Shown piece after piece: positions 1 to 64,000 of a DNA stretch of 64,000 nucleotides (positions are counted from its first letter, which is position 1; every line of letters begins with the position of its first letter). Position numbers and translations under genes: made by a program. Source of the stretch: Christensenellaceae bacterium (GTDB lineage Bacteria > Bacillota > Clostridia > Christensenellales > UBA1242); NCBI GenBank assembly GCA_031260975.1, contig JAISKJ010000003.1, positions 1-64,000 on the forward strand, read 5' to 3'. The notes beneath the pieces were generated by a model. That model saw only the letters and a list, made by a program, of their open reading frames with translations, had not been told where the DNA came from and searched no databases.

Positions 1-1
1 C

Positions 2-26
2 AAAAAAACTGCTTAAAGCAGTTTTT
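2..26 (-). terminator. Rho-independent terminator, better on minus strand
   Basis: Inverted repeat AAAAACTGC/GCAGTTTTT with a 5-base loop. Read on the minus strand it is followed by seven T residues, so it probably ends a minus-strand transcript. It can also work weakly on the plus strand. Confidence 0.6.
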
Positions 27-120
27 GGCTAGAAGGTAGCGTGATGGTTTTTTCAGCATAACAAACGACACCGACCTTAATCAATGTTGGGTTCGTTTTT
101 AAAACCACACGCTCCACCAT
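13..120 (-). CDS. Possible 35-residue ORF or gene remnant ending in a terminator
   Basis: An ATG at 118-120 (minus strand) opens 35 codons whose TAA lies in the loop of the terminator at 2-26. A TATAAT-like box sits about 45 bases upstream on the same strand. There is no convincing ribosome site and I recognise no family. It may be the tail of a broken gene, because the frame stays open upstream of the ATG back to about position 160. It could equally be chance. Confidence 0.2.
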   Translation of the reverse strand: MVERVVLKTNPTLIKVGVVCYAEKTITLPSSQKLL

Positions 121-323
121 TCGGTTATAAAATGAAACCCTATGTTTTGCAAAAATCCGTTACATTATATCGTATTTTTTTTCTGTCATTGTATAGCCAA
201 ACCCTTTAAGTAATTTTAAAGAAAGTGTTTTGAATTTCCAAGATTTGGAAAAGCGGCAATTAACTTTGACTATAAAACTCATTTAATATATGCATAAATA
301 TGAACCTTATGTGTTGTCACAGG
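121..323. other. Non-coding stretch, nothing recognised
   Basis: AT-rich sequence with no supported gene. It holds only the TATAAT-like box for the possible minus-strand transcript and leads into the terminator at 324-350. Confidence 0.4.
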
Positions 324-350
324 AGAAAGCGCGTTGCCGCTTTCTTTTTT
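324..350 (+). terminator. Rho-independent terminator
   Basis: Perfect 8-bp stem AGAAAGCG/CGCTTTCT with loop CGTTGC, followed by a T run. It lies just before the promoter-like TATAAT (364-369) of the next gene. Confidence 0.75.
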
Positions 351-399
351 GTTTTTTCTATGATATAATATTGATAGCAATGAAGAGGAGAAAACAGAA

Positions 400-879
400 G
401 TGAGTTGTAAAAAATGTCCTAAATGCGAGTTGAATTATATACAAGATAGTGAGGAATTTTGCAGTTTTTGTAAACCTGATAATTTGAATAACTCCATAGG
501 AAAATCTAAGACCAATAGTACGATAAATGAAAGCATGATAAGCTCTTGCTATGAATATGGAAAACGATATGCATTTGGAGAAATAAGTATAACTGAAGCT
601 GTTGCAAAAGTGGTGTCTCTTACAAAAATGAATGCATCCTCTGCACAAGCCTCTATAGTCAATGTTAAATATCTTTTTGAAGGAAAAAGGTATACAAGAA
701 CCATGAGTGAGTTTCAGACGAAATGGATGCTTGAGAAAATAAAAGAAGAGTATGGTTGCGAGGCATTTTATATAGCACTAACATCGGTAGAGAAACATTT
801 AGATTATTATGAATCATTGCCTAACGGCGGCAGAAATAAAGAGTTAAGCGAATATATTTGCATAAACAAAAGAAAATGA
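400..879 (+). CDS. Zinc-ribbon protein of unknown function (159 aa)
   Basis: The start is a GTG at 400, chosen because GAAGAGGAG ends 9 bases upstream and a TATAAT lies at 364-369. The N-terminus has cysteines at residues 3, 6, 9, 21 and 24 (two CxxC pairs), which looks like a zinc ribbon. The rest (about residues 45-150) is a soluble helical domain. In style (YGKRYAFGEISI, then SLTKMN, then the pattern EKHLDYYESL) it reminds me of the accessory domain found next to some McrA-type HNH nucleases, but no HNH motif is present here. That resemblance is from memory and weak. The gene is followed after 29 bases by a GNAT gene. Confidence 0.7.
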   Translation: MSCKKCPKCELNYIQDSEEFCSFCKPDNLNNSIGKSKTNSTINESMISSCYEYGKRYAFGEISITEAVAKVVSLTKMNASSAQASIVNVKYLFEGKRYTRTMSEFQTKWMLEKIKEEYGCEAFYIALTSVEKHLDYYESLPNGGRNKELSEYICINKRK

Positions 880-908
880 ATATAGCAATAATTTAAAAAG
901 GAGCTTTA

Positions 909-1688
909 ATGATATCAAAACTCGTTGATTTTTATATTGACTACGCTCCCTTTTTTAGTGAGTGGGAAAGGTCTTCTGATTTGTGCTTTGGCGTCAGCAA
1001 ATATGTCAAGGACCATGACAGCAATTTTGTTTTTGTTAGGGGTAATAATCCGGATATTAAAAAAATTGAAAGTTGGTTTAGCAAAAGAAAAATTATTCCG
1101 GCAATCTATGAAATTGAAGACCATTTTATTGGAGTTAAAGAAAAACTAAAAGATTATATCATAAAAACACAGGAAAATTGGTTTGTATTTGACAATATAA
1201 AAAAGCTGAAAGATAGGTTTGAGAAATTGGTTGTGCCGCCTGAAATTACATTTGAACGGGCGGACGAAAACAGTCAGGCAGTGGTCCGGATGGTGAGTAA
1301 GCTTGGATTTTCATCAGTTTCGTTTGACAATCCGTATTCGGATTTGGGCACGGGCTGGCTCATGGAAATGTGGGAACAATTTACCACCCGCCTTTCAAAA
1401 ACCACATCAATTTATCTGATTAAATATAGAGATGAATACGCAGGGCAATTGGTACTTTCAACGTATAAAGATATGAGTTATATAAGCGGATTTACTATAA
1501 TACCCAAGTTTAGGAGAACAAGAGTTGCATTGTCGCTGAAACTCATACTAGACCTACTTATCCAGCAAAAAGTCAAGACTATCTTTTGCAAAACAGCCGA
1601 AGGCGGGTATCCTGAAAAACTATATAGACACATAGGGCTTAAAAAAGTATTTTGCGGCAAAATCTGGGTAAAACAAAACAAAAAATAA
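909..1688 (+). CDS. GNAT-family N-acetyltransferase
   Basis: 259 residues. The C-terminal third carries the GNAT acetyl-CoA signature: a beta strand ISGFTIIP followed by the pyrophosphate-binding loop KFRRTRVA and a helix. It then ends with a YRHIGLKKV strand typical of motif B. The N-terminal 110 residues do not resemble a second acetyltransferase that I can name. The start is set by AAGGAG six bases upstream. The next gene begins 10 bases after its stop with its own AAGGAGG, so the two are probably cotranscribed. The acetyl acceptor cannot be told from sequence. Confidence 0.75.
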   Translation: MISKLVDFYIDYAPFFSEWERSSDLCFGVSKYVKDHDSNFVFVRGNNPDIKKIESWFSKRKIIPAIYEIEDHFIGVKEKLKDYIIKTQENWFVFDNIKKLKDRFEKLVVPPEITFERADENSQAVVRMVSKLGFSSVSFDNPYSDLGTGWLMEMWEQFTTRLSKTTSIYLIKYRDEYAGQLVLSTYKDMSYISGFTIIPKFRRTRVALSLKLILDLLIQQKVKTIFCKTAEGGYPEKLYRHIGLKKVFCGKIWVKQNKK

Positions 1689-1698
1689 GGAGGATAAT

Positions 1699-2472
1699 AT
1701 GCAGACAACACTTGTGCGGTTTCACACAAAAGAAAATATTCGTTTAGATGGTTTATTATTTGAGCCGGAGAAAAAAACAAACAAAATAGTTATTCATTTG
1801 CACGGCACAGCAGATTATTTTTATAGGCAAAGATTTTTGGATAGTATTGCGAAAGAATTAACGAATATGAATGGAGGGTACTCTCTTCTGACTTTTGATA
1901 ATCGCGGCTCACACGAAGAATATGAATTTATTATAGAAAAGAATAATGAAAAAACGGGAGCTGTAGTTATAGGGGCAAAGAATGAGATTTTTGAAGATTG
2001 CATATTAGATATTGATGCTGCAATCAAATTTGCAAAAAGCCATGATTATAAACAAATTGTTTTATCCGGCCACAGCTATGGCTGTAATAAAGTTGTTTAT
2101 TATGCAGCTCAAAAGAATTTTGACGGAAAAATTATCTTGCTTGCTCCGTGTGATATGTTAGAACTTTCAAAAACGGATAACCCAAGCGGTCAATATTGGC
2201 AAAGACGGGAAGATGAAAATTTTGATTTATTCAGGTATGGCATTAAGACAGTTTCAAATAAGCTTGTTAAACTTAGAAACGACATACTTATTGAAATCGG
2301 CAGCGATGATGATGCAATTTTTCAAACCAACAAGCAGGAATGCATTGACTATTTAAAATCTGCTTTTAAAAATACAAAACTGACCGGTCACATAATCAAA
2401 GATGCAGGGCATTGTTATACCGGAAAATATTCTGAAGTTGCGCGCAGTATCGCTAATTGGCTAAGATTGTGA
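1699..2472 (+). CDS. Alpha/beta-hydrolase
   Basis: 257 residues with the alpha/beta-hydrolase layout. An oxyanion-hole HG follows a beta strand (VIHLHG, residues 32-36). The nucleophile elbow is GHSYG with Ser126. An acidic loop follows (GSDDD), and the catalytic His is in DAGHCY near residue 240. No signal peptide, so it is cytoplasmic. It looks like a small serine esterase/acyl hydrolase of the group often annotated as DUF1749-like or 'alpha/beta fold hydrolase'. The substrate is unknown. A strong AAGGAGG lies 5 bases before the ATG. It sits directly behind the GNAT gene in an apparent operon. Confidence 0.8.
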   Translation: MQTTLVRFHTKENIRLDGLLFEPEKKTNKIVIHLHGTADYFYRQRFLDSIAKELTNMNGGYSLLTFDNRGSHEEYEFIIEKNNEKTGAVVIGAKNEIFEDCILDIDAAIKFAKSHDYKQIVLSGHSYGCNKVVYYAAQKNFDGKIILLAPCDMLELSKTDNPSGQYWQRREDENFDLFRYGIKTVSNKLVKLRNDILIEIGSDDDAIFQTNKQECIDYLKSAFKNTKLTGHIIKDAGHCYTGKYSEVARSIANWLRL

Positions 2473-2474
2473 TA

Positions 2475-2503
2475 TTGACAGTTTTGGTGCAGTTTGTTAT
2501 AAT
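2475..2503 (+). promoter_or_regulatory. Sigma-A-type promoter for the deformylase-like gene
   Basis: Perfect TTGACA (2475-2480), 17-base spacer, TATAAT (2498-2503). It starts three bases after the hydrolase stop codon and drives the gene at 2548. Confidence 0.85.
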
Positions 2504-2547
2504 GAGTTTAGAAAAATAATATAATAAACCGGATTTAAGGAGCAAAT

Positions 2548-3237
2548 ATGGTTAGAAGATTTACTGTTGCTGAGGATTATGATTTTTTAAGGCAAAAATC
2601 GGCGCAGGTGCTGTTCCCTGATGAGCAGCTTGAAAATGATATAAATGCTTTGAGAGACTTTTGTTATGACAATAATAACAAGGTTTATTCTATGGCGGCG
2701 GTACAAATCGGAATTCCAAAGCGCATAATGTTTATCAGGCACAATCAGGAAGTGGACGCAAGACAGGGAGATCAGCAGGATGTTGATTTAATTTATATCA
2801 ACCCACAAGTAGTAGGACGCAGAGGGCAAACAAAATATTGGGAGCTTAGTGCTTCACTTCAGGATGGGGATATGCGTTTTATCGCCCATGTCGAACGTCC
2901 TTATGAAATTGAGATAGAATATCAGGATGAAGAGGGTCTGGGGCACAGTAAAACCATTATGGGTTTTGAAGCAACGATATTTTTGCATGAATATGATCTT
3001 ATGAACGGAATTTTGTGCACTGACCGCACTGATGAAATAAGACATATGAGCCCCGAGCAAATTAAGTCTGAAATTAGAAGTCAATATGGCTATGATGTTT
3101 TGGTTGAAGATGGTGCTTATATAGAAGGGGAGTATGACAAGTATACAGCATACTATGACCCAAAGGGCCTAATTCAATTAAGACAAATAGACCATAATCA
3201 AAATTCGGTTTTGCCGTCATCAGAATTTGAAGGCTAA
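2548..3237 (+). CDS. Peptide-deformylase-like protein lacking metal ligands
   Basis: 229 residues with the three deformylase motifs recognisable but altered. Motif 1 is YSMAAVQIG (residues 47-55; family GxGLAAxQ, so the Gln is kept and the glycines are lost). Motif 2 is ELSAS at 99-103 where the family has EGCLS, so the metal-binding Cys is absent. Motif 3 is HEYDLMNG at 147-154 where the family has HExDHLxG, so the second metal-binding His is Leu151. In known deformylases Cys and both His bind the metal, so this protein should not be a normal deformylase. It may be a pseudoenzyme. About 60 residues follow motif 3, somewhat longer than usual. An AAGGAG site precedes the ATG, and the gene has its own strong promoter and terminator. 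Confidence 0.7.
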   Translation: MVRRFTVAEDYDFLRQKSAQVLFPDEQLENDINALRDFCYDNNNKVYSMAAVQIGIPKRIMFIRHNQEVDARQGDQQDVDLIYINPQVVGRRGQTKYWELSASLQDGDMRFIAHVERPYEIEIEYQDEEGLGHSKTIMGFEATIFLHEYDLMNGILCTDRTDEIRHMSPEQIKSEIRSQYGYDVLVEDGAYIEGEYDKYTAYYDPKGLIQLRQIDHNQNSVLPSSEFEG

Positions 3238-3309
3238 CATAATATTTAAAAGTAGATTGCAGCACAAAAAATCACCTTAATTCATTTTTAAAAACTAATA
3301 AATTGTGAT

Positions 3310-3338
3310 AAACTATTACTTGATAGTAATAGTTTTTT
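3310..3338 (+). terminator. Terminator or attenuator upstream of the ABC transporter
   Basis: 10-bp stem AAACTATTAC/GTAATAGTTT with loop TTGATA and a T run. It ends the deformylase-like gene, but it also lies only 30 bases before the next start codon with no clear promoter in between. Confidence 0.75.
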
Positions 3339-3367
3339 ACATCTTTTTAAGTTTAGCGGAGGAAAAA

Positions 3368-5911
3368 ATGTTAGAGGTAAAAGGTTTAAGTAAGATATAC
3401 CGAAACAAAAAAGGTAATTGGGTAAGAGCGCTTAATGACGTAAGTATTAAGTTTGACAAAACAGGACTTACATTTATATACGGCCCTAGCGGAAACGGAA
3501 AGTCAACCCTTCTTAATATTTTGGGCGGCATTGAAACATGGGACGAAGGGCAGGTAATGCTCAACGGCGTGGATATTACTACGCTTTCAAATAATGAGCT
3601 GGACGCTTATCGAAACAGCCGCATCAGTTTTGTGTTTCAGGACCATAACCTGATAACAAGCCTGAGCGTAAAAGAGAATGTAAGGCTTGGCCGAAGCTTT
3701 ACGGGGAATGTTCCCACAGATGAAGAGATAAGTGAAGTACTTAAAAAACTGAAGCTTGGAGGTTTTGAAGACCGTATCCCCAACGAGCTTTCAGGTGGCG
3801 AGAGGCAGAGGGTGGCAATAGCGCGCACACTTATTCAGTCGCCGCAAATATTGTTTGTAGACGAGCCCACAGGTAATTTGGATGAAGAAAATTCAACACA
3901 GATTTGGCAGATTTTAAAAGAAATTTCAAAGACAACACTGATTGTGGGAGTATCTCATCAAAAAGAAATTGTGCTTAAATATGCCGACCGCATAATTGAG
4001 CTGGATAGCGGAAAGGTGGTCAGCGACAAGGCAGCACAGGGCGGAAAATGGGTGGCTAAAAACATAAAGAACAACGAGGCCGACAAGCCTACCGACAAAT
4101 CGCAATTAAACTTAAAAGCGGGAAGAATGCCATTTGACCAGGTGTTTAGCATGGCAAGGGTCAACATGGGTCTTAAAAAAGTAAAGACTGCTTTCGTGAT
4201 TTTGCTTTCAGCTATGTCCTTGGTGTTTTTCAGTATGTTTATAATTCTGGCTGGATACAGCAATACCGTTGCTCAGTCACGGAATGTGTTTGACAGCGGA
4301 GCCACTTATGTGGGGTTTAAAAGAACTGACGATCAACAGATGAATTCAAATGACCGGCACGAGTTTGTAACCGAAATATCAGGCGTTAAAAACTTTTTTA
4401 GTGTTAACTTTCCAGTTTCATTCGGCCCGAACTTTTCTACCAGCCCCAACAAAGAGTTTTATATAAGCGGCCTTATTGAAATGGCGCCTGTAGCGGGAGA
4501 AAACAGTGCCGGAAAGAAAAACGGTCTGGGGCAGAAGATACTTTACGGAAACTACCCCGACGCCAACAATGTTTCCAATATTGCAATAAGTGACTATCTC
4601 GCAAATATGCTCAAAGTATATGGTTTCAGAAGTAGCCCCGGCGGTCCGGTTGAGTATATTGACAGCATTGAAGAACTTGTTTTAATAAAAGATCAGAGCG
4701 GCATTATTACATACAGTAAGCCCGTTGTAATAAATGGTAGAGCAATGCTTATTCAGGGGATATATGAAACCGACTTTGAAAAGTTTGTAAATAAAAGCAC
4801 AATGACACTTAAATCTTCAAACGCAGACCTCAAAAAAGAGTTTGAATATAGACTGAACAAGGTATACGGCGTTCTGCACGGCTTTTCGGAATTTGTAGAC
4901 TATTATCCTCAAGGGGAAGTAGCTACAACTGCTCATAGCTTCAGTTTTATTAGAGGCAGTGCCATCCGAACGGGCAATCACTATCCCACCGGACTGAATT
5001 TTGTAATTCCAGAAGGCTCAACCGGAACCATTATGTATTTATATGCTACCGGCGATACTCCGGCTTCTGGTTTGGCCGACGCAATCGGCAATGAGACGGA
5101 TGCATTTAAAAACATCATTCTGCCGTTGGACCTGTTTAACCTTTTGTTTGAAGAAAGTCTGACTATCTCGGGCACCGACTATCTGTTTAACGAAAACAAC
5201 ATGGATGTTATTTTGAATATTGGCGGCACCAATGATGTAAGCTTCAAGGTTGTGGGTGTTACTGACGCACAGGAAGTTATTGTAAATAAAGCGTACTTTA
5301 TGCACAAACAGGTTGCTCAAAACGGAAACAGGTATTACGGAATTTATCAGAAAATAAATTTTCCAAGCTTTGAACTTATTATTCCTGTAAACGGCATGAA
5401 TGTGGAAGCTCTGGCTGAAATAATAGAACTGTTTACCGACAAAAACTATGTGCTTCAAAGCTTTAATGCCCGTGCAATTGAGGATTTTAGTGACAAGATT
5501 TCGGTGTTTAACAGCGCAATGCTTATGGCAAGTATATTTACGGCATTATTCTCGCTAATTTTGATATACTTGTTTGTATCCGAAACCATTGAAAATCGCA
5601 AAAGAGATATCGGAATTCTGCGGGCTCTTGGTGCAGGCAATCGGGATATTGCGCATATATTTCTAATGAGCAGCGCAATTTTGGCAACACTTATATTTAT
5701 AGCGACATTAGCTCTCACCGCACTTGCGGTTATTGTGGCAAATATAGTTATGCAAGCTTCATTAGCGCTTTCGTTCACATTGTTTAACCTTGACACTCTT
5801 ATATTCCTGTGGATATTTTTAATAAGCTTTGGTATTTCATTTGTTGCAACAGCCGTGCCTATACTGCTATTTTCGCGCAAGTCACCTGTTGAAGTTATTA
5901 AGAGATTTTAA
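3368..5911 (+). CDS. MacB-like ABC transporter, ATPase fused to FtsX-type permease
   Basis: 847 residues from the ATG behind GGAGG. A longer in-frame start exists at 3305 but would read through the hairpin. The N-terminal ATPase has Walker A GPSGNGKS (39-46), signature LSGGERQR (about 141-148) and Walker B ILFVDEP (about 161-167). The permease half begins with one membrane helix (about 276-297). A 400-residue extracytoplasmic domain follows, and three helices (about 718-740, 764-794, 810-835) form the FtsX-like core. This is the MacB fold: a dimer that uses ATP to drive export or mechanical work outside the membrane. Likely roles are export of peptides or antibiotics, or envelope stress resistance. 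The substrate is unknown and no partner protein is adjacent. Confidence 0.85.
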   Translation: MLEVKGLSKIYRNKKGNWVRALNDVSIKFDKTGLTFIYGPSGNGKSTLLNILGGIETWDEGQVMLNGVDITTLSNNELDAYRNSRISFVFQDHNLITSLSVKENVRLGRSFTGNVPTDEEISEVLKKLKLGGFEDRIPNELSGGERQRVAIARTLIQSPQILFVDEPTGNLDEENSTQIWQILKEISKTTLIVGVSHQKEIVLKYADRIIELDSGKVVSDKAAQGGKWVAKNIKNNEADKPTDKSQLNLKAGRMPFDQVFSMARVNMGLKKVKTAFVILLSAMSLVFFSMFIILAGYSNTVAQSRNVFDSGATYVGFKRTDDQQMNSNDRHEFVTEISGVKNFFSVNFPVSFGPNFSTSPNKEFYISGLIEMAPVAGENSAGKKNGLGQKILYGNYPDANNVSNIAISDYLANMLKVYGFRSSPGGPVEYIDSIEELVLIKDQSGIITYSKPVVINGRAMLIQGIYETDFEKFVNKSTMTLKSSNADLKKEFEYRLNKVYGVLHGFSEFVDYYPQGEVATTAHSFSFIRGSAIRTGNHYPTGLNFVIPEGSTGTIMYLYATGDTPASGLADAIGNETDAFKNIILPLDLFNLLFEESLTISGTDYLFNENNMDVILNIGGTNDVSFKVVGVTDAQEVIVNKAYFMHKQVAQNGNRYYGIYQKINFPSFELIIPVNGMNVEALAEIIELFTDKNYVLQSFNARAIEDFSDKISVFNSAMLMASIFTALFSLILIYLFVSETIENRKRDIGILRALGAGNRDIAHIFLMSSAILATLIFIATLALTALAVIVANIVMQASLALSFTLFNLDTLIFLWIFLISFGISFVATAVPILLFSRKSPVEVIKRF

Positions 5912-5950
5912 TGAAAGTTACTATGCTTTGATTCTTTTTGTGTAAATGAA

Positions 5951-5976
5951 AAAAGACCGCCTTACGGCGGTCTTTT
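5951..5976. terminator. Bidirectional terminator
   Basis: 11-bp stem AAAAGACCGCC/GGCGGTCTTTT with loop TTAC. It lies between the convergent ABC-transporter and HAD genes and can serve both. Confidence 0.85.
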
Positions 5977-5992
5977 GCAGTGCAGGATACCT

Positions 5993-7138
5993 TTATTTAT
6001 CCATTGGGTTTTCGTTGAACAAGCTCTTAACTTTTGCTACAGGAGTTGCAAGCGGGGTGTGTATTGCGCTGATTACTCCTAAAAACTTGCTATCACTTTG
6101 ATTTTCTATTTCTTCTCTTGCTGTTTTTGTATCGGCATATTCATTGGGATGGCCTCCAGCATGTTCATGTTTTATAATTTTTATGACCTGATCAAATTCT
6201 GTTGCGGCATAGTTTCCGCTTTTTGCAGCGGGCATTTTTCTGAAACCGATGGCGCATCCGCCTGCATTTTTAACTGCCTCCAAAATTTTGCAGTCGTTGT
6301 TGCCGTCACCTATATACATATGTTTCTCGTTAGGTGTTCCTATAAGCTGAGCGTAGCCCCATTCCTTTCCGTTGCTCGAAATTTCGATAGCGGCACTTCC
6401 GGGTGTTATTTTGATATTGGTGCCGTTTGCTTGGTTATATTCTGCGGCATATTTTTTAAGATCGCCAAAGATTTCTTTGCTGAAGGTTTTTGAGATTGAA
6501 GACATTTGAATAGTTCTCACCTTGTTTTGTTCCAAATCCTCTTCGAACTGCTGTTTTGACACGGCTTCGGTGGGGAAGTCCGGCTGTACTTTTGTTTTTA
6601 GATATTCTACAACTCTATCATACAAATTACGCTTTATCCAACTTTCGGAGTGAAACTCAGATTTATGCTGCACAGATAGTGCCCGCTGCCCTTGAGCATC
6701 TCCATAAAGATCTTTGTCTATAGCGGTTAGGTCTATGTCGTCACATACATTAAGGTAGACTGTTGCCATCGGGTCGTGATATTTTGCAATTTCTATAGCA
6801 CCTTTAATAAAATCAGCGGGCAGACTTGTTGCAGTATACGCCCTGCCGTTGCTTTCAACAAAAACGGCCCCTGACAGACAGCTGTAATTTGGTGCGATTG
6901 GCCCCATACCATGCCATGCTAATCTTGAATTTATTTGGTCAACTGCATTTTTTGCATTTTCATAGGGCAAACTTGAGATAATATTTATATGGGCATCAGG
7001 GTAGTTTTGCTTGATTAGGTTAATCAGCAAAAGAACTCCGTCGCGGATGTTTCCTTTTCGGTCAATCAAAGTGCCGTCTACGCTAAAACTGAAGTCGGTA
7101 AATCGTGGTTGTGGGGATGCTTTATATTCGTTCATCAT
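5993..7138 (-). CDS. Cof-type HAD-family protein with altered nucleophile
   Basis: 381 residues. The ATG at 7138 is chosen because AAGGAG lies 9 bases upstream. It looks like a type IIB HAD (Cof-like) phosphatase: motif I region at residues 16-25, Ser in IISS (motif II) and motif IV GDGNND. In motif I the usual DxDGT reads SVDGT, so the nucleophilic Asp is Ser19 while the acid/base Asp21 remains. That predicts loss of ordinary phosphatase chemistry. The C-terminal 60 residues after the HAD core are polar and extra. An extended -10 (TGCTATACT) lies upstream on the minus strand. Cytoplasmic; substrate unknown. Confidence 0.7.
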   Translation of the reverse strand: MMNEYKASPQPRFTDFSFSVDGTLIDRKGNIRDGVLLLINLIKQNYPDAHINIISSLPYENAKNAVDQINSRLAWHGMGPIAPNYSCLSGAVFVESNGRAYTATSLPADFIKGAIEIAKYHDPMATVYLNVCDDIDLTAIDKDLYGDAQGQRALSVQHKSEFHSESWIKRNLYDRVVEYLKTKVQPDFPTEAVSKQQFEEDLEQNKVRTIQMSSISKTFSKEIFGDLKKYAAEYNQANGTNIKITPGSAAIEISSNGKEWGYAQLIGTPNEKHMYIGDGNNDCKILEAVKNAGGCAIGFRKMPAAKSGNYAATEFDQVIKIIKHEHAGGHPNEYADTKTAREEIENQSDSKFLGVISAIHTPLATPVAKVKSLFNENPMDK

Positions 7139-7257
7139 TTTCATTATCTCCTTAAGATTATTAAGTATAGCACAACTTATTCTAAAAGTCCATATCAATT
7201 TTTTTTGGCTTATCAGACAGATTAATTAAAATTTTAGTGTTTAAGCATTTTTGTTTT

Positions 7258-7286
7258 TTGACATAGTTAGAAGGTTTTGGTATAAT
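7258..7286 (+). promoter_or_regulatory. Sigma-A promoter for cls (leaderless arrangement)
   Basis: TTGACA (7258-7263), 17-base spacer, TATAAT (7281-7286). Only 8 bases separate it from the ATG at 7295, so transcription should begin at or within two bases of the start codon. Confidence 0.85.
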
Positions 7287-7294
7287 TGTTTTGT

Positions 7295-8812
7295 ATGAAA
7301 AGAATATTAAGATTTTTTACTTCGTATAAATTTGTGTTGGGGCTCATGTTCTTGCTGAACATGGCGGTTTTGCTGCTTATTGCGGTATATTTCAATATGG
7401 CTTATTACGGAATTGTTCAGCTTGTGGCGCTGTTTACCGCCCTTTGTGTGATGGGGTTTAATAAGGATGAGCAAGTATACAAGGCTATGTGGCTGCTGGT
7501 GATTTTAATTTTGCCGCTGTTTGGAACAGTGCTCTATCTGCAGGCAAAGGGCATTTATTTTTCTAACCGGCAGCGTAAAAAATGGGCAAAGATTGACCGG
7601 GATACGCAGAAAGAGCTTTTGCAGGACCCTAAGCTTATGGATGAGCTTGAAACCAGGAGGCATGCAAACACAGCCAAGTATCTATTTAGTATTGACGGCG
7701 CCCCGGTATATGTCAACACCAAGGTTAAATATTACGGTGACGGCCAAAGCTATGTGGCGGACCTGATAGAAGCCATTAAGGATGCTCAGAAGTTTGTTTT
7801 GCTGGAGTATTATATCATAAAACCCGGCAGAGTGTGGGAAGATGTTTTAGAAGCTCTAAAGGAGCGTGCTGCAAATGGTGTTAAGGTAAAAATTATCTAT
7901 GACGATTTTGGGTGTGCCGATAAGTTCAAGAAAAAATACTTTAAAAAACTTGCATGGTTTCATATTGAAGCCGTGCCTTTTAACAAGCTTAGATTAACCT
8001 TTAACCAATTTGTAAATTATAGAGATCACCGTAAAATTGCGGTTGTTGACGGCAAAGTAGGGTTTACGGGCGGCATAAATCTTGCTGATGAATATTGCAA
8101 TATCAAAAGCCCCTTCGGCATTTGGGAGGACTGCGGTCTGCGTCTTATGGGCGATGCTGTGTGGCCTATTACGGTTGCATTTTTCAGAAACTATGAACGT
8201 GCCTGCAACAAGAACGTAAATTTGGCGGAATATAAATGCGATTTTGAAAAGGATTTTGAGGGCAGCGGGTTTGTTCAGCCCTTTTGCAGCGGGCCTATAA
8301 ACGACGGGTGCGTTGCAAGAGGAGCAATGCTCAAGCTAATAAATGACGCCAAAAAATATCTATATATCACAACACCATATTTTATTGTAGACGAAACGAT
8401 ATTGGGTGCGCTGAAAATGGCAGCGCAAAGCGGCGTGGATGTGAAGATTATAATCCCCGGAATTCCGGACCGAAAAATTATTAGCTGTTTATCATTTAGT
8501 TATTTTGGTGAGTTGCTGAGAGCAGGCGTTAAGGTTTTTGAATATACCCAAGGCTTTGTGCATGGAAAAATGATTTTGAGCGATGATAAAATTGCTTGTG
8601 TGGGTACAATAAATTTTGACTTCAGAAGCTTCTTTTTGCACTTTGAAAATGCTGTTATGCTGTATGATGACCCAATTATTTTTGATATAAAGAAAAATTT
8701 TGAAAGACTTGAAAACAGCTCAGAAGAGCTTAATCCTCAGCACTTAAAAGAGAGAAAATGGTTCAGCCGTTTTGTGGGCAGGATTTTGCGGCTGTTTGCT
8801 CCAATGATGTAA
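7295..8812 (+). CDS. cls: Cardiolipin synthase
   Basis: 505 residues. Two N-terminal membrane segments (about residues 10-50 and 65-85) are followed by two phospholipase-D HKD motifs: HRKIAVVD near residue 244 and HGKMILSD near 422. Each has the H-x-K-x4-D catalytic pattern followed by G-(G/T)-x-N. This is the standard bacterial Cls layout. It condenses phosphatidylglycerol molecules into cardiolipin and glycerol at the membrane. No ribosome site is seen before the ATG, which fits the promoter being immediately upstream. A nonspecific PLD-family transferase is the only real alternative. Confidence 0.93.
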   Translation: MKRILRFFTSYKFVLGLMFLLNMAVLLLIAVYFNMAYYGIVQLVALFTALCVMGFNKDEQVYKAMWLLVILILPLFGTVLYLQAKGIYFSNRQRKKWAKIDRDTQKELLQDPKLMDELETRRHANTAKYLFSIDGAPVYVNTKVKYYGDGQSYVADLIEAIKDAQKFVLLEYYIIKPGRVWEDVLEALKERAANGVKVKIIYDDFGCADKFKKKYFKKLAWFHIEAVPFNKLRLTFNQFVNYRDHRKIAVVDGKVGFTGGINLADEYCNIKSPFGIWEDCGLRLMGDAVWPITVAFFRNYERACNKNVNLAEYKCDFEKDFEGSGFVQPFCSGPINDGCVARGAMLKLINDAKKYLYITTPYFIVDETILGALKMAAQSGVDVKIIIPGIPDRKIISCLSFSYFGELLRAGVKVFEYTQGFVHGKMILSDDKIACVGTINFDFRSFFLHFENAVMLYDDPIIFDIKKNFERLENSSEELNPQHLKERKWFSRFVGRILRLFAPMM

Positions 8813-8824
8813 CACTTCGGTGTC

Positions 8825-8852
8825 TTGACAAACGGCGTTTATCTGGTATAAT
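8825..8852 (+). promoter_or_regulatory. Sigma-A promoter for the adenylate-kinase-like gene
   Basis: TTGACA (8825-8830), 16-base spacer, TATAAT (8847-8852), followed by an AAGGATGG ribosome site before the ATG at 8877. Confidence 0.8.
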
Positions 8853-8876
8853 AAGACCCCAAGGATGGTGTTAAAA

Positions 8877-9824
8877 ATGGAAGAATATAAGCAATATCTT
8901 GAGCAGCTCAAAAATAATCCTCCGCCTCTTGCAATAAATGTTGTGGGCCCAATCAATGGCGGAAAAGGTACACAGTGCGCTATTTTAAGCAAAGCTTTGG
9001 GCATACCCGCAATTTCGGTAGGAGACCTAATCAGACGGGAGCAGGCAAGCGGCTCTGAGCTTGGTGAACAGTTTAAGTATTATACTGAAAACAGATTGAT
9101 TGCGCCGGCAAGTATGACTCTTACCCTTTTGGCAAAGAGGCTTTGTGAGCAGGACTGTAAAAACGGATATATTTTAGAGGGGTATCCCCGAACATGGGAA
9201 AACGCCAAAGGGATTAGGGGATATATCAACTTTGATATGGTTATGGAGCTTCAGGTGCCCGAAAAGGTTTTGTTTGAGCGTATGGCGGCAAGGGGTCGAT
9301 CAGATGACAAACAGGATAAGCAAAATGTGGGTTTGAGTATTTATAATGCTGAAACCTTACCCATTGCAAAAACGCTGGTGGATGAGGATAGATATTTTGT
9401 GATTAAAGAGGTTGACACCAACTTTGATTTGGTGCGCGATAGCGGTCTTGATGGGTTTAATTTTGGAGAGTTTGCTTCACTTGAGTATTGCAAGGGCAAC
9501 TCTGCCGAGCGAAAGCAGGAGCAAAAAGAAGCGATATATAAATATGAATTTTGCAGAACTAAGTTTGATGACTATGGCGAATTGGTTGCGCAGGCTTTGG
9601 GGATAGACCTAAATGATGATTTAGATATAAAAACAATAACAAAATTTATTAATACAAGGCACACCAATATGGAAATTCTTCAGGCCATAGAGGTTTATAA
9701 GACCGAGGAATTTTTGGATGAGGTGTATCCACAGTTGAATGAACTGAAAAATAAGCTTGGTGCGGTAGAGGACAACTTTTTTAAAAATGTAGAAGAGCGG
9801 CAGAAAATTTTAGAAAATCGATAG
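8877..9824 (+). CDS. Adenylate-kinase-like nucleotide kinase with C-terminal extension
   Basis: 315 residues from the ATG behind AAGGATGG. An in-frame ATG at 8865 overlaps that site and is less likely. The first 200 residues follow adenylate kinase: P-loop GPINGGKGTQ (about 23-32), a GDLIR NMP-binding segment and EGYPRT (about 102-106). The LID region is short and lacks zinc cysteines. About 110 further residues, rich in charged helices, have no counterpart in ordinary Adk (about 215 residues). Housekeeping adk usually sits in the ribosomal-protein cluster, so this is probably a paralogue with another nucleotide or regulatory role. It phosphorylates a nucleoside monophosphate if active. Confidence 0.75.
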   Translation: MEEYKQYLEQLKNNPPPLAINVVGPINGGKGTQCAILSKALGIPAISVGDLIRREQASGSELGEQFKYYTENRLIAPASMTLTLLAKRLCEQDCKNGYILEGYPRTWENAKGIRGYINFDMVMELQVPEKVLFERMAARGRSDDKQDKQNVGLSIYNAETLPIAKTLVDEDRYFVIKEVDTNFDLVRDSGLDGFNFGEFASLEYCKGNSAERKQEQKEAIYKYEFCRTKFDDYGELVAQALGIDLNDDLDIKTITKFINTRHTNMEILQAIEVYKTEEFLDEVYPQLNELKNKLGAVEDNFFKNVEERQKILENR

Positions 9825-9905
9825 GCTTTTTAGTAATATGTGCTATAATAGGAGTACTTTCACAGGGTGCTCTTTTGTTAGGATAATATGATTTGAGGAG
9901 TTTTT

Positions 9906-10721
9906 ATGATATACTTTGGCGATAAGGTAAAAGAGAAATTGGCCAAAATCAAAGGCGGCAACTTTTATGTGCTGAGTGATTATGACCAGACGATAACAAA
10001 CGGCATGTCTTCATGGGAACTGCCTCCGCATTTGAAATCCTCAGCTCCGAAATTCAAGAAAGAATGTGAGGAGGTCGGCACCAAATTTTTGGGGTGGCTG
10101 AGAGAATATAATAAAACAAATGATCCCATTTTGAGAGATAAGATTGTCAGCTGGTGGTATGAAGAAATGGGCTTGTTTGTAAAATATAAGGTAAGCCTAA
10201 GCGAAATGAAAGAGACCATTCTTAATGACGGTCTTGTAAGTGTGCGAAGCGGAACCAGAGAATTTTTTGAAAAACTGAACAAAAGTAATATCCCTGTAGT
10301 TATTTTGTCGGCAGGATTTGTTGAAGTGATTGAAACTACGCTTTTGCGGGAAAATTGTAACTTTAACAACATTGAAGTATTTGCAAACCGCCTTGAGGTT
10401 GACGGCGACAACCGCCTGCTGGGTGTCAGGGGCGAGATGATACATTGGCTTAATAAATCTGAAAACAATTTAATGGCACCCACCCTAGAAAAGATAAAAA
10501 ATATTCCCAACGTGTTTTTGTTTGGTGATCAGAAGAGCGACATTGATATGCTGCCAGAACATAAAAGAGACGGAGCCATCAAAATAGGGTTTAAGTCTAG
10601 CAGGGTTATTATGCCCACCGAAACATATCTGCAGTATTTTGATATTGCATGTGACGACAGCTCGTCCTTTATTGAGCTTATGAATGAACTTAAATCCAAA
10701 TACGGCTTTGATTTTGGATAG
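9906..10721 (+). CDS. HAD phosphatase resembling pyrimidine 5'-nucleotidase (UMPH-1)
   Basis: 271 residues with motif I DYDQT (Asp25 nucleophile, Asp27), motif II in VVILSAG and motif IV GDQKSDIDML. The cap insertion between motifs I and II (the SSWELPPHLK region, then a helical stretch with a WWYEEMG segment) resembles eukaryotic-type cytosolic 5'-nucleotidase III / UMPH-1. Those enzymes dephosphorylate UMP and CMP. Cytoplasmic. GAGGAG precedes the ATG, and an extended -10 (TGTGCTATAAT) lies near 9840. Its position behind a nucleotide-kinase-like gene suggests a shared role in nucleotide balance, though each has its own promoter. Confidence 0.75.
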   Translation: MIYFGDKVKEKLAKIKGGNFYVLSDYDQTITNGMSSWELPPHLKSSAPKFKKECEEVGTKFLGWLREYNKTNDPILRDKIVSWWYEEMGLFVKYKVSLSEMKETILNDGLVSVRSGTREFFEKLNKSNIPVVILSAGFVEVIETTLLRENCNFNNIEVFANRLEVDGDNRLLGVRGEMIHWLNKSENNLMAPTLEKIKNIPNVFLFGDQKSDIDMLPEHKRDGAIKIGFKSSRVIMPTETYLQYFDIACDDSSSFIELMNELKSKYGFDFG

Positions 10722-10783
10722 TATTTGTTTCGTTTAGCAATTAATATGGCCTCGTCGTCCGACCGATGAGTTTGTTTCACAAG

Positions 10784-10819
10784 CCCCTAAAACACACGGT
10801 TTTTAGGGGTGTTTTTTTG
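10784..10819 (+). terminator. Rho-independent terminator
   Basis: CCCCTAAAA/TTTTTAGGGG stem followed by TG and seven T residues, ending the nucleotidase gene. Confidence 0.85.
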
Positions 10820-11016
10820 TGCGGCCAAGCGGTTTGTGTGTGCCGACTATGGGGTCGGGGATAAAAACAAACAGAAAAACACACAGACTTCGGTATTGTT
10901 TCACAGAATATGTAAAAAAGCTTATTTCTGTTTACTTTCTATTATAGACTGTCACGGTTATTTTTGCACATACCCTCTTGATTTTTCATACTATGCCATA
11001 AAGGGGGTTTAATTTT
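10820..11016 (+). other. Non-coding leader of the dpa-lysine operon
   Basis: No gene recognised. It holds a TGTTTCACAGA motif (10897-10907) that recurs in other intergenic regions. There is no convincing housekeeping promoter and no lysine-riboswitch core that I can see. The AAGGGGG ribosome site of dpaA is at 11001-11007. Confidence 0.4.
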
Positions 11017-11760
11017 TTGAAGTATTTTATTGATTTAGCTGACGCCAGAAATCGGGCTTTACACAAACTATTATTTGCTCAGGGTTTTGATGCAGGGCCG
11101 CTGGAGTTTGATGAGGCGGGAATATACATATTTTCTCCCGCCAAAAGATTTGAAATCGACGAGGTTAAAAAGCTGCCTCATGGAAGTATGGTGTTTGCGG
11201 GTAATATTAAAGAGGACATAAAAAAGGTTTTTGAAGAAAAGGCTTTGAAGTATGTTAACTTTTTGGATTATGAGGATTTTGCTGTAAAGAATGCTGTGCT
11301 TACAGCCGAAGGAACGCTGCCCGTTTTGATTGAGCAAACCGATAAAAGTGTCTTTGAACAAAAGGTACTCATTTTGGGTTTGGGGCGCATCGGAAAAGCA
11401 CTTGCCATATTGTTTGGCAAGCTGGGTATAGATTATAGCTGTATGGTGACAGAAAAGGAGCTTGACAGCGCCAGCATTTATGCAAAGGATTATTTTACAA
11501 AGAAGGAGCTTTTAAAAAACATTTCTAAATTTGATGCGATAATTAATACCATTCCCATAAAGGTATTTGAAGATGAGGACTTGAAGCATATATCAAATAA
11601 AACGATGTTTATAGAGTTGGCCTCCGCCAAATGCTTTGACGACACTAAGGCTGAGTTCAAGTTTGTTTGGGCGCTGGCTCTTCCCACCAAATATATGCCT
11701 ATGAGCGCGGCCGGACTTATGAAAGAAGTAATAGTGGGGGTAAAGCATGAAACTGAATAA
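11017..11760 (+). CDS. dpaA: Dipicolinate synthase subunit A
   Basis: 247 residues with a TTG start 9 bases after AAGGGGG. It has a Rossmann NAD(P) loop GLGRIGKAL (about residues 120-128) and a conserved tail ALPTKYMPMSAAGLM, matching SpoVFA/DpaA. With DpaB it oxidises a lysine-pathway intermediate (dihydroxy-tetrahydropicolinate) to dipicolinic acid, which accumulates as Ca-DPA in the spore core. It is shorter than the roughly 300-residue Bacillus protein because the N-terminal domain is reduced. It overlaps dpaB by 14 bases. Its presence implies an endospore former, or a recent descendant of one. In B. subtilis the operon is expressed in the mother cell under sigma-K. Confidence 0.88.
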   Translation: MKYFIDLADARNRALHKLLFAQGFDAGPLEFDEAGIYIFSPAKRFEIDEVKKLPHGSMVFAGNIKEDIKKVFEEKALKYVNFLDYEDFAVKNAVLTAEGTLPVLIEQTDKSVFEQKVLILGLGRIGKALAILFGKLGIDYSCMVTEKELDSASIYAKDYFTKKELLKNISKFDAIINTIPIKVFEDEDLKHISNKTMFIELASAKCFDDTKAEFKFVWALALPTKYMPMSAAGLMKEVIVGVKHETE

Positions 11761-12340
11761 GATAAATATAGGATTTGCAATAACGGGCTCGTTTTGTATG
11801 CATCAGGTCGTTTTGCAGGAAATTAAAAAACTTAAAGAAAAAGGACACAATGTTTTGCCGATATTTTCACTGAATACAGCAAGCCTTGATACACGTTTTG
11901 GCAAAGCTGTGGATTTTAGGGCACAAGTGGAGGAAATTACCGGCAATAGTGTTATTGACACGCTGATGCTGGCAGAGCCCATTGGCCCCAAAAATATGAT
12001 AGATATTTTGGTTATAGCTCCTTGCACGGGAAACACGCTCAGCAAGCTTGCAAATGCTATAACCGACACCGCGCCTACTATGGTGGCCAAGGCGCATATG
12101 CGCAACAACAAGCCGGTTGTGGTAGGGATATCCACTAATGATGGGTTGGGTCTTAATATGACAAATTTGGCTAGACTTATGGCTACCAAAAATATATATT
12201 TTGTGCCGTTTCGTCAGGATGATTATTTAAACAAGCCAAAGTCGCTTGTAGCAGACTTTACGCTCTTAGATAAGACTATAGAAAGTGCACTCAGCCGGCA
12301 GCAGCTGCAGCCGATAATTGCAAAAGGAGCAGACCTATGA
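11747..12340 (+). CDS. dpaB: Dipicolinate synthase subunit B (flavoprotein)
   Basis: 197 residues of the flavoprotein/decarboxylase-like fold. It has an FAITGSFC opening, an APCTGNTLSKLANAITD segment and a SxNDGLG loop, all characteristic of SpoVFB/DpaB. It is the FMN-binding partner of DpaA in dipicolinate formation. It overlaps dpaA by 14 bases and asd by four bases (ATGA), a sign of translational coupling. Cytoplasmic, expected in the mother cell of sporulating cells. Confidence 0.9.
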   Translation: MKLNKINIGFAITGSFCMHQVVLQEIKKLKEKGHNVLPIFSLNTASLDTRFGKAVDFRAQVEEITGNSVIDTLMLAEPIGPKNMIDILVIAPCTGNTLSKLANAITDTAPTMVAKAHMRNNKPVVVGISTNDGLGLNMTNLARLMATKNIYFVPFRQDDYLNKPKSLVADFTLLDKTIESALSRQQLQPIIAKGADL

Positions 12341-13317
12341 AAAAAAACATCGCCATCGTAGGGGTAACGGGCCTTGTGGGGCAAAAGATGATTGAAGTGC
12401 TGGCCGAGAAAAAGATGGACGCCAACTATTATTTTTATGCTTCGGGGAGAAGTGCAGGAAAGACTATCCTATTTTTAGGCCGGCGCAAAAAAGTGCTGGA
12501 GCTTAGTGAAGATAGCATAAAAGGAAAAGAAATAGATTATGCGCTGTTTGCAATAGACGGTGAGCTTTCAAAAAAGTTTGCGCCGCTATTTGCCGAAATT
12601 GGTGCTACTATTATAGACAATTCAAGTGCGTTCAGAATGGATAAAGGCATTCCGCTTATTGTGCCCGAAATAAATTTTGATGCTATAAAACCGCATCATA
12701 AAATTATCGCCAATCCAAACTGTAGCACAATTCAGGCGGTAGTTGCACTTGGTCCGCTTCATAAGAAGTATAAAATAAAGAGAATAATATATTCAACCTA
12801 TCAGGCGGTGAGCGGGGCGGGTCAAGCGGGCATGGACGACCTGAAAACGGGGAGTGCAAATAAGTTTGCTCATACAATCTGCAACAATATTCTGCCGCAT
12901 ATAGACACTTTTGAGGCTGACGGGTATACCAAGGAAGAACATAAGATTATAAATGAGACCCGAAAGATTTTGAAAAGTGATAAAATTAAAATTTCCGCCA
13001 CAACCGTGAGGGTGCCCATAACAAACTGTCACAGTGAAAGCATATTTGTGCAGTTTAAGAAAAAATGCAGCGTTGAGGGTGCCGTTCAGATACTGCGCGG
13101 CTCTCTGGGCGTGGTTGTTCTGGACGATGTTAAAAACAACATATATCCCATGCCTATAGTTGCTGACAATAAAGACGAGGTATTTGTGGGAAGGATAAGA
13201 AAAGATAAAACAGTTTCAAGCGGACTTAACTTATGGGTTGTTGCGGACAATTTAAGAAAGGGGGCTGCTTCAAATGCGGTTCAGATAATGCAGAGACTTA
13301 TTGAGACAAGAGAATAA
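12337..13317 (+). CDS. asd: Aspartate-semialdehyde dehydrogenase
   Basis: 326 residues. The NADP-binding loop VGVTGLVGQ is at residues 7-15, and the catalytic Cys129 lies in NPNCSTIQ. The active-site His comes later in a VPITNCHSES context, where the family has RVPV..GHS. It reduces aspartyl phosphate to aspartate semialdehyde, the branch point to lysine, threonine and methionine. It overlaps dpaB by four bases. The gene order dpaA-dpaB-asd also occurs in Bacillus. Confidence 0.93.
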   Translation: MKKNIAIVGVTGLVGQKMIEVLAEKKMDANYYFYASGRSAGKTILFLGRRKKVLELSEDSIKGKEIDYALFAIDGELSKKFAPLFAEIGATIIDNSSAFRMDKGIPLIVPEINFDAIKPHHKIIANPNCSTIQAVVALGPLHKKYKIKRIIYSTYQAVSGAGQAGMDDLKTGSANKFAHTICNNILPHIDTFEADGYTKEEHKIINETRKILKSDKIKISATTVRVPITNCHSESIFVQFKKKCSVEGAVQILRGSLGVVVLDDVKNNIYPMPIVADNKDEVFVGRIRKDKTVSSGLNLWVVADNLRKGAASNAVQIMQRLIETRE

Positions 13318-13343
13318 AACAAAAGAAGTACTAAGGAGGAAAT

Positions 13344-14222
13344 ATGATATTCAAAGGTTGTGCCACTGCTATTATAACGCCGCTCACAAAAGACGGCAGC
13401 GCAGTGGATTTTGATAGTTTTAAAGAGCTTATAAAGTTTCAGTTAAAAGGCGGCGTAGATGCTCTCGTATTTTTGGGTACGACGGGAGCTGCCTCTACAC
13501 TAAGCATGAGCGAGCGTGAAGAAATTGTACGCTTTGCCCTAACTACGGTAGACGGCAGAGTTCCTGTGATTGTAGGAGCCGGCAGCAACAACACCAAAGA
13601 CGCTATAGAAAACAGTATAAAGTATCAAAAGCTTGGTGCGGACGGACTTCTGCATGTGACGCCGTATTATAACAAATGCACGCAAAAAGGATTGGTGGAG
13701 CACTTTGGCAGTATAGCCGAAGCTACAACGCTCCCGATAATTTTATATAATGTGCCTGAGCGCACAGGGCTTAATATGCTTCCAAAAACCGTGGAAGCGT
13801 TGAGCCGAAACAAAAGCATTGTAGGATTGAAGGAAGCTAATTCCAACATTGAGCAGGCGGCGGAAATTATTAAGCTATGCCCAAAGCTTATGCTTTATAG
13901 TGGAAACGACGGTATGACACTTCCGATTATGTCGCTTGGCGGCAATGGTGTTATCAGTGTTGCCGGTAATATTATACCGGATATTATGAGCGGACTCTGT
14001 GAAGATTTCTTTGAAGGAAAATATGAACAAGCGCAAAAGACACAGCTTAAGTTGGTCCCTCTTATCAAAGCGTTGTTTTGTGAAACCAATCCTATACCCG
14101 TTCAGACGGCGCTTAATCTTATGGGTAAAACCTCAAGTGGGTTTAGACTGCCCCTGACAGATATGAGCGAAGAAAACGAAAAGCTGCTTAAAAAAGAACT
14201 CAAAAGCTTTGGACTTATTTGA
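13344..14222 (+). CDS. dapA: 4-Hydroxy-tetrahydrodipicolinate synthase
   Basis: 292 residues of the class I aldolase barrel. Schiff-base Lys163 lies in VGLKEAN. The TTGAAS loop and YYNKCTQ supply the substrate-binding and catalytic Tyr region, and RTG in VPERTG supplies the substrate-binding Arg. It condenses pyruvate with aspartate semialdehyde, the first step dedicated to lysine, diaminopimelate and dipicolinate. AGGAGG lies before the ATG, 26 bases after asd. The product feeds DpaA/DpaB directly during sporulation. Confidence 0.95.
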   Translation: MIFKGCATAIITPLTKDGSAVDFDSFKELIKFQLKGGVDALVFLGTTGAASTLSMSEREEIVRFALTTVDGRVPVIVGAGSNNTKDAIENSIKYQKLGADGLLHVTPYYNKCTQKGLVEHFGSIAEATTLPIILYNVPERTGLNMLPKTVEALSRNKSIVGLKEANSNIEQAAEIIKLCPKLMLYSGNDGMTLPIMSLGGNGVISVAGNIIPDIMSGLCEDFFEGKYEQAQKTQLKLVPLIKALFCETNPIPVQTALNLMGKTSSGFRLPLTDMSEENEKLLKKELKSFGLI

Positions 14223-14246
14223 AAGTTTATATACAAAAGGTGAAAT

Positions 14247-15467
14247 ATGAAAGTTTTAAAATTTGGAGGAACCAGCCTTGCAACTGCTCAAACCATAAGC
14301 AGGGTTGTTGATATAATAAAAAAAGATGCTGATATTGGGATAGTGGTAGTATCCGCCCCCGGCAAGCGGTTTGATGATGACCAGAAGGTGACCGACCTGC
14401 TATATACATATTTTAAGCAGTATATTCAATTTAAGCAAGGCATCAGTTTGAGTGCTGATTATAAGCATACTCTAAAAAATATCAAAGGGCGGTTTTCTGA
14501 TATTATCGAGGGCTTCAGTCTTCGCTTTGACCTAGACGTGGAATTTAACAAAATTGAGAGTGACATAAAACAGGGTGCAGGTGTGGATTATGCGGCATCG
14601 CGCGGAGAGTATCTTATGGCAAAAATTATGGCGGCGGTGCTGGGAGCCCGGCATATAGAATCTGCGGAGGTTTTTAGGTTTAAAAACAAAACCTTTGATG
14701 AACACGCCAGCTTGAAACTTATTGCAGGGGCAATAAAAAACAAAGGGCTTTGTGTTATGGGCGGGTTTTATGGAGCGACTGCTGAGGGGAAAATTGTTAC
14801 CTTTTCAAGAGGAGGGAGTGACCTGAGCGGGGCTGTTGCGGCAAGGGCCATAGGAGCTTCTGTATATGAAAATTGGACGGATGTTGAAGGCTTTTTCGCT
14901 GCAAGCCCAAGAATAATCAAAGACCCTAAAAAGATATATAATATAAGCTATTCTGATATGCATAAGCTTTCGTTTTATGGCGCGCAGGTTCTTCATAAAG
15001 ACAGCGTCTCTCCGCTGTGCGGGGTAAACATTCCCATCAATATCAAAAGCGTGTTTAGCGCACGCGGCAGCGGCACAGTGGTGGGCGGCAAAAGTGAGGA
15101 AGGACTTATTGGGCTAACCTGCAAAAAGGGATACAGTCTGATTAAAATGAGCAGCAGTATGTCTCAGGCCATTAAGTTGTTTGACGATGCCGAGTTTATA
15201 GTAAGCAGTGCGGAACAGGTTTTGTTGCTCACGCAAAAGGGCGGGGTTGCAGACATAAAAGCCGAGGAGATTAAAAATATTAGTCGCATCGCTCTTGTAG
15301 GTGGTGTAAAGCCAAAGGATATAACATCTGTCATAAAGGCAGCCGAGAGCGTTGCTGAGATTATATTTATGAGCTTTGAAGGCAGGACGCTTATCTTAGG
15401 TGTTGAGGACCGGTTCTGTGAAACAGTAATTATCGCTATGTATAAGGCTCTTTTTGAGACAAATTAG
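14247..15467 (+). CDS. lysC: Aspartokinase
   Basis: 406 residues. It opens with KFGGTS (residues 5-10), the ATP/aspartate-binding signature. The SRGGSDLSG loop (about 190-198) and the NWTDVEGFF segment follow, and tandem ACT-like regulatory domains occupy the last 110 residues. It phosphorylates aspartate, the first step of the pathway. Placement with dpaAB-asd-dapA matches the DapG-type isozyme of Bacillus that supplies diaminopimelate and dipicolinate, so dapG is an alternative name. The spacer to dapA is 24 bases. Confidence 0.92.
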   Translation: MKVLKFGGTSLATAQTISRVVDIIKKDADIGIVVVSAPGKRFDDDQKVTDLLYTYFKQYIQFKQGISLSADYKHTLKNIKGRFSDIIEGFSLRFDLDVEFNKIESDIKQGAGVDYAASRGEYLMAKIMAAVLGARHIESAEVFRFKNKTFDEHASLKLIAGAIKNKGLCVMGGFYGATAEGKIVTFSRGGSDLSGAVAARAIGASVYENWTDVEGFFAASPRIIKDPKKIYNISYSDMHKLSFYGAQVLHKDSVSPLCGVNIPINIKSVFSARGSGTVVGGKSEEGLIGLTCKKGYSLIKMSSSMSQAIKLFDDAEFIVSSAEQVLLLTQKGGVADIKAEEIKNISRIALVGGVKPKDITSVIKAAESVAEIIFMSFEGRTLILGVEDRFCETVIIAMYKALFETN

Positions 15468-15474
15468 TAAGTGG

Positions 15475-15573
15475 CCGACCGGTCGGATAATCCGACCGTA
15501 CGGTTTGCTGGCTAAAACTCTGTGAAACACAGAAAAAGAACACATTTAAAATGTTTCACGAACCATCGGTCGG
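15475..15573. repeat. Cluster of CCGACCG and TGTTTCAC palindromic elements
   Basis: CCGACCGGTCGG (15475-15486, perfect palindrome) is followed by CCGACCG (15492-15498) and TCTGTG-AAA-CACAGA (15519-15533, perfect palindrome). TGTTTCAC (15552-15559) is inverted relative to GTGAAACA at 15522, and CATCGGTCGG is at 15564-15573. The same pieces (TCCGACCGATG, then TGTTTCAC) occur at 10758-10780. They could be operators or remnants of a short dispersed repeat. Confidence 0.5.
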
Positions 15574-15603
15574 AGATGAAAATAAAAGTTTTTGGAGGTA
15601 TAT

Positions 15604-17418
15604 ATGTGCGGAATTGCAGGTATAACAAGTAAGACAAAGGCGAAAATCGGAAGAAAGCACGAGCTGATGAAACTGTCACTTAAAGACAGGGGACCAAATC
15701 AGGACGGAATTTGCGCTGAGGGAAAGACGGCTTTCGTTCATACGCGGTTGAGTGTAGTTGATATTGAAGGCGGCAAACAGCCTATGCAACTTGTTTGGGG
15801 AGGCAGGCACTACACCATGGTTTATAACGGCGAGCTTTATAACACTGCCGAAATAAAGGCGCAGCTTTTAAACCTAGGTCATAAATTTGAGGGGCACAGC
15901 GACACCGAAGTTTTGCTTCATTCATACGTCGAATGGGGCGACAAATGCCCGCAGCAGCTTAATGGTATTTTTGCTTTTGCGGTGTATTGTTTTGAGTTGG
16001 ATAAACTATTTTTTGCAAGAGACCGCATAGGCGTAAAACCATTTTTTTATACTGTTAAAGAAGGTGAGTTTATTTTTGCTTCCGAGATTAAAGCGCTTTT
16101 TGCTGCAGGCATAAAGCCGCAAATGGATAAAAACTCGGTAGCAAATATTGTTATGCTTGGCCCCGGTCGTGTTCAGGGTTCGGGGGTATTTGCTGGGATA
16201 AAAGAGCTGAAACCTGCCGAGTGCGGATATTTTAAAAACGGAAAGCTTAATATATTTAGCTATTGGGGACTTAAGGATAAAAAGCATATGGACAGCTTTG
16301 ACGATACAGTTTTTAATGTAAGGACACTTGTCATTGACGCCATAAAGCGGCAGCTTGTGGGGGATGTCAGAGTCGGAACTTTTTTGTCGGGGGGTCTTGA
16401 CTCGAGTATTATTTCATCGGTTGCAAGCAAGCATTTTGATGAGCCGCTGCATACATTTTCAGTGGACTATAAGGATAACGACCGATATTTTGTGGCAAGC
16501 AAATTCCAGCCTAATAAAGACAGTGATTATATAGATATTATGAACGAATATATCGGCGGAGTGTCGCACAAAACAGGACTTGAGACAAAGCAGCTGGCGA
16601 GTGCGATTTTTAATGCAGCTGACGCCAGAGACCTTCCCGGAATGGCGGACATTGACAGCAGTCTCCTGCTTTTTTGCCAAGAAATAAAGAAGCATGTTAC
16701 GGTTGCATTGTCAGGTGAATGTGCGGATGAAATTTTCGGTGGATATCCTTGGTTTACGGACAGTGAAATAAAATCCAGATATGGCTTTCCGTGGGCACAG
16801 AATACAACAGAAAGGTTTGAGCTTTTGAATAATCATTGGCGCGGCAAAATTGACGGAGAGCATTTTGTTAATGAATTATATGAAGCAACAATAAAAAGTG
16901 CCGATGTTTTAAGTGACGCAACGCCCAATGAGCGGCGGACAAAAGAGATGGCAATGTTAAACTTTAATTGGTTTATGCAGACGTTGCTTGACCGCAAAGA
17001 CAGAATGAGTATGTATAACGGATTGGAGGTTAGGGTTCCATTTTGTGACCACCGCATAGCGGAGTATTTGTATAGCGTGCCGTGGGAGTATAAATATCAT
17101 AACAACACCGAAAAAGGGCTTTTGAGGCAGGCTCTCAGCGACCACCTGCCGCCCACAATTTTGCAGCGCAAAAAGAGCCCCTATCCAAAGACGCATAATC
17201 CGGAATATCTTAGTCTTATGAAAGAAAGGCTTCAAAAAATTTTGGATGACCCGAGTGCAAGATTGTTTGATATTATTGATAAAGAAGCTTTGCAAAAACT
17301 GATGAGCGCAAAAGATTTTAAGTTTTATGGTCAGCTTATGAATGTACCTCAAACTTTTGCCTATTTTGTGCAGCTGGAATATCTTTTGAAAAAACATGAT
17401 GTTGAAATAATTTATTAA
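15604..17418 (+). CDS. asnB: Asparagine synthase (glutamine-hydrolysing)
   Basis: 604 residues. The ATG at 15604 is chosen because GGAGGT lies just upstream and the nucleophile must be Cys2 (MCGIAG). The N-terminal class II glutaminase domain has the RLSVVD and NGELYN signatures. The synthetase domain has the PP-loop SGGLDSS (about residue 265) and LSGECADEIFGGY. It makes asparagine from aspartate, glutamine and ATP through beta-aspartyl-AMP. It provides free Asn, whereas the GatCAB route at 45-48 kb makes Asn on tRNA. The upstream region is full of palindromes but shows no clear sigma-A promoter. Confidence 0.95.
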   Translation: MCGIAGITSKTKAKIGRKHELMKLSLKDRGPNQDGICAEGKTAFVHTRLSVVDIEGGKQPMQLVWGGRHYTMVYNGELYNTAEIKAQLLNLGHKFEGHSDTEVLLHSYVEWGDKCPQQLNGIFAFAVYCFELDKLFFARDRIGVKPFFYTVKEGEFIFASEIKALFAAGIKPQMDKNSVANIVMLGPGRVQGSGVFAGIKELKPAECGYFKNGKLNIFSYWGLKDKKHMDSFDDTVFNVRTLVIDAIKRQLVGDVRVGTFLSGGLDSSIISSVASKHFDEPLHTFSVDYKDNDRYFVASKFQPNKDSDYIDIMNEYIGGVSHKTGLETKQLASAIFNAADARDLPGMADIDSSLLLFCQEIKKHVTVALSGECADEIFGGYPWFTDSEIKSRYGFPWAQNTTERFELLNNHWRGKIDGEHFVNELYEATIKSADVLSDATPNERRTKEMAMLNFNWFMQTLLDRKDRMSMYNGLEVRVPFCDHRIAEYLYSVPWEYKYHNNTEKGLLRQALSDHLPPTILQRKKSPYPKTHNPEYLSLMKERLQKILDDPSARLFDIIDKEALQKLMSAKDFKFYGQLMNVPQTFAYFVQLEYLLKKHDVEIIY

Positions 17419-17497
17419 ATAAAAGCCATTATTAAAAACTCACTGCCATAATTAAACGGGAGCACCCCCGCTGTTAAAATTTTCCTTGATTTTCTTG

Positions 17498-17526
17498 TTG
17501 TAAAGAGCGTGAATATATTATATAAT
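17498..17526 (+). promoter_or_regulatory. Promoter for the helicase gene
   Basis: TTGTAA (17498-17503), 17-base spacer, TATAAT (17521-17526). It gives a leader of about 60 bases before the AAAGGA ribosome site. Confidence 0.7.
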
Positions 17527-17594
17527 GAGATATACTCAAAAGTCCATATGAGCTTTGGGGTATTACTTTTAACTTCAGACAAAAGGAAAATTTT

Positions 17595-20500
17595 ATGAAA
17601 GGCATTTATAAATATTATAAAGACAGACTAATTGAAATAAGCGGGCGAAACCGCAGTTTGTTTTCAAAAAAAATAAGCAAGAAATATTCATATGACATAG
17701 GAGCAAACCTTGATGGTGACTATGAAGAAATAGAAAAGTTCATAGATTTTTTGTGGCGCGGCAGACGGTCAAATTTTGTGCTTATCGGCAAAAATAGCAA
17801 AGAGCGGCTGTATAAGAACTTGCGTGTAGAAGATAAGGTTGTTGGGCAGTATAAAGACCCGTCACTTTTGGATGCCGATGGGATTAAGGCTGAAAATCTG
17901 AGGCGTGAACGAATAAAAAAGGATGAAACCAAAAAAGCACTTTTATCCCAGCTTAATGACTTGAAAACCCTTAAGCGTGAGATAGAGGAATTTGCAAAGG
18001 AAACGGGAAGATATGAAATGTTTGTGGGCTATCCTTTTGTGGAAGGTGCCCTTGGACACGAAACGGTGATAAAAGCGCCTCTGCTTTTGTTTCCTGTTGT
18101 TATTAATGTTGAAAATGAGCAGGCCGAACTTGAGCTTAAGACGGACGAGCCCATACAGCTAAACAAGGTGTTTATTCTGGCTTATGCAAAGCACCATAAG
18201 CTGAATATTGATGAGCTCAATCTTGAGTTTGACAACCTAATGGATTATAAGCTGAAAAATATAGAAAGCGTTGTTGAATATCTTAGAGTACAGGGCATTA
18301 AAATAGGTCATTCGCCAAGAAAGGGACTATTTAACTTTGAGCGCGGAAAAGAGCCCAAGCTTGGTGACAGTCTTGAGGTAAAGTATTATGCCGTTGTGGG
18401 AAGATTCCCCCTGGCCAATGCTATTTATAACGACTATAATGTTTTGGAGAAAAAGAAGCTCACCACAAATGCTATAAATGAGCTGCTTGAAAGCCGTGAG
18501 CTGGTATCGGTCAAAAAACCTAATGCCAATACCTATACCATAAGCAATCTTGACTATGCTCAGGAAAATGCTATTGAGAGTATAAACAAATTTGGTAATA
18601 TGGTTATATACGGTCCTCCCGGAACAGGCAAAAGCCAGACGATAGTTAATATTATTACCGACGCGCTCTGCAAAGGAAAGCGCGTGCTGGTGGTTTCGCA
18701 AAAGAAAGCGGCACTTGATGTTGTATATAACCGTTTGGGAGTTTTGAACAATAAGGCTATGTATATAAATGACGCCGAAAAGAACAAGACGGAGTTTTAT
18801 GAGCGTGTAAAAAATGCCCACCTTGAACTTAATCAATATAAAGAGACACCTGACCTGCAGCCCAAGTACAATGAGACTGATACGTTGATTAGGCAAGAAA
18901 CGGCACTTTTAGAGATGATATCGGATACGCTGTTTAATCCTACGCCTTTTGGACTAAATCTTCAGCAGATGTATGCAAATTCATATATGATAGGAAAAAA
19001 CACCAATGAATATGCTATTTATAAGGAGCTTATCAAAAATACTCCTATTATGAATTTAAATTATAACGAGCTTAGCAACACCGTCAGAATAATAAAAGAA
19101 AAGCGCAAAGCAGAGCTGTATTATAAACATCTGGAGATGCAAAAGAATAATCCTCTTATTGATCATATAAAGAGGGACCTTGACGTGCATGTGATAAACA
19201 GTATGAGAGGGTTTTTAAATAAGCTTAAAACTAAGCGTATTGCGCCTTTTGATATAGGCAAATACCCAAATGCCCGTCAGCTTCTGGCGTTCTATCTTGA
19301 AAACGGAATAGAGGAGCCAAAGGACTTAAAACCTATTGTAAAATATATTGCCGGCATTGAAAATCCTGGGCTTAAAGAAGCCGTTAAATGGAGCCTTATA
19401 TTGCCTCCGTTATATCCGTTTGCAAAAGCCAAGATGATAAAAAAGCAGAATCAGATTGCTGATAATTTCAAGACAACATTGATTTCGGTTAAAGAATATG
19501 TTAAGGAATATGAATCGTTGCAAACGGTTCTTGACAAAAAAGGGTATGCCATAATAATAGACAATATTTTGGGCGGCAACATGCTATTTTTAAACCTTCT
19601 TGAAAGTGCTCTTGACAACTATGTGAATATAAGGGATATGCATATTAATTTGCGTGATATGACCCCTACTGAAATGATGATTTTAAACTTTGCTTACGCA
19701 AATAGTAATTCAGTCAAAACATTTAAGGAAGTTGTTGACAAAATAACTGTTATTCGAATTTATCACGAGATTGTTTTGAGCGAAGAAAAATATAAGATGC
19801 AGCTTTCTAAAATTATGGAGTTTGAAAACATAAAAAACAGGATAATGTCGCTTAAGAATGATAAAGAAAGCATAGTGCAGCAGATTTGTCTTGGCAAGTT
19901 TAAAAAAGAGTATGCCGAACTTTATAACAAAGACCCCAACAACAAAAACTTTTTATATCAAATATCCAAACCACAGAACCTATGGCCCATTCGCAAGATT
20001 ATCGAAGTATATGAAGAATTACTGTTTAAACTATTTCCATGCTGGCTACTTTCACCTGAGAGCGTTTCAACGATTATGCCGCTAAAAAAAGAGCTGTTTG
20101 ATCTTATTTTGTTTGATGAGGCATCACAGATATTTATCGAAAGCACATTGCCCACAATTTTTAGGGGTAAATATATAGCAATAGCCGGCGATAACAAGCA
20201 GCTGCGCCCAACTACTACATTTATGCGAAGGTATATGGGTAATGATAATGATGAGCTTGATTTGGATACTCAGGCTGCGCTTGAGGTTGAGAGCCTTTTG
20301 GACCTTGCCACAAGCAGATATAACACAGCAAATCTTACTTATCACTATCGCAGCAAAAACGAGGAGCTGATTAACTTTTCTAACTTTGCTTTTTATGACG
20401 GCAGACTGCAAATTGCGCCAAACCTAACTAAAAATGTAGGCAGTCACCCGATTGAGGTAAGCAAAGTCAACGGCAAGTGGCTGAACAGCCGAAACCACGA

Positions 20501-21422
20501 AGAAGCACTCAGAGTTGTTGAAATAGTCAAAAAGATTTTTAAAACCCGCAAAAATAATGAAACGATAGGCATAATCACCTTTAACGCTGAACAGGAACAA
20601 CATATAGAAGATATGCTTGACTTTGAGAGCGAGCGTGACCCTGTGTTTAGAAATGATTATCTGAAAGAATGTAATCGCAAAGAAAATGGCGAGGATATAA
20701 GCCTATTTATCAAAAACCTTGAAAATGTTCAAGGGGACGAGCGTGATATTATAATATTTAGTATAGGATACGCCAAAAACGAATATGGTAAAGTTGTTTC
20801 GCACTTCGGCCCTCTTAACTTGGAAGGCGGCGAAAATCGTTTGAATGTAGCAATCACGCGTGCCAAACAAAAGATTTATGTGGTGACCAGCATAGAACCC
20901 GAGGAGCTCAATGTAGAAGCCAGCAAAAACCTGGGACCCAAACTGTTTAAGAAATATCTTGGTTACGCAAGAGCAGTATCTAAGGGCAGCAGCAAGGAAG
21001 TTGGTATAATACTTGAAAGCCTGAAGCAGACCAATGAAGTGTCGGTTAAAACAAATGAGCGCGGTATAGAGGCTGAAATTAAGGAAGCGCTTGAGAAAAT
21101 GGGATATACCGTTGAACTTAATCTGGGAAACAATACCTATAAGCTTACGCTTGCAGTATACGACAAAAAATTGGATATCTATACTGTTGGCGTGGAGTGT
21201 GATTATTCGGCATATAAATCATCGTCATCCATAATTGAGCGCGATGTATTCCGCTCCAAGTTTATGGAAAGCCGCGGATGGAAAATTATAAGAGTTTGGA
21301 GCCGTGACTTCTGGCTCAGTCCGCAAAAAATTATTAACCTGATTGCCAGAACTGCCGACAGAAATCGGGAGCGGATAATGGCCCAACGCAGCGAATTTAA
21401 TAAACAAAGATTTCCGCAATAA
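17595..21422 (+). CDS. DUF4011-type superfamily I helicase with C-terminal nuclease-like domain
   Basis: 1275 residues. The N-terminus (KDRLIEISGRNRSLF) matches the DUF4011 opening. The helicase core has Walker A GPPGTGKSQT (about 341), Walker B LFDEAS (about 840), the motif ENVQGDERD (about 1045) and RLNVAITRAK (about 1081). The last 110 residues (from about 1155) form an E/D...ECD...RDVFRSKF...RVWSRDFW domain, like the Vsr/MTES_1575 restriction-endonuclease fold. A single protein with DUF4011, helicase and Vsr-like parts corresponds to the architecture reported as the 'Hhe' antiphage system, as I recall it. A housekeeping DNA-repair role is the alternative. It is monocistronic, with its own promoter and double terminator. 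Confidence 0.82.
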   Translation: MKGIYKYYKDRLIEISGRNRSLFSKKISKKYSYDIGANLDGDYEEIEKFIDFLWRGRRSNFVLIGKNSKERLYKNLRVEDKVVGQYKDPSLLDADGIKAENLRRERIKKDETKKALLSQLNDLKTLKREIEEFAKETGRYEMFVGYPFVEGALGHETVIKAPLLLFPVVINVENEQAELELKTDEPIQLNKVFILAYAKHHKLNIDELNLEFDNLMDYKLKNIESVVEYLRVQGIKIGHSPRKGLFNFERGKEPKLGDSLEVKYYAVVGRFPLANAIYNDYNVLEKKKLTTNAINELLESRELVSVKKPNANTYTISNLDYAQENAIESINKFGNMVIYGPPGTGKSQTIVNIITDALCKGKRVLVVSQKKAALDVVYNRLGVLNNKAMYINDAEKNKTEFYERVKNAHLELNQYKETPDLQPKYNETDTLIRQETALLEMISDTLFNPTPFGLNLQQMYANSYMIGKNTNEYAIYKELIKNTPIMNLNYNELSNTVRIIKEKRKAELYYKHLEMQKNNPLIDHIKRDLDVHVINSMRGFLNKLKTKRIAPFDIGKYPNARQLLAFYLENGIEEPKDLKPIVKYIAGIENPGLKEAVKWSLILPPLYPFAKAKMIKKQNQIADNFKTTLISVKEYVKEYESLQTVLDKKGYAIIIDNILGGNMLFLNLLESALDNYVNIRDMHINLRDMTPTEMMILNFAYANSNSVKTFKEVVDKITVIRIYHEIVLSEEKYKMQLSKIMEFENIKNRIMSLKNDKESIVQQICLGKFKKEYAELYNKDPNNKNFLYQISKPQNLWPIRKIIEVYEELLFKLFPCWLLSPESVSTIMPLKKELFDLILFDEASQIFIESTLPTIFRGKYIAIAGDNKQLRPTTTFMRRYMGNDNDELDLDTQAALEVESLLDLATSRYNTANLTYHYRSKNEELINFSNFAFYDGRLQIAPNLTKNVGSHPIEVSKVNGKWLNSRNHEEALRVVEIVKKIFKTRKNNETIGIITFNAEQEQHIEDMLDFESERDPVFRNDYLKECNRKENGEDISLFIKNLENVQGDERDIIIFSIGYAKNEYGKVVSHFGPLNLEGGENRLNVAITRAKQKIYVVTSIEPEELNVEASKNLGPKLFKKYLGYARAVSKGSSKEVGIILESLKQTNEVSVKTNERGIEAEIKEALEKMGYTVELNLGNNTYKLTLAVYDKKLDIYTVGVECDYSAYKSSSSIIERDVFRSKFMESRGWKIIRVWSRDFWLSPQKIINLIARTADRNRERIMAQRSEFNKQRFPQ

Positions 21423-21430
21423 AACAAATT

Positions 21431-21457
21431 AAAAACACTGAATTTATCAGTGGTTTT
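21431..21457 (+). terminator. Rho-independent terminator (first of two)
   Basis: Imperfect stem AAAACACTGA/TCAGTGGTTTT just after the helicase stop codon. Confidence 0.6.
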
Positions 21458-21467
21458 AATTTATATG

Positions 21468-21502
21468 AAAAAGGTCACCAATAATGTTGGTGACCTTTTT
21501 GG
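21468..21502 (+). terminator. Strong rho-independent terminator (second of two)
   Basis: 14-bp perfect stem AAAAAGGTCACCAA/TTGGTGACCTTTTT with loop TAATG. It is bidirectional in form and insulates the helicase from the minus-strand surface operon. Confidence 0.9.
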
Positions 21503-21591
21503 TTTTCGACCCTACAGTCGCAAACTATGCCTATAATTCGCACTAATACACGCAGAAGCACGGTTTTGAGGCCCCGTTTTTAAAGCGACTG

Positions 21592-21629
21592 AGAGGTCTG
21601 ATTTCTCAGACCCCCGAGTCGCCATGAAT
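21592..21629 (-). terminator. Large hairpin downstream of the small membrane ORF
   Basis: Nested inverted repeat: outer GCGACT/AGTCGC and inner GGTCTGA/TCAGACC around a 4-base loop. It lies after the 32-codon ORF on the minus strand. The T tract is poor, so a structural or terminator role is inferred. Confidence 0.45.
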
Positions 21630-21650
21630 ATCAGCCGGCTGCCCTATGTT

Positions 21651-21749
21651 TCACAGAAATATAAACCGAATGACAAGATATGCCAAAACTCCCAGCAATA
21701 TTAAATTTATGACACAGCCGGTTCGTGTGTAGAAGGGTTTAAAAAACAT
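21651..21749 (-). CDS. Small single-span membrane protein (32 aa)
   Basis: ATG at 21747-21749 on the minus strand, with TAAGGAGG five bases upstream, the best ribosome site in the area. The 32 codons encode a short basic and aromatic N-terminus (MFFKPFYTRTG), one hydrophobic helix of about 19 residues (VINLILLGVLAYLV and onward) and then a TGA. The gene lies 75 bases after the stop of the giant surface protein on the same strand and is probably in its transcript. Small single-span proteins often act as chaperones or regulators of membrane complexes. No homologue is recognised. Confidence 0.65.
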   Translation of the reverse strand: MFFKPFYTRTGCVINLILLGVLAYLVIRFIFL

Positions 21750-21824
21750 AGTTTCCTCCTTAGCGCAAGGCCCGCGTCTTTGTGATAACATTTGGCCTTG
21801 TTACTTCATAATAAACCGTAAGGG

Positions 21825-24800
21825 TTACCATACTGTTATATAGAACACATCGGTGTTTATGTCAAACTGCATATTATTGCTGTTTGCATAACTATTTAGT
21901 GAAGCTGTAAGAATGAAGAGAGATATGTAGTTGTTTACTCTATAACTATAAGCTGATAATATATCCAAAGGAGAGTAACTCGGCGTGCCTCTGTTTGTAT
22001 AAGTAAAGATATTGCCTTCGGTTGAAATGTTTATCAGTGACGAACCGCTTATGATTGCAACCGGAGCTGCTGTGTTGCCGTTAAATATATATTTAAGTCT
22101 GCCAAATTCAAAGAAGTTAGCGTGTTCATAGGGATCGTTGAGGGGATCATAGGGGGTGTATGTATGTGACTTGAAAGTTATGTCATTGATATCAACTAAG
22201 GTTTGCCCATTGTTTGACACAGAAGTATCATACATAACTTTTACTGTCGATTGGTTTATCTTAAAGTTAAACATCAGCGAGCCTGTATAGTTTGTGTGAA
22301 TACAGGTTATTGTTGCTTGATATGTCTTTACATCTTGTATAAAACTACCCCATGTGCTGCTTGGGTTGACAGTTAAATTGAAGTTCAGGCTGTTTACGTT
22401 TAGTGTATCGCCTGGAATAATTCCCCCTATATTAAATGAGGCATTGTCCAAAACCGTTGTCCATGTTATATCCGGAAGCCAATATGCTTCAAACTTTGTT
22501 TGAGAGAGGGTGATTTGTTTTTTCTGTATTACAAATTGCACTGATGTTGTTCCCACAAAGTTAGCATCGTTTATTGTGGCGCTTACAGTATAGTTTCCTG
22601 CAGCCACAACAGAAGCTCCGATTGATGAGGGAGAAACGAATACTGCTCCTGACCAATTGAGATTGGGCTTTGTAATAATGCCAAATGCTGTTTCGTAAGC
22701 TGACCAGTCAACGGTTACTGTTTTGTTAGTGCCGTCATATGTTGAGCCGTTTATACTGCTTGCACCAAGAGTAAAGCTTACGGCATATGGAGCTATTGTA
22801 AACTTAAAGATATATGGCTCATAGTTGGTTGCATATCCGCTTATAGGCGCAATTGTTATTGTGTATATTCCGGCATTTTGCATAGATGCAGGTAAGCCTG
22901 AAGAATTTGCGATTGAAACAGTGTAATCGGTATTGAGCACGAGGGAAGTATCAAACACATTCTTTACGTATACAATGTTATGATTAATTACGCCGGTGTT
23001 ATATGTCGCCGAAACCGAACCGGTGTCTACATCAAAATATGTTTTTTGTATGACCATGGTGGTGTCTCTTGTAAGTAACCCGATATCAGTATAATAAGGT
23101 TCACTGATGAAAGTAACAGTAATGACAGCTGCGTAATATCCCGCGTCTATTATTGGGTTAAGACCGGTGTTTATCGGACTGCCGCCTAAGTAATATATAA
23201 TATTTATTGTGTAATCTGTGCTCGCTATAAGTTCAGAGATGGCATCACCATTCATAAGCACTGCATTTATTGCTTTTGCGCTTCCGTCATAAACATGCAC
23301 GGTGTTTGTTATTTCTATCCAGAGGTTGTATTCTTCGGGGTCAATCGGAGGCTCGGGTGGAATAGAATATCCGATGCTGAATGTTGCCGGCAGGAAGTTG
23401 TCGTTATAAGTTACTCCTTTGTTTATGTTTACGACAACTATATAGTTGTTTCCGGCAACAAGCGGCAGGCCTTGCGCAAGACTACTGCCCGGGATGTAAT
23501 TTTCTGCGTCAAAGAATTGTGCATTTATCCCCGAAGGTAAGGCTGAATATGAATAAGACACATTGTCTATTTTAATTTTCGGCTCAGTAGGGTCAAGCTG
23601 GCTACCGCTCGGGTCAACCATAACGGTTGGCGTTATCGGCAGGATGGTCAGCGTTGCGTAAGTTATTCCTGTGTAGTTGCTGTTTCCGGTCCACTCAGCT
23701 TTTATTGTATACTTGCCGGCATCTGTCGGCATATACGAAAGTCCATTCCAAGTATAAGTGAAGTTGCTGCCCTCAGAAGAGGTTGCCCAGCCACTTGTCG
23801 AGAAGTTGTCACCATATGATATAGTTTGGTTTGTCATAGTAATGGCTAAGGGTTGTTTTTCTATTACAAACGGCACGGTTAGACTATATGGTTGGCCGTA
23901 GTTTCCGCCCGGAGTATAAGTTGCGGTAGCGGTGTATGAACCAGCATTAATGTGAGGTGACTGAGAATATGACACGCTTACATTATTTCCTATAGAAGCT
24001 CCCGACATTGACACAACGGTCGCAGTGCCGCTCAAATTTGACCCGCCGCTATTTGTATATTTAAAGCCTTGTCTAAGCACATTAAATTTTGTTTTATCCG
24101 GCCCTTGTGACACGCCGCTGCTATAAACATACGGTGTGTTGTCGTTGTAGGTTATGGCGAAGTCAAAATATAACGTAAAGCTGACAAGTATGATAACCTC
24201 TCCGCCTCCTGTAAAGATCATTCTGACAGGCATATCTACAAAGTTAAGCGTGCCGCCTGTAGCCAGCGAGTGAGAACCCCCACCGCCGTTTAACCCGAAA
24301 TAAATGCCGTCAGTAGTTAGATCCCAGTATGTGGCATAGCCTGCGTTTATCAAATCTTGAATAGTGGTGCTGGTTCCAATATCTTCAGCAATAGCGTCCT
24401 TTTCTGTATTTTTAAGATATGTGTAATATAGAGGAGCAACAGACAGGGGAGATATAATATAGTTTGTTCCCAGCAGATAGTTGTTGGTATTAGTATAGAT
24501 TGTTCCGCTGCCACCTGTTTCCAGATATGCGCCGCTGTTTTCATAGAAGCTATTGAGCCATTCGGCCGAATCCAGCTGCCCGTCGGTGTAGTTGTATGCA
24601 TTTTCAAGCTTGCTGAGCAAAGCTCCTGAACTTAGACTGTCGCCAAAGAACACCGCACCAATATCTTTGGTTATGTCCATAGCATTGTCAACAACAAATG
24701 GTATGGGCATAGTTGTTGGGGAGGCTGAACTCGTCCCGAAAAATATTCCGCTGCTCATGCCAAAATTTGCGGGTATTGTCAGCCAATATGTGCCGTTAGG

Positions 24801-27800
24801 CAGAGCAGAGGGATTGTTTAAATTAAACACATATGTCCACACGCCTGCGTTGTAATAACAGCTTTGAGTTAGAATTGTAACTGACGGTGCAGTTGAGTCA
24901 GCGACAGTTGCACTGTCCAAAACAGTTGACAGAAGCGTTGGAACTAGAGTATCCAGCCCCAAATCGGCATCCAGCGTGCTCACAATATTAAGTGTTACGG
25001 TCAGCGGAACATTGGTGTCGGTTATGATGCCTGCTGACAACACAGGGTTTATAATAAGCGGCTCTATTTCATATGTAATCTGTAAATTGGTAGTTGCATA
25101 ATATTGGTTTCCGCCAAACACTGCTATGTAGGTGTATGTAGCGGGACTTATATTGCCGGCTATATGTGCAACATAAAGACCAGAGGTTGATTCATAAGTG
25201 AAAGTTACTCCTGATACAATATTCGCCTTTGCATCAGCATTGACATTGGGTGCGTAGAACAGCTTATCTAGCAGGTTTGTGTAATATGTACTTGCTATTA
25301 CGTCATTAGTAAACGGCCGTGACAGTTCGGCATTATAGAAGAGTGTTTCAAGTCCAGATTTATTAAGGTTAAAGCTCAGTTTAATCGGGCCTCTGTAGTT
25401 TTGGCTTTCAAAGTCTAAAATCAGGCTGGATGGGGTATAGATGGTTCCGTTATTGTTGAATGTAGTAAAAATATTATATGAAGTTATGGTAAACAACGAA
25501 GTAAATTCTATGGTGGATTCACCCAGAACAAGACCTGCTATGGTGCCTAGGCTTATGGCCTTTTCTCCGCTGAGCGAAATGTCATCATAGGTATATGTCC
25601 AACTGCCGCCGGATTTGGTTATACTGGTAAGAGTTACATCATTTATGTTAAAAGTCGCAATTGAGCCCGATAAGTCAATATACTTTTTGTTTACGGTACA
25701 CTCAAGCGGCACAAGCAGTGCCCCTACATCGGGATCGTCACACACAAACACTGCGTATAACGTATACGTATGAGTGTTGGCACTAAGGCTGTTTATTTGT
25801 AGGAGAGACAGAATATTAGCATAAGTTCCGTCGCCGTTACTGAGGCTGCTTATATAAGTCATTGCAGTGCCATAGTCATAAAGGCTCATAGAACTTGGTT
25901 TGTCTGTTAAGAATGCATTAATATCTTCTTCGCTAAACAGCCACCAGCCGGACAGAAGGGTGCCTTCATAATGTATTAGAGGTGCCGAAGAGGCGGCGTT
26001 TTGCCAGTCATAGAAGATAATTGGGAAATATGTTCCGGTGTCTTCATATTCGGCATGTGCAAAGTCGCCGTAGTCAAACTCTATAGGCGAGGTGACTATC
26101 GAAAGCATAGTTACAACAAAAGTTATTCCCGTCTTATATTCGTTGATACCGGTTTGATACCATCTTGCATTCAGCGAAATTCTTATATCATATTGCCCTA
26201 CGCCTGTGGGGGCGTTGGGGGTCCATTTCCATTCGTTTGCGATAAAGAGATAGTATTCAACAACAAAGTCACTAGCTTCCGCTTCGGGCAGTGTGGTTAC
26301 GCTGAGTTTAGTTTTATCTACTTCAACGGGCTGGCCGCCGAAGTAATAACCGGTTATTTCATTGCCGGATATATATCCGCTGTCAATGGATATATCGGTA
26401 GTGAGAACAGTCTCTTTATTCAAAGTTATGGCAACGGCCGTACTCTCAGCAATAGAAGCGTGAGAAGATATTATTCTAAAGTATATTGTACCGGCCGTTA
26501 CGTTCGGGTCGTCATAAACGCTTTTGCCGCCTGTTGTGTCTATAAGTGAAGCAAATGGGTCATTGTCATCGTTGTCAGTAAAGTATGCTATAGAAAGTGT
26601 GCCGGTAAAGTTGTCAATAGCGTTGTTGTAGGGCAGGGCATTGAGTGTTATATTCGGGTTTGTCGGATAAGTAAACGCAAACGGGGTGTTTTGTATGTGA
26701 TCCAAAACCTTTTGGGTGGTTTCGCCCAGACTTAATTTGTCTATAACAAAATTGAAGGATATGCGGAAGGGGGAAGTAATATCTACTATATTTCCTCCGA
26801 AGTTTCCAACAAGCTCAAGATAAGCTATATACGTTCCGGCATCGGTAACTGACGGGGAGTATGAGTTGAAAAATACTCTGAATGTCAGACCGTTTTGTGC
26901 CACTTCAGGACTTGCGGACGCGCTGAAAGTCAGGTTATAGTTATCGCCGCTTATTCCGGTTTTTATGTTATAGGTTTCAAATACTTCATACATATATGTT
27001 GCATTATAAGGCGCGTTTTTAAAGGGTGCATGAACGGTTGCAGGAATATCGCTGACGATTGTGCTCGGAATAATATGTATGGTGTAGGAGTATGTCAGCG
27101 AACCCGAGTCGCTTATGATATAGTATGAGGTTGGGGGTGATGTAACTATTGCAGTGACAGTATATGTCCCCACTTCTCTTGGAGCGTGTGTCATTGTTGT
27201 TCCGCCCTGACTGTAGCTATACCTTATTGTAACAGTGTTTGCTTCCTGATAGGTCACTTCATTTCCGTTAAAGGTTGGTTCCGGTGTAAAGTTAACACCG
27301 GAAGATATCGGACTTGAGGCACCTCTTTGAAGCGGTGCCCATATGTCTGCGTTTATAAAGTTATATGAAGCTCCGTGGGGTTCAACAAAATGAGACCGTT
27401 CCAGAGTGATACGGTTTACTGTAATTGTGCCGGTCAGGTCTATCTTCCTGATATTTCCGCCCACAAAGTTTATGCTGAGCGCCAGCGTTTTGGTGCCGAT
27501 ACTCCCATTGATTGCGTTATACCAAGCGGTTCCGTTGGTAGGGATAAGAGCAAGCCCGTCCATAATACTTATATTAATATATATAAACTCACTTGTTGCA
27601 ATAAGGGGTGTTGATGAATTGTTATCATCATCATATAGATAAGTTACTTCAAACTTGCGGTTTGCTATATCTGAGAGAATAAAGCCTTGAGAGTATATCT
27701 CTTTGAGGATGGCTTTAATATCCGTCATCAGGCCCTTTTCAGCCGATACGAAGGGTGAATTTGTGACAATCATGCTGTCTATAATGTGTGCATATAGTGC

Positions 27801-30800
27801 AGAATCGTTTGCCATCTTATCTTTTGCCACATTGGTCGGCACAAAGGTTATGCCAAGATCGGGGGAATTTTTGGGGTTGATATAAAATCTCTTGCTGTCA
27901 GCGGGCAAGTCACTGTTTCCGCCTGCAATATTTGAGCAGTTCAGAACGATATTCATAATGTAATTACCCGCATTTTCAGGAGCTGCTGAGCCTGAGAAAA
28001 TTGTTCCGTCATTTTGAGTACCGCCAAAAACTATCGAAATTGCGGCAGGGGTTGACGGGGCAGTGATAATCTCTTTTAGTATAATTGCCTGTTTTATGTG
28101 AGAAATCTGAGAGGTTAAATATAAGTTTATTTCGTCTATCAATGCTTGACCTTCATTTTGCCAAACGGTGCTCGGAATTGTCTGACTCATCAATTCGGCG
28201 ATTTGAAGAGATGTTATGAAAACCTCTCCCCACACAAGCCGATAATTGGGTTGGTGCTGAATTCCATCATATCCAAAGTTGGTGGGTGCCAGCAGGGTTG
28301 CCGAGATGTGAGCTTTGTCTATCTTAAACTGAAAAACATCAGTTGAATAATGATTTGTTTGATTTGCTTCAAGCTTGACGTAGTAGGTACCTGCATATAC
28401 ATAAGCAGTGCTGTTAAAAGGCCCTGCCGAGCTTAAGCTGTATCCGAGTGTGGTTATAAGAACGCCGCTGGGGTTTGGAGTTATAACACAGGTTTCAAGA
28501 TTTAGTGCAGTCAGATATTCAAATTGCAGGGTGTTGGGAGTAAAGCTTGTGAACCCTGCCTTTTTTATTGTATATCCTGAAAAGAAGCTTTGACTTACTT
28601 GACCTTCAAGGGTAACATTGGCATTGTTTGCCGTCAGTGTGGCGGCGGAAATATAGAATCCGGCAGCTCTTGGAGATGCGGCACTTGAATATATATTGGC
28701 AATATCCCATTCGTTGGCACCGTCATAATATCTGGCGTTGAGTATGCCAAAAATTGACAGGGTGATTTTTTTGTTGTTTGGATAGGTCGCCACAAAGCTA
28801 TCGTTTTCAATGGTAAATGTGGGCTCGCCTAAACGCTCTAAGAAAATTGTAGGTTCTGAAGGATTACTTGTGGTTATTGAACCGTTTGAATTAAAGGTAA
28901 AGCCGTAGTAAGCATAACTTACGGCAAAAGCACTTACATAGGCTTCGCCCAATACCGCTTTGAGGTTGGTGATGGTGTTTGGATAGGTTGAATTAGTATA
29001 AGTCGGGTGAGTGTCCGTCCAAACGTATGAAAAACTTATGTTTTCATTCATAGTTATTGAGAAGGGGTTTATAGTCAGCATAAGGTTCATAGTATAGTTG
29101 TTGTAGTTCTTAAACTGACCGCCTGTGTCGGCAATTGTATCCGGCACAAAGGTTACGTTTATGCCGGAACTGCCTACAGTAAGGGCGGAATTGTCAAGGG
29201 TGTAATATGTTCCCGGAACATTAAAACTGCCGGTTATCTCGGTGCCTATAGCAAAGTCATGTTTGCCGTTAACATAGGTGTAAGGTGTGCCGTATATAAG
29301 AGAACTTAGTGTGTGAGGCGTGGTTATTGTTGGGTCAATAGGCGTGATGCTTACTGTAACGGGAGCAGACACCATGGGTGAATAGAGAGCTGTTACATCA
29401 GCATCGCCGCTTGAGCTGTCTCTGATTATAAGACTGCTTATATCTAAAGTAACAAGATAGCTGCCTGCATTTTTGGGAGCAACGCTCAAAAGCTGTCCGC
29501 TTGGATAAAGATATCTGAAAGATATTGAGCTCGGGTCAATATATAATCCGGCGGGGGGGCTTATGAGAGTAGCATCGAAAGTCCAGGGAGTGGAGCCGCT
29601 AAAAGGCTTGGTTGTTGTGTTGTCACCAGATATAGCCGTTGCGATTATGCCGACATTAAGATTTGCTACACCTTGGGCAAACACTATGTTCATGGCATCG
29701 TTGAGCGAAATATTATAGCTACTCGTAATATTTGTCCCGCTACCGTTTTGAATAGTTATAGCAATGTCGTTTATGTTGTCTATATAGTGGAGAGTGGGAG
29801 GTGCATTTGTTAGCGTTAAAACCAGACTGCTTACCGCGTCGCTATAGGCAAGTCCGTTGCCGCGGCTGCTGCTAAACACTACAATTGCCTCACTGTCGCT
29901 TGGCAAAGACCCAGTGAATGTTTTTGTAATAAAGCTCAGCGTAACGGGCAGTGGAGAGACAATAAAGCTGGAGCTTGATGCATCAAACTGCAATTGGAAA
30001 TTGCTGCCGAGAGCAAGCGTGTTTTGGTCAAAATAATAGGTTCTCGCAACAAGCGGCGAGGTTGTCGGAGTGTAACTGCCTGAAGTTGCAGAAAGCCTCA
30101 TAGTGCCCGAAAGACTGAGAAGCGGGCTTTCAAGATTATAACTATAGGAGGTTGTATTTACCTGAGCGGTATATAAGAGCTCGGGCACACTATCGCCGTA
30201 AACTATGTTGAGGTTGAGAGGTGCCAGCGTTACCTGCCGCTTTGTGATGGTGTATTTTTTGGCTGTGTATAATATGTTGTAGTTGGCGTTTTTGATGAGT
30301 GTAGTATCTAAAATGTTATATACTCCCACATTTTCTCCGCTTGTAGGCGTACCTCCGGGCAAGCCGTCAGCAGTGCCGCTTAGTGACTTTATCAGACTGC
30401 CTGTTGCAACATTTGCATCAGTGTCGCCATACGGCAGAGTAATGTCAGGTATTTCGTCATTGTCTACGTCAACAAAACTATACCGGAAATCAGGAACAAC
30501 TGCTCCATAGGGTCTCGTGTAGTCTATTGTATTTAGAGAAATATCCATAGGAGTGATTGTCAAAACTCCCGGCACAAAGACGGGTTTATAATAAGCTTTG
30601 TTGATGCCGGCGGATGAAATATTCACTGAATATTCACCCACGGTGTTGTTTGTTTTGGTGCCGCTGTCAGTTCTGGTGTAAGTTACGCTCGTTATGGAAT
30701 TGATGGCTGTGTCACTGCTTATAAAGCCGCCGGCAAGATAGCTGAACGCCGGATCAACGTCGCCGTAAACCTTGGTGGATAGATTGACAGTAAGAGTAAG

Positions 30801-32591
30801 CACTATCTTTTGAATAAACATTTTTGATGAGCCAAAGTATATATCATATTTATTTATATCTAAACTTCCGCCGCCGCCAACTGTGAAGTTATCCTGAAAG
30901 TTGGTAAACTTTTGTGCCACTGTCGCGCTGTATATTTTGTAGGTGTCGTAGGACGGTGTAGTGACAAGGTCCTCGACTCCCAGAAGCGACATAATACTAA
31001 ACCTGTCGCCGCTGACAAGCTCTATGCCGCTAGAGTTTATATTTGGGTTCATCTGCACTCCGTTTATAAACAGGGTATAAGTTATTGTGCCTGTCAGAAC
31101 GGTGTTTTGAATATAACTCTGTAGCGGGTCGTAGGTTTCATAAAGATTACTCATCCCGATTTGCACCACATTCTGAAGAATGCTGAATATGTGTCCGGTG
31201 CTGACTAGCTTCAGAGTGTAATTTTGATATGCAGCACTGTTGATTTCTTCGCCGTCAACAATGCTTCCGCCTGTCAGGTGATAGGCATAAGTTCCGACAA
31301 GTTCGCCTGCGGAACGCAAAAGAAGATTGCCGAATACAACTCCGTCGTTAACGGTGTTGTTGCCGAGAGAATATCCGAATACGGGGTCAGCGGCCCCTGC
31401 AAATTTCTGTCCGCCTGCACCCGGATAAACGCTTATTACTCTCTTGGTGACTATGTATGAAGCGTCCTCTGTTGCGGTTATATCAAGATTATTTGATGTT
31501 AGGCTGCCGGTTGATATGGTATATGTTCCGGCACTTGGCATAGCTCCGCCCGTGTTAACGGTTAGAAGCCCCAGCACGCTGCTATAAAATCTTGAATCAT
31601 TAAGAAGAGTATTAGTGCTGTTATATATTTCAAATTCAAGCGGAGACAGAGCCTCGCCGTATATGCTGGTTTTAGCTATAGCTTTAATTCTTATCGGCTT
31701 TTTAGCTATGGTGAGCGTTCCGTTTGAAATGCTTGAAAGGGTATAGTTATATTTGCCGGCAGAAGTGTCGACAAGGCTGGTTATATAATTCTGTTCGTCA
31801 AAAGCGAATATTTGGGTTTGGGGGCTCAGGGTATATATTGCTACGTTTTCGTTGGTGCCGCCAAGAATTTCAAATATTAGTTGCTCACTGCCCACAAGTC
31901 CGGTGACATTATAGTTGAATGTGGGGTTGGGGTCAAGATATTCTTTTTGAAAGTTTCCTATGGTGATGCTTATAGGCTTAGGCAAAATTTTAAGCGTGGT
32001 ATAGTTGCTGTCGGCAGTGCCTTCAAGCTCTACATAAACTCTGTAAATTCCGGCATCGGTAGGGGCGTCTCTGGTCGGTTCATTGCCCGAGGTATAATAT
32101 TCGCCGCCAGACAGTGTTCCGGTAAATTTATAAACCAAATTACCATTTGCAGTCGACCACCCATCTACATAGGTTTGATGAGCATTTCCGTCATATGTCA
32201 CAGTGAGGGGGTTCATTTCAAGCTGACGGCTTAAATTTCTCACCGAAAAACTTATTGATGATTTTACATTGGAGGTATCCTTGCTTATAGCGGTTATGGT
32301 TACAAAACCTGCGGCAACAGGAGTTACTCTTCCGTTTGAATCAACGGTTGCAATATTTTCATTACTTGAATACCACACAAGCCGCCCTTTGTCAGCATTT
32401 TCCGGTTCAAGCGCTGCGTTTATATTAAACGGTTCGTTTATATAAACATATTCAACGTTTATTTCTGGCTGAAGCCTTATCGCTGTTATGGCGGGCGCTT
32501 TTGGCACTATAAAATAGATGCCGAGCCCGATGGCCACAAGTGTCGGAATAACAATTAAAAGTGAAATCAATAATTTTTTCTTTATTGTCAT
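21825..32591 (-). CDS. Giant N-terminally anchored MBG/Ig-repeat surface protein (3588 aa)
   Basis: The start is ATG at 32591 behind AAAGGAG. A longer in-frame start at 32681 has no ribosome site. A basic tip and a membrane segment (residues 9-30) act as an uncleaved signal-anchor or signal peptide. A bacterial Ig-like (Big_2) domain covers about residues 40-120 (WYSSNENIATVDSNG, then VTITA). The remainder is a long run of MBG-type beta repeats recognisable by YDG, 'NAGTYT', 'TITK' and 'ITP' phrases (for example TVTYDGNAH, TDAGIYRVYVEL). There is no LPXTG or sorting tail; the protein ends in a plain hydrophobic/aromatic FYITVW. It probably works as a long adhesin or envelope fibre. The frame is intact across 10.8 kb. 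Confidence 0.85.
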   Translation of the reverse strand: MTIKKKLLISLLIVIPTLVAIGLGIYFIVPKAPAITAIRLQPEINVEYVYINEPFNINAALEPENADKGRLVWYSSNENIATVDSNGRVTPVAAGFVTITAISKDTSNVKSSISFSVRNLSRQLEMNPLTVTYDGNAHQTYVDGWSTANGNLVYKFTGTLSGGEYYTSGNEPTRDAPTDAGIYRVYVELEGTADSNYTTLKILPKPISITIGNFQKEYLDPNPTFNYNVTGLVGSEQLIFEILGGTNENVAIYTLSPQTQIFAFDEQNYITSLVDTSAGKYNYTLSSISNGTLTIAKKPIRIKAIAKTSIYGEALSPLEFEIYNSTNTLLNDSRFYSSVLGLLTVNTGGAMPSAGTYTISTGSLTSNNLDITATEDASYIVTKRVISVYPGAGGQKFAGAADPVFGYSLGNNTVNDGVVFGNLLLRSAGELVGTYAYHLTGGSIVDGEEINSAAYQNYTLKLVSTGHIFSILQNVVQIGMSNLYETYDPLQSYIQNTVLTGTITYTLFINGVQMNPNINSSGIELVSGDRFSIMSLLGVEDLVTTPSYDTYKIYSATVAQKFTNFQDNFTVGGGGSLDINKYDIYFGSSKMFIQKIVLTLTVNLSTKVYGDVDPAFSYLAGGFISSDTAINSITSVTYTRTDSGTKTNNTVGEYSVNISSAGINKAYYKPVFVPGVLTITPMDISLNTIDYTRPYGAVVPDFRYSFVDVDNDEIPDITLPYGDTDANVATGSLIKSLSGTADGLPGGTPTSGENVGVYNILDTTLIKNANYNILYTAKKYTITKRQVTLAPLNLNIVYGDSVPELLYTAQVNTTSYSYNLESPLLSLSGTMRLSATSGSYTPTTSPLVARTYYFDQNTLALGSNFQLQFDASSSSFIVSPLPVTLSFITKTFTGSLPSDSEAIVVFSSSRGNGLAYSDAVSSLVLTLTNAPPTLHYIDNINDIAITIQNGSGTNITSSYNISLNDAMNIVFAQGVANLNVGIIATAISGDNTTTKPFSGSTPWTFDATLISPPAGLYIDPSSISFRYLYPSGQLLSVAPKNAGSYLVTLDISSLIIRDSSSGDADVTALYSPMVSAPVTVSITPIDPTITTPHTLSSLIYGTPYTYVNGKHDFAIGTEITGSFNVPGTYYTLDNSALTVGSSGINVTFVPDTIADTGGQFKNYNNYTMNLMLTINPFSITMNENISFSYVWTDTHPTYTNSTYPNTITNLKAVLGEAYVSAFAVSYAYYGFTFNSNGSITTSNPSEPTIFLERLGEPTFTIENDSFVATYPNNKKITLSIFGILNARYYDGANEWDIANIYSSAASPRAAGFYISAATLTANNANVTLEGQVSQSFFSGYTIKKAGFTSFTPNTLQFEYLTALNLETCVITPNPSGVLITTLGYSLSSAGPFNSTAYVYAGTYYVKLEANQTNHYSTDVFQFKIDKAHISATLLAPTNFGYDGIQHQPNYRLVWGEVFITSLQIAELMSQTIPSTVWQNEGQALIDEINLYLTSQISHIKQAIILKEIITAPSTPAAISIVFGGTQNDGTIFSGSAAPENAGNYIMNIVLNCSNIAGGNSDLPADSKRFYINPKNSPDLGITFVPTNVAKDKMANDSALYAHIIDSMIVTNSPFVSAEKGLMTDIKAILKEIYSQGFILSDIANRKFEVTYLYDDDNNSSTPLIATSEFIYINISIMDGLALIPTNGTAWYNAINGSIGTKTLALSINFVGGNIRKIDLTGTITVNRITLERSHFVEPHGASYNFINADIWAPLQRGASSPISSGVNFTPEPTFNGNEVTYQEANTVTIRYSYSQGGTTMTHAPREVGTYTVTAIVTSPPTSYYIISDSGSLTYSYTIHIIPSTIVSDIPATVHAPFKNAPYNATYMYEVFETYNIKTGISGDNYNLTFSASASPEVAQNGLTFRVFFNSYSPSVTDAGTYIAYLELVGNFGGNIVDITSPFRISFNFVIDKLSLGETTQKVLDHIQNTPFAFTYPTNPNITLNALPYNNAIDNFTGTLSIAYFTDNDDNDPFASLIDTTGGKSVYDDPNVTAGTIYFRIISSHASIAESTAVAITLNKETVLTTDISIDSGYISGNEITGYYFGGQPVEVDKTKLSVTTLPEAEASDFVVEYYLFIANEWKWTPNAPTGVGQYDIRISLNARWYQTGINEYKTGITFVVTMLSIVTSPIEFDYGDFAHAEYEDTGTYFPIIFYDWQNAASSAPLIHYEGTLLSGWWLFSEEDINAFLTDKPSSMSLYDYGTAMTYISSLSNGDGTYANILSLLQINSLSANTHTYTLYAVFVCDDPDVGALLVPLECTVNKKYIDLSGSIATFNINDVTLTSITKSGGSWTYTYDDISLSGEKAISLGTIAGLVLGESTIEFTSLFTITSYNIFTTFNNNGTIYTPSSLILDFESQNYRGPIKLSFNLNKSGLETLFYNAELSRPFTNDVIASTYYTNLLDKLFYAPNVNADAKANIVSGVTFTYESTSGLYVAHIAGNISPATYTYIAVFGGNQYYATTNLQITYEIEPLIINPVLSAGIITDTNVPLTVTLNIVSTLDADLGLDTLVPTLLSTVLDSATVADSTAPSVTILTQSCYYNAGVWTYVFNLNNPSALPNGTYWLTIPANFGMSSGIFFGTSSASPTTMPIPFVVDNAMDITKDIGAVFFGDSLSSGALLSKLENAYNYTDGQLDSAEWLNSFYENSGAYLETGGSGTIYTNTNNYLLGTNYIISPLSVAPLYYTYLKNTEKDAIAEDIGTSTTIQDLINAGYATYWDLTTDGIYFGLNGGGGSHSLATGGTLNFVDMPVRMIFTGGGEVIILVSFTLYFDFAITYNDNTPYVYSSGVSQGPDKTKFNVLRQGFKYTNSGGSNLSGTATVVSMSGASIGNNVSVSYSQSPHINAGSYTATATYTPGGNYGQPYSLTVPFVIEKQPLAITMTNQTISYGDNFSTSGWATSSEGSNFTYTWNGLSYMPTDAGKYTIKAEWTGNSNYTGITYATLTILPITPTVMVDPSGSQLDPTEPKIKIDNVSYSYSALPSGINAQFFDAENYIPGSSLAQGLPLVAGNNYIVVVNINKGVTYNDNFLPATFSIGYSIPPEPPIDPEEYNLWIEITNTVHVYDGSAKAINAVLMNGDAISELIASTDYTINIIYYLGGSPINTGLNPIIDAGYYAAVITVTFISEPYYTDIGLLTRDTTMVIQKTYFDVDTGSVSATYNTGVINHNIVYVKNVFDTSLVLNTDYTVSIANSSGLPASMQNAGIYTITIAPISGYATNYEPYIFKFTIAPYAVSFTLGASSINGSTYDGTNKTVTVDWSAYETAFGIITKPNLNWSGAVFVSPSSIGASVVAAGNYTVSATINDANFVGTTSVQFVIQKKQITLSQTKFEAYWLPDITWTTVLDNASFNIGGIIPGDTLNVNSLNFNLTVNPSSTWGSFIQDVKTYQATITCIHTNYTGSLMFNFKINQSTVKVMYDTSVSNNGQTLVDINDITFKSHTYTPYDPLNDPYEHANFFEFGRLKYIFNGNTAAPVAIISGSSLINISTEGNIFTYTNRGTPSYSPLDILSAYSYRVNNYISLFILTASLNSYANSNNMQFDINTDVFYITVW

Positions 32592-32748
32592 TTTGCAACT
32601 CCTTTGGTAATTTTGTGCATCTCTTGTGGCAAGTGTGAAGCACAGAAGCCCTCTAAAGTAGTATATATAATATAATAACATATTATAGGCCTCTTTAGCA
32701 AAAAGTTTGAGGCACTTTGTTGTTTCAAAACCCCTTTTAAACGGTTGA

Positions 32749-32827
32749 TTTTATTAAAATTTTGTGCTAACCTTTTATTTGTCAGCATTTCTGCGTTTAT
32801 TGCTTAAGTTTTATTAAAATTTTGAGC
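32749..32827. repeat. Direct repeat TTTTATTAAAATTTTG(T/A)GC, 60 bases apart
   Basis: Copies at 32749-32767 and 32809-32827 differ at one base and are offset by exactly 60 bases, close to six helical turns. Each core is nearly self-complementary. The arrangement suggests paired operator sites for one protein. Confidence 0.5.
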
Positions 32828-32834
32828 AATAAAC
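32795..32834. repeat. Inverted repeat GTTTATTGCT/AGCAATAAAC
   Basis: Perfect 10-bp arms (32795-32804 and 32825-32834) flank the second copy of the direct repeat. It may form a hairpin or an operator. There is no T tract, so it is not a clear terminator. Confidence 0.5.
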
Positions 32835-32917
32835 TTGAAGGCTGTCTTAAGCAAGCAGGCTGGGAATTTTTTGAAAAATATACCGCCAAACATGTTTGTT
32901 TTGTAAAGGAGTAGAGT

Positions 32918-35071
32918 ATGACGATAGAAGAACGGCTGAGTGCTGAGTTTGGGGTCAAACCACAGCACACCGCCAATATAATAAATCTGATAGATGAGGG
33001 GTGTACAATTCCGTTTATAGCAAGGTATCGAAAGGAGTTAACGGGTAGCTGTGATGACCAGATTTTGAGAGAATTTAATGACCGATTAAATTATCTGCGA
33101 AACCTTGATAAACGAAAGGAAGAGGTCACAAAGTCTATAACCGAACAGGAAAAGATGACGGATGAGATAAGTAAGGCAATTGAAGCTGCTGAAACTCTTA
33201 CTGAGGTGGAGGATATTTATCGGCCCTTTAAGCCCAAACGCAAAACCCGGGCAAGCGTAGCTATTGCAAGAGGATTGTCTCCGCTGGCGGACGCTATTTA
33301 CACCGGCAAATTTGACGGCGAGCTGGAGGATTTTGCTCAGAATTTTGTAGACCCCGAAAAAGAGGTAAATAACAAGAAAGAAGCCATTGCGGGAGCTCTT
33401 GATATTATTGCCGAAAATGCTTCGGACAGTGCCGAAATCAGAAAGGTATTGAGAGAGTTACTGTTTAGAATAGGCAAGCTGGAAACGGCTCTTGTTGAGA
33501 GTGAAAACAGCAAGACATATGAAATGTATAAGGAATACAGCGAAAACGTAAACAAGATGCCCAGCCACCGGATTTTGGCCATAAACCGCGGTGAAAATGA
33601 GGGATGTCTTAAGGTTAAGCTTGTTATAGACAGCGCAAAAGCTATTTCCACCATTGAAGACATGTTTTTAAACAAAGGAATTAAGACTGAGGAGCTGGTG
33701 AAGGGTGCGATTGCCGATAGCTTTGAGCGGCTGATTTTCCCCTCAATTGAGCGTGAGATAAGAACTATGCTGACGGATACTGCTAATGAGCAGGCAATCA
33801 AAATGTTTGAAGTAAACCTCAAACCGCTTTTGCTGCAGCCGCCGCTTAAAGACAAGGTAATCATGGGCTTTGACCCGGCGTATCGCACAGGATGCAAGAT
33901 TGCAGTCATTGATGGCAGCGGAAATGTGCTTACTACCACGGTGATTTATCCTACTCCGCCGCAAAGTAAGGTGGCAGAAGCAACCGAAAAAATGATTGAA
34001 ATGATTGATAAATATAAGATTGACGTAATTTCGATAGGCAACGGAACGGCTAGCAAAGAATCGGAGATTTTTGTAGCTGAACTCATTAAAAAGACGGGAA
34101 AAAAAGTAAACTACGCCATGACAAATGAAGCCGGAGCGTCGGTATACAGCGCTTCAAAACTTGGTGCGGAAGAATTCCCCGACTTTGATGTGGCGCTGAG
34201 GAGCGCGGTGTCAATTGCAAGACGGTTGCAGGACCCATTGGCTGAGCTCATTAAGATTGATGTTAAGTCGATAGGAGTTGGGCAATATCAGCACGACATG
34301 CCTCAAAAACGCCTCACTGAAGTTTTAGATGGTGTTGTTGAAGACTGTGTTAACAGCGTGGGAGTTGACCTTAACACAGCATCGGTAAGTTTGCTTAGTT
34401 TTGTGTCGGGGATGAACCAGAGTATAGCTAAAAATGTGGTGGATTTCCGACAGAAAAACGGTACTTTTGATAATCGTGAGCAGCTTAGAAAAGTGAATAA
34501 GTTGGGCGATAAGGCCTATGAACAATGCGCTGGTTTTTTGCGTATTGTAGGCGGAAAAAACATACTTGACAATACCGCTGTGCACCCTGAAAGCTATACG
34601 CCAGCTAAAAAACTTATGGAGCTGTTTAATATTGATGAGGATGCCATAAAGAACGGCGAGATAGCAACGCTGCCGTCAAAAGTTAAGCTTATGGGCGAAG
34701 AAGAAGTGGCAAAGAAATGCGGCATTGGGGTGCCCACCCTAAATGATATTGTAAACGAGCTTATCAAGCCCGGGCGTGATATTAGAGAAAGCCTTCCGCC
34801 TGTTGAGTTGCGAAGCGATATTCTTGACATTAAGGACCTGAAGGAAAGCATGATTTTGACAGGAACAGTGCGTAACGTTATTGATTTTGGTGCTTTTGTT
34901 GACATAGGTGTGCATCAGGACGGACTTATTCATATTTCGCAAATAAGCGACGGCTATGTCAAACACCCGTCAGACGAGCTCAAAGTTGGACAGGTGCTTA
35001 AGGTAAAGGTTCTTAGCGTTGACCTTGACAAAAATCGAATAGCGTTGACGCTGAAAGGTTTTGATAAATAA
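32918..35071 (+). CDS. tex: Tex-family RNA-binding transcription accessory protein
   Basis: 717 residues. A Tex N-terminal helical domain has the TIPFIARYRKELTG signature at about residues 30-43. A YqgF/RuvX-like domain starts near residue 315 (IMGFDPAYRTGCK). Helix-hairpin-helix repeats lie at about 485-560, and a C-terminal S1 RNA-binding domain (VRNVIDFGAFVDIGVHQDG) at about 645-715. Tex is a conserved cytoplasmic nucleic-acid-binding factor affecting transcription and tolerance of stress. The start follows AAAGGAG. It is monocistronic, with a terminator 40 bases after the stop. Confidence 0.95.
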   Translation: MTIEERLSAEFGVKPQHTANIINLIDEGCTIPFIARYRKELTGSCDDQILREFNDRLNYLRNLDKRKEEVTKSITEQEKMTDEISKAIEAAETLTEVEDIYRPFKPKRKTRASVAIARGLSPLADAIYTGKFDGELEDFAQNFVDPEKEVNNKKEAIAGALDIIAENASDSAEIRKVLRELLFRIGKLETALVESENSKTYEMYKEYSENVNKMPSHRILAINRGENEGCLKVKLVIDSAKAISTIEDMFLNKGIKTEELVKGAIADSFERLIFPSIEREIRTMLTDTANEQAIKMFEVNLKPLLLQPPLKDKVIMGFDPAYRTGCKIAVIDGSGNVLTTTVIYPTPPQSKVAEATEKMIEMIDKYKIDVISIGNGTASKESEIFVAELIKKTGKKVNYAMTNEAGASVYSASKLGAEEFPDFDVALRSAVSIARRLQDPLAELIKIDVKSIGVGQYQHDMPQKRLTEVLDGVVEDCVNSVGVDLNTASVSLLSFVSGMNQSIAKNVVDFRQKNGTFDNREQLRKVNKLGDKAYEQCAGFLRIVGGKNILDNTAVHPESYTPAKKLMELFNIDEDAIKNGEIATLPSKVKLMGEEEVAKKCGIGVPTLNDIVNELIKPGRDIRESLPPVELRSDILDIKDLKESMILTGTVRNVIDFGAFVDIGVHQDGLIHISQISDGYVKHPSDELKVGQVLKVKVLSVDLDKNRIALTLKGFDK

Positions 35072-35110
35072 TGTTATGGTGCTGTATCTGAGTTTTTGAT
35101 GAAACGTAGA

Positions 35111-35139
35111 AAACGCAAGAAATTTCTTAGCGTTTTTTA
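35111..35139 (+). terminator. Rho-independent terminator after tex
   Basis: AAACGCAAGAAA/TTTCTTAGCGTTT stem with one bulged A, then a T run. It overlaps the upstream edge of the restriction-modification promoter. Confidence 0.75.
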
Positions 35140-35149
35140 TTTATTGTGC

Positions 35150-35155
35150 TATAAT
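35150..35155 (+). promoter_or_regulatory. Extended -10 promoter for the restriction-modification cassette
   Basis: TGTGCTATAAT with TATAAT at 35150-35155. The -35 is poor and lies inside the tex terminator. It shows that the upstream in-frame ATG (35096) of the first methyltransferase cannot be the start of this transcript. Confidence 0.6.
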
Positions 35156-35191
35156 AAAAAAAGAAAAAACAAAGGCGGACAAGGTTTTACG

Positions 35192-36154
35192 ATGAGAAAA
35201 AAACATCAAATAAATTTTTTAGATGAGGATATTGACTCGAATAATTCCAAGCTCTTAACAGAGGCAGAAGAAAGTGAGAAAGAACTTATGTTTAAAGAGG
35301 CAGAGCAAAGAGGAAAGACATTTAACGGCTTGTCTGCAAAAGAGTGGGCAGGATTTAGCCGCAGTGTATGGAATGATGTTTCATCAGTACGGGCAAATCG
35401 TCATTTAATGCATGGGGCGACCTATCCTGAAAAACTTTGTGACAGGGTTATTCGTATGTATTCAAAAGAAGGAGATATTGTTTTAGATCCCTTTCTCGGA
35501 ACGGGAACAACCTCGTTAGCGGCCATAAAAGCTAAACGCAATGCAATAGGCATAGAACTAAACGACAAGTTTTTTGCTGTGTCAGAGCAGGAAATAAATA
35601 ATGTTATGGTGGGCAGCAGCACGCTTTTTGGTGAGGTTAAAATAACATCTCAAACAATCAAAGGTGATTGTACAGAAAAATTGGATGATTTGGATGATGA
35701 GATTATTCAGATCACCTTTACATCTCCGCCGTATGCGGATTTGATACATAAGGTTGAAGAGGATAGAGCAAAGAGGCATAAAAACTCAGCCTTTGTTTTT
35801 GAGAATAATTCAAAAACCAAAAAGTATTCGGATGATGAGCGTGACCTTGGCAATATGCCGCTTGGTCAATACTTGGATGCTGTTGGCGCTATAATGAAAA
35901 AATTATACAAAAAAACCCGAAAGGGCGGATATAATATTTGGGTAGTAAAGGATTATAGGGATATGCAAAACGAAATCCCGTATGTTGATTTGCACTCTAT
36001 GATTGCAAAAGCGGGAGTGGATGCAGGATTTAAGTATCACGATTTAATTATATGGGACCAAAATCAGCACAGGAAATTGGTTTTGCTGGGCTATCCTTCA
36101 AGGTTTTATGTAAATCAAAATCATTCTTATTTGGTGGTGCTCAGAAAATGGTAA
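35192..36154 (+). CDS. Type II DNA amino-methyltransferase, first of two
   Basis: 320 residues from the ATG at 35192, which lies downstream of the -10 box and behind AAGGCGG. The AdoMet-binding motif DPFLGTGTT is at about residues 99-107, and the catalytic motif TSPPY at about 177-181. That makes it an N4-cytosine or N6-adenine amino-methyltransferase; the TSPPY form is more frequent in N4-cytosine enzymes. It shares an ATGGTAA overlap with a second methyltransferase, so the two are translationally coupled. It is the modification arm of the cassette. The recognition sequence cannot be deduced. Confidence 0.88.
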   Translation: MRKKHQINFLDEDIDSNNSKLLTEAEESEKELMFKEAEQRGKTFNGLSAKEWAGFSRSVWNDVSSVRANRHLMHGATYPEKLCDRVIRMYSKEGDIVLDPFLGTGTTSLAAIKAKRNAIGIELNDKFFAVSEQEINNVMVGSSTLFGEVKITSQTIKGDCTEKLDDLDDEIIQITFTSPPYADLIHKVEEDRAKRHKNSAFVFENNSKTKKYSDDERDLGNMPLGQYLDAVGAIMKKLYKKTRKGGYNIWVVKDYRDMQNEIPYVDLHSMIAKAGVDAGFKYHDLIIWDQNQHRKLVLLGYPSRFYVNQNHSYLVVLRKW

Positions 36155-37245
36155 ATACAGAAAATGCCAGAAAATTGGATAAAATCCATTCATATCCCGC
36201 CAAGTATACAATAGAAATGATTGAAGGGTATATCAAAGAATACAGCTCGGTTAACGATATCGTGTATGACCCTTTTGTTGGCTGCGGAACAACGCTTCTT
36301 GCTTCTAATATAAACGGCAGAATAGCATATGGAAGCGATATAAACGGTATAGCAATACTTATATCAAAATTTAAGATTACACCTTATAACAATAAAGACA
36401 TTTTGGGGCTTAACACTTTTATAAATACACTAAACCAAAAGTGTAAGACAGAAACTAACTGCCTCAAAAAACATTACGTGTCAATAAATCATTGGTTTAA
36501 TAATGAAGCTATAGATGCTCTTTCGCTGTTGCGTCAAATTATGGAAAATGAATTTAAAAATAATGACAGGGCATTGTTGTTTGCAAAGGTTGTTTTCTCG
36601 TCGATTTTGACGTCCGTTTCAAATCAGGAAAGCAATACGCGTTATGCCGCCAAAGATAAAAAAATTACGTTTGATGATGTAATAAATATATATATAAAAA
36701 AGTTTAGACAAATTTTAGAAATCATTAGCAGTATTAAATATAACGACTGTGTTTTTAAAAGTGCAGCAGTGCAGATTAATTCTAAAGCATCAAGCAAAAA
36801 TTTTGGCGAAAATTCGGTTGACCTAATAGTCACTTCGCCGCCCTATCCCAATACTTATGATTATTATCTCTATCATAAGCATCGTATGCTTTGGCTTGAT
36901 TATGCTGTTGAAGATGTTATGGAGCAGGAAATAGGTTCCAGAAGAGAATTTTCAAGCCTAAAAAAACCTTCGGAGAAATTTACGCAGGACATGACAGAAG
37001 TGTTCTTGGATTGTGATAAGATGCTTAAAGCGGGTAAGTATGCTGTAATAATTATTGGAGACGGGCAGATAAGAGGAAAGAAGTATGACAGCAAAGAAAA
37101 TATTATTAAAATCGCCAAGGATATCAATTGGCGGCTGGTGTCCGAAAGCTGCACAAGCTTGGACGAAACCAGCAGAACCTTTCAGCAATCTTTCAGAACA
37201 AAAGGAAAATTAGAACATGTGCTTATTTTTCAAAAAGAAGTATAG
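36148..37245 (+). CDS. Type II DNA amino-methyltransferase, second of two
   Basis: 365 residues. The ATG at 36148 overlaps the stop of the first methyltransferase; a longer frame from 36052 would be out-of-frame overlap. It has IHSYPAKY near the N-terminus, AdoMet motif DPFVGCGTT at about residues 41-49 and catalytic TSPPYPNTYDYY at about 229. About 180 residues, likely holding the target-recognition domain, separate the two motifs. Two different methyltransferases next to one endonuclease are typical of type II systems with asymmetric sites, where each strand needs its own enzyme. Confidence 0.87.
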   Translation: MVNTENARKLDKIHSYPAKYTIEMIEGYIKEYSSVNDIVYDPFVGCGTTLLASNINGRIAYGSDINGIAILISKFKITPYNNKDILGLNTFINTLNQKCKTETNCLKKHYVSINHWFNNEAIDALSLLRQIMENEFKNNDRALLFAKVVFSSILTSVSNQESNTRYAAKDKKITFDDVINIYIKKFRQILEIISSIKYNDCVFKSAAVQINSKASSKNFGENSVDLIVTSPPYPNTYDYYLYHKHRMLWLDYAVEDVMEQEIGSRREFSSLKKPSEKFTQDMTEVFLDCDKMLKAGKYAVIIIGDGQIRGKKYDSKENIIKIAKDINWRLVSESCTSLDETSRTFQQSFRTKGKLEHVLIFQKEV

Positions 37246-39004
37246 AATGGAAATTGATAAGATAAGAATTTATTGCGAAGTTTTCGAACAGGGCCTGGAT
37301 TTAAAGCAATATATTTGCGCTGCAAAGAAAATTGCAGAACAAAATATTTTGATAGTTTATAACAAAAAGACCAAGGGCGCTATCGTGCCCTCTAACTCAG
37401 TTGTTGCCAGAATAAGAAAAAGTAAGGATTATGATATTTTAGTTACCGTGATTTCAGGAGCAAAAGAGCTCCCGCTTTTTGCTGTAGAGTATTCTACCGC
37501 AGCACCTCCGGATGACCATAAGATGCAAAGGTCAGACACTTATTTTTGGGGACAGGTTTATAAATTCCCTGTGATAAAAATCAGTCCGACGTCTAAGGGT
37601 ATGAATAAAGAATTTGGCGGAGGGAAAAAGATTACTGATTCTTTTGAAAGACACATTGCAATAAAAAACGGTTCCGTTGCTTATTTTATTGCATGGGAAG
37701 AAATAAGTAACGAGCTGCTTAAAGTTGATGCTGAGCGGCCGTCATGTATGCTGTATTCCGCTGAGATAGAAGCGCTTATTCGGGGTTTTATAAACATATA
37801 TGAAAACAGTTTGAATGCAGAGGATTATTATAATAAATGCTTGGCCGAATATAAAAGCAAATATAATGATTATCAAACGTATGGTCCTGCTGATTATAAG
37901 AGGATATTTGAAGATTCGTTAAGGTATCATTGGTACCAGGATAAGCTGGCGGCAAAGATAAACAGATTTGGGCATGCAATGGACCCTGACAGAGGCGTTT
38001 TGTGCTTTATTTCTATGATGCTTGGAAGTGAAAACTGCATAGCGGAGTTTCAGGTTGGCAGGGATAGTCAAGTCAGTTATAAATCGTTGTTTGATGGAAC
38101 ATCGCGGGAAGCTGAAATGATGGAGTTTATAAAAGACAAAGAAGTATTATCTGCCGAAGATGCCATACATATTTTTAAACACTCACTTAATCTGGGTGCC
38201 CATTTGAATTTAACGCAACCGAACGAAAAGGAGTATTACTTTTCGGATGAAGCATTGCATAATTATTTAATAAATGGTTCATCAATTTCAGTTAAGAGCT
38301 TATTTTTACTGACTAGTGAAATCGTTTTTACTGATGCAAGCAGACAAAGAATTTGTTCTATTAAGTGGAACTTGGCCATTTCAAAGCGTTATAAAAACAC
38401 TTTTTATGTTAATGACTTTGCTCCAATAAGTATTGGTTTAATTGACAGTGCCGGCATAGGGGAGGATATAATTACTTATTGTACATTTAATTTATATAAA
38501 CAAATGTTACATGAGATTATTGGAGTGAGTTATCCCGGAGCTCAGGGCGACAAATGTATTTTAGTCGGAGAAGGAAAGGGGAAGAAGGTTAAAAGGATTT
38601 ATGCAGATAGTATTTCTTATAAAGTATTGAACGGAAAGGCTGCGGTTTTTTTAACCGAGGCCAAGGATAATTTAAAAAAATCTAGTGAAGACGCTGAAAA
38701 ATTAAACACAATAATAAGGGACCGGGAATGTGTCGGGGGACTTAGAAAACTTTGTGAGAAGGCAGCAGGGATTAAAGTTTCAAAGATATTTACTGCTCTG
38801 GCCGGCAAGCAAAGTAAGTCGGAGACTAAATTTCAGGTAGATTGTGTGTTTATGTTTAGTCTAAAAACTAACGATACCAATACAATCATTGGGTGGCAAA
38901 TTGTTGTTAACAATAAAAAAATAATACCATATTTAGAAGGAGTGGGTGAGGGCGGAAAATTTAGCGGGACAATGGAGTTAGAGCTGATATACCGAACGCT
39001 GTGA
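37217..39004 (+). CDS. Putative restriction endonuclease of the two-methyltransferase cassette
   Basis: 595 residues from the ATG at 37217 behind AAAAGGA, overlapping the methyltransferase by 29 bases. A second ATG at 37247 (MEIDKIRIY) is also plausible. I do not recognise the family. A candidate PD-(D/E)xK site lies in the C-terminal half: an Asp in YADS at 38610 and, 17 residues later, TEAK at 38654-38665 on a beta strand (AAVFLTEAK). The N-terminal region has a conserved-looking VEYSTAAPPDDHKMQRSD segment. Position and coupling to two methyltransferases make a cognate nuclease the most likely role. Loss of the methyltransferases should then be toxic. Confidence 0.65.
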   Translation: MCLFFKKKYRMEIDKIRIYCEVFEQGLDLKQYICAAKKIAEQNILIVYNKKTKGAIVPSNSVVARIRKSKDYDILVTVISGAKELPLFAVEYSTAAPPDDHKMQRSDTYFWGQVYKFPVIKISPTSKGMNKEFGGGKKITDSFERHIAIKNGSVAYFIAWEEISNELLKVDAERPSCMLYSAEIEALIRGFINIYENSLNAEDYYNKCLAEYKSKYNDYQTYGPADYKRIFEDSLRYHWYQDKLAAKINRFGHAMDPDRGVLCFISMMLGSENCIAEFQVGRDSQVSYKSLFDGTSREAEMMEFIKDKEVLSAEDAIHIFKHSLNLGAHLNLTQPNEKEYYFSDEALHNYLINGSSISVKSLFLLTSEIVFTDASRQRICSIKWNLAISKRYKNTFYVNDFAPISIGLIDSAGIGEDIITYCTFNLYKQMLHEIIGVSYPGAQGDKCILVGEGKGKKVKRIYADSISYKVLNGKAAVFLTEAKDNLKKSSEDAEKLNTIIRDRECVGGLRKLCEKAAGIKVSKIFTALAGKQSKSETKFQVDCVFMFSLKTNDTNTIIGWQIVVNNKKIIPYLEGVGEGGKFSGTMELELIYRTL

Positions 39005-39044
39005 TTAAAGACCTCAAAAAGTATTTCGATTATTAAGCAAGAAG

Positions 39045-39075
39045 AAAAAGCACTGCTTTTAAGTAGTGCTTTTTT
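39045..39075. terminator. Bidirectional terminator
   Basis: AAAAAGCACT/AGTGCTTTTT stem with a 10-base loop, between the convergent endonuclease and SDR genes. Confidence 0.8.
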
Positions 39076-39077
39076 GT

Positions 39078-39932
39078 TTATTTAAGATATGATTTATATA
39101 CCTTATCCTGAAGACCGTCCGGCAGGCTGCTTATCAGCCACATAGATTTTGAGTGGTTGATGCTGTAGGCAAGCTTTGGCTTTTTGTCGGTGGCAGCTTT
39201 AATAAATACTTTTGCAAAGAGAGCTGGGTCTTTAGCGCTGTCTATTTCCTTATCCATCATACCGCTCATGCTTGTTAAAATATCCTTAAAGTATTCGGAT
39301 TTTTCTACAACTTGGTTAAATTGTCCGCGCACGCCTCCCTGCATATTTGTTCTGAAAGCCCCCGGGCGGATTTTGACTACTTGAACTCCGAGCGGCCCGA
39401 TTTCACGACGCAACCCGTCACTATAAATTTCAACGGCGTGCTTCGTTATGGTATAGAAAGTGTTGAAAGGCACGGCGTCAAAAACTCCGCATTCGCTTGA
39501 AATGTTTATAATTCTGCCTTTGGTTTTTAAAAGATAAGGGAAGGCTGCTTTGTTTATGCGATACATACCAACGACGTTTACGTTTAGAATTTTTTCAAAT
39601 TCCTGAGTGCTGCGCTCAACCAATGAACCTATCATAATAATTCCGGCAAAGTTAGCCACCAAATCCAGCCTGTCTGTGAGCTTGTCAATTTCGCTAAAGG
39701 CACTTGCAACGCTTTCTTTCCCCGTAACATCGCAAATGATGGGCACAATCTTTGTGTCATCTTTATATATCTTTGAAACATCCTTGTTTATATCCAGCGC
39801 AAAAACTGTAAAGTCCAGCGCCCTCAGTTCTTTTATCGCCGCCGCCGCCAGGCCTCCTGCGGCGCCTGTAACAAGTGCGTATTTTGTTTCTTGAACTATA
39901 TTTTCTTTGATATCTTCTTTTTTGTCTTGCAT
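39078..39932 (-). CDS. Short-chain dehydrogenase/reductase
   Basis: 284 residues from the ATG at 39932 behind CGGAGG. NAD(P)-binding TGAAGGLA is at residues 22-29, with DIN after beta strand 2 and a NFAG-type loop (ANFAGI). The catalytic Ser is in NISSE, and Tyr/Lys are in YTITK. The Rossmann SDR core is complete. The substrate is unknown. The long C-terminal tail (ALFAKVFIKAATDKKPKLAY and onward) resembles SDRs acting on lipids or retinol-like alcohols. Soluble, single-gene transcript. Confidence 0.85.
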   Translation of the reverse strand: MQDKKEDIKENIVQETKYALVTGAAGGLAAAAIKELRALDFTVFALDINKDVSKIYKDDTKIVPIICDVTGKESVASAFSEIDKLTDRLDLVANFAGIIMIGSLVERSTQEFEKILNVNVVGMYRINKAAFPYLLKTKGRIINISSECGVFDAVPFNTFYTITKHAVEIYSDGLRREIGPLGVQVVKIRPGAFRTNMQGGVRGQFNQVVEKSEYFKDILTSMSGMMDKEIDSAKDPALFAKVFIKAATDKKPKLAYSINHSKSMWLISSLPDGLQDKVYKSYLK

Positions 39933-40019
39933 ATAAACCTCCGAATTTAAATTAGTATACCACACTCACAAAAGATTTAAAAATGTTTTGACGAAGCAAT
40001 TATAAAAAGAAATTGTCTG

Positions 40020-40130
40020 GTTATTCCTTGACTTACCTAGGGCTGTGCCCCTATAGCGACTTTGATGAACCTGCGGATTTGGCTGATGGGACTGCTTCTT
40101 TGCAATGACGGATTTAAATTACTTCTTTTT
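40020..40130. other. Intergenic region with degenerate repeat remnants
   Basis: AGGGGCACAGCCCT-like inverted sequence near 40040-40052. A GCAATGACGG stretch ending near 40111 partly resembles CACAATGACGG at 61190. No gene is seen. It lies between the divergent SDR and pncC genes. Confidence 0.3.
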
Positions 40131-40132
40131 CT

Positions 40133-40161
40133 TTGCAAAAATGGTGATAATAGGATATAAT
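40133..40161 (+). promoter_or_regulatory. Promoter for pncC/cinA (leaderless arrangement)
   Basis: TTGCAA (40133-40138), 17-base spacer, TATAAT (40156-40161). The ATG begins only 6 bases later, so the transcript should start on the start codon. Confidence 0.75.
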
Positions 40162-40167
40162 AATCGC

Positions 40168-40644
40168 ATGACTGAGATTTTAGGTGAATTAGTGCAGGAT
40201 ATATTCAGACTGTGCCGAAACAAGTGCAAAAAGATTGCTGTATGCGAGAGTATTACAGGAGGGCTTGTTGTGAGTGCTCTCATTGGTGAGGACGGTGCCA
40301 GCAAGTGCGTTGAAGAGGGGTTTATAACTTATTCAAACGACGCAAAGCAAAACAGATTGAAAGTTGAGTCTCAAACGCTTTCGAAGTTTGGCGCAGTGAG
40401 CGCTGAAACAGCAGCGCAGATGTGTGAGGGAATTTGGCGTGATGGTTTTGTGACAGTTTCCACAACCGGAAATGCAGGCCCCACTGCCATGGACGGCAAA
40501 CCCGTTGGAAGGGTGTATGTGGGCGTGTGCTGCGGCACAACCTCGGTATATGAATTTAATTTTGAAGGGGACCGCAACCAAATAAGAACACAGGCCGCAA
40601 CGGCCGCGCTTGAAATTTTGAAGACTGTGCTTGAGCGGGTGTGA
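40168..40644 (+). CDS. pncC: CinA C-terminal-domain protein, nicotinamide-nucleotide amidase
   Basis: 158 residues, the stand-alone CinA C-terminal domain. Motifs are AVCESITGGL, GFITYSNDAKQ, the catalytic-loop segment AVSAETAAQM and STTGNAGPTAMDGKPVGRVYVG. The family deamidates nicotinamide mononucleotide to nicotinate mononucleotide in NAD recycling. The ATG at 40168 is chosen because the promoter's -10 box ends 6 bases upstream. No ribosome site is present, so translation is probably leaderless. metG follows after 64 bases. Confidence 0.9.
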   Translation: MTEILGELVQDIFRLCRNKCKKIAVCESITGGLVVSALIGEDGASKCVEEGFITYSNDAKQNRLKVESQTLSKFGAVSAETAAQMCEGIWRDGFVTVSTTGNAGPTAMDGKPVGRVYVGVCCGTTSVYEFNFEGDRNQIRTQAATAALEILKTVLERV

Positions 40645-40708
40645 AACGGATAAATGCAGTGTGGTACGCCTTAGGCTTTTAATGACAATTATAATCAAGA
40701 GGTGAAGA

Positions 40709-42421
40709 ATGAAGGAAAAAAGACTTGTGACATGCGCGCTTGCGTATGTAAATAATATACCCCATGTAGGTCATATTGTGGGCAGTCACCTGCCGGCTGA
40801 TTTGTTTACGCGTTTCAGCCGCAGCGCGGGACACGAGGTTTTGTTTGTGGGCGGAAGTGATATGCATGGCACCCCTGCGCTTATTACTGCGCGCGAGCTT
40901 AATATGGACGTTGAGGATATGACGATAAAGCTTCATCATATTCATGACAATATTTATAAAAAGCTTGGCATGAGCTATGATATGTTTTCTCACACTCACA
41001 CACCCGAGAATAAAGAAATTACTCAGAACTTTTTTTTGCGTCTTTTGGAGCGCGGATATATTAAAGAGCGGGAAATGGAGATGTTTTTTTGTAATCATTG
41101 CAATATTTTTCTGCCTGACAGGTTTGTGAAAGGCACCTGCCCGCATTGTGGTTTCGACGGTGCTGCGGGAGATCAGTGTGAAAAGTGTGATAGTCTGTTT
41201 GGCACCAACGAGCTGAAGAATGCCAAATGCACCATTTGCGGCGGCGGGGCAGCTCTTAAAAAAACTAAGCATGTGTTTTTGGACTTGGGCAAAGATGTGA
41301 AGAAGCTTGAAAAATGGATAGAGGGCTGCAAAAAGGTATGGCGGCCTTATGTTTATAACGAAGCAAAAAAATGGGTGAGCGAAGGACTTAGAGACCGATG
41401 TATTTCACGTGACATAACATGGGGCTTTCCTGTTCCGATGAAAGGCTATGAAAATAAGGTTTTGTACGTTTGGTTTGATGCACCGATAGGATATATCTCT
41501 ATTTCCCGTGAAGCGGGAGAGGATAAGTATTTGTGGTGGAAAGACAAGTCAGTTAAGGTATATAACTTTATTGGAAAGGACAACATTCAGTTTCACTCGA
41601 TATTTTTCCCTGAAATGATAATTGAGGGTGATGAATATATTTTGCCATATAATGTGGTAGGGCAAAACTTTTTAAACTTTGAAGGGCAGAAGATAAGCAA
41701 GAGTAAGAAATGGGGCGTGTTTTTGGGTACCTATGCCGAAGGCAAAGAAGAAATTGACATTGATACATTCAGGGCATATCTGACAACCGTTATCCCAGAA
41801 AACAAAGACAGTGACTTTAGGTGGGAGGATTTTAAGAACAACACTAATTCGGAGTTGGTAGGCAAGTTCGGAAATCTGTTTAACCGCACAATAAGCATGG
41901 CAGACAAAAACTTTGGCGGAAAATTAAACTATGAAATCACTAAAGATACCGCACTTGACCAATTTGACAAGGATATTTTGCAAAAGATAGAAACCGTGCC
42001 GGAACAGATAGCAGAGCTTTTTGACAACGCCGAGTTTAGAGAGGCATATAAAAAAATTATGGGTTACGCCGTTTTTGGAAATCAATATCTTGAACAAAAA
42101 GCGCCGTGGCAATTGATTAAGCAAGGCAACATGGATGAGGTCATAAAAACACTTTATATTTGTGAATGTCTTTGTGCCAGCTTGTGCATTGTGGCAAGCC
42201 CTATCTTGCCCCACAAAACAAAACAGGCGTGGACAGAACAGCTGAATCTGAAGGATGACCCAACCGCGCCCAATATGTGGAAAAAAGCAAGTGAGCTTAT
42301 TATCAAAAAAGATCATGTCAGCCTGCCGCCTAAGCCCTTGTTTGAGCGCGTGGACGACGACAGACTGAAGCGGCTTATTGAGATATTTTCAGAGCCGTAT
42401 GAGTTTAAAAACAACGGATGA
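40709..42421 (+). CDS. metG: Methionyl-tRNA synthetase
   Basis: 570 residues, class I. It has a HIGH-equivalent HVGHIVG (about residues 19-25). A zinc-binding insertion has four CxxC knuckles (CNHC, CPHC, CEKC, CTIC between about residues 130 and 177). The KMSKS-equivalent KISKS is near residue 330. An anticodon-binding helical domain follows, with no C-terminal tRNA-binding (OB-fold) extension. The double-knuckle type is typical of the archaeal/E. coli-like MetG branch. It charges tRNA(Met), including the initiator. GAGGTG precedes the ATG, with a TATAAT 20 bases upstream. It contains all signatures needed for activity. Confidence 0.95.
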   Translation: MKEKRLVTCALAYVNNIPHVGHIVGSHLPADLFTRFSRSAGHEVLFVGGSDMHGTPALITARELNMDVEDMTIKLHHIHDNIYKKLGMSYDMFSHTHTPENKEITQNFFLRLLERGYIKEREMEMFFCNHCNIFLPDRFVKGTCPHCGFDGAAGDQCEKCDSLFGTNELKNAKCTICGGGAALKKTKHVFLDLGKDVKKLEKWIEGCKKVWRPYVYNEAKKWVSEGLRDRCISRDITWGFPVPMKGYENKVLYVWFDAPIGYISISREAGEDKYLWWKDKSVKVYNFIGKDNIQFHSIFFPEMIIEGDEYILPYNVVGQNFLNFEGQKISKSKKWGVFLGTYAEGKEEIDIDTFRAYLTTVIPENKDSDFRWEDFKNNTNSELVGKFGNLFNRTISMADKNFGGKLNYEITKDTALDQFDKDILQKIETVPEQIAELFDNAEFREAYKKIMGYAVFGNQYLEQKAPWQLIKQGNMDEVIKTLYICECLCASLCIVASPILPHKTKQAWTEQLNLKDDPTAPNMWKKASELIIKKDHVSLPPKPLFERVDDDRLKRLIEIFSEPYEFKNNG

Positions 42422-42511
42422 TTTTGTATAAATCTATATTTCGCGACCGTTGGGCCGCATAGAGGAGATATGGCTGAAACCCTAATAAATAAAGGAATTG
42501 CTTTGTGATAA

Positions 42512-42541
42512 AAAAACGCGACCAATCGGTCGTATTTTTTG
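42512..42541 (+). terminator. Rho-independent terminator after metG
   Basis: CGACC/GGTCG stem with loop AATC, flanked by A- and T-runs that extend the stem. Confidence 0.75.
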
Positions 42542-42565
42542 TTAATCATCATTTTTAGCGGTGGG

Positions 42566-42853
42566 TTAATCGGTTTTCCCTGAATTCTTAGCAGTAGGCT
42601 GGTTGGTGTTTTCTTTGCCTTTTTCAACACCGTTTTTAATGCCGTTGCTGATTTCGTTATAAAGCGGTTTTATGGCTTCGTCAAGGGGCTTTAAGGCCTT
42701 GCTAATATCGTTTAAAAAGCCATTAAGGGTGACTGAAAAAGAGGAGGACTTTGCTACCTCCGTCGGCTGAACATATGTTGACCCGCAATAGGGGCAGGTC
42801 AGGGTTTTTAGGTCAATGTTTGCTCCGCAGTTATGGCATTTATTGCTCTTCAT
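42566..42853 (-). CDS. Small zinc-ribbon protein (95 aa)
   Basis: The N-terminus has CHNCG and CPYCG knuckles (residues 6-23), a classical double-CxxC zinc ribbon. A helical segment (about 45-75) and a polar, Asn/Lys-rich tail follow. The ribosome site is weak. It lies next to another zinc-ribbon gene on the same strand, 120 bases upstream, with which it may form a functional pair. No enzymatic motif is seen. Such ribbons often mark small regulators or envelope-associated proteins in Clostridia. Function unknown. Confidence 0.65.
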   Translation of the reverse strand: MKSNKCHNCGANIDLKTLTCPYCGSTYVQPTEVAKSSSFSVTLNGFLNDISKALKPLDEAIKPLYNEISNGIKNGVEKGKENTNQPTAKNSGKTD

Positions 42854-42973
42854 AATTCTTCTTTATCCTTTTTCTCTTTACGGGACAGGATTCACATGTA
42901 TGTCACTGAACATTTCTGCAGACCAAGAAGTGGTCGGAACCCTAGTCAAGTTATATGTGCCCTTTATTTCTTT

Positions 42974-43636
42974 CTAATGTCTGTGATGGCCGCCGCCAAA
43001 ATGTATCGTTGTGTTTGTGGATGAGCCGGTATTACTTGGCGGTGCGGTGACTTTTATGTTGAAGTGCTGCAAAAGCTGTGACACGGCAGCTGATTTTGAT
43101 GCAGCGGAATAGAGCGAATTGTTTGAGGCAAGCAATAATTTTTGATTGGCCTCGTCATCGCGATAATATCGGTGGAAGGCAATCAGTGCCCATGCGATTT
43201 TGTAGTTATCTCCGCTTTTTGTTTCGCACATCTTAAAGGCTTCGTCATATCTTTCGCTTTGCCAAAGTTTTAAAATTTTTTTTGTTCCGCCGCTCAATAT
43301 TGACGAAACAAATATGCTGAACACAACTACGCCAAACAGGCACATGCCAATCGGTATCAGAGCCATAATGGACGCGGTGCCGTCACCTATACTTAACATA
43401 GTAATGCCGCCGCTGAGTGCTCCGCCGCACCACAGGCAGGCAAAAATTATTATCGGCAGTGCCATAATTTTTGAGGGTTGAAGGTCTTTTAGAACATGAC
43501 CTATATCAGCGTCTTTCAGTCTAGGTGTGTTTTTTGTAGAAGTTGAGGTTGAGTCCTGATAACTGCTACCGCAAAAGTCGCATTTATTTTTATTATTCAT
43601 CGCAGCTCCGCACTGCGTGCAAAATTTTCTCTCCAT
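42974..43636 (-). CDS. Zinc-ribbon membrane protein
   Basis: 220 residues from the ATG behind TTGGAGAAA. An in-frame start at 43666 lies inside the promoter. CTQCG and CDFCG form a zinc ribbon at residues 6-24. Two membrane helices follow (about 60-80 and 92-118, rich in Gly, Ile and Met). A cytoplasmic TPR-like helical part follows (WQSERYDEAFKMCETKSGD and onward), and the tail is His-rich (HFGGGHHRH). The promoter TTGCAT-N17-TATAAT lies just upstream on the minus strand. Function unknown. Confidence 0.75.
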   Translation of the reverse strand: MERKFCTQCGAAMNNKNKCDFCGSSYQDSTSTSTKNTPRLKDADIGHVLKDLQPSKIMALPIIIFACLWCGGALSGGITMLSIGDGTASIMALIPIGMCLFGVVVFSIFVSSILSGGTKKILKLWQSERYDEAFKMCETKSGDNYKIAWALIAFHRYYRDDEANQKLLLASNNSLYSAASKSAAVSQLLQHFNIKVTAPPSNTGSSTNTTIHFGGGHHRH

Positions 43637-43825
43637 ATGTTTCTCCAAAATTATTATACAATACATTTAAGTTTAATGCAACGTTTATGTCAAAAATATT
43701 ATTTTGTGTCATCTAACATATAGGGCAAAATGCTGCAGAAATCATTAAAAATTTTCCGGCGCAGTTTATGTGCCCGATGATTTAGAGGTTATTAGGCTTT
43801 GATGACACAATATTGCACAATTCAC

Positions 43826-43853
43826 TTGACAAAATTTGTTGCAAGGGTATAAT
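43826..43853 (+). promoter_or_regulatory. Promoter of the aspS-gatCAB operon
   Basis: TTGACA (43826-43831), 16-base spacer, TATAAT (43848-43853). Transcription should start at about 43860-43861, exactly at the leader-peptide ATG. Confidence 0.85.
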
Positions 43854-43860
43854 TAAAGAC

Positions 43861-43905
43861 ATGAAAACAATTCATTTTAGCAGCAATAATGGCAATAATG
43901 TATAA
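43861..43905 (+). CDS. Asparagine-rich leader peptide (14 aa) of an attenuator
   Basis: ATG at 43861, seven bases after the -10 box. It encodes MKTIHFSSNNGNNV and stops at TAA (43903-43905). Codons 9, 10, 12 and 13 are all AAT (Asn). It precedes alternative hairpins and a terminator in front of aspS-gatCAB, whose products make Asn-tRNA(Asn). I infer that ribosomes stall at the Asn codons when charged Asn-tRNA is scarce, which allows read-through. There is no Shine-Dalgarno, so translation would be leaderless. No T-box or other riboswitch consensus was found in the leader. Confidence 0.7.
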   Translation: MKTIHFSSNNGNNV

Positions 43906-43966
43906 GCTTTGAAAAACGGTTTTGTTGCCCTGCCGTGTTGCCTACACTTCTTGGTGATAAAAACCG
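43891..43966 (+). promoter_or_regulatory. Alternative antiterminator pairings in the asp/gat leader
   Basis: Segment 1, GGCAATAA (43891-43898, inside the Asn codons), can pair over 8 bp with segment 2, TTGTTGCC (43922-43929; one G-U). CGGTTTT (43917-43923) can pair over 7 bp with segment 3, AAAACCG (43960-43966), which is also needed for the terminator stem. The pairings exclude each other, the standard layout of ribosome-controlled attenuation. Folding was done by eye. Confidence 0.6.
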
Positions 43967-43979
43967 GGAAGTGTTTTTT
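43944..43979 (+). terminator. Attenuator terminator before aspS
   Basis: 11-bp stem ACACTTCTTGG/CCGGGAAGTGT (two G-U pairs) with a 9-base loop and a T run. It lies inside the leader, 17 bases before the aspS start, so it must be conditional for the operon to be expressed. Confidence 0.85.
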
Positions 43980-43995
43980 GTTAAAGGAGAAAAAT

Positions 43996-45282
43996 ATGAG
44001 AACATTGATAAAAGAACTGAAAGCAGGCTCAAAGCAGCAGATTGCCGGATTTGTTGAAAAGGTGAGAGACCAGAAAAACATCGCCTTTATAATACTTCGG
44101 GATATTTCGTCTGCCATTCAGGTGACTGTGTTAAAAAAAGAAGGAGATGCCCTCACCAAGTCAATAGAAGGGTTAACACCTTATTCGGTCATAAAGGTTG
44201 AAGGAGAGCTTAAGCAGAATCCGGCCGTAAAGCTTGGCGGGGTAGAGTTTATGCCATCAGAAATTGAAGTTTTAAGTGCGGCCGAAACCCCACCCATTGA
44301 TGAAAAAAGCAGCATTGACCAGCGCCTTGACTATCGGTGGATTGACCTGAGGGCACCCGAAAAAGCGCTTATCTTTAAGGCACAAACGGTGCTTGTTGAC
44401 GGCATGAGAAGATATCTTCTTGACAATGGTTTTGTTGAAATGCATTCGCCCAAAATTATAAGCGAACCGAGTGAATCGGGCTCGGATTTGTTTACTGTAG
44501 ATTATTTTGGTGAAAAAGCTTATCTTGCTCAATCTCCACAATTCTATAAACAAATGGGTATAGCAAGTGGTTTTGAAAGATATTTTGAGATAGCTCCGGT
44601 ATTTAGAGCCGAAAAGAGTTTCACCAACAAACACGCAACCGAATTCACAGGCTTTGATGTGGAGTTTGCTTATATTGACAGCTACAATGATATTATGAAA
44701 CTTGAAGAGGAAATGCTGGTTGCCGGAATAAAAGCAGTCAGTGAAAAGTATGGCACTGAAATTAAGGAGTTGCTGAATATAGAAATTGAGGTGCCCAAGT
44801 TGCCGTTTAAGAGGATAACCTTGAGCGAAGCTGCCAGAATCTTAAGAGAACAGGGCCAAGACATAGAAGACGGTGATGACCTGAGCACCGAAACAGAGCG
44901 TGCGCTTGGTGAATATATGAAAGCTCAGGGCCACGAGTTCTATTTTGTAACAGATTACCCCGCTGATATAAGAGCCTTCTATCACATGAAAGACCCCAAA
45001 GACCAATCTAAAGCTCTTGGCTATGACTTATATTTTAAAGGTATGGAAATTACTACAGGAGCTCAGCGTGAGCACAGATACGAGCAGCTTAAGACACAGG
45101 CAATCAGCCGCGGGCTCACACAAGAAAAGATACAGTTCTACCTTGACTTTTTTAGGTACGGTTGTCCGCCGCATGGAGGCTTTGGAATTGGAGTTGAGCG
45201 CATAACAATGCTGCTGTTAGGTGTCCCTACAATCAAAGAAATGCAATATATCTTCAGAGGACCGACCAGAATAAAACCATAA
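43996..45282 (+). CDS. aspS: Aspartyl-tRNA synthetase, archaeal type (probably non-discriminating)
   Basis: 428 residues from the ATG behind AAAGGAG. It is a class IIb synthetase: an N-terminal OB-fold anticodon domain (about 1-100), motif 2 in [21 protein letters not shown] and motif 3 [15 protein letters not shown] near the C-terminus. It is shorter than bacterial AspRS (about 590) because the GAD insertion is absent, matching the archaeal-type AspRS2. It is followed directly by gatCAB, so it probably charges both tRNA(Asp) and tRNA(Asn) with Asp. GatCAB would then amidate the latter. The spacer to gatC is 12 bases. Confidence 0.9.
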
Positions 45283-45294
45283 AGAGGAGAGTGT

Positions 45295-45582
45295 ATGGAA
45301 ACCGTAGATTTGGAAGAAGTGAGGCATTTGGCCAGGTTATCTGCGCTGAAATTTGGTGAAGCGGAGCTTAAAGAGTTTATTCCGCAGTTTAATAATATTT
45401 TAAAGATGGTGGGCCAGATTGCAGACGCTGAGGCTAAGGGTGAGCTGGAATATCCGGATGCCGTTGATGTGTCTCAGCTGCGAGAAGATAAAGTAGGTGT
45501 GAGCATGCCGCAGAAGCTGGCTCTTATCAATGCACCAAAACAACGCAAGGGGCAATATAACGTTCCGAAGGTGGTGGACTGA
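45295..45582 (+). CDS. gatC: Asp/Glu-tRNA amidotransferase subunit C
   Basis: 95 residues with the GatC pattern: VDLEEVRHLARLSALKF at the N-terminus, a helical middle and a tail with REDKVGVS (family LREDxV) and ending FNVPKV-like (YNVPKVVD). GatC is the belt that wraps around GatA and stabilises it on GatB. AGAGGAG precedes the ATG. Its TGA overlaps the ATG of gatA by one base, coupling their translation. Confidence 0.95.
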   Translation: METVDLEEVRHLARLSALKFGEAELKEFIPQFNNILKMVGQIADAEAKGELEYPDAVDVSQLREDKVGVSMPQKLALINAPKQRKGQYNVPKVVD

Positions 45583-47006
45583 TGGAAAATCTGACTATAA
45601 CTCAAGCTCGAAAGCTTTTGAAGGAAGGCAAAATTACGAGTGAAGCGCTCACAAAATATTATGTTGACAGAATAAAAAAGTATAAGGATAAAAACGCTGT
45701 GTTAGAGGTGTTTGACGACGCACTGACACAGGCTAAAGAATGTGACAAACAAATAAAAAAAGGCAAAGACCTTCCGCTTTTGGGTGTGCCTATCCTTATC
45801 AAAGATAATCTGCTTTATGAGGGAAAAACCACTTCGTGTGCTTCAAAGTTTTTAGAAAATTATAAAGCTCAATATACTGCAACTGCAGTACAAAAGTTGC
45901 TTGATGCCGGTGCTGTGATTTTAGGGCGTAGCAACATGGACGAGTTTGCCATGGGCTCATCTACGCGAAATTCAGCTTTCGGCATTTGTAAAAACGCCTA
46001 TGACGACACTCGTGTTCCCGGGGGCTCTAGCGGCGGCAGTGCCGTGGCAACGGCGCTTGACCTGTGTGTTGCAGCTCTTGGCAGTGACACCGGCGGGTCT
46101 ATCAGACAGCCTGCGAGTCTTAACGGTGTTGTGGGTCTAAAGCCAAGCTACGGAAGAGTAAGCCGTTATGGACTGATTGCTTTTGGCAGTAGTCTTGACC
46201 AGATAGGTCCCATCACCAAGACCGTGGAGGATGCGGCAATATTATTAAAGGTTATGGCAGGCTCTGACCCCAAAGACCAAACCAGCTCGCAGGAAAAAGT
46301 TGATGATTATTGTGCCTTGGTCGGCATCAAAGGCAAGAAGATAGGTATAATCAAAGAGGTTGATCAAATTACAAAGACGCTTGAGTGTTATGACAAATAT
46401 AAAGCCGTTTTAGAAGTTTTAAAGCAAAGCGGTGCCGAAATTGTTGAGGTATCTGTTCCGAACTACAAGCTTTCACTGCCGCTGTATTATATTATTTCAC
46501 CGGCAGAGGCCGCCAGCAATCTTGGCAGGTTTGACGGAATAAAATATAGCAGACGAAGCGAAAAGGCCGGCAGCGTAGAAGATATATATATTTTAAGCCG
46601 CACTGAGGGCTTCGGGAAGGAAGTTAAGCGCAGAATTATGCTGGGTAACTTTGTTTTGAGCAGCGGATATTTTGATGCTTATTATGTAAAGGCCAAGCGT
46701 ATTCAGCAGCAGCTCATAAAAGATACTGAAAAGGCATTTGAAAAGTGCGATGTAATAATGTTGCCTACCGCACTTGGTGAGGCGTTTAAGCTGGATAGCG
46801 TTATGGACCCCGTTGAAGAGTATAAAGAGGATATGTTTACCATCTTTGCAAACTTGGTGGGCATTCCCGCCATAAGTATTCCTTTTGCAAAAGGCAAGGC
46901 AAACTTGCCGCTGGGCCTTCAGCTGATGAGTAAAAAGTTTGATGAAAAAACACTTATTTCCGTTGCTGATTTTGTGTTTAGAAAATACAAAGGAGGCGGC
47001 AGATAA
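45582..47006 (+). CDS. gatA: Asp/Glu-tRNA amidotransferase subunit A
   Basis: 474 residues of the amidase-signature family. The catalytic Lys is in VPILIKDN, the cis-Ser in PGGSSGGSA and the nucleophilic Ser in DTGGSIRQPA; GLKPSYGRVSRYGL follows. It hydrolyses glutamine (or asparagine) and passes ammonia through a channel to GatB. Start and stop overlap both neighbours by a single base, as expected for a stoichiometric complex. Confidence 0.97.
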   Translation: MENLTITQARKLLKEGKITSEALTKYYVDRIKKYKDKNAVLEVFDDALTQAKECDKQIKKGKDLPLLGVPILIKDNLLYEGKTTSCASKFLENYKAQYTATAVQKLLDAGAVILGRSNMDEFAMGSSTRNSAFGICKNAYDDTRVPGGSSGGSAVATALDLCVAALGSDTGGSIRQPASLNGVVGLKPSYGRVSRYGLIAFGSSLDQIGPITKTVEDAAILLKVMAGSDPKDQTSSQEKVDDYCALVGIKGKKIGIIKEVDQITKTLECYDKYKAVLEVLKQSGAEIVEVSVPNYKLSLPLYYIISPAEAASNLGRFDGIKYSRRSEKAGSVEDIYILSRTEGFGKEVKRRIMLGNFVLSSGYFDAYYVKAKRIQQQLIKDTEKAFEKCDVIMLPTALGEAFKLDSVMDPVEEYKEDMFTIFANLVGIPAISIPFAKGKANLPLGLQLMSKKFDEKTLISVADFVFRKYKGGGR

Positions 47007-48442
47007 TGAGTATAAAAGATTTTGACATAACAATTGGTCTTGAAATTCACGCTGAGCTTAACACCAATACTAAGGTGTTTTGCAGCTGTAAAAATGAATT
47101 TGGGGCAGAGCCTAACACTAATGTGTGTCCGGTGTGCATAGGTCTTCCGGGAGCGCTTCCGGTAATAAATAGGAAAGCAGTGGAGCTTGCTGTCAAAGCA
47201 GGTCTTTGTATGGGCTGTAAAATTTCGCCTCTGACTATATTTGAGAGGAAGAACTATTTTTATCCTGACCTCAGCAAGGCTTATCAAATAAGTCAGCTTC
47301 AGAAGCCGCTGTGTCTTGGCGGCGGTATAACATTGGACAGCGGAAAGTTTATACGGCTTAACCGTATTCATCTTGAAGAGGATGCGGGAAAGCTTACGCA
47401 CGTAAACTCTACTGTAGGGTCTTTGATTGATTATAATCGGGGCGGCGTGCCTCTTATTGAAATTGTAACTGAACCTGACATAACTAATGCTGAAGATGCA
47501 GTTGAGTTTATGATGAAGCTGCGAAGCAATCTTGTGTTTGGCGGGATTGCCGAGTGCAGAATGGAGCAGGGCGGCATGAGATGTGATGTAAACCTGTCAG
47601 TAAAGCCTGCGGGTAGCAAGGTTTTGGGCACGAGAACAGAAATGAAAAATCTCAACTCCTTCAAAATGGTTGGAAGGGCTATAGACTATGAGGCAAAACG
47701 TCAGGTTGAAGCCATTGAAAATGGAGAGAAAATCATACAGCAAACCCGTAAGTGGGATGATAACAAGGGTAAAAGCTTTGCCATGCGAAACAAAGAAGAA
47801 GCAAATGACTACAGATACTTTCCGGACCCCGACATTTTGGCCATTAAGGTCGGAAACAAACTTGTTTCAGAAACCAAGCTTGGATTGCCGCGGCTGAGCG
47901 AGCAGCGTAAGAACTATTATGTGACCGAACTGAAGTTACCTCTTTATGATGCAAAAATTCTGACAAGCGAGCTTTTTATCTCCAACTATTTTGAAGAGGT
48001 GTTAAAGCAGTTTGACAACGCCAAGATTGTATCTAATTGGATTATGACAGAGGTTCTTAGAAAGCTTAAGGAAAAAGAAACGAATAATCTTAATGACATA
48101 ATTTTGGTGAGTAACCTTGTTCAAATTATCAAAATGGTGGAGCAAAAGGAAATTACGAGACTAAGCGCTAAGGAGCTGTTTGAAAAAGTGTGCTTCACAA
48201 AGCTTGACGCAAAGGAAACCGCTAAAACCGGGGGCATACTGACTGGAATTTCGGAAAACGAAATTATAAAAATTATTGACGAAGCACTTGCAGCCAACCC
48301 CAGAGCAGTGGAGGATTATAAAACCGAGCCTGATAAAGTTATTAAATTTTTTATGGGACAGGTTATGCGAAAAACTGCGGGAGCTGCCAAAGTAGAAGTT
48401 GCCATGCCCATTTTGCAAAAGAAGCTTAGTGAGCAAAAATAA
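47006..48442 (+). CDS. gatB: Asp/Glu-tRNA amidotransferase subunit B
   Basis: 478 residues. The kinase/amidotransferase domain opens with GLEIHAELNTNTKVFC and contains a zinc site (CSCKNEF and CPVC) and NRGGVPLIEIVTEPD. The tRNA-binding helical and YqeY-like tail covers about residues 330-478 (VMRKTAGAAKVE). It phosphorylates Asp or Glu on mischarged tRNA and transfers ammonia to give Asn-tRNA or Gln-tRNA. It is the last gene of the attenuated operon and ends before a strong terminator. Confidence 0.97.
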   Translation: MSIKDFDITIGLEIHAELNTNTKVFCSCKNEFGAEPNTNVCPVCIGLPGALPVINRKAVELAVKAGLCMGCKISPLTIFERKNYFYPDLSKAYQISQLQKPLCLGGGITLDSGKFIRLNRIHLEEDAGKLTHVNSTVGSLIDYNRGGVPLIEIVTEPDITNAEDAVEFMMKLRSNLVFGGIAECRMEQGGMRCDVNLSVKPAGSKVLGTRTEMKNLNSFKMVGRAIDYEAKRQVEAIENGEKIIQQTRKWDDNKGKSFAMRNKEEANDYRYFPDPDILAIKVGNKLVSETKLGLPRLSEQRKNYYVTELKLPLYDAKILTSELFISNYFEEVLKQFDNAKIVSNWIMTEVLRKLKEKETNNLNDIILVSNLVQIIKMVEQKEITRLSAKELFEKVCFTKLDAKETAKTGGILTGISENEIIKIIDEALAANPRAVEDYKTEPDKVIKFFMGQVMRKTAGAAKVEVAMPILQKKLSEQK

Positions 48443-48493
48443 AAACAGATTAGAATATGTAAATCATTTGCCGCGCTTTTGGCTTGCAATAAC

Positions 48494-48524
48494 AAAAAAA
48501 CCTCTCATATGAGAGGTTTTTTTT
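48494..48524. terminator. Bidirectional terminator
   Basis: Perfect stem AAAAAACCTCTC/GAGAGGTTTTTT with loop ATAT, between gatB and the convergent surface-protein gene. Confidence 0.9.
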
Positions 48525-48532
48525 GTTGTTTA

Positions 48533-51500
48533 TCATGGATATTTAATGTTTCCGAAGCTGGTTGGGTTAAGAGCATACATAGTATTGAAATTATAGGCCA
48601 CGCCGTATTTATTTTGGTCAAAGGCTATGTTTCCGTATATGTCCACCTTAGCTTCAAGTGAGCCCGACTTTGCATTAATCCTGATTTTATCAATAAACAG
48701 ATTGTTCAGCAAATACTTTCCGTTTTTAAGAGATGTAGTTGCCTTGAAGTGAGTGTAATAAGTTGAGTCATAAGGGTTCATCATCTTAACTAAAGTCAGC
48801 TGTTGCAAGTCAAAGTCTACTCGATATTCTTTGTTGCTTCCGTTTTGAGTGTAGGTATAGTTTTTGATTACTTTCTCAATCTTGGTCGGTCCGTCTATAT
48901 ATTCAACATCCGCTCTAAATTGCTCCATAATGTCATTGGTGAAGCCGCAGATATCCTGAATAAGCACAAACACATCCATGTTACTTGGGTCGTGACGGGC
49001 TTTTATATAATCTGTTGCGTTCTTAGCTCCAATACCTAAGAAACCGCCCGTTTTATATGTTGTTGTTCTGTCTACATATATCATCGGTCTGCCCTCAAGC
49101 CTGTCGGTGATATATATTTTTACGGAGTGGTTTGTTGTGTTGGAGTTTGCATTACTTGGCTCATTTATGTTTTGAACACCGATAAGCCCGAACAGGCTGA
49201 CATTTCTTCCGGGAAGTGTAAGACTTATCATAGCCTCAAAGCTTCCGTCCTCGTGCAGTTTAAACTCTGCATTTTGTATTGTAAGCCTCAGTTCACAGCT
49301 TGCTATGTTATATGCGTTAAGGTTAATGTTTATGTAACTGCCGCTTGCTATACCCATGTTGTAACTTTGCTCAGAGGCATTATAGCTGGTCTGAATTGTG
49401 TCATCAACCTCACCTAAGAAGTTTGCAAGGGTTGAGAAGTCCATATAATTTCCAGGATCTGCGGGTGCGCGTGCAATTGAAGGTATCGTGTCAACAGTAA
49501 TGCCGGTAAGGTTCATATAAATGCCTTCGCCCACCTTAAGTCCATACATGTCAAGCTGCAATTTCTGACCGTTAAATTGTATTTCAATAGTGATGATGTT
49601 TTCTCCCCACTGATAGTTAAGCAGGCTTCCGATATCAAGGTCAAGCGAAATCTTGCCGGTTTGGTCCATAGTGAGGCTGGTGATAAGAGGAGCGTAATTG
49701 CGCAGAATTCCAAAGATATCTATGCCTTCTTCACCCATTTCTTCCATACCACTGCTGGCAAGTGCCAAATCTATCATCATATCGTGGTTGTCATTAAACA
49801 ATACCGCATCCAGAATTTCTTGGAAGCCTGAAGTATCGAGATAGTGGGGCAGGGCGAACTTGGCTGTTTCAAATACTTCTCTTATATTGGATTTATTCAT
49901 TTGTCCCTTAAGTCCGTTGGTATTAAGATACAGGTGTCCGTCTCCCGGTGCACTTGTCTGCGGGTCGGGAGGATTGCTGTAATACCATGCTTCAAGGGTC
50001 TGAGGGTATCTTACCCATTGGTCATATAATGCACCACGTCCTGAGGCTGCAATGTTTATGTGCAAAGCTTCAAGAAGTATGTTTTCGGGGCCAAACAGTT
50101 CGAATGACAAGTCTTGAATGTCAAGCAGAACGCGACTGAGAGCATTGTCATAAACGCTTGCGCCATAAGATACACCGTAGTTGTCGCGTGCCTTGTTTGT
50201 TTCAGAAGCATAGTTCAGATCGGCTTCGTATATGCCTATCTGACCAAGGAACTGATATTGGTCGGTTGCTTCATTTTTAAAGTCTTCAATAAGCTGTGAT
50301 ATTTCGTCCATATACTTTGTAAGCTCAACATACCGCAGATAGCCGTCTCTTGAAGCCTGGTCTATGTCGGGTATGGTTATACCCCCCACCTGACTTATAA
50401 ACAGAGTAGCCACAATGTCGGTGTATACAAAGTTTATTTCACTGATAAGCCCGCCCTGATTTTTAATCTGAAGCATTGTGCTGCTGTCAAAGTTAATAGT
50501 AAGCGTGCTGCCGTTTGCAGTCATACTTTGCAGGAAGCTGACATTAATATCCTGCAGGCTCAGTTTCTTTGCCATATCAATCAGCTGGTCGGGTATTGAA
50601 AGCTCTGTTCCGAACTTATCGTTTATGTATGTTACAAGTTCTTTAATATCATCATAAGTGGCCTGAAGTTTTACGCCGTCAAGCTCTATAAAGATGATAC
50701 CGTCCTGCAGGGTGATAATAATGCTGTGTCCATACATTTGCATTGAAAGCTGAAGAATAAGGTTGCTGTCAACAAAGCTTATTATATAATCAAAGTTGAA
50801 TGTTTCTTGTGAGCCGTTGTAAACAAATGATATTTGTCCCGTTCCGCTAACAGTAAGGTTTGCAAGAGTGTTGACCAGCGCCTTAATGGTGGGGAATAGG
50901 TCATCCCAATTTGTGCAGTTTAAAGGAGCGGATATCGCTGGCTGACGTGAGGCAACAGCTGCGCTGATTGCTGCATCTTGGGTATTAACATTTATGTCGG
51001 TGATTTTTCCGTCTGAAGTTGTGAGCTCAAAACTTATGTCTCTGAACGCACCGCTTATTATGTCACCAAAGGTCATAGCCTTAAGTGCATTATAAATTTC
51101 CATGACGGTGAGCTCTTCAGTATTTTCAAAGGTGTCGGTGATTTGTTCGAGCAAATCGTCTATAGCTTCAAGGTTCATGTTGGTCAATGTGTCAAACAAT
51201 TCGTTCTGGGCGTAGTCTAATATCTCGTCAAGCTGACTTAGCGTGCAGCTGATTTTGATTTCGCCAAACACCAGATATATAGTGTCGTTGATATAGGTGA
51301 TATTGAGCGGACTGCCAAAACTATTTGAAGTAATATTTACTTTTAAACCATCTCTGAAGTCAATGTCTATTGCCGCTTCGATTGTGTAACTGTCGTATTG
51401 AACTGCCACATCAAAAGCGAGTGTTTTTGAACTGACAGTAGCTTCAATTGTTTCAAGCAGGTCAATAAAGTTGTCTGCGTTGAGATAGTCGCTGTTGTCG

Positions 51501-53995
51501 GTTGGAAGCGCATCAAACGCTGAAATTTGTTCAATTGAAACCATGCTGTCAAAAGCATTGATAACAATGTTGTCACCCAGAGTAACGCTGATTGTCTGCC
51601 CATTTATATTGAGTGTCAGCACCAGATTTCCGCTGTTTGTGAGAGTTATACTTTCAATCTTTTCTATATATTGTTCAAACAAATCAATTTGTGAGCTTAA
51701 TGACTCAGGAATTTCATCAAGCAGGGTGCTCGGGTTTTGCAGAAGTGAAATATATTCTTCAAAGGGTTCAAGCAAGGTAGAATAGTCGTAATAATTTGGT
51801 AGCTTATCTGCAACAAAACTTAATAGTTGTTCTATCTTGCCTGATGAAACGCTGACCTTATAGTCACCGTACTGCACATAGAATACACCGCTACTGTAAT
51901 ATAATGTTGCATTGTAGGTTGTGCCGTCGATTATTACGTCAACTATGCTCACACTGTCATAAGTTTGGATATTTATTGAAGTAATCAGGTTGATTGCAAC
52001 CGCTGTGCCGTTGGCGTTGAAACTGAACTGCCCCGAAACCTTTAGGTTGTCGGCGCGTGCCAGATCAATGAATTTGCCGATTTGCTCAACGATTATACTA
52101 TAGTTAATATACTCATTTTTGTCTATAACAGGAAAGGTTACATTATTTGTATTTATTGAAAGACAAGCGTTGATACCTCCGTTTATAAATGAAATGTTGC
52201 TGAGAAGTCCGCCTGAATGGTTAAGAGTAATTCTTGTGCCGTCGCTAAGGAGTATGCTAAGTCCGTTTATTAATGGTTTAATTTCGCTTATGAACTGAAC
52301 CGAGATGTCTTTTAGGTATAGTTGTGTCAGCATATTGATATCAGGCAGATTTACTTCAAACCCAAAGGTAGAGCTAAGAAGTCTCATCAGACCTCCAAAA
52401 TCCTCCGGAGAGCTTACGTATACCTTTATTCCGTCAATAGCAAAATATACTGCACTGTCGGTATAGGTTAAGTTAATTGTTTTGCCGCCGAATACGGTGC
52501 TGAGGTTAATCACAGGCGCGCCGTTTTGCCACTTTGCGCTGTAGTTAAACTCAAGGTTGCGTATGTCATTTTTAATATACAATGTTCCGCTGAAAGTAAG
52601 CTTGTTTGCGGTGTCAGCAGCAGCCTTAAGGGTGGGGTAGATTTCATTAAAGTTAAGATATTCACTGCCGTTTACGGGATTTAGATTTCCGGTGTTTTTG
52701 ATATTACTCAGGGTTACTGATACGTTGTCTGAACTAATGATTATCTGAGAAATATTTTCGTCAGAAGTCTCTATATGTATTGTTGCAGACCCTACTTCCA
52801 ACATAAACCAGTTGTCATATATGTCAACGCTATAGGCCAGAGCAATCAGCTGTGTGATTTGTTCTAGGGTTATGTTGCCGGTGTCAATGTTGATATTCAG
52901 CATATCAAGATATTCGTCAATGGTTGAGAGAGCATCGTTTATTTCGGGTATATTAAGTTCACCCAATGTTGACCCTATGCTTTGATATAGGTCCAATAAT
53001 TTAGTAAGGTCTTTAACACTGCTTTTTATTTTAATGCCGCCAAACTGAGTGTAAACCATTTCATTTGCGTATGTAAAAGAAAGCAGATCGCCAAAGCTGT
53101 TGCTAGTGACGGTTGTCTGAAGGTTTTTAAGGTCAACCTGAGCGTTAAACTTAATGCTTTGACTGAACAGATTTATGTCACTTCCGTAGTTTACGGTTGC
53201 AATAAAGTCTAAGAAGTTGTTCTTCACAAGATTTTTAAAGCAGCCCAGAAGTTTTGAAATATATTCTCCGTCTTTATAAGATGCAAGCTGGGGTGTTGCC
53301 ACTTGATTGGTTTCAAGCTTGCTCAGTTCTGCCTTAAGGTCTATGCTAAGGCCGCCCTGCTTTATGCCGGGAATTATAATTTCGGTTATGCTATAGTCAT
53401 TATCCAGCTTCAGCATTACGTCAATGCCGAATACGCTGAACGACACACTTTTTTCTCCGTTTTGTTCAAACTCCTGATATTCTTCAAACATAGCGGCTAT
53501 CATGTTCATATCAAAATTGTCAAACGAAGGAAGTGTTATAGGTTCAAGCCCCAGAAGCTCGGTAATCATGCCCACTGCACTCATAAGATTGTTTGTGGTA
53601 AAGTGCATCTTGCTGCCGTCAATATCCAAAAACAAATCGGAGTCAATCAGAATAAGCCCTACCGTCAAACTTTGACCGTCTAAAACAACAGTGGCGGTTC
53701 CTGAGGCATCAAGCTCGCTGAATGTGTTTCGGGCGTTTAGGTTGAGGTCCAGCAATATTTTAATATCCTGTGAGCCTTCTTGTTTTATGTTGATTTCAGC
53801 GTTTATGTTATAGTTTTCGTTGCTTGTCAGGTTTGTAATTGCGTCGGTGATGAAAGAGGTTTCAATTTCCGGATTTGTCGGCCGCATATTTGAAGGAGCG
53901 TTTGTAGGAGTAAACAATATAACACCTACGGCAGTGACTGCAGCCATTGCCAGATAACATAAAAAATATCTTAATCCTTTTCTCATTGTTTTCAT
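48533..53995 (-). CDS. Large exported repeat protein (1820 aa) with unknown beta-rich units
   Basis: The start ATG is 7 bases after AAAGGAG. It opens with basic residues and a membrane segment (residues 11-28), then is extracellular. Most of the length is made of degenerate repeats. Each has a 'SGT..F..NG' strand, a 'TYxDxxIYxxxDGIK(V/L)' strand, a helical stretch with 'LxxLxxxxG...LPD', then 'LxLxDIxVxFI' and a 'GGLISxI' turn. At least six units can be followed by eye. The style recalls LolA/LppX-like lipid-binding sheets, but I cannot assign the family. No sortase signal is present. Near 49,900 it contains GQMNKSNIREVF, related to GQLNKNNIQQLF of the neighbouring gene. The two genes form an operon with a 12-base gap. 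Confidence 0.75.
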   Translation of the reverse strand: MKTMRKGLRYFLCYLAMAAVTAVGVILFTPTNAPSNMRPTNPEIETSFITDAITNLTSNENYNINAEINIKQEGSQDIKILLDLNLNARNTFSELDASGTATVVLDGQSLTVGLILIDSDLFLDIDGSKMHFTTNNLMSAVGMITELLGLEPITLPSFDNFDMNMIAAMFEEYQEFEQNGEKSVSFSVFGIDVMLKLDNDYSITEIIIPGIKQGGLSIDLKAELSKLETNQVATPQLASYKDGEYISKLLGCFKNLVKNNFLDFIATVNYGSDINLFSQSIKFNAQVDLKNLQTTVTSNSFGDLLSFTYANEMVYTQFGGIKIKSSVKDLTKLLDLYQSIGSTLGELNIPEINDALSTIDEYLDMLNINIDTGNITLEQITQLIALAYSVDIYDNWFMLEVGSATIHIETSDENISQIIISSDNVSVTLSNIKNTGNLNPVNGSEYLNFNEIYPTLKAAADTANKLTFSGTLYIKNDIRNLEFNYSAKWQNGAPVINLSTVFGGKTINLTYTDSAVYFAIDGIKVYVSSPEDFGGLMRLLSSTFGFEVNLPDINMLTQLYLKDISVQFISEIKPLINGLSILLSDGTRITLNHSGGLLSNISFINGGINACLSINTNNVTFPVIDKNEYINYSIIVEQIGKFIDLARADNLKVSGQFSFNANGTAVAINLITSINIQTYDSVSIVDVIIDGTTYNATLYYSSGVFYVQYGDYKVSVSSGKIEQLLSFVADKLPNYYDYSTLLEPFEEYISLLQNPSTLLDEIPESLSSQIDLFEQYIEKIESITLTNSGNLVLTLNINGQTISVTLGDNIVINAFDSMVSIEQISAFDALPTDNSDYLNADNFIDLLETIEATVSSKTLAFDVAVQYDSYTIEAAIDIDFRDGLKVNITSNSFGSPLNITYINDTIYLVFGEIKISCTLSQLDEILDYAQNELFDTLTNMNLEAIDDLLEQITDTFENTEELTVMEIYNALKAMTFGDIISGAFRDISFELTTSDGKITDINVNTQDAAISAAVASRQPAISAPLNCTNWDDLFPTIKALVNTLANLTVSGTGQISFVYNGSQETFNFDYIISFVDSNLILQLSMQMYGHSIIITLQDGIIFIELDGVKLQATYDDIKELVTYINDKFGTELSIPDQLIDMAKKLSLQDINVSFLQSMTANGSTLTINFDSSTMLQIKNQGGLISEINFVYTDIVATLFISQVGGITIPDIDQASRDGYLRYVELTKYMDEISQLIEDFKNEATDQYQFLGQIGIYEADLNYASETNKARDNYGVSYGASVYDNALSRVLLDIQDLSFELFGPENILLEALHINIAASGRGALYDQWVRYPQTLEAWYYSNPPDPQTSAPGDGHLYLNTNGLKGQMNKSNIREVFETAKFALPHYLDTSGFQEILDAVLFNDNHDMMIDLALASSGMEEMGEEGIDIFGILRNYAPLITSLTMDQTGKISLDLDIGSLLNYQWGENIITIEIQFNGQKLQLDMYGLKVGEGIYMNLTGITVDTIPSIARAPADPGNYMDFSTLANFLGEVDDTIQTSYNASEQSYNMGIASGSYININLNAYNIASCELRLTIQNAEFKLHEDGSFEAMISLTLPGRNVSLFGLIGVQNINEPSNANSNTTNHSVKIYITDRLEGRPMIYVDRTTTYKTGGFLGIGAKNATDYIKARHDPSNMDVFVLIQDICGFTNDIMEQFRADVEYIDGPTKIEKVIKNYTYTQNGSNKEYRVDFDLQQLTLVKMMNPYDSTYYTHFKATTSLKNGKYLLNNLFIDKIRINAKSGSLEAKVDIYGNIAFDQNKYGVAYNFNTMYALNPTSFGNIKYP

Positions 53996-54007
53996 ATCTG
54001 TACTCCT

Positions 54008-54982
54008 TTATCTTGCGGGCATAGCAACTTCACTTATGAAGTCAAATGTCTGTGTGAGAGTTGCGTGGCACCGCGGAGAGATTGCGCCGAACTTCATGTT
54101 ATAATATTCATCAATTTTAGTTTGATAGAATACAATTTTTCCGTCATCAAGAACGGTAAGAGTGATATCTAACACAATATCTTGAGTAAATGTAGGGGGG
54201 TCGGTCAGTCCGCTTACCGTAACCATCTGGGTTGCATATTCTATAACTGAATAAACTCTGTCGAGTGTCAGTTTGAAGTTATATCCCACTCTGCCGTTGT
54301 TAAGAGTTATTTTTTTAAAGGTTTCTATGTCCGCAGTTTTGTCTATCAGGGTTGCACTGGATACTATATAAGGACAAAGGTTTGTTATAGGAAGACCATA
54401 TTTGTCAGCGTATTCCGATTCTGCATAGGTGACCGATTCTCCGCCGGAATAATTCCCCAGAGTCCCGCTCATAAAGTCTTCAAATCGGTCCTTGTTTGTA
54501 AAACTTCCCAAAGTTACTGAAATTTGATTGAGGTCATTATAATGGGTCAGCTCCACTACGTCCTTGGCACCCTTAGAAAAACTTTCAGCATAAAATTTAT
54601 AGCCCGTAGTGCTGCTTGCGTCATATTTTTTATAGCCTCTGATTTCTTGCTTTGCAATAGTGTCAACAAGTCCTACTGATTTAAGGGTGTATTTATTGGC
54701 TGTTTCGCTGTTTCGCTGCGCTGCCAAAAAGAGCTGCTGAATGTTATTCTTGTTAAGCTGCCCCTCACTTGGCGTCAAAAATGACTGATAATAGTTAAGG
54801 CTTAGGCTTCCGTTTTGCTGCCTGAAATAGACAGGATCATAAGCCGAGTAGTCTATCATCTCTCCTCCTGCCAAATTTTTGACCCACCACACGCCTATAA
54901 AAATGCCCGTTGCGGCTCCAAGAACAATCATAACCACCAGCGCCGTGAGGCCTTGCTTGGTCATCTTAACAGCTTTTGCCAT
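54008..54982 (-). CDS. N-terminally anchored exported protein, partner of the 1820-aa protein
   Basis: 324 residues with GGGAG before the ATG. A basic tip and a membrane helix (about residues 11-33, Val/Gly/Ile-rich) place the remaining 290 residues outside the cell. The extracellular part is beta-rich, with the phrase GQLNKNNIQQLFLAAQR shared in modified form with the downstream gene. A promoter (TTGACT-N18-TATAAT, minus strand) lies about 65-95 bases upstream. It is the first gene of a two-gene operon. I recognise no known domain. Confidence 0.7.
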   Translation of the reverse strand: MAKAVKMTKQGLTALVVMIVLGAATGIFIGVWWVKNLAGGEMIDYSAYDPVYFRQQNGSLSLNYYQSFLTPSEGQLNKNNIQQLFLAAQRNSETANKYTLKSVGLVDTIAKQEIRGYKKYDASSTTGYKFYAESFSKGAKDVVELTHYNDLNQISVTLGSFTNKDRFEDFMSGTLGNYSGGESVTYAESEYADKYGLPITNLCPYIVSSATLIDKTADIETFKKITLNNGRVGYNFKLTLDRVYSVIEYATQMVTVSGLTDPPTFTQDIVLDITLTVLDDGKIVFYQTKIDEYYNMKFGAISPRCHATLTQTFDFISEVAMPAR

Positions 54983-55047
54983 ATATTTTTTCTCCCGTTA
55001 TTTTTTTAATTTTTAATTAATGTCACACATGCATTAATTGTTCACTC

Positions 55048-55077
55048 ATTATAATACATTGTGGTTGACAAAGTCAA
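55048..55077 (-). promoter_or_regulatory. Promoter of the two-gene exported-protein operon
   Basis: Minus strand TTGACT (55077-55072), 18-base spacer, TATAAT (55053-55048), directed at the gene starting at 54982. Confidence 0.7.
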
Positions 55078-55308
55078 GAGAATATAATAAGAAGTTGCCG
55101 GGCTATGAAAGTTTCATAAAAATCAGGCCAAATTTTGCTTCATAAAATCACAGACTTTTTTAAAATAGCATCACTATTTTAGCGAGATAGAGCATATTTT
55201 GGTTGATATAGTCAATGAATTAACTTTGATTATAATTTTTAAGATTTTGCGGTCAGAATGTCCTCTCAAATCCTGTAAGAAGACTATGTGAGGAAGTGTG
55301 ATAATTTG
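55078..55308. other. Intergenic, nothing recognised
   Basis: AT-rich stretch between divergent promoters. I see no ORF with a ribosome site, no repeat and no strong hairpin. Confidence 0.4.
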
Positions 55309-55337
55309 TTGCAATTAGGGATAAATTATAGTATAAT
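55309..55337 (+). promoter_or_regulatory. Promoter of the small membrane protein gene
   Basis: TTGCAA (55309-55314), 17-base spacer, TATAAT (55332-55337), then an AAGGAGATG ribosome site. Confidence 0.8.
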
Positions 55338-55363
55338 ATATGGCGTAAGGAGATGAAAATATT

Positions 55364-55945
55364 ATGAATAAAAGTAAACGCAGATTACAGCTTGCTGCGG
55401 GAATAATCAGCATACTTATGGCGCTCGGTTCGGTGCTGATAGGTTTGCTTGTTGCAGCCTTAGGAACGTTTATGTCATGGATGATGTTTGGGTTGCTTGA
55501 TGCGCTGGCAGGGTCTAACATAACCGAAATGGGTGCGCTGATATTTTTGATGATAGGCATTGTGATGGTGTTGATTATAGGTATTCCGCTGTTTGTTTGC
55601 GGAGTGCTGCTTTGCAAAAACCCTGTTAACAGAGACGGTACCGTTTCAAGTCAGGCGGGAAGGGTAATCACTTCAACGATTATAGTAGGATTATACTTAT
55701 TGGCTTTGATTGGAGTAGGATTTGCGGCTCCGCCCATTCTGTTGCTGGCAATACTTCCGGGCATAGTATTTATATGTCTGGTTGTGAGTTTAACAAAAAA
55801 ACACAATCGGCCCGCAGAGCAGCCAAGTGGGGGAGGAAATACCAATACTACAAGTGTTAATGTGACAATAGGCAGCGGAAATGCCGATGAATCAGCACCT
55901 GTTGTTGAAGTAAGCGATAAGGGTGACAATTCTCCGTCACAATAA
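55364..55945 (+). CDS. Multi-span membrane protein of unknown function (193 aa)
   Basis: Four hydrophobic segments are visible (about residues 7-30, 50-80, 98-118, 120-140). A cytoplasmic or external polar tail follows, rich in Gly, Asn, Thr and Ser (GGGNTNTTSVNVTIGSG). AAGGAG precedes the ATG and the gene has its own promoter and terminator. No transport or enzyme motif is recognised. It may be a DUF4064-like or general small envelope protein. Confidence 0.7.
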   Translation: MNKSKRRLQLAAGIISILMALGSVLIGLLVAALGTFMSWMMFGLLDALAGSNITEMGALIFLMIGIVMVLIIGIPLFVCGVLLCKNPVNRDGTVSSQAGRVITSTIIVGLYLLALIGVGFAAPPILLLAILPGIVFICLVVSLTKKHNRPAEQPSGGGNTNTTSVNVTIGSGNADESAPVVEVSDKGDNSPSQ

Positions 55946-55955
55946 TTATTAGAAG

Positions 55956-55981
55956 AAAAAACAGCCTAAGAGCTGTTTTTT
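55956..55981 (+). terminator. Rho-independent terminator
   Basis: AAAAAACAGC/GCTGTTTTTT stem with a six-base loop, 10 bases after the membrane-protein stop. Confidence 0.85.
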
Positions 55982-56106
55982 GCTGTGCAGGGAAAAACTG
56001 CAAAGTCTTTATACTGCCAATATTTTGTGATATTTATAATGATTATTGTTTTGTGAAACAGAGTATTTTATGTTGGATTGGATATGCTAAACGAGAGGTG
56101 GTAAGT

Positions 56107-56235
56107 ATGCAAGACAAAGATAAAAAATCAACTAAAAAGTCTCAAATGCGCTCAAAACAGGACTTGCACGGCAGCTATACGGGGGTGCCAATGGGTGACG
56201 CCGACGAAATTATTCAGGATGCAGATGATTTGTGA
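56107..56235 (+). CDS. Small acidic-tailed protein (42 aa)
   Basis: The ATG at 56107 is chosen because AGAGGTGG lies just upstream; an in-frame start at 56053 lacks one. The N-terminus is Lys/Asp-rich, the centre has GSYTGVPMGD, and the C-terminus is EIIQDADDL. The phrase 'SYTG.P...QDADDL' recalls short conserved hypothetical proteins of spore-forming Clostridia, but I recall no function. A TGA follows, and a T-less hairpin (GCAGCTGA/TCAGCTGC, 56241-56266) lies downstream. Confidence 0.65.
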   Translation: MQDKDKKSTKKSQMRSKQDLHGSYTGVPMGDADEIIQDADDL

Positions 56236-56308
56236 ATATCTGCAGCTGATTTAACATCTCAGCTGCATACAGTAGATAGGAAGAAGACGGAGGTTTTTAT
56301 AGTGCAGT

Positions 56309-57100
56309 TTACGTTGTAAACTTCTTAAAAGGTGTATTTTTATCCGGCTCAAAAAATTGGAAGATTGCGTTGTTTATATGCGGTGCGGCCTTATTTAGCT
56401 CTGATTGACTTTCGATTGTCCAGCCGATGACGGGCAGGTTTTTGTTTGTTATTAGTTTTCGTGGGAGAGAATCATATAAATGCGCTATAAAGTGCGGGTT
56501 GGCTTTTTTAAACAGCCACATATTGCGTGTGGCCAAACGCACAAGCGGATTTTTGGGTCTATAAATATCAGTATTGGACCAGGTTGAAACAAGCAGCCCA
56601 CGCATAATTTCGGGAGCGTTATTTTTGAACCATGCAATAATATTAGGGTCAAATGACTGAACGGCAAATTCGCCCTTATAGTCTTTTAGGATATCATATA
56701 CTGTTTTGGCGACTTTATCGTTGTTGTAGCCTATACTTTTATAATCTGCCGGTTTAATTTCGACCAGAAGCGGCGCTTTGCCGTTTACAAGTTTTAATAC
56801 TTCAGGCAGGCTGGGCGGGTGCTGGTCGGTTTTGCATAGAGATATATTTTTTAGGTCTTCTTTTTTGAGTTTTAAAATATCAAAATCCATACCCGTGAGC
56901 TTATGTGTGTCGAGCTGGTGGTGAAACACAACGGTTGAACCGTCGCTTATTACGTATACATCAAATTCTATGGCGTAGCCCTTTTCTATAGCAATTTCCA
57001 TGGCTTTCAGCGACTGCTGGGGAATGGTATGGTTATCCCAAAACCCGCCCCTGTGAGCAATCGGAACATTCAGTATAAAACTGTTTTTTAAATCTTTCAT
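56309..57100 (-). CDS. Glycerophosphodiester phosphodiesterase
   Basis: 263 residues. HRGG (near residue 17) is followed by the metal ligands EFDV and DG, with the second His in VVFHHQL. The LVEIKP strand and QSFDP follow, completing the TIM-barrel signature of the GDPD/UgpQ family. It hydrolyses glycerophosphodiesters to glycerol-3-phosphate and an alcohol. No signal peptide, so it acts in the cytoplasm. AAAGGA precedes the ATG. Three promoter-like boxes lie upstream on the minus strand (see the region 57101-57481). Confidence 0.9.
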   Translation of the reverse strand: MKDLKNSFILNVPIAHRGGFWDNHTIPQQSLKAMEIAIEKGYAIEFDVYVISDGSTVVFHHQLDTHKLTGMDFDILKLKKEDLKNISLCKTDQHPPSLPEVLKLVNGKAPLLVEIKPADYKSIGYNNDKVAKTVYDILKDYKGEFAVQSFDPNIIAWFKNNAPEIMRGLLVSTWSNTDIYRPKNPLVRLATRNMWLFKKANPHFIAHLYDSLPRKLITNKNLPVIGWTIESQSELNKAAPHINNAIFQFFEPDKNTPFKKFTT

Positions 57101-57197
57101 TTGTTGTTATCCTTTTTATTATTGCAAAATTATAGCATAAAGTGTTGAAATTCAACCTCGCTCTAAAATATTCGTGCAAGAACAGTTTTCGCTTCAG

Positions 57198-57326
57198 TTG
57201 AATTATAACACAATCTTTTATCAGCTGCAATTAAAACAAAAAATATTTTGTTGTGTTGAAATCCTGCCTTATTCGCGTCCATCTTGCAAGCAAGTTTTCA
57301 GCTAACTTCATTGAATTATAACACAA
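57198..57326. repeat. Two exact copies of TTGAATTATAACACAA
   Basis: Copies at 57198-57213 and 57311-57326, 113 bases apart. On the minus strand each reads TTGTGTTATAATTCAA, an extended -10 (TGTTATAAT) within a nearly palindromic 16-mer, so each may be both promoter and operator. Confidence 0.6.
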
Positions 57327-57422
57327 GTGTTTTAGAAAACCAAGCGAACAGAGTGCTTTGCGGGAGGGAGCTTAGGCAGTATCTTTGACTATGAAAAACG
57401 GCGTCATTTTTTTGATTTGCTA

Positions 57423-57451
57423 TTGACAAGCGGCGTAAACTGTAGTAAAAT
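57423..57451 (+). promoter_or_regulatory. Promoter of the GLUG-type surface protein gene
   Basis: TTGACA (57423-57428), 17-base spacer, TAAAAT (57446-57451), then CGGAGGG before the ATG at 57482. Confidence 0.8.
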
Positions 57452-57481
57452 GTGAGTGTATAAAAATACGGAGGGTAGAAT

Positions 57482-60400
57482 ATGAAAAAGTTTTTGATAT
57501 TTCTGGCGGTGTGTGTGGCCCTTGCAGCAGTAGGGTTCTCTATCTATTACTTTACCAAAGACAATGAAGTAATAAGACTAAACTACACTACAATACCGGT
57601 AAATAAAGGAGCTACAATAGAGGCCAAGGGGCTTTTGGAAATAGAAAACCCCAGTAGGTATACTACTATTAGTTATGGGTCAAATGACTCAGGGATATTG
57701 GAGTATAATTCGGCAAACGGTTTGTTTTTGGCCAAGGCCGGCGGAAAGACTAATATTGTTATTGAAACCAGAAACAACAGATATAAGAGAATGACCATTG
57801 AGGTTGTTGTCAGAGACGGAACTGAAGAGTTTCCTTATATTATATCTAATGAGGCTGACTTGCTCAGAGTGGGCAACAGCGCAGACTTTACTTTGGATAA
57901 GCACTATAAGGTAGACACCAACAACACGGCTAAGGAAATTGTTTTGACTGCAAAATGGATTCCCATCGGAATAGATAAGGAAACCGGCACTGAAACGGAG
58001 TTTACGGGTGTATTTGACGGAAACGGTCACAAAATTTCATATGTAAATGTTTCTGCATACACTCACGACGAAATTATAGCAGTTTGCAAAAAAGTGGATA
58101 CAGGCACTGCCGGACCTACTGATGTTATTGAATATAGTGACGGCACATTTGATTATGTTTCAACCAACGCAAGCAATGCAATGAGGGAATATAACAATCT
58201 TCTGGCTACAAAAATCAAGAATGCAGGATTTATGTATGCTCTTGGCGAGACTGCTGTTGTGCACGACCTGATTTTGGATAGAGTTACATTATTTGGTGAT
58301 TTTGACAAGGCGGGAGGTGTAGCTTCACAGAGTGCCGGCAAAATTATCAGTGTTGAAGTAAGAGGCGGCAAGCTTGATGGCAGCATAGCCACGGGTGGCT
58401 TTATTGACAGTATTAGGACAACGGCATATATCGGCGGAATTGTAGGCAGAAACGTAGGCAGTTCGCAAGGTTCTATGGCTATTATTGACAGATGTGCTGC
58501 AATAATCGCTATCGGACATATAGCCGACCAGGTTGTGGGCGGAGTAACAGGGCGCAACGAAATGGGACTTGTAACCGAAAGCTACTTTAGAGGCGTGTTG
58601 TCACAGGATACTGTTACCAAAACCTTTGGCGGTATTATAGGTGAAAACTACGGATATACAAATGCTTTGGGCACAAAGGTTTATTATGCAAACGCAAGAG
58701 ACAGTTTTGCTCTTATATATATAGTTTCAACGTCGTCCACTTTCGGATCGCATGATACAAGCAAAATTGCCGGAGCTATCGGAAAAAACGTAGCAGATAC
58801 AACCAAAAGTAACAACATATTCGGGTTGCACTTTGCTCTTGTATATGTAACAGATGGCGGAGACCCGCTTAACAGCATACTCGTAGGCGGATTTAAAATA
58901 GGTCTTGACACAATAAAAGAAGCAACGGGTGCACAGCCCGATGTGGATGCGGGCAACGGCGGATTTAACAACGCAAGCGAAATGTCTAACCAGACCAAAT
59001 ATATTTCAAGATCGACCAGAAATGGCTGGAATTTTGTGGAAGTATGGCAGCTTGACAGCGGAAACTCAAATCTTACATTTCCTGTTTTGAGAAAAGGTGC
59101 AATAGGTTCCAACTTTGACAAAGACCCCAATGAGGGCGGAGGAGAAATTGAGCCTCCAGAGCCTCCTGCGTTCAACTATCAAATAAGCGACGCACAAGAC
59201 CTGTATAACAAGCTTAGTGCTCCTGCAGGTACACTACATGACGGACAAGGTCCTGACGAGGTATATACTATTATTGCCGACCTTAATCTTAGCACAATCA
59301 ATAGTAACAACGGATGGACGGTAATTGCACAGACCTTTACCGGTGGACTGTATGGTGCAGTGCCTGTATTGGGCGGAACCACCAGAGCAGCGGTTTTGAC
59401 AGGGCTTAACATTAAAAAGACTGTTCCCGATGTTGGTGTGGGTATGTTTAGAGAATCTAACGGCGGAGTGTTCAGCAACCTTGTTATTGACGGCGTAACT
59501 ATAACCGGTGTTTCTGACAGTAGTTATATTTCACGTGTAGGTGTTTTAGCCGGAAAAGCGAGCGGCACAGATGTGATATCCGTTGAGATTAAAAATGTTA
59601 TATTAAGCATTGAAGGCTATGCCTTTGGCACCATGTTTGGAGAAACAACCGGCGGAGAAATCAAGAACAGCAAAGTGAGCAATATTGACGGCTCTATCGG
59701 AAACCAAATATATAATTATGCCGGCGGAATTGTGGGCCTGAACGGTGACAAGAATGCAGAAAAACAGGGCGCAGTAATCAACAATGTAATTATTGAAAGC
59801 GTTAAGCTTGTTGCTTACAGACTTGGCGGAGTTGCAGGATATAACTACAGACAGACCATAAGCAATGCAGATGTCAGCGGACTTGTATTGTTGCAATACA
59901 AAGACGGAGCAATCATTGCAGGTGACCCTAACAGATTTATCGGAATTATATCAGAAAATCAGGGACTTGACTTTTATAACGTGTTTGTGGGCGGAATTGT
60001 AGGACAGAACTATGGCATGGATGCAAAAATACTTAACTCATACGCTTCTTCAAACATACAAGTTTCAACTTTTACCAGCACAATCAACAGAGAGGTATAT
60101 ATTATTATCGGCGGTATAGCAGGTAAGAACGAAAAGGGAACAATCCAAGATGTTTATGTATACAGCACTCTGATTGAGACTCACGGAAACTCTGATGCTA
60201 GAATTGGCGGAATAGTGGGTGAGCACGATGGAATTGTTCACAACGCACTTGTAAACAATGACGTAAACATAAAGTCTTCAACCACATACGACAAGACAGG
60301 ACACCGCTCTTTGGCTGGAGGTATAGCGGGAATAACATGGGGCGACACGCTTAAGACCGGCCTCATCAGAAATTCAGCAGTATATGCAGCAAACATTACG

Positions 60401-61123
60401 GGCTTCTATGCCGGCGGACTTGCGGGTATGTCTTATGGTAATATTGAGACTTCATATGTAGGTAGCACAAGCAACATAACCACAATCAAAGGCTTCTATG
60501 CCGGAGGTGTTGCCGGAGCAATCCTCGGAAACTATCAGATAGACAGCTCCGGAGTGGTTACTAAAAGATATGGCGGACAGGTATCGACAGTATATGCTCA
60601 TGTTGAGCTTATAGCCGAGCTTTCTAAGACAGACGCTGCCGGTCAGGCAACGGTAGGCATAAATGACGGCTCTATGTTCCAAAACGGAATTGTTTGGGAA
60701 AACATAAAGAACCTCAACAAAGGAATTGCTGCTGGAATTTCTCCGTTCATAATGGGTGAAGCAAAAGTAAGCCAAGGGTATACAGTTGCATCGTTCAACT
60801 CGGGCGACAATGCAGGATACAGATTCCAGACAACCTTCAGTCAGTGTGCAGGAGACCTTACACTTCGAAGATATTGGACAGCCGGCACAATGGACAGAGT
60901 TATATATGTAAACGAACAAAGCGTAACCTTCCAGACTCCGCCTCAGTCAACTGAGCCTGGAATAAAGAAGACAGCCGCACAGCTTAAGACTGACTTCGGT
61001 ACATTCGGCTGGACAGCTTCACATTGGGCAGCAGGTGCTGCAGGTGAATATCCGGTTATTAACGGACTTAACAATATCCTAAAAAATATCGTTAAAGTCG
61101 GAACCAACCCGATACTGGTATAA
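57482..61123 (+). CDS. N-terminally anchored GLUG-repeat surface protein (1213 aa)
   Basis: A basic start and membrane helix (residues 4-24) are followed by an Ig-like part (about 30-110). Two large blocks of GLUG-type repeats then follow, with phrases such as GGIVGRN, GGVTGRN, GGIVGLN, GGVAGYN, GGIAGKN and GGLAGMS alternating with NSYAS-like segments. Each block opens with an 'I(S)xAxDLxx' phrase (YIISNEADLLRV; YQISDAQDLYNK). A Pro/Glu linker near residue 555 (GGGEIEPPEPPAF) joins the halves. GLUG repeats form beta-solenoids, usually adhesins or proteases. No LPXTG signal or protease motif is seen. It probably forms an envelope adhesin. Confidence 0.82.
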   Translation: MKKFLIFLAVCVALAAVGFSIYYFTKDNEVIRLNYTTIPVNKGATIEAKGLLEIENPSRYTTISYGSNDSGILEYNSANGLFLAKAGGKTNIVIETRNNRYKRMTIEVVVRDGTEEFPYIISNEADLLRVGNSADFTLDKHYKVDTNNTAKEIVLTAKWIPIGIDKETGTETEFTGVFDGNGHKISYVNVSAYTHDEIIAVCKKVDTGTAGPTDVIEYSDGTFDYVSTNASNAMREYNNLLATKIKNAGFMYALGETAVVHDLILDRVTLFGDFDKAGGVASQSAGKIISVEVRGGKLDGSIATGGFIDSIRTTAYIGGIVGRNVGSSQGSMAIIDRCAAIIAIGHIADQVVGGVTGRNEMGLVTESYFRGVLSQDTVTKTFGGIIGENYGYTNALGTKVYYANARDSFALIYIVSTSSTFGSHDTSKIAGAIGKNVADTTKSNNIFGLHFALVYVTDGGDPLNSILVGGFKIGLDTIKEATGAQPDVDAGNGGFNNASEMSNQTKYISRSTRNGWNFVEVWQLDSGNSNLTFPVLRKGAIGSNFDKDPNEGGGEIEPPEPPAFNYQISDAQDLYNKLSAPAGTLHDGQGPDEVYTIIADLNLSTINSNNGWTVIAQTFTGGLYGAVPVLGGTTRAAVLTGLNIKKTVPDVGVGMFRESNGGVFSNLVIDGVTITGVSDSSYISRVGVLAGKASGTDVISVEIKNVILSIEGYAFGTMFGETTGGEIKNSKVSNIDGSIGNQIYNYAGGIVGLNGDKNAEKQGAVINNVIIESVKLVAYRLGGVAGYNYRQTISNADVSGLVLLQYKDGAIIAGDPNRFIGIISENQGLDFYNVFVGGIVGQNYGMDAKILNSYASSNIQVSTFTSTINREVYIIIGGIAGKNEKGTIQDVYVYSTLIETHGNSDARIGGIVGEHDGIVHNALVNNDVNIKSSTTYDKTGHRSLAGGIAGITWGDTLKTGLIRNSAVYAANITGFYAGGLAGMSYGNIETSYVGSTSNITTIKGFYAGGVAGAILGNYQIDSSGVVTKRYGGQVSTVYAHVELIAELSKTDAAGQATVGINDGSMFQNGIVWENIKNLNKGIAAGISPFIMGEAKVSQGYTVASFNSGDNAGYRFQTTFSQCAGDLTLRRYWTAGTMDRVIYVNEQSVTFQTPPQSTEPGIKKTAAQLKTDFGTFGWTASHWAAGAAGEYPVINGLNNILKNIVKVGTNPILV

Positions 61124-61128
61124 ATAAT

Positions 61129-61161
61129 AAAAAACACTTCAACTTGGTTGAGGTGTTTTTT
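61129..61161 (+). terminator. Rho-independent terminator
   Basis: Stem AAAAAACACTTCAAC/GTTGAGGTGTTTTTT with loop TTG and a T run, 5 bases after the surface-protein stop. Confidence 0.9.
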
Positions 61162-61243
61162 TTGTTATTGCTTTTGTCAAAGCTTTCTCACAATGACGGC
61201 AGTGATTAGTTTTGTAACTATCTAAAGAATTTTGCTTTAAAAC

Positions 61244-61271
61244 AAAAACTGCCAAATTGTTGGCAGTTTTT
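61244..61271. terminator. Terminator of spoVG (minus strand), bidirectional form
   Basis: 12-bp stem AAAAACTGCCAA/TTGGCAGTTTTT with a 4-base loop and A/T runs on both sides, 7 bases past the spoVG stop. Confidence 0.85.
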
Positions 61272-61278
61272 TTATTGT

Positions 61279-61554
61279 TTATTCGTTGTCCGCATTTTTA
61301 AGAGCAACTTCAAATTCATTTAGAATTGCAGTTCTAATTTCTTCTCTTGTCTCAGTGTTCAGCGGGTGAACAATGTCTTTGTATTCGCCGTCCGGAGTCT
61401 TTCTGCTAGGCATAGCAATAAAGTACCCCTGGCTTCCTTCGATGACTTTAATGTCATGAACTACAAAGCATTCGTCAATAGTGATAGATGCAACTGCCTT
61501 AAGCTTGCTGTCATCTTTTTTCACTACTCTTACACGCACATCAGAAATTTTCAA
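61279..61554 (-). CDS. spoVG: SpoVG, RNA/DNA-binding sporulation and division regulator
   Basis: 91 residues with the SpoVG pattern: [26 protein letters not shown] and [17 protein letters not shown]. The start is a TTG, fixed by AAGGTAA upstream; the nearby ATG is out of frame. SpoVG is a small nucleic-acid-binding dimer that delays asymmetric septation and regulates many envelope genes in Firmicutes. With dpaAB it supports a sporulating lineage, although spoVG also occurs in non-sporulators. Monocistronic, with its own terminator. Confidence 0.95.
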
Positions 61555-61780
61555 GTCTCATTTACCTTCCTTTTTGAAAATTACTATTTGTGGCCGCCGA
61601 AATTTGAAGTATCTCTTTTCCGCATCCTCATAGTTAGATATATTTTATTACATTTTAAACTTTTTAGCAACCGTTTTTTGTTATATTTTTCCAATTTGGG
61701 CTAAAGGCAGGAGTTTTTGAGATGAAAATCGCTTAAAAATAGGTACATAAGTGAAATGAATAGCATTTTGGGGTAGTATT

Positions 61781-61789
61781 TGCTATAAT
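61781..61789 (+). promoter_or_regulatory. Extended -10 promoter for the methyltransferase gene
   Basis: TGCTATAAT with TATAAT at 61784-61789. The ATG follows 6 bases later, giving a leaderless mRNA. The -35 is weak, as is common with extended -10 promoters. Confidence 0.65.
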
Positions 61790-61795
61790 ATTAGC

Positions 61796-62617
61796 ATGAA
61801 AAAAGTAGAAAATAAAAATTATGAAAGTGTAATTCCGACGGCAACAACCACACTGTATCCCTTAATGTTTACGGATATTCCTTTTGCCAGGGAGACTTTT
61901 GAATTTTTACAAAGCAAACAAAAAGTGGAATATTTGCCGGATAAAATCTTGGCAGTTGAGTTGGAGGCCAGACATAAGTTGATTGACAAATTGCTTATCA
62001 AGGAAAACATAACTCAGGTGCTTGAACTTGCCAGCGGTTTTTCATCGCGCGGAATTGAATTTTGCAAGAATGAAAAAGCAAAATATATTGAGATTGATTT
62101 GCCACAGGTTATAACACTTAGAAAAGAATGTTTTAAAAACTTTTTGCCTGAAAATTTAAAAATATTGAATGGTAATGCTTTAAATAATTATAATTTTTGT
62201 GAAAAATATTTTGCTAAAAATCAAAAAGTCGCCATAATACATCAGGGGCTCTTGAGATATCTCACATTTGAAGAAAAGGCCATTATTGCTGAAAATGTTA
62301 AGAATATTCTACAAAAGTTTGGGGGAGTTTGGATAACTTGTGATTTTACGCCTGCAAAGTTTATTCAAAGCCAGAACCAAAACTTAAAAGGGCTTAACGA
62401 GGGATTGAGTGCGCTGACCGATAGAAACAATCTGCCGCGCTTTAAGAACTTGGAGCACGTGAAGGAATGGCTTGGTGAGAGGGGTTTTTATGTTGAGGTT
62501 CATGAATTTGCCGAAGCTGAGCCGCTTTTGACTTCACCTCAAATTTTAAATATTACAAAACAAAAGACAAAAAAATTATTAGAGCACGCAATAGTGTGTG
62601 TGATTAGATTAAAATAG
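61796..62617 (+). CDS. Class I SAM-dependent O-methyltransferase, LCM-like
   Basis: 273 residues. The AdoMet-binding region VLELASGFSSRGIEF (motif I) is followed by YIEIDLPQV (acidic residue after strand 2) and IIHQGLLRYL. The N-terminal ARHKLIDKL segment resembles leucine carboxyl methyltransferase/PPM-family enzymes (PF04072-like), which methylate carboxyl or hydroxyl groups of small molecules or proteins. No ribosome site is present; the -10 box lies 6 bases before the ATG. Substrate unknown. Its function is not linked to neighbouring spoVG or murC in any known system. Confidence 0.8.
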   Translation: MKKVENKNYESVIPTATTTLYPLMFTDIPFARETFEFLQSKQKVEYLPDKILAVELEARHKLIDKLLIKENITQVLELASGFSSRGIEFCKNEKAKYIEIDLPQVITLRKECFKNFLPENLKILNGNALNNYNFCEKYFAKNQKVAIIHQGLLRYLTFEEKAIIAENVKNILQKFGGVWITCDFTPAKFIQSQNQNLKGLNEGLSALTDRNNLPRFKNLEHVKEWLGERGFYVEVHEFAEAEPLLTSPQILNITKQKTKKLLEHAIVCVIRLK

Positions 62618-62680
62618 TAAAAGAAGTGCTTGGGTGATTCTTTTTCTCACTTTTTGGGCATTTGCCTCATATAAAATAGT

Positions 62681-64000
62681 ATGATAGCAAAGGATAAAAA
62701 AAATAAAGTACTGTTTTTTGTCGGCATCGGCGGGGTGAGTATGAGTGCTCTGGCGGGGCTTGCGATGCGTGAGGGCTGCGCGGTTTTTGGCAGCGACATA
62801 ACAAGAAATCAATTTTGCGCTGAGCTTGAAAAGCTTGGTGTCAGAATATTTTATGGGCACAGCAAAAATAATTTGAAAGTCAACCCAGATATGGTGATTT
62901 ATAGTGCCGCCATAAAAGAAGATAATATAGAGCTAAAAACCGCCAGAGAGAGTGGTATTCTCACGATTGCACGCTCACGGTTTTTGGGGGAGATTTCAAA
63001 AAATTATCAGAAAGTGATTGCTGTCAGCGGCATGCACGGCAAAACCACAACCACCGCTATGATAGCGGCAATTTTAATGAAGTTTGACACTCCGACGGTA
63101 CATATCGGAGGGGATTTCGGAGCTCTGGGCGGAAACCTCAAAATAGGCGACAAACAATATTTTGTTACCGAAGCGTGCGAATATGCTGACAGTTTTTTGG
63201 CTTTGTACCCTACACATGCGGTGATTACCAATATTGAAAAAGAGCATATGGATTACTTCAGGTCGTTATCCCACATAAAAAAATCCTTCAGTACATTTGC
63301 AAATAAGGCAGGGGTTTGTTATATTAATCACAAATATTCAGATTTGATTATATCCGGCAACAAAAAAACCTTTGGTATAGACTGCGGTGACTTAATGGCA
63401 AGGAATGTAAAACAAAACCAAGGGCGCTATAGTTTTGGTGTTTTTAAAGGCAACCAAAATCTTGGGCAAATACATTTGAGGTGTGCCGGCAGGTATAATG
63501 TGCTGAACGCTCTTGCGGCAAGCTTTGTGTGTTTGGATTTGGGTGTGCCGATGAGCATAATTTCAAAAGCACTGTTTGAGTTTGAAAACGTTAAACGCCG
63601 ATTTGAGAAAGTGGGTGAGGCCGTGGGAAATATAATTATCCATGATTATGCCCATCACCCCACGGAGATAAAAAACGCAATAAAGACAACCAAAGAAACA
63701 TATAATTTGCCCATCATATGCGTGTTTCAGCCGCATACCTACAGCCGCACCAAAACATTGTTTAAGAGTTTTTTAAAATGCTTTGATGAGGTTCAGGATT
63801 TATATATTATAGATACATATTCCGCACGCGAGCAATATGATTATGAGGGCAGTGCCGAAAAACTGTGTCTTTCACTGAAACGAACTGTAAATTGTTATAA
63901 AATTTACGGCCCGTTTATTATGGATAAATTTGACAGTAAAAAAATATTGAAAAAATATAGCGGCTGCGTAGTTTTGTTTTTGGGTGCAGGGGATATTGAA
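62681..64000 (+). CDS. murC: UDP-N-acetylmuramate--L-alanine ligase (3' end outside window)
   Basis: The frame is open from ATG at 62681 through the last base (440 codons), so the gene continues beyond the window. The N-terminus has the nucleotide-binding GIGGVSMSALAG (MurC-type). Then come the ATP-binding P-loop GMHGKTTTT, the metal/substrate segment TEACEYADSFL, the NIEKEHMDYF segment and HDYAHHPTEI. It adds L-Ala to UDP-MurNAc, the first peptide step of peptidoglycan. An in-frame ATG with no Shine-Dalgarno lies 5 bases after a TATAAA box, so translation is probably leaderless. Confidence 0.93.
   Translation, partial: MIAKDKKNKVLFFVGIGGVSMSALAGLAMREGCAVFGSDITRNQFCAELEKLGVRIFYGHSKNNLKVNPDMVIYSAAIKEDNIELKTARESGILTIARSRFLGEISKNYQKVIAVSGMHGKTTTTAMIAAILMKFDTPTVHIGGDFGALGGNLKIGDKQYFVTEACEYADSFLALYPTHAVITNIEKEHMDYFRSLSHIKKSFSTFANKAGVCYINHKYSDLIISGNKKTFGIDCGDLMARNVKQNQGRYSFGVFKGNQNLGQIHLRCAGRYNVLNALAASFVCLDLGVPMSIISKALFEFENVKRRFEKVGEAVGNIIIHDYAHHPTEIKNAIKTTKETYNLPIICVFQPHTYSRTKTLFKSFLKCFDEVQDLYIIDTYSAREQYDYEGSAEKLCLSLKRTVNCYKIYGPFIMDKFDSKKILKKYSGCVVLFLGAGDIE

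Follow-up and report, generated by a model that had tools for sequence, protein, structure and literature searches.

A membrane-anchored tandem array of predicted LolA-type domains and its single-domain partner in a Christensenellaceae bacterium

Two neighboring genes in the 64,000-nucleotide stretch of DNA analyzed here (the window) raise the question of what a giant exported protein built from an unassigned repeating unit might do, and whether the smaller protein encoded just upstream is part of the same system. The larger protein is designated P1 and the smaller P2. The genes and their candidate signals are as follows.

48494-48523, listed on the plus strand, near-symmetrical: terminator-like stem of 13 pairs flanked by A and T runs, directly 3' of P1
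48533-53995, minus strand: P1 gene, 1820 aa, with an N-terminal hydrophobic segment, seven repeat units and a C-terminal tail
54003-54009, minus strand: ribosome-site-like AAAGGAG before P1, found by eye
54008-54982, minus strand: P2 gene, 324 aa, with an N-terminal membrane helix and one predicted LppX/LprG-like domain
54992-54996, minus strand: ribosome-site-like GGGAG before P2, found by eye
55048-55077, minus strand: promoter-like site before P2, TTGACT, 18 bases, TATAAT, an 11/12 consensus match

P2 lies upstream of P1 on the same strand, with 12 bases between them. Because a promoter-like site, two ribosome-site-like sequences and a terminator-like stem accompany the pair, the genes are probably a single transcription unit, a reading that draws on consensus matches only. 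Promoter-like sites around the locus number 29 against 19.0 +- 3.5 expected, by consensus match only and in an AT-rich region, and terminator-like sites (four found, 5.3 expected) are not in excess. The original prediction of a two-gene unit of exported proteins stands: both open reading frames are present, both products are exported and membrane-anchored, and the repeat falls below every Pfam cut-off. Neighbors include gatA/gatB-like genes (recognized by eye), a short membrane protein for which no Pfam family exceeds its cut-off, and a GDPD gene. The glycerophosphodiester phosphodiesterase gene (PF03009; 56309-57100, minus strand) shares the strand of P2 and lies 1.3 kb upstream of it, separated from it by an opposite-strand ORF. 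Elsewhere in the window, 21825-32681 (minus strand) encodes a protein of 3618 aa carrying Big_2 and MBG repeats, probably another surface protein. A 1275-aa protein at 17595-21422 matches DUF4011, AAA helicase and MTES_1575 nuclease models, and an N6_N4 DNA methylase is encoded 15 kb further on (36052-37245, plus strand); these two are possibly defense or restriction genes.

Plain self-BLAST of P1 leaves its repeats undetected, so profiles were needed. A unit profile made without the window sequence identifies seven units of ~190 aa (full-sequence E-value 2e-104, per-domain E-values from 3e-5 to 1e-29), and the same profile reports nothing at E<=10 in reversed P1 or in 50 shuffled copies. Pairs of window units that align over at least 75 residues are 19-40% identical, as computed on trimmed units. 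The repeats, originally put at six or more in the 1820-residue protein, are thus real but diverged, and number seven by profile. All are on the minus strand.

53267-53848, minus strand: P1 unit 1, residues 50-243, by unit profile
52637-53281, minus strand: P1 unit 2, residues 239-453, by unit profile
52079-52663, minus strand: P1 unit 3, residues 445-639, by unit profile
51557-52048, minus strand: P1 unit 4, short, residues 650-813, by unit profile, low-confidence in the model
50951-51490, minus strand: P1 unit 5, residues 836-1015, by unit profile and structural match
50354-50911, minus strand: P1 unit 6, residues 1029-1214, by unit profile and structural match
49556-50299, minus strand: P1 unit 7, diverged and terminal, residues 1233-1480, a weak match
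48536-49555, minus strand: P1 C-terminal tail, residues 1481-1820

Unit 7 scores 1e-5 with a window-seeded profile and 3e-5, over residues 1352-1482 only, with the window-free one. The tail has no Pfam match at E<=0.001. Applied more widely, the window-seeded profile detects units in 49 of 55 P1-like proteins, 369 matches in all; the remaining six are candidates from three genomes (G013, G306 and G020).

Sequence searches do not place either protein in a known family. Window P1 and P2 both fall below Pfam and NCBIfam cut-offs, and the unit proved as unplaceable as first judged, with no unit reaching a Pfam cut-off. The LppX/LprG Pfam model has no match in window P1 or P2 up to an E-value of 10; it is absent among the 15 weak families listed for 23 P2 sequences, and is not among the matches listed for 38 units (25 of 45 weak families). 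Searching PDB sequences gave no match for the P2 profile and two, at chance level, for the unit profile.

Predicted structures are more informative. The AlphaFold model of P2, built from 23 sequences, has pLDDT 81 and pTM 0.78 and divides the protein into two parts.

54869-54958, minus strand: P2 membrane helix, residues 9-38, a helix in the model and a hydrophobic stretch
54014-54754, minus strand: P2 ectodomain, residues 77-323, predicted LolA fold superfamily, LppX at Z 12.1

LppX, the best structural match (Z 12.1), aligns over 179 of 183 residues at an rmsd of 4.0, followed by LprG (Z 11.8) and LprF (Z 10.3). Lower matches are RseB (Z 8.9, range 8.6-8.9) and a LolA-type carrier (8.6), with a sponge ependymin-type protein and an unrelated porin both at Z 8.2. 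Foldseek also ranks LprG first (E-value 1.9e-5), with low TM-scores of 0.28 and 0.41. As a whole, the model of P1 residues 640-1820, built from 19 sequences, is weak (pLDDT 57, pTM 0.38). In units 5 and 6 the strands lie mostly at pLDDT 70-88, against 51-65 for the loops and helices between. Each of these two units is modeled as a helix, six strands, helices and then four or five strands. Unit 5 (model residues 199-387) matches LppX (Z 11.4) and LprF (Z 11.0); for unit 6 (model residues 394-584) LolA chains score about 9-10. Forty-eight of the 50 structural matches listed for the P1 model carry LolA-superfamily names, the other two being a DUF1329 protein and an uncharacterized one. Foldseek matches of P1 include unrelated large beta proteins as well, and LppX at a TM-score of 0.56 by target. 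The model places the units relative to one another with low confidence, and units 5 and 6 match LolA-type clams separately.

Assignment of the P2 ectodomain and of P1 units 5 and 6 to the LolA fold superfamily, nearest to LppX, LprF and LprG, is thus well supported by the predicted models. The original view that the unit resembles LolA/LppX sheets only in style was right about the likeness and wrong about its depth, the fold itself being present in the predicted structures. The assignment comes from models for P2 and units 5-6, and from sequence homology to those units for units 1-4 and, weakly, unit 7, which would bring the window's total of LolA-type domains to eight. Profile comparison finds no sequence similarity between P2 and the P1 units (probability 0.2), so their kinship is read from the predicted fold alone. 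In the accessible portions of the open-licence literature, no description of tandem LolA-type arrays was found. The fold is already known; the novelty is the array and its partner. This locus very probably encodes a membrane-anchored tandem of LolA-type domains and their conserved partner, a single-domain protein.

The partnership was originally suspected from a motif, GQxNKxNI, that occurs in both window proteins (P2 residue 74, P1 residue 1364) and was taken for a common domain or partner interface. That explanation was rejected: the motif is private to the window genome, found in one of 55 P1-like and one of 11 P2 sequences scanned, each the window's own. The suspicion itself was right on other grounds, since adjacency and fusion are kept across genomes. 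In a survey of 63 P2-bearing genes (from 61 picked regions plus the window), P1 lies directly downstream in 34, and in 15 P1 units are fused behind P2. No adjacent P1 was detected for the other 14 entries, in 13 genomes; one of these regions (G381) stops at a contig edge. In G013 and G306 the P2 domain closes one large exported protein with a second such protein beside it, and in G048 a 2177-aa protein begins with it; in none of these large proteins does the unit profile find a match. Gaps between P2 and P1 range from -10 to 363 bases across the surveyed genomes. Among 22 loci in named records, partly from the same genomes as the 63-gene survey, 21 have P1 next to P2, and all come from records labeled uncultured Clostridia, Christensenella, Clostridiales, Firmicutes or Eubacteriales. 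The exception (L142), which lacks P1, has a P2 cut by the contig start and then a gene on the opposite strand.

P2 profile matches occur in 167 of 309 genomes of the window's family, in 79 of 297 sampled genomes of the order and in nine of 291 genomes of the class. A strong class-level match in another order (G647) has the same P2-P1 pair (L155:4170-10415, plus strand), possibly by horizontal transfer or a binning error. Two further class-level matches outside the order (G840 and G809) were discounted, being weak and confined to the first ~90 profile positions.

Some P2 loci carry additional sequence. A gene of ~250 aa stands directly upstream of P2 (L030:10501-11250, minus strand; genomes G034, G029, G007, G279, G277 and G218), its homologues recognized through similarity; it is a cut piece in G064 and is missing at the window locus. 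By eye its product looks like a member of the RAYT/Y1 transposase family, seemingly without that family's HUH histidines. None of four tested reached a Pfam cut-off, and a match to a streptococcal superantigen (E-value 3e-4) was taken as chance. An extra N-terminal part of ~240-270 aa precedes P2 in G001 (L034:3407-5068, minus strand) and G025 (L037:1959-3620, minus strand), and P2 proteins of similar lengths occur in G283 and G284. The G001 part matches Methyltransf_23 above its cut-off; for the G025 part no methyltransferase model was reported.

In all 63 P2-bearing proteins, a hydrophobic stretch of 19 residues (mean Kyte-Doolittle at least 1.7) either lies close to the N-terminus or precedes the P2 domain. 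No lipobox is seen in window P2 by pattern or in window P1 by eye. Omp85 was not found in the window genome (control 7/14), so a single membrane is likely, on one marker, and no sortase anchoring was found, with a control positive in only three of 14 genomes.

A clue to function comes from a sister family in the same order (f6), in which P2 homologues are lone proteins, 12 of 12 with a lipobox by pattern (called genes, nine of 11 genomes). A divergent DegV gene adjoins the P2 homologue or homologue pair in all 11 matched f6 genomes, which are related and therefore do not count as 11 independent events. These genomes have one to three DegV genes each, and in four the P2-adjoining one is the only one. 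PAP2 occurs in nine of the 11 stretches and an AMP-binding acyl ligase in eight, by similarity to the genes of G402 (Pfam names were checked for G402 and G581); G444 and G508 keep DegV while lacking both PAP2 and the ligase. In G647, outside the order, genes for an HGSNAT-type acyltransferase and an AMP-binding protein come after the pair. The window's own pair has no DegV, ligase or PAP2 gene beside it.

The window genome (97% complete) has no detected ketoacyl synthase PF00109 (control 14/14) and no PF08545 (control 10/14), that is, no FabF- or FabH-type synthase, and this small gut-type bacterium appears, from its gene content, unable to make its own fatty acids. Encoded in the genome are a Dak2 domain of the kind found in FakA and, away from the P2/P1 locus, four DegV genes. 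Across 29 genomes tested, PF00109 is missing in 27 and PF08545 in 28, and Dak2 is present in 28. The synthases are likewise missing from the eight family members in the test set where P2 went undetected, so the array is neither needed for scavenging nor a marker of it. FakB is described as binding fatty acids through DegV (PMC12288450).

The fold, the f6 neighborhood and the missing fatty-acid synthases together suggest that the array may serve a fatty-acid scavenger by catching or relaying fatty acids or acyl lipids, a reading to which we give a probability of roughly 0.45. LolA-type clams in characterized relatives often hold lipids or lipoproteins. P2 and P1 would be partners that are anchored in the cell membrane and lie mostly outside it, P2 as one LppX/LprG-like clam next to the membrane and P1 as a string of seven clams of the same superfold extending away from it. 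Outside the cell, the string would capture fatty acids or other acyl lipids and hold them, or pass them clam to clam through the wall, and P2 would deliver them to the membrane for activation by a FakA-type kinase with DegV/FakB proteins. Ligand, direction, hand-over and reach through the wall are what we infer here. Several results weigh against this reading: the weak overall model of P1, the low Foldseek TM-scores, the window locus with neither DegV nor ligase nor PAP2 beside the pair, the synthase-lacking family members in which P2 went undetected, and the 14 surveyed entries for which an adjacent P1 was not detected. The LolA fold, moreover, serves non-lipid roles as well, VioE being an example (PMC6363788). 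The more specific proposal, that a chain of alternating LolA-type units relays host or dietary fatty acids through the wall to membrane-proximal P2 and so feeds bacteria without fatty-acid synthesis of their own, is tentative and rather doubtful.

The repeat units sort into two types, defined without reference to position, that tend to alternate along the protein: of 209 internal steps, 134 change type, compared with 98.2 +- 6.0 in shuffles, none of 2000 reaching 134. With one protein from each of 14 genera the count is 46 of 60 (35.1 +- 3.4 in shuffles, five of 5000 reaching it). The window's family shows this alternation clearly; in many fused proteins it is weak or absent. The lowest unit number, three, is that of a complete gene (G239), and the highest, at least 16, that of a gene cut by the stretch end (G500). 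Seven of 47 proteins contain units that share 60% identity or more with one another, mostly in blocks spaced two or three units apart; since most of these genomes are drafts, such units could reflect assembly error. Such widely varying number and growth by block duplication would suit a surface rod, an adhesive or spacer fiber of LolA-type domains that have lost lipid binding and in which unit number sets length. The tails of nine of nine relatives scanned, but not that of window P1, contain List_Bact_rpt, a repeat known from surface proteins. A rod would leave the conserved single-domain P2 superfluous, and it sits poorly with f6, where P2 homologues are lone lipoproteins among lipid genes; we consider it unlikely.

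Another reading has the traffic running outwards. LprG is described as binding triacylglyceride and moving it between membranes, with LprG-Rv1410 moving it outwards (PMC4709180), and LolA hands lipoproteins to LolB mouth to mouth (PMC13078400); the pair could likewise export a lipid, lipoprotein or lipid-linked polymer from membrane to surface. With no Omp85 found, however, there is probably no outer membrane to supply, and the genome appears dependent on incoming fatty acids, which makes outward traffic decidedly unlikely. The anchored, long P1 with its repeated beta units of ~190 residues also recalls bridges with one continuous hydrophobic groove, of the AsmA or VPS13 type, a family described in eukaryotes and, as AsmA-like proteins, in Gram-negative bacteria. 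Units 5 and 6 each match a complete LolA-type clam, with its own helices, in the predicted model, which disfavors a continuous groove and makes it very improbable. Least credible is an RseB-like envelope sensor in which P2 binds a ligand and signals inwards. RseB is among the structural matches of P2, and in some relatives of P2 a long N-terminal part precedes the helix, which in one includes a methyltransferase domain, but window P2 has just eight residues ahead of its helix, and the large P1 would be left unexplained.

To our knowledge, how outside fatty acids, which are poorly soluble, pass the wall of Gram-positive-type bacteria that rely on them is little understood. A dedicated membrane-anchored array of lipid-carrier fold in genomes with no detected fatty-acid synthase would make that passage directly testable, and a large, fast-evolving class of giant proteins outside Pfam coverage gains a likely fold together with a role that can be tested. 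What computation shows is the anatomy, the homology of the repeats, the predicted fold, the conserved pairing and fusion, the f6 neighborhood and the lack of a detected ketoacyl synthase.

Among known systems, LppX, LprG and LprF of mycobacteria are closest, with the same predicted fold as the P2 ectodomain and P1 units 5 and 6. Like P2 and P1 they are exported and membrane-anchored, and the lone f6 homologues of P2 are, by pattern, lipoproteins as they are; window P2 and P1, in contrast, have no lipobox and do not match the Pfam model, and a single clam per protein is replaced here by a tandem array with a partner. The Rv1410c efflux pump gene adjoins LprG, and none of its kind adjoins P2 or P1 at the window locus. 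LolA and LolB share the superfold, and their hand-over, as described in PMC13078400, offers a model for a relay; they are a soluble shuttle and an outer-membrane receptor in diderms, whereas here the chains are anchored and Omp85 was undetected. EPDR1 (ependymin-related protein), the top structural match of P1 unit 6 (Z 11.4), is a LolA-fold protein outside the Lol pathway according to PMC6363788; unlike P1 it is a single-domain animal protein, dimeric and with disulfides. AsmA and VPS13 bridges, proposed lipid carriers, resemble P1 in being long, anchored and made of repeated beta units, but have a continuous groove where the units of P1 look like separate LolA-type clams. A clam-to-clam relay, if true, would be a new lipid conduit, unlike either these grooves or single shuttling LolA proteins.
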